Positions 1-34,053 of a stretch of 34,053 nucleotides of DNA are shown in pieces. Both the position numbers and the translations under genes were made by a program. The notes below the pieces were generated by a model, which was given only the letters and a program-made list of their open reading frames with translations, was not told the origin of the DNA and ran no database searches. Source of the DNA: a virus; IMG/VR virus record IMGVR_UViG_3300017767_000054, positions 1 through 34,053 of that record; one strand, 5' to 3'. The number at the start of each line of letters is the position of its first letter. The first letter of the stretch is position 1.

Positions 1-2
1 CT

Positions 3-875
3 GCTAGTGGTACTATAACTAGTAAAATAGTAAGATTACCAAATGGAACAACCGCTGATGGTAGTAGTAGTAATAATAATTACTTTTCTAAAATAGCTAC
101 ATTTGCAATAACTAGTGGTCAAAGTTATGATGATATAAGAGTTGTTTTAGATATAGTAGGCGAAGAAACATCTGCTAGTGCTTATGCTAAAATAGGTATA
201 ACAATAAGAAAAGACGCGTCTAGTAACACTACACCATCTGTAGCTGACATACATGTCTTAGATATAATGAACGCTAACGATATTGACTCTCAAATTGATT
301 CTGATTCTTTTTACTTAAAATATAATAGTAGTACTGCACAAAGCGTAGATCTTTACATGAAGAAGAAACTTACATATGGTAAGTTTAATATATTTGAAAA
401 AGTAAAAAACACAGAGGACTGGGTAATAACTTATTACACAAACTCAGCTTGGGTTAGTAGTTTACCTATGACTTCTAATACTGTTCAGTCAAAACACACT
501 AGTGGTACAGTTATGACTACACACGCTTTTCAAACAACTGGGCAAAGCGCAGGTTTTATACCTTTAAAAGGTACTACTCCTACGCAAGGGGCTCAATACT
601 ATAGTAAATTTCAACCACCATCTGGAGGTGTATTAGAAAGAATAACTTTAAAAAATACAACAAGTACAAGTGGCGTTGTTGTTAAAGTTTACGGAGGAAC
701 AACAGCAAGTTCACAACTTTACTCATCAAATACTTTAAGCTTAACATCAAATACACCTTATAGCATTAATCCAAATGTACTTATAACAGATACAGATTCT
801 ATAGCTATAAATGTAGATCCTGGTAGTTCTAACGCAACAAGACAATGGCAAGTAACTTGCTGGTATAAATTTTAA
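3..875 (+). CDS. Phage fibre/virion structural protein, C-terminal part (5' end outside window)
   Basis: The reading frame is open from base 3, so this is the last 290 residues of a longer gene and the Met codon at 267 is internal. The protein is rich in Ser, Thr, Asn and Gly with few charges. It has alternating hydrophobic stretches such as GGVLERITLKN and VVVKVYGG, typical of beta-sandwich fibre or decoration domains, and ends in an aromatic strand (WQVTCWYKF). No enzyme motif is visible. A collagen-repeat protein starts three bases downstream, so the two are probably co-expressed and may belong to the same host-contact structure. Assignment as a fibre or tail-tip protein is inferred from composition and context; a capsid decoration protein is an alternative. 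Confidence 0.6.
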   Translation, partial: ASGTITSKIVRLPNGTTADGSSSNNNYFSKIATFAITSGQSYDDIRVVLDIVGEETSASAYAKIGITIRKDASSNTTPSVADIHVLDIMNANDIDSQIDSDSFYLKYNSSTAQSVDLYMKKKLTYGKFNIFEKVKNTEDWVITYYTNSAWVSSLPMTSNTVQSKHTSGTVMTTHAFQTTGQSAGFIPLKGTTPTQGAQYYSKFQPPSGGVLERITLKNTTSTSGVVVKVYGGTTASSQLYSSNTLSLTSNTPYSINPNVLITDTDSIAINVDPGSSNATRQWQVTCWYKF

Positions 876-878
876 AAT

Positions 879-1610
879 ATGGCAACATTAAACGACAATA
901 TAAGATCTAAGAAGTTATTTAAAGAGGCTTCTAGTAAATCATCTGCAGAGAAAAATTCTAGCGGAGAGATAGAATTACCATCAGCTATATTCAATGAGCT
1001 TGATGCTGCTTCTGATATGTCAGAGCTTTATAATGATCACGCTGTGTTTAGCTACACTAAGTTTTTATTAAAAGAAATAGAAAACATGAGGTTAGATATA
1101 GAAGAGCTTCACTCTTTTATAGATGACGCTTTTGGTAAAGACTCTTCATCTGCCTCATCAAAAGGTAGCAAAGGAGATAAAGGTGATACCGGAGCAGCAG
1201 GATCTAACGGTAGTAATGGATCTAACGGAGCAAAAGGAGATAAAGGAGACACAGGTTCTGCAGGTGCTGCCGGAGCAAAAGGCGATAAAGGTGATACCGG
1301 TTCACAGGGACCAAAAGGTGATAAAGGTGATACTGGATCCGCTGGAGCTAAAGGTGATAAAGGTGATACTGGCTCAGCTGGCTCAAACGGTTCTAACGGT
1401 TCAGATGGTAGCGACGGTGCTAAAGGAGATAAAGGAGACACTGGAAGTACTGGGCCACAAGGAGCAACTGGACCACAAGGAGCAACTGGCGCAGCTGGTA
1501 GCGATGCTTCGGTTAGTGGAGCCACTAGTAATCAAGTAGTAGTCGTAAACTCTAAAGGATCAACTGTTACTTTTGAAATTAAAAACGGATTAATAAAATC
1601 AATAAAATAA
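879..1610 (+). CDS. Collagen-like repeat protein, probable tail fibre
   Basis: A 243 aa protein. Residues 1-95 are non-repetitive and partly helical, with an acidic segment around residues 60-85 that may trimerise or anchor to the virion. Residues 96-207 are an almost unbroken run of about 37 Gly-X-Y triplets, many of the form GDKGDTG and GAKGDKG. Residues 208-243 form a small beta-rich cap (VVVVNSKGSTVTFEIKNG). Collagen-like triple helices are well known shafts of phage fibres, and the adjoining upstream gene also looks like a fibre protein. The start at 879 is three bases after the upstream stop with the leader TTTTAAAAT. Virion location is inferred; the repeat itself is seen directly. Confidence 0.85.
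   Translation: MATLNDNIRSKKLFKEASSKSSAEKNSSGEIELPSAIFNELDAASDMSELYNDHAVFSYTKFLLKEIENMRLDIEELHSFIDDAFGKDSSSASSKGSKGDKGDTGAAGSNGSNGSNGAKGDKGDTGSAGAAGAKGDKGDTGSQGPKGDKGDTGSAGAKGDKGDTGSAGSNGSNGSDGSDGAKGDKGDTGSTGPQGATGPQGATGAAGSDASVSGATSNQVVVVNSKGSTVTFEIKNGLIKSIK
1164..1499 (+). repeat. Collagen-type Gly-X-Y coding repeat
   Basis: Tandem nine-base codon pattern encoding Gly-X-Y, with recurring units reading GGTGATAAAGGTGATAC. The copies differ at third positions (GGT/GGA, GAT/GAC), so selection acts on the protein rather than simply on recent DNA duplication. Copy number may vary between related genomes. Confidence 0.9.
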
Positions 1611-1621
1611 TACGCATGACA

Positions 1622-1645
1622 ATAGCTTTTTAATTAAACAGCTAT
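1622..1645. other. Intergenic inverted repeat (ATAGCT/AGCTAT)
   Basis: Six-base arms at 1622-1627 and 1640-1645 separated by a 12-base AT-rich loop containing TTTTTAATTAAA. It lies 12 bases after the collagen-gene stop. The stem is short with little GC, so it would be at best a weak terminator for the fibre genes. Confidence 0.3.
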
Positions 1646-1663
1646 ATATGTAATAATTATACT

Positions 1664-1677
1664 ATGCAATAGTGCAT
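1664..1677. other. Intergenic inverted repeat (ATGCA-ATAG-TGCAT)
   Basis: A perfect five-base stem with a four-base loop, 24 bases before the start at 1701. It could be an operator or a short mRNA hairpin in the leader of the packaging operon. No recognisable Bacteroidota promoter (TTTG ... TAnnTTTG) is seen in 1611-1700. Confidence 0.3.
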
Positions 1678-1700
1678 GATTAACAATTAAATTAAATAAA

Positions 1701-1976
1701 ATGGCAAAAAAAGAAAAAGTAGTAGACTTAGCACCTTCAATTAAAGAAGAGCAGCTAAAAGAACTTCAAGAAGTAGTTGGTCAAATACAACAAGCTCAAT
1801 CTAAATTAGGTCAAATGGAAACTCAAAAGTTTGGGTTATTAACAATGACACAAGATTTACAGATGAAGCTAAGAGGTGTTCAACAAAAACTAGAAGAAGA
1901 ATACGGCAAAGTGTCGATTAACATTCAAGATGGTACTATAACAGAAATAGAAGATGAAGCTGATAAGAAAGATTAG
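1701..1976 (+). CDS. Small coiled-coil protein of the packaging region
   Basis: A 91 aa protein. Residues 12-70 are Gln/Glu/Leu-rich and predicted helical with heptad-like spacing (IQQAQSKLGQMETQKFGLL, then LQMKLRGVQQKLEEEYG), and the C-terminus is acidic (EIEDEADKKD). No catalytic motif is present. It opens the run of small genes that leads into the terminase genes. Its start follows the leader AAATTAAATAAA, which has no Shine-Dalgarno sequence. Short coiled-coil proteins at this place occur in many environmental phages without an assigned role. Function unknown; an assembly or chaperone partner is possible. Confidence 0.7.
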   Translation: MAKKEKVVDLAPSIKEEQLKELQEVVGQIQQAQSKLGQMETQKFGLLTMTQDLQMKLRGVQQKLEEEYGKVSINIQDGTITEIEDEADKKD

Positions 1977-2004
1977 TATCGGCAAAGATTATAAAAATGA
2001 AGCT

Positions 2005-2172
2005 ATGCACTACTCCGTAGGTCAAGAGGTCTACGGAGGGCATACTATTTGCCACATAACAGAGGAAGACGAAAAGTTCAGTATATTTATTAAAAAAAAT
2101 GACGAGGTTTTACCTTGGAAAGACTTTAATAAAAATATGGCTGTAGCTATTGAGTACAATTTAGAGTATTAA
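2005..2172 (+). CDS. Small conserved-type phage protein, unknown function
   Basis: A 55 aa protein if started at the Met at 2005 (MHYSVGQEVYGG). An in-frame Met at 1954 would give 72 aa but overlaps the preceding gene by 23 bases. I prefer 2005 because the sequence then opens directly into a compact beta-rich fold (VGQEVYGGHTICHI, FSIFIKKNDEVLPWKDF) and the residues before it are coded in the overlap. The stop shares its last base with the next ATG (TAATG at 2170-2174), suggesting coupled translation with the downstream GroES-like gene. No function recognised. Confidence 0.65.
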   Translation: MHYSVGQEVYGGHTICHITEEDEKFSIFIKKNDEVLPWKDFNKNMAVAIEYNLEY

Positions 2173-2765
2173 TGAAAAGTATTTTTGACTTTGTTGTAGA
2201 GCCTGTTGGTTCTAGATATAACAACACTAAACAAGTTGGAGGTAAGAAACTTATACTAAACACTCAAATATTTACACATCAAAGCGTTAATAGGCTAGCA
2301 ATAGTTAAAAGTACACCAATAACAGGTGACACTAATATTAAGGTAGGTGATCAAGTTATTGTTCACCATAATGTGTTTAGAAGATACCACGACGTAAGAG
2401 GTGTGGAAAAAAACGGTAGAAGTTATATAGATGATAACAATTATCTATGCACCTTTGATCAAATATTTTTGTATAAAAATAAAGACGGATGGAAAGCACC
2501 TAAAGGTTATTCATTTGTCAAACCTATTGAATCTAATGATATTTTTAATCTTAACAATGAAAAACCATACGTAGGAATATTAAAGTTCCTAGATGAAACA
2601 ATTAATACTGTTTTTGAGGAAGGTGATTTAGTTGGATTTACACCCAGCAGTGAATATGAATTTGTTGTAGACGGTGAAAGACTTTATAGAATTAGATCTC
2701 AAGCATTAACTATAAAGTATGAATATCAAGGAAACGAAAAAGAGTATAATCCAAGCTGGACATAA
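2172..2765 (+). CDS. Putative tandem GroES-like double-barrel protein
   Basis: A 197 aa protein whose two halves each resemble a GroES-type beta-barrel. Half 1 (residues about 7-95) has an early VEPVGSR strand, a GG around residues 23-24, then IKVGDQVIVHHN with Gly59-Asp60, then a closing YLCTFDQIF strand. Half 2 (about 128-185) repeats the scheme: GILKFL, FEEGDLVGF with Gly151-Asp152, then RLYRIRSQALTIKY. The spacing of hydrophobic-G-V-L ... GD-V ... D-I/L strands is that of co-chaperonins. Phage GroES homologues (T4 gp31 type) help fold capsid protein, which would fit a place just before the packaging genes. This is pattern-based inference only; an unrelated beta-barrel is possible. It overlaps the next gene by 47 bases. 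Confidence 0.5.
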   Translation: MKSIFDFVVEPVGSRYNNTKQVGGKKLILNTQIFTHQSVNRLAIVKSTPITGDTNIKVGDQVIVHHNVFRRYHDVRGVEKNGRSYIDDNNYLCTFDQIFLYKNKDGWKAPKGYSFVKPIESNDIFNLNNEKPYVGILKFLDETINTVFEEGDLVGFTPSSEYEFVVDGERLYRIRSQALTIKYEYQGNEKEYNPSWT

Positions 2766-2994
2766 AGCAGTTGAGGAACTTATAAAAGTAGCAAAAGAAG
2801 CTATAGTTGACTCAGGAGATGATATAACTGCTGATAGACTTAAAAACGCGGCAGCAACAAAAAAGCTGGCTATATTTGATGCTTTTGAAATACTGACTAG
2901 AATACAAGAGGAAGAAGATATACTTAACAATAAACCTAAAAAAGAAGATGAAACAAAATCTTTTGGTGGTTTTGCAGAAAGAAGATCTAAGTAA
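2719..2994 (+). CDS. Probable terminase small subunit
   Basis: A 91 aa, mostly helical protein (residues 6-28 KKSIIQAGHKAVEELIKVA, residues 40-66 RLKNAAATKKLAIFDAFEIL, then an acidic-basic tail). Its stop overlaps the TerL start (TAATG), the usual place for the DNA-recognition subunit of the packaging motor. Size and helical content fit small TerS proteins, and I see no other TerS candidate in the window. No clear helix-turn-helix can be pointed to, so the call rests mainly on position, size and general resemblance. It begins inside the end of the GroES-like gene. Confidence 0.6.
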   Translation: MNIKETKKSIIQAGHKAVEELIKVAKEAIVDSGDDITADRLKNAAATKKLAIFDAFEILTRIQEEEDILNNKPKKEDETKSFGGFAERRSK

Positions 2995-5207
2995 TGTACG
3001 AGCAAAGTCTTTATAAGGTTGTAGAGCCTATAAAAATAAACACGATTAAAAGACTTAACAAGTCTAAATCTTGGAAATATGGATATAATAAAGAACACGA
3101 TGTTGTAGTTATATCTAAGACAGGCCAGATTGGTGAAGTGTATAGCATACAAAACTTAAACATAGCTTTACCTAAAATAGTTAAAGCACATAAGTTTGAA
3201 AAAAACACTTGGACTAAGACAGAATACCCAAAACAATTAAGTAAAATAAAAACAGTATTCGACTGGAAAGAATATCCTGAGGACTTTAAAGAAAAATGGT
3301 ATGATTACATTGATAAAGAGTTTACCCGTAGGGAAGAAGGTTTTGCATTTTATAACAAAAATGTTCCTACTTACATTACTGGTACTCATTACATGTACTT
3401 GCAGTGGAGTAAAATCGACGTTGGCGCACCAGACTTCCGTGAAGCAAATAGACTTTTCTTTATATTTTGGGAGGCATGTAAGGCCGATGTACGATCCTAC
3501 GGACTGTGCTACCTTAAGAATCGTCGATCAGGCTTTTCCTTTATGGCATCAGGCGAGGTGGTTAACTTGGCAACCATATCTAGCGACTCCAGATATGGTA
3601 TTTTATCTAAGTCTGGACCGGATGCGAAGAAAATGTTCACAGATAAGGTGGTACCGATATCCGTTAATTACCCATTCTTTTTCAAGCCCATCCAGGACGG
3701 AATGGACCGCCCCAAGACCGAGCTTGCCTTCAGGGTCCCAGCCAGCAAGCTTACCCGTAGAAAACTTACCAGCAACGAAGCCACAGAGGAGCTGGAGGGT
3801 CTCGACACCACGATCGACTGGAAAAATACCGGTGATAACTCCTACGATGGAGAGAAGCTCAAACTCCTCGTCCATGATGAATCGGGGAAGTGGGAAAGGC
3901 CGAACAACATCCTCAACAACTGGAGGGTTACGAAAACCACCCTCAGGTTAGGTAGTAGAATAATAGGTAAGTGTATGATGGGATCAACATCAAACGCTTT
4001 AGATAAAGGTGGAGATAATTTTAAGAAACTATATAAAGCATCAGATGTTACAAAAAGAAACCGCAATGGACAGACAAGCTCAGGACTCTATAGTTTGTTC
4101 ATACCTATGGAATGGAACTACGAAGGATTCATTGATTCTCATGGCATACCTGTATTCGACACACCCGAGCAAGAAACTGTTGGTCCCTACGGTGAAAATA
4201 TAGATATAGGAATATTAGAGCATTGGCAAAACGAAGCTGATGGCTTAAAAAATGATGGAGATGCTTTAAATGAATTTTACAGACAATTTCCAAGAACTGA
4301 AGAACATGCTTTCAGAGACGAAACAAAAAACAGTATATTTAATTTAGCAAAAATATACGAGCAAATAGATTACAACGAAGAAACTAGTTACGATAACACC
4401 ATAACCACTGGTAATTTTCAATGGTTAAACGGTGTTAAAGATGGTAAAGTAATATTTTATCCGGACAAAAACGGTAGGTTTAAAGTTAGCTGGACACCAC
4501 CTGTTCATTTACAAAACAAAATTGTTTTAAAAAATGGCTTGAAAAAACCAGGCAACGAACACATGGGTTGTTTTGGTTGTGACAGCTATGATATATCAGG
4601 TACAGTAGATGGTAAAGGATCTAAAGGTGCTTTACATGGCTTAACAAAATTTAGTATGGAAGATTCTCCAGCTAATCATTTCTTTTTAGAGTATATAGCA
4701 AGGCCTCAGACGGCTGAGATATTCTTTGAGGACGTTCTAATGGCACTTGTCTTTTACGGGATGCCTATACTTGCAGAAAATAATAAACCTCGTCTATTGT
4801 ATTATTTAAGAAGACGCGGTTACAGAGGTTTTTCAATGAATAGACCTGATAAAGTTTGGAATAAACTATCGGTTGCTGAAAAAGAAATAGGTGGTATACC
4901 GAACTCAAGTGAAGATATAAAACAATCACATGCTGCAGCAATTGAAATGCACATACAAGATCATGTTGGTTTAAAACAAGACGGATCATATGGTACTCTT
5001 TATTTTAATGAACTACTTAATGATTGGGCTAAATTTGATATAAATAATAGAACAAAATTTGATGCTTCTATTAGTTCTGGTTTAGCAATAATGGGTTGTA
5101 ATAGGCATTTATATGCTCCAAATGCTAAAATAAAAAAAGAAAAAGTAAATATAAGCTTTGCTAGATATAAACAAGGCGGATCACATTCAAAATTAATAGA
5201 AAAATAA
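2994..5207 (+). CDS. terL: Terminase large subunit (packaging ATPase-nuclease)
   Basis: A 737 aa DNA-packaging motor. After a ~120-residue N-terminal extension, the ATPase has a deviant Walker A (residues 174-183, LKNRRSGFSF). The P-loop lysine K175 is at the start, as in lambda gpA (KSARVGYSK), not after the Gly. Walker B is LLVHDE (D295-E296) and the coupling motif is GSTSN (330-334). The C-terminal RNase H-like nuclease shows D530 (FGCDSYDI), D580 (FFEDVLMAL) and D690 (KFDASISS) as likely metal ligands. It is coupled to the upstream gene through TAATG and followed one base later by the portal gene. Bases about 3402-3950, covering Walker A to Walker B, are far richer in G+C than the rest of the gene (see separate entry). 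The frame is intact and no intein or intron is seen. Confidence 0.93.
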   Translation: MYEQSLYKVVEPIKINTIKRLNKSKSWKYGYNKEHDVVVISKTGQIGEVYSIQNLNIALPKIVKAHKFEKNTWTKTEYPKQLSKIKTVFDWKEYPEDFKEKWYDYIDKEFTRREEGFAFYNKNVPTYITGTHYMYLQWSKIDVGAPDFREANRLFFIFWEACKADVRSYGLCYLKNRRSGFSFMASGEVVNLATISSDSRYGILSKSGPDAKKMFTDKVVPISVNYPFFFKPIQDGMDRPKTELAFRVPASKLTRRKLTSNEATEELEGLDTTIDWKNTGDNSYDGEKLKLLVHDESGKWERPNNILNNWRVTKTTLRLGSRIIGKCMMGSTSNALDKGGDNFKKLYKASDVTKRNRNGQTSSGLYSLFIPMEWNYEGFIDSHGIPVFDTPEQETVGPYGENIDIGILEHWQNEADGLKNDGDALNEFYRQFPRTEEHAFRDETKNSIFNLAKIYEQIDYNEETSYDNTITTGNFQWLNGVKDGKVIFYPDKNGRFKVSWTPPVHLQNKIVLKNGLKKPGNEHMGCFGCDSYDISGTVDGKGSKGALHGLTKFSMEDSPANHFFLEYIARPQTAEIFFEDVLMALVFYGMPILAENNKPRLLYYLRRRGYRGFSMNRPDKVWNKLSVAEKEIGGIPNSSEDIKQSHAAAIEMHIQDHVGLKQDGSYGTLYFNELLNDWAKFDINNRTKFDASISSGLAIMGCNRHLYAPNAKIKKEKVNISFARYKQGGSHSKLIEK
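3402..3950 (+). other. High-GC, foreign-codon island inside terL
   Basis: Hand counts give 32 G/C per 60 bases in each of the four blocks 3661-3720, 3721-3780, 3781-3840 and 3841-3900 (53%), against 20 per 60 (33%) in 4021-4080. Between 3481 and 3942 only one of 14 Leu codons is TTA, while CTC, CTT and CTG dominate; Thr is mostly ACC, Lys often AAG, and Arg CGT/CGA/CGC/AGG. Neighbouring parts of terL use TTA, ACA, AAA and AGA. The left edge is gradual (about 3402-3480); the right edge is sharp at about 3945. The protein frame and ATPase motifs stay intact. Confidence 0.85.
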
Positions 5208-5208
5208 T

Positions 5209-7638
5209 ATGGCTGAATCAGTTGTTAAAGGTTCTTTTCCAAGTCAAGTCGTTAGCGATTTAGAGAAAATAAATAAAGACTACGGTTTAAAAGTTGCTAA
5301 AGCAATTGAGAGCGAGTGGTTTAAAAGAGATTCAGGTACTAATAGATTTTTTGGTAACCAAACTGAGTTTCATAAACTAAGGCTATACGCTAGAGGAGAA
5401 CAATCAATACAAAAATATAAAGACGAGTTATCTATAAACGGCGACTTAAGCTATTTAAACTTAGACTGGAAACCAGTTCCTGTTATACCAAAATTTGTAG
5501 ATATAGTTGTTAACGGTATATCTGAAAGAGTTTATGATGTAAAAGCATACTCTCAAGATCCTTCTGGAGTTAGTAAAAGAACGGCTTACATGGAATCGAT
5601 GCTTAGGGATATGCGTAGTAAAGACTTAATGGCATTTGCTAAACAGTCTTTTGATGTTGATTTATCTGAAAATGAACCAGAAATACTACCAGACTCTCAG
5701 CAAGAACTAGATTTACACATGCAGCTTTCATATAAGCAAGGTGTTGAGCTAGCTGAGGAGCAAGCAATTAACGTTATACTTGATGGTAATAAATATGATT
5801 TAACTAGACGTAGAATAAACTACGATTTAACTGTTTTAGGTATTGGTGCTGTAAAAACTGTTTATAATAAATCTGAAGGTATAAAAGTAGAATACGTAGA
5901 TCCAGCTAATATGGTTTACTCATATACAGAAGACCCTAACTTTAGCGATGTATATTATGTTGGTGAGGTTAAAAATGTACCTGTAAATGAATTAAAAAAG
6001 CAGTTTCCTAATTTATCAAACGATCAGTTAGAAAAAATAACTGGCCAAGGTTTTCAAAACAGTGGTTTTTATAATAGAAGCTTAACTGAGTCAAATCAAA
6101 TAGATAAAAATCAAGTTCAAGTTTTATACTTTAATTATAAAACATTTGCAAACGAAGTTTATAAAGTAAAAGAAACAGCAACTGGAGCTAGTAAGGTTAT
6201 AGTTAAAGATGATTCTTTTAATCCTATTTTAGACGAAGCTTTAGAAATGAAGTACGGTAAACTAAAAAAATCTTTAGAAGTTTTATATGAAGGAGCTTTA
6301 ATATTAGGTACTGACATACTATTAAAGTGGAGTTTAAGCAAAAACATGATGAGACCTAAAAGTGATTACACTAAGGTTAAAATGAATTACGCTATATGTG
6401 CGCCTCGTATGTACAAAGGTAGAATAGAAAGCTTAGTTAGTCGTATAACAGGTTTTGCTGATATGATACAGTTAACTCATTTAAAATTACAACAGGTTAT
6501 GTCAAGGATGACGCCTGATGGAATATATTTAGATGTAGATGGTCTGGCTGAGATAGATTTAGGTAACGGAACAAACTATAATCCACAAGAAGCATTAAAC
6601 ATGTTTTTCCAAACAGGTTCTATTATAGGTAGGTCAATGACTAGTGAAGGTGATATGAACCCTGGTAAAGTACCTATTCAAGAAATACAAAATGGTAATG
6701 CTGGTGGTAAAATGCAAAGTTTGATTGGCACGTATAATTATTATTTGCAAATGATAAGAGACGTCACAGGCTTAAACGAGGCTTCAGACGCTTCTACGCC
6801 TTCAAAAGACGCTTTAGTAGGTGTGCAAAAAATAGCAGCAGCAAACAGTAATACAGCAACTAGACACATACTGCAATCAGGTTTGTTTTTAACATCTGAA
6901 GTAGCAGAGGCTATATCTCTTAGAGTTTCCGATGTTTTAGAGTATTCAGAAACAAAAGAAGCTTTTATACAAAAAATAGGTATACATAATGTTGCTACTT
7001 TGTCAGAAATGTCTAACTTACACTTGTGTGATTTTGGAATAACTATAGAGTTATCACCAGATGAAGAGCAAAAACAGATGTTAGAAAATAATATTCAAAT
7101 GGCTTTGAGCAGTGGAGGTATTGATTTAGAAGACGCTATCGATCTTAGAGAGATAAAAAACATAAAGCTAGCAAATCAATTACTTAAAATACGTAGAAAG
7201 AAAAAGCAAGAAAGAGATCAAATGATGCAACAACAAAACATACAAGCCCAAGCAGATGCTAATGCACAGGCTCAACAAGTTGCTGCTCAAGCTGAAGTTC
7301 AAAAAAATCAAGCTATAACTCAACAAAAAATACAGTTAGAGCAAACTAAAGCTGAAATAGAAAGTGTTAAGCTACAAAAAGAAGTAGCTCACAAAAAAGA
7401 ATTAATGGAATTTGAGTTTCAACTTAACATGAAACTAAAAAGCATGGAAGTGCAAGGAGCAAAAAATAAAGAGGCTTACAAAGAAGATCGTAAAGATCAA
7501 AGAACAAAAATCCAAGCTAGTCAACAATCTGAATTAATGGACCAAAGAAATAACGATAAAAAGCCTAAAAACTTTGAGTCTTCAGGTAATGATACAATTG
7601 GTGGTGGATTTGACTTAGGTGGTTTTGAACCTAGGTAA
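5209..7638 (+). CDS. Portal protein
   Basis: An 809 aa protein directly after TerL, where the portal is expected. Residues 1-300 are mixed alpha/beta with phrases typical of large podovirus-type portals (for example YDLTVLGIGAVKT and VEYVDPANMVYSYT, about residues 205-245). The centre (about 400-560) contains long helices and RDVTGLNEASDASTPSKDAL, resembling the portal stem and tunnel-loop region with its R-D-x-T-G-x-N motif. The C-terminal ~150 residues are a Gln/Lys/Glu-rich coiled coil, perhaps a barrel extending into the capsid as in P22. The ~800 aa length fits large portals of short-tailed phages. The dodecameric ring role is family knowledge; the identification is from order plus recognisable segments. 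Confidence 0.87.
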   Translation: MAESVVKGSFPSQVVSDLEKINKDYGLKVAKAIESEWFKRDSGTNRFFGNQTEFHKLRLYARGEQSIQKYKDELSINGDLSYLNLDWKPVPVIPKFVDIVVNGISERVYDVKAYSQDPSGVSKRTAYMESMLRDMRSKDLMAFAKQSFDVDLSENEPEILPDSQQELDLHMQLSYKQGVELAEEQAINVILDGNKYDLTRRRINYDLTVLGIGAVKTVYNKSEGIKVEYVDPANMVYSYTEDPNFSDVYYVGEVKNVPVNELKKQFPNLSNDQLEKITGQGFQNSGFYNRSLTESNQIDKNQVQVLYFNYKTFANEVYKVKETATGASKVIVKDDSFNPILDEALEMKYGKLKKSLEVLYEGALILGTDILLKWSLSKNMMRPKSDYTKVKMNYAICAPRMYKGRIESLVSRITGFADMIQLTHLKLQQVMSRMTPDGIYLDVDGLAEIDLGNGTNYNPQEALNMFFQTGSIIGRSMTSEGDMNPGKVPIQEIQNGNAGGKMQSLIGTYNYYLQMIRDVTGLNEASDASTPSKDALVGVQKIAAANSNTATRHILQSGLFLTSEVAEAISLRVSDVLEYSETKEAFIQKIGIHNVATLSEMSNLHLCDFGITIELSPDEEQKQMLENNIQMALSSGGIDLEDAIDLREIKNIKLANQLLKIRRKKKQERDQMMQQQNIQAQADANAQAQQVAAQAEVQKNQAITQQKIQLEQTKAEIESVKLQKEVAHKKELMEFEFQLNMKLKSMEVQGAKNKEAYKEDRKDQRTKIQASQQSELMDQRNNDKKPKNFESSGNDTIGGGFDLGGFEPR

Positions 7639-7666
7639 TTATTTATTAATTTTATAATATTATATT

Positions 7667-8824
7667 ATGTCAGAAGAACAAAAACAAGAAGTTCAAGAGG
7701 AAGCTGTAGAGCAAACTCAAGAAACTAAAGTTGAAGCCGTCTCAGAAGAGGTGGTTGATGATGTACCAAAAGCTGAGGCTTTAGAAGACGGTACGTTTAA
7801 ACTTGACTTATCAGCTAAACCAGCTGAACAAGAAGTCGAAGAAGAAAAACCAGAAGCTGTTGAAGAAATAAATAGCGAAATAGAAAAAGAAACACCTATT
7901 GTTGAAGAGATAACAGAAGAAGAAGTTGTCGAGCAAGCTGAGGAAGTTCAAGAGGAAGTTGAAGAAGCGATAGCTGAAGCTAAACAAACAGGTGAGCCTT
8001 TACCAGAAAACATACAAAAAGTTGTAGACTTTATGAACGATACTGGTGGGAGCTTAGAAGACTATGTAAAGCTAAATCAAGATTTTAGTAATTACGATGA
8101 TAAAGCTTTATTAAAAGAATATTACAAACAAACCAAACCTCACTTAGAAGAAGACGAAATAAACTTTTTAATGGAAGATAATTTTTCATTTGATGAAGAA
8201 GTCGACGAAGAAAGAGATGTTAGGAGAAAAAAATTAGCGCTAAAAGAGCAGGTTGCAAGTGCTAAAGACCACTTAGACGGTTTAAAGTCTAAATATTATG
8301 AAGAGATCAAAGCTGGTAGTAAGCTACTCCCTGAGCAGCAGAAAGCAGTTGAGTTCTTTAATAGATACAACAAGGAGTCTGAGGATAATCAGAAACTACA
8401 AGATCACTATAAAAATGTGTTTCAACAAAAAACAGGTAATGTTTTTAACGATCAGTTCAAAGGTTTTGAATATAAGGTTGGGGAAAAGAAATATAGGTTT
8501 AACGTGAAAGATTCAGCTAAAGTCAAAGATACACAAAGCGATATCAATAATTTTGTCAAGAAGTTCTTGAATGAAAAAAATGAGATGTCAGATGCTGCGG
8601 GTTATCATAAAGGCTTATTTACGGCAATGAATCCAGATCTAGTAGCTCAACATTTTTACGAACAAGGTAAAGCTGATGCTGTAAAAAGCAGTGTTGCTAA
8701 AGCCAAAAACATTGATATGGATCCAAGGTCTACTCACGAGAAGGCACCAAGTCCAAATGGTTTTACAGTAAGAAGTGTTGACAACGAAACCGGAGACTTT
8801 AAGTTTAAAATAAAAACTAAATAA
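7667..8824 (+). CDS. Acidic scaffold-like capsid assembly protein
   Basis: A 385 aa protein between portal and major capsid genes, the classical scaffold position. Residues 1-110 are extremely acidic and low in complexity (repeated EE, VEE, EEV, QEE), probably disordered. Residues 115-260 are helical and charged. The C-terminus (about 355-385) has basic residues and could be the capsid-binding end (GDFKFKIKTK). Scaffold proteins guide capsid assembly inside the procapsid and then leave or are cut. No protease catalytic motif is visible here or in the neighbouring genes. An internal capsid protein that stays in the virion is the alternative. Confidence 0.7.
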   Translation: MSEEQKQEVQEEAVEQTQETKVEAVSEEVVDDVPKAEALEDGTFKLDLSAKPAEQEVEEEKPEAVEEINSEIEKETPIVEEITEEEVVEQAEEVQEEVEEAIAEAKQTGEPLPENIQKVVDFMNDTGGSLEDYVKLNQDFSNYDDKALLKEYYKQTKPHLEEDEINFLMEDNFSFDEEVDEERDVRRKKLALKEQVASAKDHLDGLKSKYYEEIKAGSKLLPEQQKAVEFFNRYNKESEDNQKLQDHYKNVFQQKTGNVFNDQFKGFEYKVGEKKYRFNVKDSAKVKDTQSDINNFVKKFLNEKNEMSDAAGYHKGLFTAMNPDLVAQHFYEQGKADAVKSSVAKAKNIDMDPRSTHEKAPSPNGFTVRSVDNETGDFKFKIKTK

Positions 8825-8848
8825 TTTAACATTTAAAATTTAAAGATT

Positions 8849-10306
8849 ATGCCTTTTAATTCATCAGGTGCTGCATTAGCGCACCTAACCCCGAGACCTG
8901 TAAAAGATTTATACGGGTCGAATTATCTGTCAATCACAGGTAATGATTACAACTTTACTAAACAATTCCTACCAGAAGTTTACGAAAAAGAAGTTGAAAG
9001 ATTTGGTAACAGAACTGTTGCTGGATTTTTGAAAATGGTAGGAGCTGAAATGCCTATGGCTTCTGACCGAGTAGTTTGGTCTGAGCAAGGTCGTATTCAC
9101 GTTGCTTTTAGTGACTGTTCTACAGATGCTAACGGTGGTGCTACAAATGAGTTAACTTTTTCATCAGCGGCTAACGCTTCTATGATTGAAATTCATGACA
9201 CTATCATCGTTAACAGCGGAGGAACTACAGTAAAATGTTACGTTTCAGCTAAGCCAAGTGCAACTACTGCTACTGTTATTCCTTACACTGCTGCTACTTT
9301 AGCCGCTGCTGGTATTGCGAATGACACTGCTAACTTAAACGTATTTGTATATGGTTCTGAGTATAAAAAAGGATCTAGTTTAGCTGGAAACTCTAAAGAT
9401 GCTGACTTTACTACTTTTAGTAATAAGCCAATTATCTTAAGAGACAAGTACAGTGTAAACGGTTCTGATACTGCTAGCATCGGCTGGGTAGAAGTAACTA
9501 CTGAGTCTGGAACTGGTGGATATCTATGGTACTTAAAATCAGAACACGAAGCACGTCTAAGATTTGAAGATCAATTAGAAATGGCGATGATTGAAGCTGA
9601 GCCAGTTTCTGGTAACCAAATGGATGGTGCTGGTGTTTTTGAAACCGCTGCTGTTGTAGGACAACACGGAACTCAAGGTTTATTCTCTGCTATTGAAGAA
9701 AGAGGATTAATTTACAATAACCCTGATTTTGGTTCTGTTTCTGCAGGCGAAGGAATTGCTGAATTTGACGTTGTGTTACAAGAGCTTGATAAGCAAGGAG
9801 CTATCGAAGAAAATATGATGTTCTTAAATAGAGGAACGTCTTTAGCTATCGATAATATGCTAGCTGTTCAAAACTCTTATGGATCTGGAGGTACATCTTA
9901 CGGTGTATTTGACAATTCAGAAGACATGGCGCTTAACTTAGGATTCTCAGGATTCCGAAGAGGTTCTTACGATTTTTACAAGTCTGACTGGAAATACCTA
10001 AACGATGGTACTACAAGAGGATTAGTTGGTGATGTACAAGGAGTATTAGTTCCTGCTGGAACAAGTACTGTTTACGATCAGCAATTAGGTAAGAACATCA
10101 AAAGACCTTTCTTACATATCCGTTATAGAGCTTCTGAAGCTGATGACAGACGTATGAAGTCTTGGATCACTGGATCTGTTGGTGGTAACTACACTAGCGA
10201 CGAAGACGCAATGAACGTTCATTTCTTATCAGAAAGATGTTTATGTGTTCAAGCTGCTAACAACTTCATCTTGTTTAAAGATGCTGATGGTGTTACTGGT
10301 GACTAA
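8849..10306 (+). CDS. Major capsid protein
   Basis: A 485 aa protein placed portal-scaffold-MCP-terminator. The segment at residues about 45-75 (EKEVERFGNRTVAGFLKMVG, then AEMPMASD and VVWSEQGR) matches my recollection of major capsid proteins of crAss-like and related environmental phages; an HK97 fold is therefore inferred. Codon use differs sharply from its neighbours: all 21 Ile codons are ATT or ATC and none is ATA, as expected for the most heavily translated gene. A strong rho-independent terminator lies 20 bases after the stop. The start at 8849 follows the AT leader TTTAAAATTTAAAGATT. Confidence 0.87.
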   Translation: MPFNSSGAALAHLTPRPVKDLYGSNYLSITGNDYNFTKQFLPEVYEKEVERFGNRTVAGFLKMVGAEMPMASDRVVWSEQGRIHVAFSDCSTDANGGATNELTFSSAANASMIEIHDTIIVNSGGTTVKCYVSAKPSATTATVIPYTAATLAAAGIANDTANLNVFVYGSEYKKGSSLAGNSKDADFTTFSNKPIILRDKYSVNGSDTASIGWVEVTTESGTGGYLWYLKSEHEARLRFEDQLEMAMIEAEPVSGNQMDGAGVFETAAVVGQHGTQGLFSAIEERGLIYNNPDFGSVSAGEGIAEFDVVLQELDKQGAIEENMMFLNRGTSLAIDNMLAVQNSYGSGGTSYGVFDNSEDMALNLGFSGFRRGSYDFYKSDWKYLNDGTTRGLVGDVQGVLVPAGTSTVYDQQLGKNIKRPFLHIRYRASEADDRRMKSWITGSVGGNYTSDEDAMNVHFLSERCLCVQAANNFILFKDADGVTGD

Positions 10307-10325
10307 TCAATAACTAATGTAATTT

Positions 10326-10352
10326 TTACCCTCGTTATATCAACGGGGGTAA
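10326..10352 (+). terminator. Rho-independent terminator after the capsid gene
   Basis: Stem TTACCCTCGTT (10326-10336) pairs with AACGGGGGTAA (10342-10352): eleven base pairs including one G-U, a five-base loop ATATC, then the T-rich tract ATTATTACTTTTATT. It begins 20 bases after the MCP stop. Confidence 0.88.
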
Positions 10353-10381
10353 TTATTACTTTTATTAAATTATATTATATT

Positions 10382-11143
10382 ATGAAAAAGCAAGAAAAAG
10401 CTCCTACGGCTTGGGAGATTAAAGATAGAGTTTATTTATTAAAAGGTAACAAAACACCTTTATTATTTACAGTACCTGCAAAACACAGTAGAGCAAAAGC
10501 TTTATTATGGTTTGACGAAGAAAAAGGTATTCAAAGAGAGTTAAGATACGCTACTAACCAAAACTCACCATTTGTTGATGAGCAAAAAGGTCAAGTAACT
10601 TTAGGACATATATTTTTTAGAGATGGCAAGTTAATGGTGCCAAAGCAAAAACAAAATTTACAAAAACTGTTATCGCTTTATCACCCTATGAAAAACAGAC
10701 AATTTTTTGAAAAAGATGATCAAATGGACGCTGAAGTTGATTTGAACTACTTAGAAACAGAAATTGAAGCTTTAAAAATAGCGTCTACACTAGATATAGA
10801 CGATGCAGAAGCTATATTAAGAGTTGAAACTGGAACCAACGTATCTTCATTAACTAGTAAAGAAATAAAAAGAGACATAATAGTTTTTGCTAGAAACAAC
10901 CCAGCGCAATTTTTAGAGCTAATGCAAGATGAAGATATTCATTTAAAAAACATAGCTATGAAAGCTGTTAAGTTAAAAGTTATAAAAATGTCACCAGATG
11001 GCAGAGCTTTTCTCTGGGAAAAAAATAGTAAAAAAATAATGGGTGTACCGTTTGATCAAGATCCATACCCAGCAATAGCTGATTGGTTTAAGACAGACGA
11101 AGGAATGGAAGTTCTAGATAGTATACAAAAGAAAATGAAATAG
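10382..11143 (+). CDS. Unrecognised 253 aa protein isolated between two terminators
   Basis: The protein has a beta-rich N-terminal part (residues 14-85, VYLLKGNKTPLLFTV, ALLWFDEEKG, HIFFRDGKLMVP). A charged helical middle follows (100-200, EVDLNYLETEIEALKIA, DDAEAILRVETG, FARNNPAQFLELM). The C-terminal segment contains GRAFLWEKNSKKIMGVPFDQDPYPAIADWF. No catalytic signature, signal peptide or membrane span is seen. It sits between the major capsid gene and the connector genes and is flanked by a terminator on each side, so its mRNA level is probably set separately from the capsid gene. Ile is mainly ATA here, unlike in the MCP gene. A capsid accessory or assembly role is plausible only by position. 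Confidence 0.7.
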   Translation: MKKQEKAPTAWEIKDRVYLLKGNKTPLLFTVPAKHSRAKALLWFDEEKGIQRELRYATNQNSPFVDEQKGQVTLGHIFFRDGKLMVPKQKQNLQKLLSLYHPMKNRQFFEKDDQMDAEVDLNYLETEIEALKIASTLDIDDAEAILRVETGTNVSSLTSKEIKRDIIVFARNNPAQFLELMQDEDIHLKNIAMKAVKLKVIKMSPDGRAFLWEKNSKKIMGVPFDQDPYPAIADWFKTDEGMEVLDSIQKKMK

Positions 11144-11156
11144 ATTACCTATAGTA

Positions 11157-11185
11157 GTTAGGCTACTTTTAACGGTAGCCTAATT
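11157..11185 (+). terminator. Probable rho-independent terminator
   Basis: Perfect nine-base arms TTAGGCTAC (11158-11166) and GTAGCCTAA (11175-11183) with an eight-base loop, extendable by one wobble pair at each end, 14 bases after the preceding stop. The following tract TTATTATAAATAAAA is A/T-rich but not a pure T run, so it could act in both directions only weakly. Confidence 0.75.
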
Positions 11186-11205
11186 ATTATAAATAAAAAA
11201 AAATT

Positions 11206-11937
11206 ATGGCAGTAAGCATAGATACAGTATATCAAAGAGTTTTAGCTATAGCTAATAAAGAACAAAGAGGTTATATAACGCCTCAAGAGTTTAACTTGTT
11301 GGCTAACCAAGCACAAATGGATTTGTTTGAGCAATACTTTTATGATTTAAATCAAGCTTTAAAAGCACCACCGAGTAATGATACTACTCATGGAGATCTT
11401 GTTGACATCATACAAGAAAAAATTGATTTTTTTGAAAAGTATAGAGCTGCATTAGCTATGTCTGACGGAGGAGTTGGAACTCTTCCTGATTACTACAGAA
11501 TGGGTGAGGTATACACAGACAAGTGTGGTGAGTTTGTTGAAATTGAAAAAATAAATCAAAATGAAATACACCATATACTTAAATCACCTCTAACAGCACC
11601 ATCAATATCACTGCCAGTTTATGTAAGAAACTCAGGAACTAGCAATGCATCAAGGCAAAGACTTATACAGATATACCCTACAACAATTGGTTCTTCTGAT
11701 ACAGTTGTTTGTAACTATATAGCTAAACCAACTCAAGTAGTTTGGGGATATACTGTTGTAAACAGCCAAGCCTTGTATAATTCATCGTCAACTACTGATT
11801 TTGAATTACATGAGTCAGAGGAGGTTAACTTAGTGTTTAAAATATTAGCCTTAGCTGGTATTGTAATAAAAGACCCTCAAATGTATCAAATAGCAAACAC
11901 AGAGACACAAAACGATATTCAAGAAGAAAAACTATAA
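11206..11937 (+). CDS. Head-tail connector/adaptor-like structural protein
   Basis: A 243 aa protein, first of the series of tail-assembly genes after the capsid block. Residues 1-80 are helical (VYQRVLAIANKEQRG, FNLLANQAQMDLFEQYF), as in adaptor proteins such as P22 gp4 and T7 gp11, which have an N-terminal helical bundle contacting the portal. Residues 90-180 are beta-rich with IYPTTIGSSDTVVCNYIAKP, and the C-terminus is helical. It is followed three bases later by another connector-type gene. The adaptor role rests on order and secondary-structure pattern; no motif settles it. Confidence 0.6.
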   Translation: MAVSIDTVYQRVLAIANKEQRGYITPQEFNLLANQAQMDLFEQYFYDLNQALKAPPSNDTTHGDLVDIIQEKIDFFEKYRAALAMSDGGVGTLPDYYRMGEVYTDKCGEFVEIEKINQNEIHHILKSPLTAPSISLPVYVRNSGTSNASRQRLIQIYPTTIGSSDTVVCNYIAKPTQVVWGYTVVNSQALYNSSSTTDFELHESEEVNLVFKILALAGIVIKDPQMYQIANTETQNDIQEEKL

Positions 11938-11940
11938 AAT

Positions 11941-13032
11941 ATGCCTTTATTTACAGGAACACAACAGCAATACTATAACAATAGCCAGTCTTTTACTGGT
12001 ATTGGTTCTGCAACTGCTTTTACTTTAACTTTTTCTCCGTTACCAACAAGTGTAAACAATTTTAAAGTTTACTTTGATGGCTCAGAAGTAAACACAAGTT
12101 TATACGATGGAACACCTTACAATAGTACCTCAGGTGTATTAACGTTTGACACGGCTCCAGCTAATGGCGTTATTATATTAGTTCAACAATTTAACTTTGA
12201 CGAACAGCTAGGTAACTATCAGTTTATAGGGTTAAGTGATATAATAAATAACTTTTTAATATCATATGTTGGTGAAGAAAAAATAATAACTAAAATTAGA
12301 AGAGCAGATGTTGCTTTTCACGCACAGAGAGGTATTCAAGAGCTTAGTTATGATACTTTTAAATGTACTAAAGCTCAAGAAATAGAAATACCTCCTTCTT
12401 TAACAATGAAACTACCTCACGACTACGTGAACTATGTTAAGTTAGTATGGTCAGATAGCTCTGGAGTAGAGCGAGTTATATATCCTAGTGGTAAAACTAG
12501 TAATCCTACAGCGGTTTTACAGTCAGGAACTTATGATTATTTATTTGATCAAGATGGTAGTATGCTTACAGCTCAAGATTCAGATTCTTGGATAAAATAT
12601 AGATCTACATCTCAATCACCATCATCAGATCCAAGCGCTAGTCTTTACGATTACTTAACTGACGCTGGTAGAAGATATGGTATAAACCCAGAAACAGCTC
12701 AAGCAAATGGTATATTCTATATTGATTCAGGAAAAGGGTTAATACATTTTAGCTCTGATTTAAACGGTAAAACTGTTACACTTAAGTATATAAGTGATAG
12801 TTTAGGTACTGACGCAGAAATGATAGTACATAAATTTGCTGAAGAAGCTATGTATAAATACATGGCACATGCTATTTTGTCTACAAGATCAAACGTTCAA
12901 GAATACATAATAAATAGATTTAAAAGAGAAAAGTTCAACGCTATAAGAACAGCTAAAATAAGATTATCTAATTTAAAATCTGAAGAGCTTACTCAAATAA
13001 TGAGAGGTAAATCTAAGCAAATAAAACACTAA
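11941..13032 (+). CDS. Connector/ring protein with fibre-type N-terminal domain
   Basis: A 363 aa protein that appears composite. Residues 12-95 (TGIGSATAFTLTFSPLP, VYFDGSEV, GVLTFDTAPANGVIILVQ) resemble the small beta-domain found at the N-terminus of T7 gp17-type tail fibres, which attaches fibres to the tail. Residues 105-363 look like a tail-ring or adaptor protein: helical ITKIRRADVAFHAQRGIQEL, then KLPHDYVNYVKLVWSDSSGVERVIYP, then a C-terminal helical region ending in basic residues. A possible reading is a ring protein that both closes the head-tail joint and carries a fibre-docking domain. It is four bases from the upstream gene and from the nozzle gene below. Confidence 0.6.
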   Translation: MPLFTGTQQQYYNNSQSFTGIGSATAFTLTFSPLPTSVNNFKVYFDGSEVNTSLYDGTPYNSTSGVLTFDTAPANGVIILVQQFNFDEQLGNYQFIGLSDIINNFLISYVGEEKIITKIRRADVAFHAQRGIQELSYDTFKCTKAQEIEIPPSLTMKLPHDYVNYVKLVWSDSSGVERVIYPSGKTSNPTAVLQSGTYDYLFDQDGSMLTAQDSDSWIKYRSTSQSPSSDPSASLYDYLTDAGRRYGINPETAQANGIFYIDSGKGLIHFSSDLNGKTVTLKYISDSLGTDAEMIVHKFAEEAMYKYMAHAILSTRSNVQEYIINRFKREKFNAIRTAKIRLSNLKSEELTQIMRGKSKQIKH

Positions 13033-13035
13033 AAT

Positions 13036-16000
13036 ATGCCAGAAATTAAACACCACTTTCGCTCGGGTAAGATGAATAAAGACCTGGACGAAAGATTAGT
13101 TCCTAATGGTGAATATAGAGACGCGTTAAACGTACAAGTTGCAACATCTGAAGGCGACGATGTTGGTGCATTGCAGAATGTTCTTGGTAATCAACAAGTA
13201 GGTAACGTTATGCCTTCTGGCTCTAAGTGTATAGGGTGTATAGCAGATGAAGAGAACGATAAAATATATTGGTTTGGGCAAAGAACAAATCAAGTAAATG
13301 CAGTATTAGAATACCATAATGGCGCTGTTAATCCAGTTTTAATAGACACTGCTAACGTATTACAATTTAAACCATCAACTTTAATAACTGGAATAAACAT
13401 AATAGATGGTTTATTATTCTTCACAGACGACAACTCAGAACCAAAAGTCATAAACATAGAAAAGTTCAAAGAAGGTTCTCCAGATTTCACAACACATACA
13501 ACACTAACAGATCAAGACGGTACTTCATATAATTTTATTGAAGAAGACGTTACTGTTATCAAAAAAGGACCAACAACTGCTCCTGTTTTGTTTATGTCAC
13601 CTACAAAAAGATTTAAACCTTTTCCACAAAACCAAGACAGCAACGGTAACCCAATACCTGCCGCTGTAGAGACGACAGCTTCTTTTAACGTTACTGATAG
13701 TGAGGGTAACGCAAATATAGGCACTAATATTCAAGTAACTGTTTATGGTATGGGCTGGCAAACAGGTGATACTGTTATAGCTACAGCTGGTGAAGATGGT
13801 GATGTTTTTGATGATGAATATGGTGTTAGCTTTATAGTTTCTAACATGATAGCTGAAGATGATGACGAGCAAACAGCTGTGTTAACAATACAGTCAGCCT
13901 CAGAAGATCAACCAACAATTAACGTTAGTTGGAATTTAAAATTAAAACAAGAAGACCCTTTGTTTGAAAAAGAGTTTGTTAGGTTTGCTTATAGGTATAA
14001 ATATAAAGACGGAGAATATTCTGTTTTTTCACCATTTACTGAGCCAGCGTTTTTACCTGATATATTTGAATACGATCCAGCTCAAGGTTATAATACGGGT
14101 ATGGTTAACACTTTAAGGTATTTAAAAATATCTGGGTTTAGACCATCTGATATGCCAAAGCAAGTTATTGAAACAGAAATACTTTTTAAAAAGGAGCAAA
14201 GTACAAACGTGTACAGTGTTGTTTCTTTAAAAAAATCAGACGAAGACTGGAATAATAACTCCTACATTATAGAGTCTGAAATAATATATAAACTTCTTCC
14301 TTCTATGCAGTTGTTAAGACCATTTGACAACGTACCATTAAAAGCTAAATCTCAAGAGTTAGTTGCTAATAGAATAGTTTATGGAAACTATTTACAGCAG
14401 TTTGATTTAATAGACACAAACAGTAATGAAATAAGCCCTTCATTTGAAAGAAGCATAGATCCTTTAGGTTTTTCAAGCGAAACTACAATTAATGCTGAAG
14501 ATCTTCCTGATCCAGAAAAATCTATAAAATCAATGAGAACATATCAGCTTGGTGTTGTTTATAGAGATGCTTATGGAAGAGAGACACCTGTACAAACAGA
14601 TAAAACAGGTAGTATAGTTTTAGATAAATCTTCAGCTAATGGTTTTAATAGAATTAAAACTAAACTGCTAAGTTCAGCACCGCAGTTTGCAACTAGTTTT
14701 AAATTTTTTATAAAAGACACGTCTAATCAATATTACAATTTAGCTCAAGATAGATGGTATGATGCTGAAGACGGTAATATTTGGCTATCTTTTCCATCTT
14801 CTGAAAGAAATAAGTTAGATGAAGAAACTTTTTTAATACTAAAGAAAGCACATGATAGAGATGAGTTAGTTACACCTCAAGCAAAATATAAGGTTGTAGA
14901 CATTTCTAACGAAGCTCCAACAGAGCTAAAAGAAATAAAAGCATCTTTTGGTGTTTTTAATGGAAGCCATGTTACTTTTGATACTACTAACTTTCCAAAA
15001 CAAGACGCTACCTTTCTTGATATGAACAAAGATAATGTTTGGGACGAAAACCACGGTGGTGATCCACCTTCAGAAATATTGTCTACGTCAGATTTATGTA
15101 TAAGAATAGTAGCTGGTGGAGGTAGAAGATCAAAGTGGTATGATATATCAAACATATCTATTGTAGGTATTGGTAGTGGTCAACGTATTAGAATTAATTT
15201 AGCTGAAAGATTTGAGGCTGATGTAAATCAGTTTTACCCAGATGAAACACATAGTTCTGAGGCTTCTGGTATAGGTTACGAAATAGCTCAAACTAAAATA
15301 AAAAACAAAGCAGAGTTTACTGGTAGATTTTTTGTTAAAGTATATAAAGATCAAGTTCTACAACAGTATATAATTAATTCTAACAATATTGAAAACTTTG
15401 CAATTGTTAACTCAGCTACAGCTAGTGTTATGAAAAACGGCTTTAACTGTGGTAGATATGCTGGTGGTAGTGGTAATGGATCATGGAACAATAATGATAC
15501 TGATTCTGCTAGAAAAAGGGGCTGGATGTGGAATAGCTGTAAGATTTATGAAATGAAGGAAACCACTATAAAAGGCTCTGGTCGTGCTGATAATTTTGCT
15601 CAAGTTTTAGCTAGCACTAGCGCCTGGAACGCTAATACTAACACAGTTAGAACTCAGCCAGTAAAAATAGGTAGAGACACTATTCAGCTATGTTTTCAAA
15701 GACACAGAAATATAACTAGTATACGTTCCTCAAGAAACGGAATATATGCAGAATTTCTTGATGCTATAACAACCGATGGTACTAAATTTAGATTTGCAGA
15801 CGATCCTAACCAAAATGTTTATACAATTAAAAAACACGCTCACAGGCCTGTTAGAAACTTTAACAGTCCTGATGCTGGTCCTGATGGAGAGTGGGCTAGA
15901 AACAAAAGAAGAATATTTATATTAAAATTAGATAAACCAATAGTAGACTGGGATTTATTTACTGATGGATTTCCAAACCCAAGTGGATATAGAAGTAGTA

Positions 16001-17349
16001 GTATTGAAATAGTAGAAGAATATGACGCGGCTTCTTTTAGAACTAAAAACCCCGCAATATGGGAAACAGAACCAAAAGAACAAGCTGAGCTAGATATATA
16101 CTATGAAGCAAGTGACGCTATACCTATAGCTCAACACGGTAGTTTACACTCTTTAACGTATCATAATTGCTATAGTTTTGCAAACGGTGTAGAGTCAAAT
16201 AGAATTAGAGACGATTTTAATGCTCCTTTTATAAAGAAAGGTGTTAAAGCATCCGCTCCTTTAGCTGAGCAATACAAACAAGAAAGAAGAAAAAATGGTT
16301 TAATATATTCTCAAATATATAATTCAACATCAGGTTTAAATGGTACTAATCAGTTTATTATGGCTGATAAAATTACAAAAGATTTAAATCCTGAGTATGG
16401 TAGTATACAAAAACTACATGTTAGAGGCACAGACATGTTAGCTCTTTGTGAAGACAAAGTTGTTAAAGTACTAGCTAATAAAGATGCTTTATTTAACGCA
16501 GATGGCAACGCAAACATAACAGCGTCAAGCAATGTTTTAGGCCAAGCTATAATACCTCCTACGTTTGGTGAGTTTGGTATAAGTAAAAACCCAGAAAGCT
16601 TTGCTGCAGATGGTTATAGATGTTATTTTACAGATAGAGCTAGAGGCGCTGTATTAAGGTTATCTATGAACGGTGTTGTTAAAATATCTGACTATGGTAT
16701 GTCTGATTACTTTAGTGATTCTTTAAAGAATATAACATCAGCTATAGGCTGCATTAATGTTCAACAAGGTGTTTACTCTTTAACCTTAAATAGAAAACCA
16801 GGTTACCAAGAAGTTGGTGGTGAGACTATAAACTTTAAAGAAGATGTGCAAGGTTGGACTAGTTTTGCTTCTTATATACCAGAACAAGGTGTTTCTATAA
16901 ACGACGAGTTTTATACTTTTAAAAACGGTGAAATATATAGACACGATAACCCTATTAGAAACAACTACTACGGTGTTCAATATAACTCTACAGTTAAACT
17001 ACTATTTAACGACGTGCCTGATCAAGTAAAAACTTTTAGAACATTAAACTACGAAGGTTCACAAGCTAAGTGGGATCAAGATTTAAACGACGATCAATAC
17101 TACAATAATATTGCTTACAGTGGTTGGTATGCTAACGCTATAGAAACAGACATGCAGTCTGGTTATGTAAAAGAGTTTGTTAAAAAAGAAAACAAATGGT
17201 TTAATTATATACACGGAACAGCTACAAATTTATCTAACATAGACACGTCAGAATTTACAGTTCAAGGCATAGGCCAATTAAACGCTTCTGTAACTGGCGA
17301 CACTGCTCCAACTCAAGTAACAATAACAATTGTAGAAAACAACGATTAA
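13036..17349 (+). CDS. Large tail nozzle/stabilisation-type protein
   Basis: A 1437 aa protein. The N-terminus (residues 8-40, FRSGKMNKDLDERLVPNGEY, RDALNVQVATSEG) has the 'N-x-D-L-D-x-R-L ... G-E-Y-R-x-A-x-N' opening that I associate with nozzle/tail-stabilisation proteins of podoviruses, comparable in place to T7 gp12 and P22 gp10. Residues 55-160 carry blade-like repeats (KIYWFGQ, GLLFFTDDNSEPKVINI), and later blocks about 1100-1330 again look like propeller blades (MLALCEDKVVKVLANKDALF, GYRCYFTDRARGAVLRLSMNG). Between them lie inserted beta domains, including an Ig-like stretch at about 215-310. The protein probably forms the distal tail tube that gates DNA. No hydrolase motif was noticed. 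Confidence 0.68.
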   Translation: MPEIKHHFRSGKMNKDLDERLVPNGEYRDALNVQVATSEGDDVGALQNVLGNQQVGNVMPSGSKCIGCIADEENDKIYWFGQRTNQVNAVLEYHNGAVNPVLIDTANVLQFKPSTLITGINIIDGLLFFTDDNSEPKVINIEKFKEGSPDFTTHTTLTDQDGTSYNFIEEDVTVIKKGPTTAPVLFMSPTKRFKPFPQNQDSNGNPIPAAVETTASFNVTDSEGNANIGTNIQVTVYGMGWQTGDTVIATAGEDGDVFDDEYGVSFIVSNMIAEDDDEQTAVLTIQSASEDQPTINVSWNLKLKQEDPLFEKEFVRFAYRYKYKDGEYSVFSPFTEPAFLPDIFEYDPAQGYNTGMVNTLRYLKISGFRPSDMPKQVIETEILFKKEQSTNVYSVVSLKKSDEDWNNNSYIIESEIIYKLLPSMQLLRPFDNVPLKAKSQELVANRIVYGNYLQQFDLIDTNSNEISPSFERSIDPLGFSSETTINAEDLPDPEKSIKSMRTYQLGVVYRDAYGRETPVQTDKTGSIVLDKSSANGFNRIKTKLLSSAPQFATSFKFFIKDTSNQYYNLAQDRWYDAEDGNIWLSFPSSERNKLDEETFLILKKAHDRDELVTPQAKYKVVDISNEAPTELKEIKASFGVFNGSHVTFDTTNFPKQDATFLDMNKDNVWDENHGGDPPSEILSTSDLCIRIVAGGGRRSKWYDISNISIVGIGSGQRIRINLAERFEADVNQFYPDETHSSEASGIGYEIAQTKIKNKAEFTGRFFVKVYKDQVLQQYIINSNNIENFAIVNSATASVMKNGFNCGRYAGGSGNGSWNNNDTDSARKRGWMWNSCKIYEMKETTIKGSGRADNFAQVLASTSAWNANTNTVRTQPVKIGRDTIQLCFQRHRNITSIRSSRNGIYAEFLDAITTDGTKFRFADDPNQNVYTIKKHAHRPVRNFNSPDAGPDGEWARNKRRIFILKLDKPIVDWDLFTDGFPNPSGYRSSSIEIVEEYDAASFRTKNPAIWETEPKEQAELDIYYEASDAIPIAQHGSLHSLTYHNCYSFANGVESNRIRDDFNAPFIKKGVKASAPLAEQYKQERRKNGLIYSQIYNSTSGLNGTNQFIMADKITKDLNPEYGSIQKLHVRGTDMLALCEDKVVKVLANKDALFNADGNANITASSNVLGQAIIPPTFGEFGISKNPESFAADGYRCYFTDRARGAVLRLSMNGVVKISDYGMSDYFSDSLKNITSAIGCINVQQGVYSLTLNRKPGYQEVGGETINFKEDVQGWTSFASYIPEQGVSINDEFYTFKNGEIYRHDNPIRNNYYGVQYNSTVKLLFNDVPDQVKTFRTLNYEGSQAKWDQDLNDDQYYNNIAYSGWYANAIETDMQSGYVKEFVKKENKWFNYIHGTATNLSNIDTSEFTVQGIGQLNASVTGDTAPTQVTITIVENND

Positions 17350-17350
17350 T

Positions 17351-19480
17351 ATGGCACTAACAAACTGTACAATAACATCAGCATCTGTAACCGTAACATC
17401 AGGGCAAGCTTTAGGCACTACGCCTAGTCAAGTTTTAGTAATAACACCTAATGTTGGCTATGTTGTTAGTGCTGCTGATTTTTCTGATAACACAGGTTTT
17501 AACCTTAGCGGACCAATACAAAGCGTGTCTTTATCAAACTCATCAACTGCTTACGCTGATAATAACACAGTTTTAGTTACTGTTGATTTAAAAAACACGT
17601 TTAATCCAAGCGCAAATATTACAGCTACTATAGATATAGATGGTGAAGCTAAGCTTGCTGAGCGATTAGAGTATACAATAGCGGGAGGTTTAACACATAA
17701 CACGTGTAGTAGTCTTAAACAAGAATCAACTTATAACGGCAGTGGTGCAGAAGGTACTACTAGCTTATTATTTACAAAAGTAGTAGCTGTTACTAATACT
17801 TCTACTCAATTTTTATCTACAGAGCCTACAATAACACTACACAGTGTTGGTAGCTATGGTAACAATTATATTAGAGAAGCTTCAAACCATGTTTATACAA
17901 ATGGCAGGTTAACATCTGTAACATTAAAACTATATTGGATTCACCCGGCTGCAAATGTTGCTGGTCACACCGTTATAATAAACTGTCCTCAAGTAAATAT
18001 TGCAACTCCAACCAACTTGATATCTCAAGTAGAAATTGATTCTACAGGCTTAGACGCAGAAGGAGAAACTAGAAGACTTATTATTAACGGAACTATTGGG
18101 GCCTCTTACGTCATAACTGTAACAGATGGAAGTGATAGTGATACTTATGATTTTACAACTGGATTATTTACATCTGCATCAACTAATTTAACAGGTGTTT
18201 TTGATTCATCAGGTACTTTTTTTGTAGATATACAATTTCCAGCAAATAGCTCTGGAGCTACATACACGATAAACGTTGTTGGTGGATCATCACCTAGTAC
18301 TAATACTGTTCAAGGTGGTACAGGCAATAACAACCCTTTTACTATATCTATAGTTCAGTCTACTCCTGTGTCTCTAGTTATATCAGCAAGTGGAACAGGT
18401 TTAGCAAATACTTTAACTAATAATAGTTTGAGTTTTAATGTAAATCGTTATTACTTAGATGACAACGGTGAGCCATTACAGCCAAAAGCGTTTAGCGCAA
18501 GCATAACAAGAAGTGGTGGGGGTAACGTTGTAATAAGAAGACAACCCGTTTTTAGCAATGCGGTTGCTTTTGATACTGCTGGTAATAATGATTTTACAAA
18601 TACATTAGAAGCTTCAAACAATGGCTCTAGGTTTACCATAGAAAACTTAACAGCAACGGGAAGTGGTGGTACTACTTTAACTGTTTCTGGTAATCTATTC
18701 ATGATACTAGGCGGTACATCTAATGTAGCTCCTAATTTTGCTTTAGATAACTTTATAAATAAACCACCCGTAGCGTCAGATATAACATCAGCTGTTTCAA
18801 TACCTAATAACACAGCCACAAACATTAGTTTAACCGCAACAGATCCTGATTCTGATACATTAACTTATTCTATAGTTAGTCAAGGTTCAAAAGGTACAGC
18901 AACTGTAAACGCTTCTACTGGAGCGGCTGTTTATACTCCATCTAGTTCTTTATCTTCAGGTAATGATTCTTTTACATTTAAAGCAAACGATACGTTTCAA
19001 GACAGTAATACCGCTCAAGTAAATGTTCAAATACAAGGTGGTGGTGGTGGTGGATCATTTGCACCAACTTATAGATGGATGTGGAATGACACTGAAGTTA
19101 ATAATACTTTTGCACTTATAAGTAATTCATCTTATCAAGGTGTACCTACTATAAGCGGGTTTACAAATGGAGCCACGTCATTTACATTTAGCTATACTAG
19201 CTGGGATGTAAGTGTGTCTTCTGGTACAATGCCTAGTTACGTTGACAACTTAGGTGACATAGCGTTAAAATATACTCTTAAAAACGTTACAGACAATACA
19301 ACAGTAACTGGACCAACAGTCATGAATATGAATCAAGCTCTTGGCGCTTCTTCTGTTAACAACGGTGTTTCTGCTCAAGTAGCAACAACAACAGCGACAA
19401 TACCAGTAAATGGAGGTTTAAATAGCAGTAAGAGCTATAGATTAGAATTAATAATACAATACGACAACTTATTACAATAA
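17351..19480 (+). CDS. Fibre-like protein with cadherin/Ig-type domain
   Basis: A 709 aa, Ser/Thr/Asn-rich, beta-structured protein starting one base after the nozzle gene's stop. Residues about 471-562 form a cadherin-like/Big-type repeat: PPVASDITSAV, then LTATDPDSDTLTYSI (calcium-binding D-P-D-S-D type), GTATVNASTGAAVYTPS, DSFTFKANDTF and VNVQIQ. A six-Gly hinge at 563-568 leads to a separate C-terminal beta domain (569-709). Domains of this kind on phage virions commonly bind surface glycans. Position beside the nozzle gene supports a tail fibre or tail-surface adhesin. No chaperone-type self-cleaving C-terminus is seen. Confidence 0.68.
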   Translation: MALTNCTITSASVTVTSGQALGTTPSQVLVITPNVGYVVSAADFSDNTGFNLSGPIQSVSLSNSSTAYADNNTVLVTVDLKNTFNPSANITATIDIDGEAKLAERLEYTIAGGLTHNTCSSLKQESTYNGSGAEGTTSLLFTKVVAVTNTSTQFLSTEPTITLHSVGSYGNNYIREASNHVYTNGRLTSVTLKLYWIHPAANVAGHTVIINCPQVNIATPTNLISQVEIDSTGLDAEGETRRLIINGTIGASYVITVTDGSDSDTYDFTTGLFTSASTNLTGVFDSSGTFFVDIQFPANSSGATYTINVVGGSSPSTNTVQGGTGNNNPFTISIVQSTPVSLVISASGTGLANTLTNNSLSFNVNRYYLDDNGEPLQPKAFSASITRSGGGNVVIRRQPVFSNAVAFDTAGNNDFTNTLEASNNGSRFTIENLTATGSGGTTLTVSGNLFMILGGTSNVAPNFALDNFINKPPVASDITSAVSIPNNTATNISLTATDPDSDTLTYSIVSQGSKGTATVNASTGAAVYTPSSSLSSGNDSFTFKANDTFQDSNTAQVNVQIQGGGGGGSFAPTYRWMWNDTEVNNTFALISNSSYQGVPTISGFTNGATSFTFSYTSWDVSVSSGTMPSYVDNLGDIALKYTLKNVTDNTTVTGPTVMNMNQALGASSVNNGVSAQVATTTATIPVNGGLNSSKSYRLELIIQYDNLLQ

Positions 19481-19482
19481 TT

Positions 19483-19830
19483 ATGCCTATAATAAACTTA
19501 GCATTTGATCAAAACGACTTAGTACAAGATTCAGTACAAATAGGAGATATAGCTTACTACACTTCAACTTCAACAGTTGGAGGTTTTACAACGGGTGGAA
19601 CTATAGTAGAAATGGGTAGTATAACAGCCGTAGGCGGTGCTAGTATAAGTTGTAACATACCCGCGTCTACACCTAGGCCAACAACAGGTGATTTTATACT
19701 TTTTAGCAAAGACAATAGAGTAAACATGGCTAGTATAACTGGTTATTTTGCTGAAATAAACTTAACAAACAATTCTACTACTGAAGCAGAGCTTTTCCAC
19801 GTTAGTGGAGAGATAGTTATAAGTAGCTAA
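19483..19830 (+). CDS. Small virion-type protein
   Basis: A 115 aa beta-rich protein with few charges. Its second half (ILFSKDNRVNMASITGYFAE, INLTNNSTTEAELFHVSGEI) resembles a short structural protein common in environmental phages of several groups, whose pattern is FSKD..VN...L.GYYA...F.NN....AELF.VG.E. It starts two bases after the fibre gene and is the last of that gene run; a 42-base AT-rich spacer follows. It is probably a minor virion component, though no experimental role is known to me. Confidence 0.62.
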   Translation: MPIINLAFDQNDLVQDSVQIGDIAYYTSTSTVGGFTTGGTIVEMGSITAVGGASISCNIPASTPRPTTGDFILFSKDNRVNMASITGYFAEINLTNNSTTEAELFHVSGEIVISS

Positions 19831-19872
19831 TAACATGTAATTATAATATTAACAATATAAAAATTTAAGAAT

Positions 19873-20496
19873 ATGCCAATACCACCAGCGTTAATCGTAG
19901 GAGGCGTTAAAGCTCTTAGCAGTATAGCCGGGGGTATAATCGGCTCCAAGAAAAGAAAAGCAGAGCAAAGAAGAGCTCAAGCAAACTACGACAAGCAATT
20001 ACAAAGATTAGAGGGCATGGACACATCAAATCCATACGCTAATCAAGAAAATGTATACGAAGATCTTACTGTAAATACACAGGAGGCGGATATGCTTGCA
20101 CAGCAGCAACAACAGTCCTTAGCCAACACAATGGGTAGTTTACAAGGTGCTGCTGGAGGATCTGGTATAGCTGCTTTAGCTCAATCAATGGCTAATCAAC
20201 AATCACAAAACCTGCAACAAGCCACAGCTAGTATAGGCCAACAGGAGTCACAAAACCAAATGATGCAAGCTAGACAAGAAGGTGTTATGCAAGAAAATAT
20301 GGCTAAAGGAGATATGATGTCTAGACAGATGGAAGCTAGTAAAGTAACAGGAATGCTAGGTAGAGCAGGTCAAAGACTAAGCGCAGCAAACCAAGCTAGA
20401 CAAGCCGCTACAAATAGCATAATGGGTGGAGCAGGTGAGCTAGCTGGTATGGGTGCTAGTTTCTTACCAGGAGGCGGCATGAACAGAAATAGCTAA
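19873..20496 (+). CDS. Probable internal virion (DNA ejection) protein, small
   Basis: A 207 aa protein. Residues 4-26 form an Ala/Gly-rich hydrophobic helix (ALIVGGVKALSSIAGGIIGS) followed at once by a basic cluster KKRKAEQRR. Residues 75-180 are Gln/Ala/Met-rich and helical, and the C-terminus is again Gly/Ala-rich (GGAGELAGMGASFLPGGG). Glycine-zipper hydrophobic ends on a Gln-rich helical body are typical of ejection proteins such as T7 gp14 and P22 gp7, which leave the capsid and insert in the host envelope. It is the first gene of the ejection block with the 396 aa and 2946 aa proteins. Confidence 0.68.
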   Translation: MPIPPALIVGGVKALSSIAGGIIGSKKRKAEQRRAQANYDKQLQRLEGMDTSNPYANQENVYEDLTVNTQEADMLAQQQQQSLANTMGSLQGAAGGSGIAALAQSMANQQSQNLQQATASIGQQESQNQMMQARQEGVMQENMAKGDMMSRQMEASKVTGMLGRAGQRLSAANQARQAATNSIMGGAGELAGMGASFLPGGGMNRNS

Positions 20497-20513
20497 AAAA
20501 TTAAAATAAAAAT

Positions 20514-21704
20514 ATGAGAATTCCAGATTATTCAGGCGGAGATGTTCCTATAGGTGCAGGTTCAGAGCAAAGCGAAGCAGCTAATATATCTAATCAAGCT
20601 AAGATGTTTCAAGATAACCTAGATAAGGTTTTACTTAGAAAAAGACAAGCTGATATGGAAAAGGCTCGTGCTAACGCAAAAATATCTTCGTACTTAAACC
20701 AAATGCCTGACGGTGTAGATACATCTAAAGTACCACCTAGCGACAAACCACAGTTAACTTCTTGGTTAAAAAACAAACACATAGAGTTTGGTAATTATGC
20801 AAAAGACGCTGCCTACGGTGAATCACAAGGAGACTTTGATTTAGTTATTCAAAGTAAAGCTAAAATGGCTGAAATAGAAAGCGCTTTTCAAAACCTAAAT
20901 GGTCAACTAGATAATTTTAAAAACTATAAAGATAATTTTTTAAAAGATGCTGAAGACGGTTTAATAAGTAATGCTGTTAATCCTTCTAAAAGATCTTTAT
21001 TAGCTTCTGTTTATACTGACGAAATGCAAATGAGTTTTAATAATGACGGTAGCGTTATGTTTACAAACGACGAAGGTTATTTAAGCTTTAATGATATACC
21101 TGATTATATAGTTAAAAACAACACTGGTGCCACTAAAGTTCTTGACATGAATGAAAAAATATATAATTCTGGTCAAAAAATGAGTGATGATAATGTTAGG
21201 TTAACAAGAATGAAACTTCAAAATATAACTAAATCTAGAGATGAGGTTTTATCCTTAGCTACTGATGATTTTATTAACGAAGGTGGTTTAGGTATATTAG
21301 ATGAAGATTTACTTTACAACCCAGAAAGAACAGATGAACTTAGAAATAAGGTTATAGATAGTTACATGAATATGTTTAATGATAGCGCAGATGCTGGTTT
21401 TAAAAACTCTAAACTAAAAAGTAAAAAAAAGGAAGAAGAAGATGATGAAGAATATTACACGCCAGAAGTTAATGCCTTTCTAACAGAAGAACTTCCAAAC
21501 ATGGCCACAAACACTCCAGAAGAAGTTATGTCTACTTGGGAGCAGAGCGGTGTTTTAGGTAAAAATAAAATAATATCAGACGGGGCTGGTGGTTACTATC
21601 TTAGAAATCTATATGGAACTAAAAGAGTTATAAGCCTAGGTACAACACCTCAAAATGATCATGCTAAGTTTTTAGCTATATTAAAAAGAAACGGAATTAA
21701 ATAA
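20514..21704 (+). CDS. Probable internal virion/ejection protein, medium
   Basis: A 396 aa, highly charged and mainly helical protein. Residues 1-25 are Gly/Pro-rich (MRIPDYSGGDVPIGAGSEQ). Helical segments cover about 25-150. A lysine-then-acidic low-complexity linker at about residues 300-317 (KLKSKKKEEEDDEEYY) divides off the C-terminal domain. No enzyme motif or signal peptide. Its position between the gp14-like gene and the giant protein gene matches the middle ejection protein of the three-gene sets in podoviruses (T7 gp14-15-16). This assignment rests on order and composition only. Confidence 0.6.
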   Translation: MRIPDYSGGDVPIGAGSEQSEAANISNQAKMFQDNLDKVLLRKRQADMEKARANAKISSYLNQMPDGVDTSKVPPSDKPQLTSWLKNKHIEFGNYAKDAAYGESQGDFDLVIQSKAKMAEIESAFQNLNGQLDNFKNYKDNFLKDAEDGLISNAVNPSKRSLLASVYTDEMQMSFNNDGSVMFTNDEGYLSFNDIPDYIVKNNTGATKVLDMNEKIYNSGQKMSDDNVRLTRMKLQNITKSRDEVLSLATDDFINEGGLGILDEDLLYNPERTDELRNKVIDSYMNMFNDSADAGFKNSKLKSKKKEEEDDEEYYTPEVNAFLTEELPNMATNTPEEVMSTWEQSGVLGKNKIISDGAGGYYLRNLYGTKRVISLGTTPQNDHAKFLAILKRNGIK

Positions 21705-21711
21705 ATAAAGT

Positions 21712-24700
21712 ATGTCTTACACAACTAAAAGTGGTATAAACATAGAAAGCGAAGAAGAATTGCTAGCTAGAGCATCTAACCTTGGTTTAACACCTGAAGA
21801 ATTTAAAGTTCAATATATTTCAGGTGGTGATAAAGAAAAGCAAGATGCAGATTTTCAAACAGGTTCTCAGGAAAACGGTGCACCTGCGGACCCAAATGCA
21901 GCACCACCAAAAGATACGGAATCGAGCTCGGGTCCTGGTTTTTTGGATATACTAAAAAGTAGTCTTAAAGCAACAGTAGGCCTAAGTGGAGCCTTAATGA
22001 ATCCTAAGCTACAATCTGAAACAGAGTCTTACAAGGTTAGAGAAGAAAAAAGAAAATCTGATCCTTTATGGATTAGCGCTAACTCAGATGTTAAAGATCA
22101 ACTGGCTCAGTGGATTTCTAATGATGATCACATATTAAATGTGATAGGTGATACTGACATAAACTGGGAGCATATAAATAACAAATCAGAAGGAAGCGCG
22201 GATTTTAATAAAAAAATATCCAAAGCAGCTAAATCACAATTAAGCCCAGAGGTTTATAGCGTTCTACAAGAAAAAGATGTTGATCACATAATAAGAGATG
22301 TCTTTAAAGCTAAAGCCAATATACATTCAACAAAAAGATTAAACGCAGAAGCTGCAGAATATGAATCTATAATATTAGATAAAGGTTTAACTGATGAGGC
22401 CGTAGAACAACTACAACGTAAAAAGCTTTATGATAACATGTCTACTTTAAGGCAAAATGTAGTTGACGCAAACGATAAGTTGCGTGAGATGAAAGAAGAA
22501 GGAGCTACTACTGCGGAACTAGTTAAACAATCAAGAGAGGTTGAAAAACAGTTGCAAATATTAGAAGACTCTCCTGAAGAGTTTTCTGTATTTTTTGGAC
22601 TTGGTGGCAACACTTATAATCAACTAGTTTCTTGGGATGGTGCTGTAATAGGAACAGAGCTGAAAGGTGATATTGATTCTGACTCTAGCTTTGATATATC
22701 ACAAGAAGAAGTAGAAGATATAAAAGCTAAGATAGCTAACGGTGAAATAAAAGAAACAACTTATGATGATTACATAGGTAATTTATTTAATAAAAATGGT
22801 AGAGATTTATTTTATCACCAAGAAAAAGGTAAAGAAACAAACAATGTAACAATAAACGATCCTACAGCTTGGAGACTACTTAAAAAACTAGGCTACAAAG
22901 CTATTGGTAAAAACAATAATGGTTTTGAGTTTAACGTAAGTAATAATGATTTAGGTAAACACTATAAAACTATTGTTGAAGGTGATGGTGGTGGCGCAAG
23001 TTATGATGAAGATAATATGTTTGCTGATGATTACGAGTTCTTTGGTTACAATGAAAACGATAGTGTTGGTAGAATTTTTTCAGGTATATCTGCTCCTCAA
23101 GGTTTCTTTGGTTTAACAGATAAAAACGAAGAACAAGAATTTGGTTTCTTTGAGCAGTTTTTAAGAGATGAAGACGAGTTTGGCGACAATGATAAGTCTA
23201 GAAACTTTAAGCTAATGCTTAGAGATTTTAGAGATGAAAAAAAGCAAATAATAGCTGAAAGAGGTATTTTAGCAGATATGCACATGTTAAACGTTAATGT
23301 TGCTACAAAAAAAGAAGGACCTTTACAAAAAACAGGCGACTTTTTTGCTAGACAAGCAGAGCTTGTAACAGAAGGTTTTGGTATGGAAGGAGAGCAGTGG
23401 CTTGGTACTGATGCTGTTAATGTAAACTGGAGCAATAGAAAAGAAAAAGACGTACTTCAGTCTATACATGATCAATACGGTGGTGTTGTTAAGACTGAGG
23501 AAATGAAAGAGGAAATAAGAAGATCTGGTGCTTATGAAGTTGCTGAAGGTGTTTCTGGTTTTGTACCTGCTTTAGTAGAGTTTGCATTAATAGATGTAGC
23601 TGCTAAGAAAGTAGGTGTTATAACTGGTATACCTAAGTTAGCTAAAAGTGCTTATAAAGTTTTTAGGGGTGCTGGAGCAAGTGTTAAAACCGGTAGATCT
23701 ATAGCTAATATAACTAATTTTACTGGCCACGCGCTTTACGAAGAAGCTAAAATGAGAGTAGCTTTTGACGAGCATTACCACATGGGTGGTGGTGTTGGTT
23801 TTTATTCTGTTGGTAGAATCCTAAATGGTATAAAGTTTGCTAGTAAATCACCTTTGTTAAACACAGCTGTTAATATACACGGTAAAGGTGGTTTAGCTGG
23901 TATGGTTTCTGTACCTACTGCGGCTAACTTAGAAGCAGCTATAAGAGATTTGCGAGGTAACGAAAGCTACATGACATACATAGATGATACTTATTTTGAC
24001 GAAAACAATGAGTTTAATTTAGGTAAGCACGTTAAAGGTGGTTTAGTAGACTTTTTTGTTTTTTCTTCTCTTGGATTAAAAGGTTTTGCAACAAAAGAAG
24101 GTAGATTAAACTATAGACCAATAAGAGGTAAAAAAATAGGCAACGTAACTTGGTGGAAGGGCTTAGAAACGTTAGAAGTAGAATCTTCTAAAGTAATGAC
24201 TAGAGTTGAAAACGAAGCAGAGCTTCTTGGTAGTCAACTTGAAAATAAAAGAAAAAAAGTTTTTAATATTGATGGTAAAAAGTACACTAGATCACAAGCT
24301 GAAGCTAGAATGAAAGATTTGCAAAAAGAATATATAAAATATTCAGATTTACACGCTAGCGTTAACAGTAGATTAAACACTATACTAGAACACAATGATT
24401 GGCAAGATGACGTTAAAGCTACTAAAAAAGTTAAAAAATCTTTTGAAGCAATAAGTTATTTATTTCCTGATTTAAAACTAACAGCAAGTAAAAAGGTTCC
24501 TGATTGGGTTTCTGCTGTAAAAGATCCTTTAAGCCCTGAGGTTCCTGCGGCTAGATACGATAAGAAGTTTGGTATATATATTAACACGGCTAAAGCGGGC
24601 CCAGGAAAACTACCTCACGAAATAGTGCATGTTGTAATGGAAAAAGCCTTTGCGCAAAACCCAGCGCTAGCAAGAAAAATGAGAGCTGTATTAGAAGATG

Positions 24701-27700
24701 TTTTTGATGTTGAAAAGTTTTATATAAATGACGGTAGTGGTCGTGAAGCTAGAATGACTCTTTCTGATTTTATAGAGTTAAATTATAAAGGTAAAGATTT
24801 AAAAGCTCACGAGTATGTTGCTTATGCTGCTGAGCTATTAGCTAATCCAAGAAATTATAGCAACTTGGTTAACAAAGGTGTTTTTACAAACGCAGAAACA
24901 AAGTTGAAAGATTTTGCAACTAAAATGGGTATCAAAGATTTTGATATAAGCAAAAAAGATCAATTAATAAGATTTCTTTACAACTTTGCGGAAAGTGTTA
25001 AAGACGGTACATTAAACAAAAACCAAATAGCTAAGTTTAAAAACATGGAAAAGCAAGGTTTGTTTTCTGAACCAAACAAATACGATGCGAGATTACCTGA
25101 GACTAAGGCAAATATGGAGGTGGACGCTGCTTTTAGTTCTATGGATTTAAAACAAAGATCAGCTGATACTCAAAAAAAGTTTGAAGACTTAAAAGAGGAA
25201 AACAAAGATATAGATGTTGTTGTTGATAAAATGATAAAACCTAAAGCAGGTAATAAAACATCTGTAGCTGGCGAGTACTTTGACAATATAATTTATAACA
25301 CAATAGATAGATATAATGCAGGTAGAATAAGATTAGGTCAAAACGAACAGCAGATTTTAGATCCTACAGATAGATATATGTTAGCAACAGAACTTGTTTA
25401 CAATTTAAACGCTAAAGAAGGTAATAAATCTAGAGGATTAAAACAAATAATAAAAGACTACGAAAACAGAGATTTATTCAAAGACAAAGATGGTAAGTTC
25501 GCTATGTGGGATAAGTATGGCGATAAAAAAATAGATGAATTAAAACTTGAAGAGTTGCAAGAAAAATATGGAGCTCAAGTTGGTAGTAAAGAATTTAAAG
25601 ATCAAGCTATAGCTGAAGGATTTAAAGCAAAACAAAACCTTACAAAAACTGTAATGCAAACTTTACAGTTAAGAATATATGAACTAAAAGGCGGTAGCTT
25701 GGACAAGGGCAAAACAGATCAAGAGCTGTTTCAAACAGTAAGTTATGATGCTAGTCCTGAGTTAAAAGCAGCTGTTGAGAATCAGTCAGGAACAGGTTAT
25801 ACAGACTTTAGACTACCATCTGAAAAGAAAACAAAAGAAACAATAACTTTAGACGGTAAGAAATATAATTACCCTATAAGAGTTTCTGAAGTTTATGATT
25901 TAAACACTGAAAAATATTCTCCAAAAGTACCAGATGTTATAGAAAATTTATCTATTGAAAAACTGACATACGAAAACATAGCTAAGTCTATGCAAAAAGA
26001 GTTGTCTATAGATATTCAAGAAAGTATAGGGTTAAATCCTAGCATGAAGCCTAAAGAATATGTTAGCGTTGCTGAAAAATGGTTAGAAACAAATGAACAA
26101 ATTGCTTTTGAAGGACTAGAAAGAACATCTAACCCAGATATGTACGAGCCAACAAATATAAATAAAAGTATATTTAAAAGCTTGTTTACAAAAACAAACA
26201 CAAAGTTTAAAACAAGTGAGCTACCTGACTTTTTAGCAAAAGAAACAAACGCTAGAACATTTAAGTGGAAGAAAAACTCTTATAAAAAAGGAGAGTTAAA
26301 ATCTATATTAATGAAAGGTAGAGACGCTGGTGTAGTTAAAAAGAATTTTTTAGAGTATTTTAACAGAAACGCTAAGGTTGCTAGTAGCCAAGTTGTTAGA
26401 GATAAAATTAGTTCACCTAACGTTCAAGATTTAATAAAATCTAAAAACTTAAATAAATTTCATAATTTAAAAGCCGATCAAGTATTGCCTTATGTTAAAG
26501 AAGCAATAAGAGGAGCTACACCTGATGCTTTTAACTCAATGGAGATGAAAACTTGGGATAAGTTTATAGGTTCTTGGAAAAAGTTTAATCACGCTAAATC
26601 TAGCGGTGTTATTGATGCTTATAAATCTATTTCAAGCAACATGACCGAAAAAGAACAAGCTGTTATAGACGCTTATAAAAATATATTTTTTAGTGAAAAC
26701 GGTTACAACGTAGGTCAAAACGCTATAAAAGAACTACAAGCTTCAGCTCAAGCATTAAGAAACTTAGAGCAGATAAAAGTAGGAGTTGTTAATCCTAAGG
26801 TATGGAATAGATTTAAAGGTATAAACTCAGAGATAATAACTATGTTATCTAAAGAAAACATAAGTAAATCTGATCTAGAAAGATTAACAATAAACCAAAC
26901 AATACCTAGTAGAGTTAAAAATAATAAAAAATACTTTGAGTTTGTTAATGATTTAATGGACACAATGGACCCAAGTTTAAAACCTTTGATGCAAAAAAGT
27001 TACGGTGACGGTAGCTATAAGTTTAATGGTAAAGACTACAAAACTGTTGCTGATAAATTTACTAGCACTGGTAAATCTGAAAACTTACCTTTTAATATAG
27101 ATCATGTTAAAACAGTCAACAATGCTACTTTTAAGAAAAAGTATATGGAAGAGCTAGCTAAAACAAAAGGTTTAAAAGACAACCCTACAGCTAGACAGGC
27201 ATTTTTCAAAAGAATAGTTGAAACTTATTTAGTTCCTAAAATAACTAAAAAAAGAATTAAAGAGTTAGGTAAAGAATTAAAAGAAGGAAAAATATCTAAA
27301 AAAGCCTACGATGAAGCTATTAAACCTGTTACAATAGATCAGGTTATAAAAGCAAATGAAGGTTTGCAGAAATATATGTATGGTAAAATTTTTGATTTTT
27401 ACAGTAAATCTAAAGATAAAATTAATGCTATTAATCAAATACAATTTTTCTTACAGCTACAAACAAGTATAGATACTGGTTTTTCAAGAGCTTTAGCAAC
27501 GCATACGGCCCTTACTTTAGATAAAGGTAAAATGTACAGTGAGCATCAATTTCAGGTAATGAACTTTAACGGTAATTTTTTAATGAACATGTTAAAAAAC
27601 TCTGGTTCAAAAGCTGAGTTTTTGAAAAACTTTGATCCGCTTGCTAAGCAATTTAAACAAAGTATAATACCTAAAGAATTACAATTATTAATAGATAGTC

Positions 27701-30552
27701 CTGAACACGGTGGTAATACAGGTAGTGTTTATTTAAAAGGCTACAACTCAGATTTACCATCAGAAGCAAACTACTTATACATGTACAAGCTAGGTAATAT
27801 TGTAGATGTAAGGACAGGTAAAACTTATAAAGAAATAATTGAAGCTCAAGTTAACGCTAGTCAAACTTTAAATGAAATAAATAAAATTAAAGAAAATTTA
27901 TTAAAAGATACACCTACTAATACTTTTGATTCAAAAGATATGACCGCTCCTGAAATAGCTGAAAAGCTAATGATGATTGATAAAGCTTTTGGCCTTGCAA
28001 GAAAAAGAAATAAGAAAAGAAAAGGTATTAGCGTGTTTGATTTTGATGATACACTTGCTAGAACAAATAGCAAGATAGGTGTAACAATGCCAGACGGTAG
28101 TAAAAAGAAAATAGATGCAACTGAGTTTGCTTTAAAATCTGCAGAACTAGAAAGCCAAGGCGCTAAGTTTGACTTTAGTGAGTTTAATAAAGTTGTTGAT
28201 GGCAAAAAAGGACCGTTAGCTGATCTTGCTTTAAAAAGACAAGGTAAGTTTGGTAATGAAGATATATTTATATTAACAGCTAGACCGCAAGAGTCTGCCC
28301 CAGCTATAAAAGCTTTTATGAAAGAGTTAGGTTTAGAAATACCTTTAGAAAATATAACAGGTTTAGCTGACGGTAGACCAAGTGCAAAAGCTTTGTGGGT
28401 TCTTGATAAAGCATCTAAAGGTTACAACGATTTTTATTTTGCAGATGACGCTTATAAAAATGTAAAAGCAGTTCAAGACGTTTTAAACGTTATAGATGTT
28501 AAATCAAAAGTACAACAAGCTTTTAATTCTATGGATCTAAATGCAGATATCAATGGCATGATAGAGAGAGTCACAGGTATAGGTAAAGACAAAAAATACT
28601 CTGAATTTAAAGCAAAATTAGTAGGTGGCAAATCAGGTAAAACAAAAATTATAGCCTCTTCTGCTCAAGACTTTGAGGGATTAATGTATAGACTTCTTGG
28701 TAAAGGCGAGCAAGGTAATAAAGATAAAAAATGGCTTCAAGATAATTTACAAAAACCTTTTAATAGAGCTAATAACGCTATATCATCTGATAGAATATCT
28801 ACTTTAAATGATTTCAAAAAAATTAAAAGTAATCTACAAAAAGCTGGTATACCTAAAAATCTAAGAAAAACAATATCTGGAGAACCTTTTTCTATAGAAC
28901 AATCAGTAAGAGTGTACACTTGGACTAAACAGGGTATGGAAATACCAGGTTTGTCTAAAGCAGATTTAAAAACAATGGTTGACTATGTAGAATCTAAACC
29001 TGCATTAATGAAGTTTAGCAATGAGCTTATAGACTTAGGAAAAGGTGATGGTTATCAGAAACCTGGACAAAGTTGGGAGGCTGGAACAATAACAACTGAT
29101 CTACTTAAAAGCTTAAACGAAGGCAGGAGATCTAAATATTTAGAACAAAGTGGTTGGACTGATGCTGTAGATATAATTTTTTCAAAAGAAAACTTAAACA
29201 AAATGGAAGCTGGTTTAGGCACTAAGTGGAGAGAGGCTATGGAAAACAGTTTAAGAAGAATGAAAACAGGAAGAAATAGATCTACCTCTAGTCAAGAAAG
29301 TAAGTTAGAGAACATGGCTTTAGACTGGTTAAATAACTCTGTTGGATCAATAATGTTTTTAAATACTAAGTCAGCTGTTCTACAAACAATATCAGCGGTT
29401 AACTATATAAACTGGAGCGACAATAACCCTTTAAAAGCTGGAGCTGCTATAGCTAATTTTAAAAACTACGGTAAACATTTTGCTGAAATATTCAACTCAG
29501 ACTTTATGATAGAAAGACGTGGCGGTTTAAAAATAAATGTAAATGAAAATGAGATAGCTGAAGCAGCAAAACAAAATGGACCAAAAGGCGTTATAGCAAT
29601 GATACTTAAAAAAGGTTTTGTTTTAACTCAGTTTGCTGATAGTTTTGCTATTGCTGCTGGTGGATCTAGTTTTTACATAAACAGAACAAAAACATACGAA
29701 AAACAAGGCATGAGCAGTGTTGAAGCTAAGAAAAAAGCGTTTGAAGACTTTAGAGAGTTAACAGAGCAAAGCCAACAATCTAGTAGAGCTGATAGAATAT
29801 CCATGCAGCAGGCGTCTGCTTTAGGTAGAGTTGTTTTAGCTTTTGCCAACACACCTTCTCAGTATGCTAGGTTAATGCAAAAAGCGGCTAGTGATATTAA
29901 AAATGGACGAGGAGACTTTAAAACAAACATGTCTAAGATATTATATTATGGCTTTGTTCAAAACTTAATATTTAACGCACTACAAACAGCTTTGTTTAGA
30001 GATGCTTTTGACGAAGAAGAAGGTATACAGTCTGACACTAGCTTTATGGCTAATGGTATGATTTCATCATTATTAAGAGGTATGGGTTGGCAAGGCGCCG
30101 CGATAGATACAGCTAAAAACATTGTAATGGATGTTGTGGCTCAAAGTAAAAAAGATAGACCAAAATATGGCGATTCTGCTTTAAAACTATTAGATATTTC
30201 TCCTCCTTTAGATTCAAAAATTTCTAAATTAAGATCAGCTGGTAAAGCTTTTGAGTATGACATGAAAGAAATAAAATCATCTGGATGGAGTTTAGATAAT
30301 CCTGCTTACTTAGCTGGTGGTAAAATATTATCAGCAACAGCAAATATTCCACTAGATAGATTATTTATAAAGTACAACAATATAGATGCTGCTCTTGCTG
30401 AAGATACAGAAGACTGGCAAAGTGTTGCGTTGGCTTTAGGTTGGTCTGAGTGGCAGTTGGGTATGAATGAAAAAGGCCAGACGGCTGAGGAATTTGTAAG
30501 AGAAATATTCAAAAGAGAAACTTTTAAAAGAGAAACCTTTAAACGAGATTAA
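21712..30552 (+). CDS. Giant multidomain virion protein with metallopeptidase and HAD domains
   Basis: A 2946 aa protein, the largest gene here and third of the ejection block. Residues 600-790 include several hydrophobic, Gly-rich stretches (GVSGFVPALVEFALIDVAA; GLVDFFVFSSLGL). A zinc-peptidase motif HEIVH lies at H969-H973, with a plausible third ligand E1041 in YAAELLAN. Residues about 2105-2260 form a complete HAD-type hydrolase: FDFDDT (D2110, D2112), ILTARP (T2189), SAKALW (K2226) and FADDAYKN (D2245-D2246). Hydrophobic segments recur at 2538-2570, 2625-2660 and 2740-2762. This resembles the polyvalent proteins packed in capsids and injected with DNA. No phage virion RNA-polymerase signature was noticed. 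The tail ends in a basic FKRET repeat. Roles of the enzymes are inferred. Confidence 0.8.
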   Translation: MSYTTKSGINIESEEELLARASNLGLTPEEFKVQYISGGDKEKQDADFQTGSQENGAPADPNAAPPKDTESSSGPGFLDILKSSLKATVGLSGALMNPKLQSETESYKVREEKRKSDPLWISANSDVKDQLAQWISNDDHILNVIGDTDINWEHINNKSEGSADFNKKISKAAKSQLSPEVYSVLQEKDVDHIIRDVFKAKANIHSTKRLNAEAAEYESIILDKGLTDEAVEQLQRKKLYDNMSTLRQNVVDANDKLREMKEEGATTAELVKQSREVEKQLQILEDSPEEFSVFFGLGGNTYNQLVSWDGAVIGTELKGDIDSDSSFDISQEEVEDIKAKIANGEIKETTYDDYIGNLFNKNGRDLFYHQEKGKETNNVTINDPTAWRLLKKLGYKAIGKNNNGFEFNVSNNDLGKHYKTIVEGDGGGASYDEDNMFADDYEFFGYNENDSVGRIFSGISAPQGFFGLTDKNEEQEFGFFEQFLRDEDEFGDNDKSRNFKLMLRDFRDEKKQIIAERGILADMHMLNVNVATKKEGPLQKTGDFFARQAELVTEGFGMEGEQWLGTDAVNVNWSNRKEKDVLQSIHDQYGGVVKTEEMKEEIRRSGAYEVAEGVSGFVPALVEFALIDVAAKKVGVITGIPKLAKSAYKVFRGAGASVKTGRSIANITNFTGHALYEEAKMRVAFDEHYHMGGGVGFYSVGRILNGIKFASKSPLLNTAVNIHGKGGLAGMVSVPTAANLEAAIRDLRGNESYMTYIDDTYFDENNEFNLGKHVKGGLVDFFVFSSLGLKGFATKEGRLNYRPIRGKKIGNVTWWKGLETLEVESSKVMTRVENEAELLGSQLENKRKKVFNIDGKKYTRSQAEARMKDLQKEYIKYSDLHASVNSRLNTILEHNDWQDDVKATKKVKKSFEAISYLFPDLKLTASKKVPDWVSAVKDPLSPEVPAARYDKKFGIYINTAKAGPGKLPHEIVHVVMEKAFAQNPALARKMRAVLEDVFDVEKFYINDGSGREARMTLSDFIELNYKGKDLKAHEYVAYAAELLANPRNYSNLVNKGVFTNAETKLKDFATKMGIKDFDISKKDQLIRFLYNFAESVKDGTLNKNQIAKFKNMEKQGLFSEPNKYDARLPETKANMEVDAAFSSMDLKQRSADTQKKFEDLKEENKDIDVVVDKMIKPKAGNKTSVAGEYFDNIIYNTIDRYNAGRIRLGQNEQQILDPTDRYMLATELVYNLNAKEGNKSRGLKQIIKDYENRDLFKDKDGKFAMWDKYGDKKIDELKLEELQEKYGAQVGSKEFKDQAIAEGFKAKQNLTKTVMQTLQLRIYELKGGSLDKGKTDQELFQTVSYDASPELKAAVENQSGTGYTDFRLPSEKKTKETITLDGKKYNYPIRVSEVYDLNTEKYSPKVPDVIENLSIEKLTYENIAKSMQKELSIDIQESIGLNPSMKPKEYVSVAEKWLETNEQIAFEGLERTSNPDMYEPTNINKSIFKSLFTKTNTKFKTSELPDFLAKETNARTFKWKKNSYKKGELKSILMKGRDAGVVKKNFLEYFNRNAKVASSQVVRDKISSPNVQDLIKSKNLNKFHNLKADQVLPYVKEAIRGATPDAFNSMEMKTWDKFIGSWKKFNHAKSSGVIDAYKSISSNMTEKEQAVIDAYKNIFFSENGYNVGQNAIKELQASAQALRNLEQIKVGVVNPKVWNRFKGINSEIITMLSKENISKSDLERLTINQTIPSRVKNNKKYFEFVNDLMDTMDPSLKPLMQKSYGDGSYKFNGKDYKTVADKFTSTGKSENLPFNIDHVKTVNNATFKKKYMEELAKTKGLKDNPTARQAFFKRIVETYLVPKITKKRIKELGKELKEGKISKKAYDEAIKPVTIDQVIKANEGLQKYMYGKIFDFYSKSKDKINAINQIQFFLQLQTSIDTGFSRALATHTALTLDKGKMYSEHQFQVMNFNGNFLMNMLKNSGSKAEFLKNFDPLAKQFKQSIIPKELQLLIDSPEHGGNTGSVYLKGYNSDLPSEANYLYMYKLGNIVDVRTGKTYKEIIEAQVNASQTLNEINKIKENLLKDTPTNTFDSKDMTAPEIAEKLMMIDKAFGLARKRNKKRKGISVFDFDDTLARTNSKIGVTMPDGSKKKIDATEFALKSAELESQGAKFDFSEFNKVVDGKKGPLADLALKRQGKFGNEDIFILTARPQESAPAIKAFMKELGLEIPLENITGLADGRPSAKALWVLDKASKGYNDFYFADDAYKNVKAVQDVLNVIDVKSKVQQAFNSMDLNADINGMIERVTGIGKDKKYSEFKAKLVGGKSGKTKIIASSAQDFEGLMYRLLGKGEQGNKDKKWLQDNLQKPFNRANNAISSDRISTLNDFKKIKSNLQKAGIPKNLRKTISGEPFSIEQSVRVYTWTKQGMEIPGLSKADLKTMVDYVESKPALMKFSNELIDLGKGDGYQKPGQSWEAGTITTDLLKSLNEGRRSKYLEQSGWTDAVDIIFSKENLNKMEAGLGTKWREAMENSLRRMKTGRNRSTSSQESKLENMALDWLNNSVGSIMFLNTKSAVLQTISAVNYINWSDNNPLKAGAAIANFKNYGKHFAEIFNSDFMIERRGGLKINVNENEIAEAAKQNGPKGVIAMILKKGFVLTQFADSFAIAAGGSSFYINRTKTYEKQGMSSVEAKKKAFEDFRELTEQSQQSSRADRISMQQASALGRVVLAFANTPSQYARLMQKAASDIKNGRGDFKTNMSKILYYGFVQNLIFNALQTALFRDAFDEEEGIQSDTSFMANGMISSLLRGMGWQGAAIDTAKNIVMDVVAQSKKDRPKYGDSALKLLDISPPLDSKISKLRSAGKAFEYDMKEIKSSGWSLDNPAYLAGGKILSATANIPLDRLFIKYNNIDAALAEDTEDWQSVALALGWSEWQLGMNEKGQTAEEFVREIFKRETFKRETFKRD
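30508..30549 (+). repeat. 15-base tandem repeat at the C-terminus of the giant protein
   Basis: Nearly three copies encode F-K-R-E-T (residues 2933-2946, ending FKRD). Copies differ by C/T in the Phe and Thr codons and by AGA/CGA in the third Arg codon. It looks like a slippage-type expansion giving a basic, amphipathic tail just before the stop. Confidence 0.8.
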
Positions 30553-30584
30553 AAACAAGTAATAATAAAACTAAACAACTAACG

Positions 30585-31811
30585 ATGAAGAATATACTAA
30601 TTACTATTTTAACACTACTGACGTTTACTATAAACGGACAAGAAAAAGAAAAAGGTAAATTTTTTAAAACAATATACCAAGACTTTCTCAAGTACGGTAC
30701 AGTGTATGCTGCCGGTGATGTTCGTAATGCTTATGAAAACTCTAGAAAAGATTTCTTTGTAGAAAGACCAGCTGATGGTGATCTATATGCAATACCTAGG
30801 GTTGTAGAGGTTACAGAGTATTTTGATTTTGATTATAGAATAGGTGTTGGTATACGTAAACTAGGTAGATTTGGTTATGAAAGAAAACCTGGTAATTTCT
30901 GGACAGGTAATGCTTACAGAGAAAATCAACAAGCATTGTCATCACCTACATCTGCTGTAGATGGTTTTGAGTATTTGTTTCATTTTGAAAAAGAAAGATT
31001 ACGTGGTGAAGAGTTTACTAATTTTAGATATTTTTTAAGACATACAGGTAAATACCATATAGCTAAAGTAGAAGCTAGGGATCAAGGTACTTTTGATTTT
31101 TCTTATAAATCAGCAGAGCTTAGAGCTAGATTACCTATAGGTAAAAAGTTTAGTGTATCTGCAGGTGTTATATATCGTACACATGAAAGAGCTTATGGAT
31201 ATAATCCTATAGAAATATGGTTAAATGAAACTGAAACGTTTACAACAACTGATGGTGAAGTTATAGAATATCCTACTAATCCATGGTATGCTTTAGGTTT
31301 TGAATATGGTTATGACGATATATATTATACTTCAGAAGATGAAAATGGAAACGAAACGTCTGATTGGTATTGGGTAGATCCTGATGGTAACACGGTAGCG
31401 TATACTGATTTACAGTTTCGTAATACAGTATTTAGAGATCTTATTAATAGGTACAACAACGAGCAGTGGGATATGATTGGTGAGTTTGGTTTGTTATCAC
31501 CTATAATCGGTGCAGATTTTTATCATTATAAAAATAACTTCTGGCTTCATGCTTACGGTAATTATTTACCTGGTTATCACAAATACGTCTCTGGTGATTT
31601 AGATTTTTCATATTTAAACAGAAACAATTGGGGTAAAGGTGGATTAGTTCAAGATGCAGAGCCTCAACAGTGGACTGATTATCAAGTTGGATTAAACTTT
31701 GGGTGGAAAATTGGAAAACACTTAGGTGTTTTTATAGAAGGAGAATATAATAAAATGTGGGACACAAAGTTCTACAACTCAACATTTGGAATAAACTATA
31801 CATTTAGATAG
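30585..31811 (+). CDS. Exported outer-membrane beta-barrel-like protein
   Basis: A 408 aa protein. It starts with a signal peptide (MKNILITILTLLTFTING) and a likely mature N-terminus QEKEKG. The rest has long alternating polar/hydrophobic aromatic strands (FRYFLRHTGKYHIAKVEARD, AELRARLPIGKKFSVSAGVI) linked by acidic loops such as residues 220-270. It ends in VFIEGEYNK ... STFGINYTFR, a final strand of the outer-membrane-barrel type. Such proteins are placed in the host outer membrane. It has its own 32-base AT leader after the ejection block and heads the envelope/lysis cassette. It could alter receptors (superinfection exclusion), aid release, or be an acquired host gene. The barrel call is from sequence pattern; role unknown. 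Confidence 0.68.
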   Translation: MKNILITILTLLTFTINGQEKEKGKFFKTIYQDFLKYGTVYAAGDVRNAYENSRKDFFVERPADGDLYAIPRVVEVTEYFDFDYRIGVGIRKLGRFGYERKPGNFWTGNAYRENQQALSSPTSAVDGFEYLFHFEKERLRGEEFTNFRYFLRHTGKYHIAKVEARDQGTFDFSYKSAELRARLPIGKKFSVSAGVIYRTHERAYGYNPIEIWLNETETFTTTDGEVIEYPTNPWYALGFEYGYDDIYYTSEDENGNETSDWYWVDPDGNTVAYTDLQFRNTVFRDLINRYNNEQWDMIGEFGLLSPIIGADFYHYKNNFWLHAYGNYLPGYHKYVSGDLDFSYLNRNNWGKGGLVQDAEPQQWTDYQVGLNFGWKIGKHLGVFIEGEYNKMWDTKFYNSTFGINYTFR

Positions 31812-31813
31812 AC

Positions 31814-32101
31814 ATGAGCGCACCACAAATAGGAGAGAGTACAAAGGTAACTCTAGATTTAAAAACAATAGGATTAATAGTAGGAGGAGTAATATCTTTG
31901 GCTAGCATGTATTTTGTAATGCAAGCAGACATAGCGCTCGCTATGACTCTACCCGAGCCAACAATATCTAAAACAGAATGGGAGTTAAAAGATGAGCTGA
32001 TTCGTAATACAATTATGGACACACAAGACGATGTAGAAATGATACTAGAAAAGCTAGACAAGCTAGACGAAAGAATTTACGAAATACAAAAACAAAGATA
32101 A
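31814..32101 (+). CDS. Single-span membrane protein with coiled coil; holin- or spanin-like candidate
   Basis: A 95 aa protein with a short polar N-terminus, one membrane segment (about residues 18-42, TIGLIVGGVISLASMYFVMQ), then an acidic helix (50-95) with heptad-like ELKDELI ... VEMILEKLDKLDERIYEI. The arrangement fits small phage lysis membrane proteins: an inner-membrane spanin with a periplasmic coiled coil, or a class III-type holin. It starts two bases after the barrel gene's stop, and its own stop overlaps the next ATG (TAATG), so translation with the thioredoxin-like gene is probably coupled. No lipobox partner is apparent. Confidence 0.62.
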   Translation: MSAPQIGESTKVTLDLKTIGLIVGGVISLASMYFVMQADIALAMTLPEPTISKTEWELKDELIRNTIMDTQDDVEMILEKLDKLDERIYEIQKQR

Positions 32102-32511
32102 TGAAAAAATTAATTTTAATTTTAATACCATTTTTATCAATTAGCCAAGTAGATGTACCAGATGAATACTGGATAGATGATTCTAATTTTGAAGAAGCTA
32201 TAAGTAATAAATCTGCTTTTGGAGATGAAGAAGTTAAACCTGTGCTTGTGGAGTTTTGGGCAGAGTTTAATGAAGAGAATTGTTTTGCGGAGTGGGAACA
32301 AGTACAAGATGCCACTTATTATAGGGTTGATATATCTAAAGCTCCTTTAGCTAAGAAAAAATATAGAGTTAGAATGGCGCCTACTTTAATAATATTTAAA
32401 GATGGGATAAAAGAAACAGTGTTTAAGGCTGGATTAGATTTATTATTACCTACTGATCTAAATGAAATACAAGAGACAATAAACGAAATTAACAATGCAA
32501 ACAAATTTTAA
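32101..32511 (+). CDS. Secreted thioredoxin-like protein lacking the CxxC pair
   Basis: A 136 aa protein with signal peptide MKKLILILIPFLSIS and likely mature N-terminus QVDVPD. The mature part follows the thioredoxin plan: strand PVLVEFWAEF (about residues 46-56), strand TYYRVDIS, helix, then RVRMAPTLIIFKDG with the cis-proline P94, and a C-terminal helix. Where thioredoxins have W-C-x-x-C this has F-N-E-E-N-C, leaving a single Cys (C61). It cannot work as a normal dithiol oxidoreductase. It might bind a partner, act through one thiol, or be a chaperone-like fold. It is in the periplasm/lysis cassette between a membrane protein and two small genes. Confidence 0.7.
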   Translation: MKKLILILIPFLSISQVDVPDEYWIDDSNFEEAISNKSAFGDEEVKPVLVEFWAEFNEENCFAEWEQVQDATYYRVDISKAPLAKKKYRVRMAPTLIIFKDGIKETVFKAGLDLLLPTDLNEIQETINEINNANKF

Positions 32512-32514
32512 ATT

Positions 32515-32748
32515 ATGTGGAAATTAACTAAACAATACTGGAAAGACATGTGGAAAGCTTTATGGAGCAAAACCACTGTTGATGAAAAAGCTATAGCTAC
32601 AGTTGGTGAAATTAAAAAAAGATACAAATTAACAGCTCAAGAATTATCAGATGTCGCTGACGCAATAAAAGAAGTTGGCAATCAACTAGGTGATATAGAT
32701 GATGCTGTAAAAGGAAAAGCAAGAAAAGGTAGAAAAACAAAAAAATAA
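32515..32748 (+). CDS. Small basic helical protein of the lysis cassette
   Basis: A 77 aa protein. The N-terminus is Trp-rich and amphipathic (MWKLTKQYWKDMWKALWSK), the middle is helical with an alternating pattern (AQELSDVADAIKEVGNQL), and the C-terminus is strongly basic (KGKARKGRKTKK). No full membrane span is present, but the Trp/Lys helix could lie on a membrane surface. It is three bases after the thioredoxin-like gene, and the next ATG follows its stop with no spacing, so all three are probably one mRNA. Function unknown; a pinholin, regulator or nucleic-acid-binding role cannot be told apart. Confidence 0.6.
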   Translation: MWKLTKQYWKDMWKALWSKTTVDEKAIATVGEIKKRYKLTAQELSDVADAIKEVGNQLGDIDDAVKGKARKGRKTKK

Positions 32749-33102
32749 ATGAAAAAAATTATAGCTTTATTACTTATACCGTATTTTTCAATGGCTCAAC
32801 TAGATATATACGGTTGGGAAGTTCAAGAAGATAAAGCTATGCATTATTTAGCTGGTGTTGCTATAACTAGTATATCTCACGATTTAATTTTTGAGCATAC
32901 TAAAAGTAAAGAAAAAGCTATAATGTATTCTATAGCTACTACTTTAGCTGTGGCAACTTTTAAAGAAGTTTTTATAGATAGAGGGCATGGTGATGGTAAA
33001 GATATAGCGGCTAGTATGTATGGCGCTATAACTGTTGGTGTCGCAATAGAGCTTGATGGCTTATTTAGAAAGAAAAGAAATAAAATAAAATGGAAAAAAT
33101 AA
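32749..33102 (+). CDS. Secreted YfiM-like (DUF2279-type) envelope protein
   Basis: A 117 aa protein with signal peptide MKKIIALLLIPYFSMA and mature N-terminus Q. The mature sequence has D-K-A-M-H-Y-L-A-G (about residues 27-35), a hydrophobic segment (MYSIATTLAVATF), then K-E-x-F-I-D-R-G-H-G-D-G-K-D-I-A-A-S (about 79-96) and a second hydrophobic helix (GAITVGVAIEL). The DK..H ... KE..D ... KD pattern matches the YfiM/DUF2279 family of small envelope proteins, often seen next to phage lysis genes. The biochemical role is unknown. It overlaps the peptidase gene by 13 bases. Confidence 0.62.
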   Translation: MKKIIALLLIPYFSMAQLDIYGWEVQEDKAMHYLAGVAITSISHDLIFEHTKSKEKAIMYSIATTLAVATFKEVFIDRGHGDGKDIAASMYGAITVGVAIELDGLFRKKRNKIKWKK

Positions 33103-33551
33103 GTAAACACGTTAGCTATAAGGAAGGCGTGTATAGCAGAACAGCGCAGAGGCTTGGTTTAAAAAATGAACCTACTGAAGATCATTTAATTAATATGCGT
33201 GTTATTGCGGAAAAAGTATTTGAACCTCTTAGAGTGCACGTAAACGGTCCTATAAAGATCAATTCGTTCTATCGTGGACCTGAACTTAACAAAGCTATTG
33301 GCGGAAGTTCAAAATCACAACATTGTAATGGCCAAGCTATTGATATTGACGACACATTTGGACATGCTACTAATGCTGAAATGTATAATTTTATTAAAGA
33401 AAATTTAAACTTTGATCAAATGATATGGGAGTTTGGTACAGATAAAAATCCTAACTGGGTGCACGTAAGCTACGTTAGTGAAGATAAGAACAGAAACAGA
33501 TGTTTAAAAGCATATAAAGAAAATAACAAAACTAAATACATGATAATATGA
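33090..33551 (+). CDS. M15-family peptidase, probable endolysin
   Basis: A 153 aa protein with the zinc-binding layout of M15 peptidases: SKSQHCNGQAIDID gives H78 and D85 (H-x-x-G-x-A-x-D), IWEFG supplies the probable general base E114, and WVHVSY gives H125. Residues 50-66 (GPIKINSFYRGPELNKAIGG) match the substrate-loop start usual before the HxxGxAxD motif. These enzymes cut peptide bonds in peptidoglycan cross-links or stems. There is no signal peptide, so release through a holin would be needed, consistent with the membrane proteins just upstream. The length fits single-domain phage endolysins. A virion peptidoglycan hydrolase is a less likely reading. Confidence 0.85.
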   Translation: MEKISKHVSYKEGVYSRTAQRLGLKNEPTEDHLINMRVIAEKVFEPLRVHVNGPIKINSFYRGPELNKAIGGSSKSQHCNGQAIDIDDTFGHATNAEMYNFIKENLNFDQMIWEFGTDKNPNWVHVSYVSEDKNRNRCLKAYKENNKTKYMII

Positions 33552-33889
33552 GAACAAAAGGATGTGGGCCAAGAAACCTAGGAGCGCCAAAAGGATCACC
33601 ATTTAAATTAGACCCTGCAACTATTATGACAGTAGCTAGTATGGCAAAAGGAGCTAAAGAAGATAAAGATAGCGGTGACAAAAAAGAAACTACTACTACT
33701 ACTAAACCAGTAAATCCTAAAGATCTAGATGTAAGCGATCCTTTTGAAGGCGTGCCTTACAGAGGTACACCTTTAAAAGCTTGTTGGAAAACAGGTGGTC
33801 CTGGTAACCAAGGTTATGTTCAAAGAGGAATGAAAAAGAAAGGAAATAGAACTGTACCAAACTGTGTACCTAAAGCAAGCGCAAAGTAA
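33548..33889 (+). CDS. Small Cys/Gly/Lys-rich protein, unknown function
   Basis: A 113 aa protein. The N-terminus is MRTKGCGPRNLGAPKGSPF. A hydrophilic Thr/Lys/Asp linker with a run of Thr follows (about residues 37-58). The C-terminal half has PYRGTPLKACWKTGGPGNQ and GMKKKGNRTVPNCVPK. The last block, a Cys-spaced basic module, recurs in my memory of marine-phage small proteins, with no known role. It starts with an ATGA overlap on the peptidase stop and ends with a TAATG overlap on the next gene, indicating tight translational coupling. Two Cys residues in the C-terminal module might bind metal or form a disulfide; not testable here. Confidence 0.6.
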   Translation: MRTKGCGPRNLGAPKGSPFKLDPATIMTVASMAKGAKEDKDSGDKKETTTTTKPVNPKDLDVSDPFEGVPYRGTPLKACWKTGGPGNQGYVQRGMKKKGNRTVPNCVPKASAK

Positions 33890-34053
33890 TGACTTGGTTA
33901 GCTAGACAAAGATCTTTACCTTGCCACACATCACCTATTTTAGATAAAGAAGATAGAGAAGCAAGAAGAGCTAAAAGAAAGCAAGCTAGATCAGAGCGTA
34001 AAGAATTTAGAGAAGAAAGAAGAGCTGAAAGAAAATCTAGTAAAGAACCTAGA
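33889..34053 (+). CDS. Highly charged small protein, 3' end outside window
   Basis: The ATG at 33889 shares a base with the preceding stop (TAATG). The frame stays open to the last base, giving 55 residues with no stop. It begins MTWLARQRSLPCHTSPILDK and continues as a single Arg/Lys/Glu-rich helix with repeated EERRAERK-type segments. Such sequences suit a coiled coil or a nucleic-acid contact. Not recognised; length unknown because the window ends. Confidence 0.55.
   Translation, partial: MTWLARQRSLPCHTSPILDKEDREARRAKRKQARSERKEFREERRAERKSSKEPR

Follow-up and report, generated by a model that had tools for sequence, protein, structure and literature searches.

The window analysed here is a 34,053-base stretch of viral DNA (IMGVR_UViG_3300017767_000054), and it raises the question of what one very large protein at the end of its structural gene block does for the phage. 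The initial annotation read this protein, claimed at 2946 aa, as part of the ejection block and as the carrier of two enzyme domains. The reading frame is real: it runs uninterrupted from the ATG at 21712 to the stop at 30552, a single frame of 2946 codons. Upstream lie, in order, the genes for TerL, portal, scaffold, major capsid protein and connectors, then two tail-type proteins (1437 and 709 aa), a 115-aa protein, the 207-aa and 396-aa genes, and the giant (Table 1). The window TerL shares 62% identity with a Manatee Spring record of an uncultured podovirus and 45% with Flavobacterium elemo phages, and the portal and capsid protein share 36–38% with Cellulophaga phages phi40:1/phi38:1 (Pervagoviridae). 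These identities to elemo and phi40:1/phi38:1 relate the window phage, a marine one, to the flavobacterial podoviruses, and its host would be a member of the Bacteroidota. Elsewhere in the window, an ORF at 879–1610 encodes a 243-aa protein with collagen-like Gly-X-Y repeats, probably a tail fibre. Directly 3' of the giant is a 408-aa protein (30585–31811) that by eye has a signal peptide and looks like a beta-barrel, without a match in a PHROGs search, and farther downstream is a 136-aa protein (32101–32511) that looks thioredoxin-like by eye.

Table 1. Features of the window around and within the giant protein (positions in window bases)
Feature	Position	Strand	Basis
terL, portal, scaffold, major capsid and connector genes (synteny anchors)	2994..13032	+	synteny
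207-aa ejection-block protein	19873..20496	+	phi40:1 gp099 homologue
396-aa ejection-block protein	20514..21704	+	same position as phi40:1 gp100
Giant ejection-type protein, 2946 aa	21712..30552	+	ORF and relatives
Only strongly hydrophobic stretch, aa 613-638, within helical region	23548..23625	+	hydropathy, model
Predicted zincin-like metallopeptidase domain, aa ~899-1114	24406..25053	+	fold match, invariant residues
HExxH zinc motif, HEIVH aa 969-973	24616..24630	+	conservation
E1034, probable third zinc ligand, invariant	24811..24813	+	conservation
Conserved E-H pair, aa 1944-1945, 5' of HAD	27541..27546	+	relatives
Predicted HAD phosphatase domain, Pnkp 3'-phosphatase type, aa ~2096-2265 (motif I 28039-28053)	27997..28506	+	motifs, fold, profile
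Conserved all-helical C-terminal scaffold, aa ~2275-2920	28534..30471	+	alignment, model

Gene order in the block is common to the window, phi40:1 and elemo: terL, portal, scaffold, MCP, connectors, a long tail protein, a ~200-aa gene, a ~400–550-aa gene and a giant. BLAST pairs most of the window genes running from TerL through the 207-aa gene with phi40:1 genes, in an unchanged order. The 207-aa gene matches its phi40:1 counterpart at E = 7e-4 (7e-8 with a family profile), and in 72 of 75 loci a homologue of it directly precedes the giant; for the 396-aa gene the link to phi40:1 gp100 (E = 0.046) is positional only. The giant is the third gene, after these two smaller ejection-type genes. 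In phi40:1, gp091–093, gp095 and gp097–gp101 carry the note 'annotation based on experimental MS/MS proteomics analysis', and gp101, the final gene of the block, occupies the position of the window giant. The proposed ejection block is therefore backed by synteny with an MS-characterised phage.

Like the window giant, gp101 of phi40:1/phi38:1 is the last gene of the structural block, and about 300 aa of it show homology to family members, but it is shorter (1691 aa) and has neither HExxH nor the DxDxT of a HAD domain; the virion MS record thus belongs to a relative without the enzymes. Directly, gp101 resembles other members of the family and not the window protein. One relative (L112, a stop-ended partial frame with one TAA within the match) matches both the window C-terminal region (E = 2e-60) and gp101 (E = 2e-11), and an iterated profile of the gp101 region that L112 matches reached 24 proteins, including gp101, elemo gp18 and 21 further giants. 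Elemo gp18, from a Flavobacterium phage of the genus Elemovirus, likewise holds the last block position (3694 aa) and has one HExxH, but lacks the HAD motif set and was not matched by the C-terminal profile. Packaging of the window's own protein thus rests on homology, through these relatives, and on place. Free-virion proteomics of phi38:1 has been reported (PMC13288928), and the giant is not among the methylated proteins named there. From these comparisons, we consider the window giant very probably a virion ejection protein. It might instead be a structural protein that is never ejected, such as a tail or head decoration, in which the enzyme folds have decayed; relatives are indeed annotated merely as 'structural protein'. 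We regard this as very unlikely, given the position of the giant directly after two small ejection-type genes, catalytic residues that are invariant amid divergence, and a C-terminal fold common to polyvalent-type phage proteins.

Whole-protein searches (phage tblastn, IMG/VR patterns from the single sequence, Pfam, PADLOC, NCBIfam) returned no match, and relatives were reached via TerL first and then by a C-terminal alignment search. Relatives occurred in 13 of 30 TerL-found records, many of the other records being short fragments, and the C-terminal search of IMG/VR gave at least 448 relatives among the 600 screened matches listed. Eighty loci were kept from the latter, and two (L143, L188) were dropped for want of an ORF of 1200 aa bearing the HAD motif; one alignment (A7) comprised 33 of the 78 loci and the window. 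Across 74 relatives the last ~850 aa (HAD and helical scaffold) are 46–79% identical to the window, and the first ~2000 aa are hypervariable. Homologues with the same domain order, proposed earlier as a check, were found, and the family pattern is a fixed C-terminal end with a rapidly changing front end, in many ocean viruses. Against cultured phages, profile/HMM searches with the window HAD and MID regions gave no significant match, and Tenacibaculum phage Gundel was the sole match of the C-terminal profile (E = 8e-12). The positional counterpart in the Manatee Spring podovirus (L100, MW202828.1) has 3859 aa, two HExxH motifs and no HAD motif, and is annotated 'reticulocyte binding/rhoptry protein'. 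Family giants were also seen within MAGs labelled Aliivibrio, Woesearchaeota, Alphaproteobacteria, Ilumatobacteraceae and Clostridiales (L201–L206, L210, L211, L218–L220), probably through binning errors.

The first of the two enzyme claims concerned a zinc peptidase. The window protein has a single HExxH, a motif that shuffling yields by chance at about 1–2% per protein. Exactly one HExxH or HExxxH is present in 69 of 73 complete giants, 829–1257 residues before the HAD motif, against 0–3% in shuffled single proteins from the first relative set; the motif is missing in the other 4, and all six MAG-contig giants examined have it. Profile iteration from the window peptidase region recovered 66 of 94 proteins with the motif inside every match, although the profile itself favours motif-bearing proteins and 28 of the 94 had no match to it. 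H969, E970, H973 and E1034 are the sole fully invariant positions, in 66 of 66 profile-matched proteins and in 58 of 58 rows of alignment A2 (57 loci and the window; matched proteins taken from genomes were left out), within a region that beyond the zinc site is about 15% identical. We read H969-E970-x-x-H973...E1034 as a gluzincin zinc site, in which E1034 is probably the third ligand. The AlphaFold model of the region (58 sequences) has a pLDDT of 70, mostly 72–92 up to residue 530, and a pTM of 0.54. Model residues 310–527 align with lethal factor structures over 142–163 residues at Z 5.7–6.7, where a Z of 6–7 is below the tool's safe level and unrelated long helices rank higher. A lethal-factor-type zincin fold is therefore moderately supported by the fold match alone and convincing together with the invariant residues. 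By Foldseek the region resembles an elemo structural protein (probability 1.00, E = 8e-3), and no viral match fell below E = 0.001. Residues and model agree on the peptidase, which we predict with high confidence to be active.

The second claim, a HAD phosphohydrolase, can be made more specific. The window motif set is complete (DFDDT at 2110–2114, ILTAR around 2189, K2226, DD at 2245–2246). All four motifs (DxDxT, T/S, K, DD) are invariant in 75 of 75 rows of alignment A3, in which motif I is partly preselected by the search pattern and motifs II–IV are not; the alignment holds 74 of the 78 loci and the window, with L181, L183 and L191 (long insert) and L198 (cut) left out. A model of the HAD and C-terminal regions (AlphaFold, 75 sequences) reached pLDDT 80 and pTM 0.76. 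Its HAD domain is closest to the T4 Pnkp 3'-phosphatase (Z 11.6, rmsd 2.4, 120 residues); structures matched were 5uj0 (Z 11.6), 4xru (11.3), 1ltq (10.8) and 2ia5 (9.8), the others among the matches listed scoring 7.5–9.3, and bacterial Pnkp1 is among the closest solved folds. The best profile match is PHROG 415, 'polynucleotide kinase' (E = 9.3e-6), followed by PHROG 1238 (E = 1.6e-4); the HAD profile had no match among PDB sequences. Modelling by segment thus returned both enzyme folds, and the HAD phosphohydrolase is refined to the polynucleotide-kinase 3'-phosphatase type. Neither of the two results named beforehand as overturning the initial annotation was obtained. Motifs and model together make a nucleic-acid 3'-phosphatase the likely identity of the domain.

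Variation at the HAD among relatives bears on this assignment. The C-terminal search patterns include the HAD motif, so that HAD presence among relatives found in this way is not a frequency; the TerL-found set (n = 13) is the fairer sample, with HAD motif I in 11 of 13 giants and the peptidase motif in 13 of 13. The two TerL-found giants missing the HAD are L110 and L112, and five MAG-contig giants (L212–L216) also miss it and keep HExxH. The peptidase is therefore near universal in the family and the HAD an optional, swappable module. The spacing from motif I to motif II is below 100 residues in 79 of 88 proteins and 101–125 in five, and four carry a long insert (L114, which ends after motif I, was counted as without HAD). 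In L181, L183 and L191 about 200 residues between motif I and the cap form an inserted P-loop kinase-type domain; that of L181 matches AAA_33 (E = 1e-16), Zeta_toxin (5e-11) and PHROG 505, 'polynucleotide kinase' (2.4e-12), and the other two are alike. The long insert of L109 is a different domain, ADP-ribosyltransferase-like by eye and without a Pfam match. By these domain matches, some relatives combine kinase-type and phosphatase domains into a Pnkp-like pair, and this adds weight to reading the HAD as a nucleic-acid enzyme.

Stand-alone HAD proteins of ~167–184 aa were observed on MAG and single-cell contigs of marine or lake Bacteroidota (L221–L227). They are 35–37% identical to the giant's HAD, and several lie amid bacterial-looking genes. 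On L222 (1602–3668), three adjoining ORFs, two ART-like by eye and one HAD, share the leader MIKLKDILKE or close forms of it; the HAD at L225:2436–2954 starts with the same leader, which none of 2135 other ORFs carries. These leaders resemble the capsid-targeting leaders of T4-like internal proteins, and if they do target the capsid, a second type of phage would also inject the HAD.

Elsewhere in the giant, hydrophobic regions had been proposed near both ends, but in a 19-residue Kyte-Doolittle scan only one stretch exceeds 1.2, about 600 residues from the N-terminus (Table 1); no C-terminal stretch qualifies, and the model shows helices throughout the C-terminal 650 aa. Foldseek searches of BFVD with the HAD and C-terminal model gave, beyond the four closest rows, phage proteins at E = 1e-12 to 5e-4, several of them named large polyvalent protein (LPD) or ART-PolyVal. 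In 82 of 88 proteins an E-H pair, often EEHxxPA, precedes the HAD by at most 420 residues, although single EH pairs can arise by chance. The surrounding region otherwise has little similarity, an EHxxP/Q profile matched 71 of 94 proteins, and the pair may mark a third site of catalysis or cleavage. Only 7 proteins were reached by a region profile of aa 1700–2090. When 66 N-terminal parts (23+23+20), from the window and 65 of 75 loci, were scanned against Pfam, there were 10 weak, isolated matches, the best to Spectrin (E = 0.00039) and one to LPD14 (E = 0.0018), and these named no effector repertoire.

A giant of this layout could also be a virion RNA polymerase of the N4 or crAss type. The N4 polymerase also has an HExxH domain and, after it, a large C-terminal domain made of helices (PMC12633501), and Iyer et al. 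tied its peptidase domain to the lethal factor structure (PMC5512222). Size and layout are similar, and the hypervariable dark stretch at aa 1115–1900 could hide a polymerase. The window protein nevertheless matched no phage RNA polymerase and no T7 gp16 among PDB sequences by phmmer (the only match was a small terminase, E = 0.25), nothing scored above cut-off in Pfam or NCBIfam, and PDB sequence profile searches gave nothing useful. DxDGD-like motifs turn up in 10 of 94 proteins, with no common position, and never in the window protein. On these sequence searches a virion polymerase is very unlikely, and the earlier remark that the protein resembles neither T7 gp16-type transglycosylases nor virion RNA polymerases held in the PDB phmmer, Pfam and NCBIfam searches. 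Like N4 gp50 and T7 gp16 the giant would be an ejection protein of exceptional size, and N4 gp50 shares the HExxH and the helical C-terminal domain, but the window protein differs from both in that no polymerase or transglycosylase signature was found.

Polyvalent proteins offer a further comparison. As set out in the main text of Iyer et al. 2017 (PMC5512222), these are large and multidomain, with an LF-like zincin MPTase and a variable front, features that the window protein and its family share; the MPTase has HExxH, in some cases HExxxH, with a glutamate on a later helix, and the HExxxH of some giants is the same variant. The window protein also shows the polyvalent-type trait of two enzyme domains (zincin and HAD) in one phage ORF, and its helical C-terminal part fold-matches proteins named for polyvalent domains, but it has no match to a polyvalent or LPD model in Pfam. 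The giant's HAD shares fold and four motifs with T4 Pnkp and PHROG 415, and some relatives add a P-loop kinase-type domain; it differs in being a module inside a virion-type giant, with the kinase-type domain inserted in the HAD and not fused in front. The words 'haloacid', 'phosphatase' and 'polynucleotide kinase' do not occur in the main text of PMC5512222, the open-access literature searched yielded no description of a phosphatase in ejection or polyvalent proteins, and the part of a jumbo-phage survey on phage PNK-HAD enzymes places them in RNA repair, not in virion giants. Polyvalent and ejection giants as a kind were thus already described in 2017, and on the strength of these sources we regard the Pnkp-type HAD within such a protein as new.

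Taken as a whole, we read the protein, with a probability of about 0.6, as a gp16-like, polyvalent-type ejection giant whose zincin and Pnkp-type HAD work in the host. The phage would be a podovirus-like one of marine flavobacteria, with Elemovirus and Pervagoviridae as relatives, and the giant would be its third and largest ejection protein, in which several enzymes are joined in the polyvalent manner. We infer that the giant is packed in the head with the two small partners encoded just upstream and exits together with the DNA or ahead of it, and that its conserved, helical last 650 aa have a role in packaging or ejection. The chain would pass the tail unfolded and then refold. The zincin may then cleave the giant itself and free its domains, or cut a host protein, and the HAD may remove 3'-phosphate ends from nucleic acid before phage gene expression; candidate substrates are host tRNA cut by defence RNases and nicked incoming DNA.

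Alternatively, the giant may be packaged with its enzymes serving assembly only, the zincin as a maturation protease on the giant or its neighbours in the capsid and the HAD as a structural or assembly-time domain. The near universality of the zincin in the family fits this account, and autoprocessing before packaging (P1 DdrB) is one option given in the main text of PMC5512222. It is nonetheless rather unlikely: the invariant HAD catalytic residues and the kinase-type domain inserted in three relatives both point to chemistry, and the HAD, absent from L110, L112 and L212–L216, is dispensable, unlike an assembly core. Activity of the HAD in the host after injection is, on balance, slightly favoured.

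Phage repair of defence-cut RNA, as by T4 Pnkp and RNA ligase, is known to depend on genes expressed after entry. A repair-type enzyme delivered in the particle would act before phage gene expression, and so earlier than this known post-entry repair. We propose, tentatively, that in abundant marine flavobacterial phages an end-healing Pnkp-type phosphatase, joined in some relatives by an inserted polynucleotide-kinase-type domain, is injected as part of the ejection protein and defuses RNA- or DNA-cutting defences before transcription, and that the insertion point in the HAD is a docking site for enzyme swaps. The family, with its at least 448 relatives, is a large natural set in which a fixed C-terminal part and a near-universal peptidase are combined with an optional HAD and an exchangeable insert.
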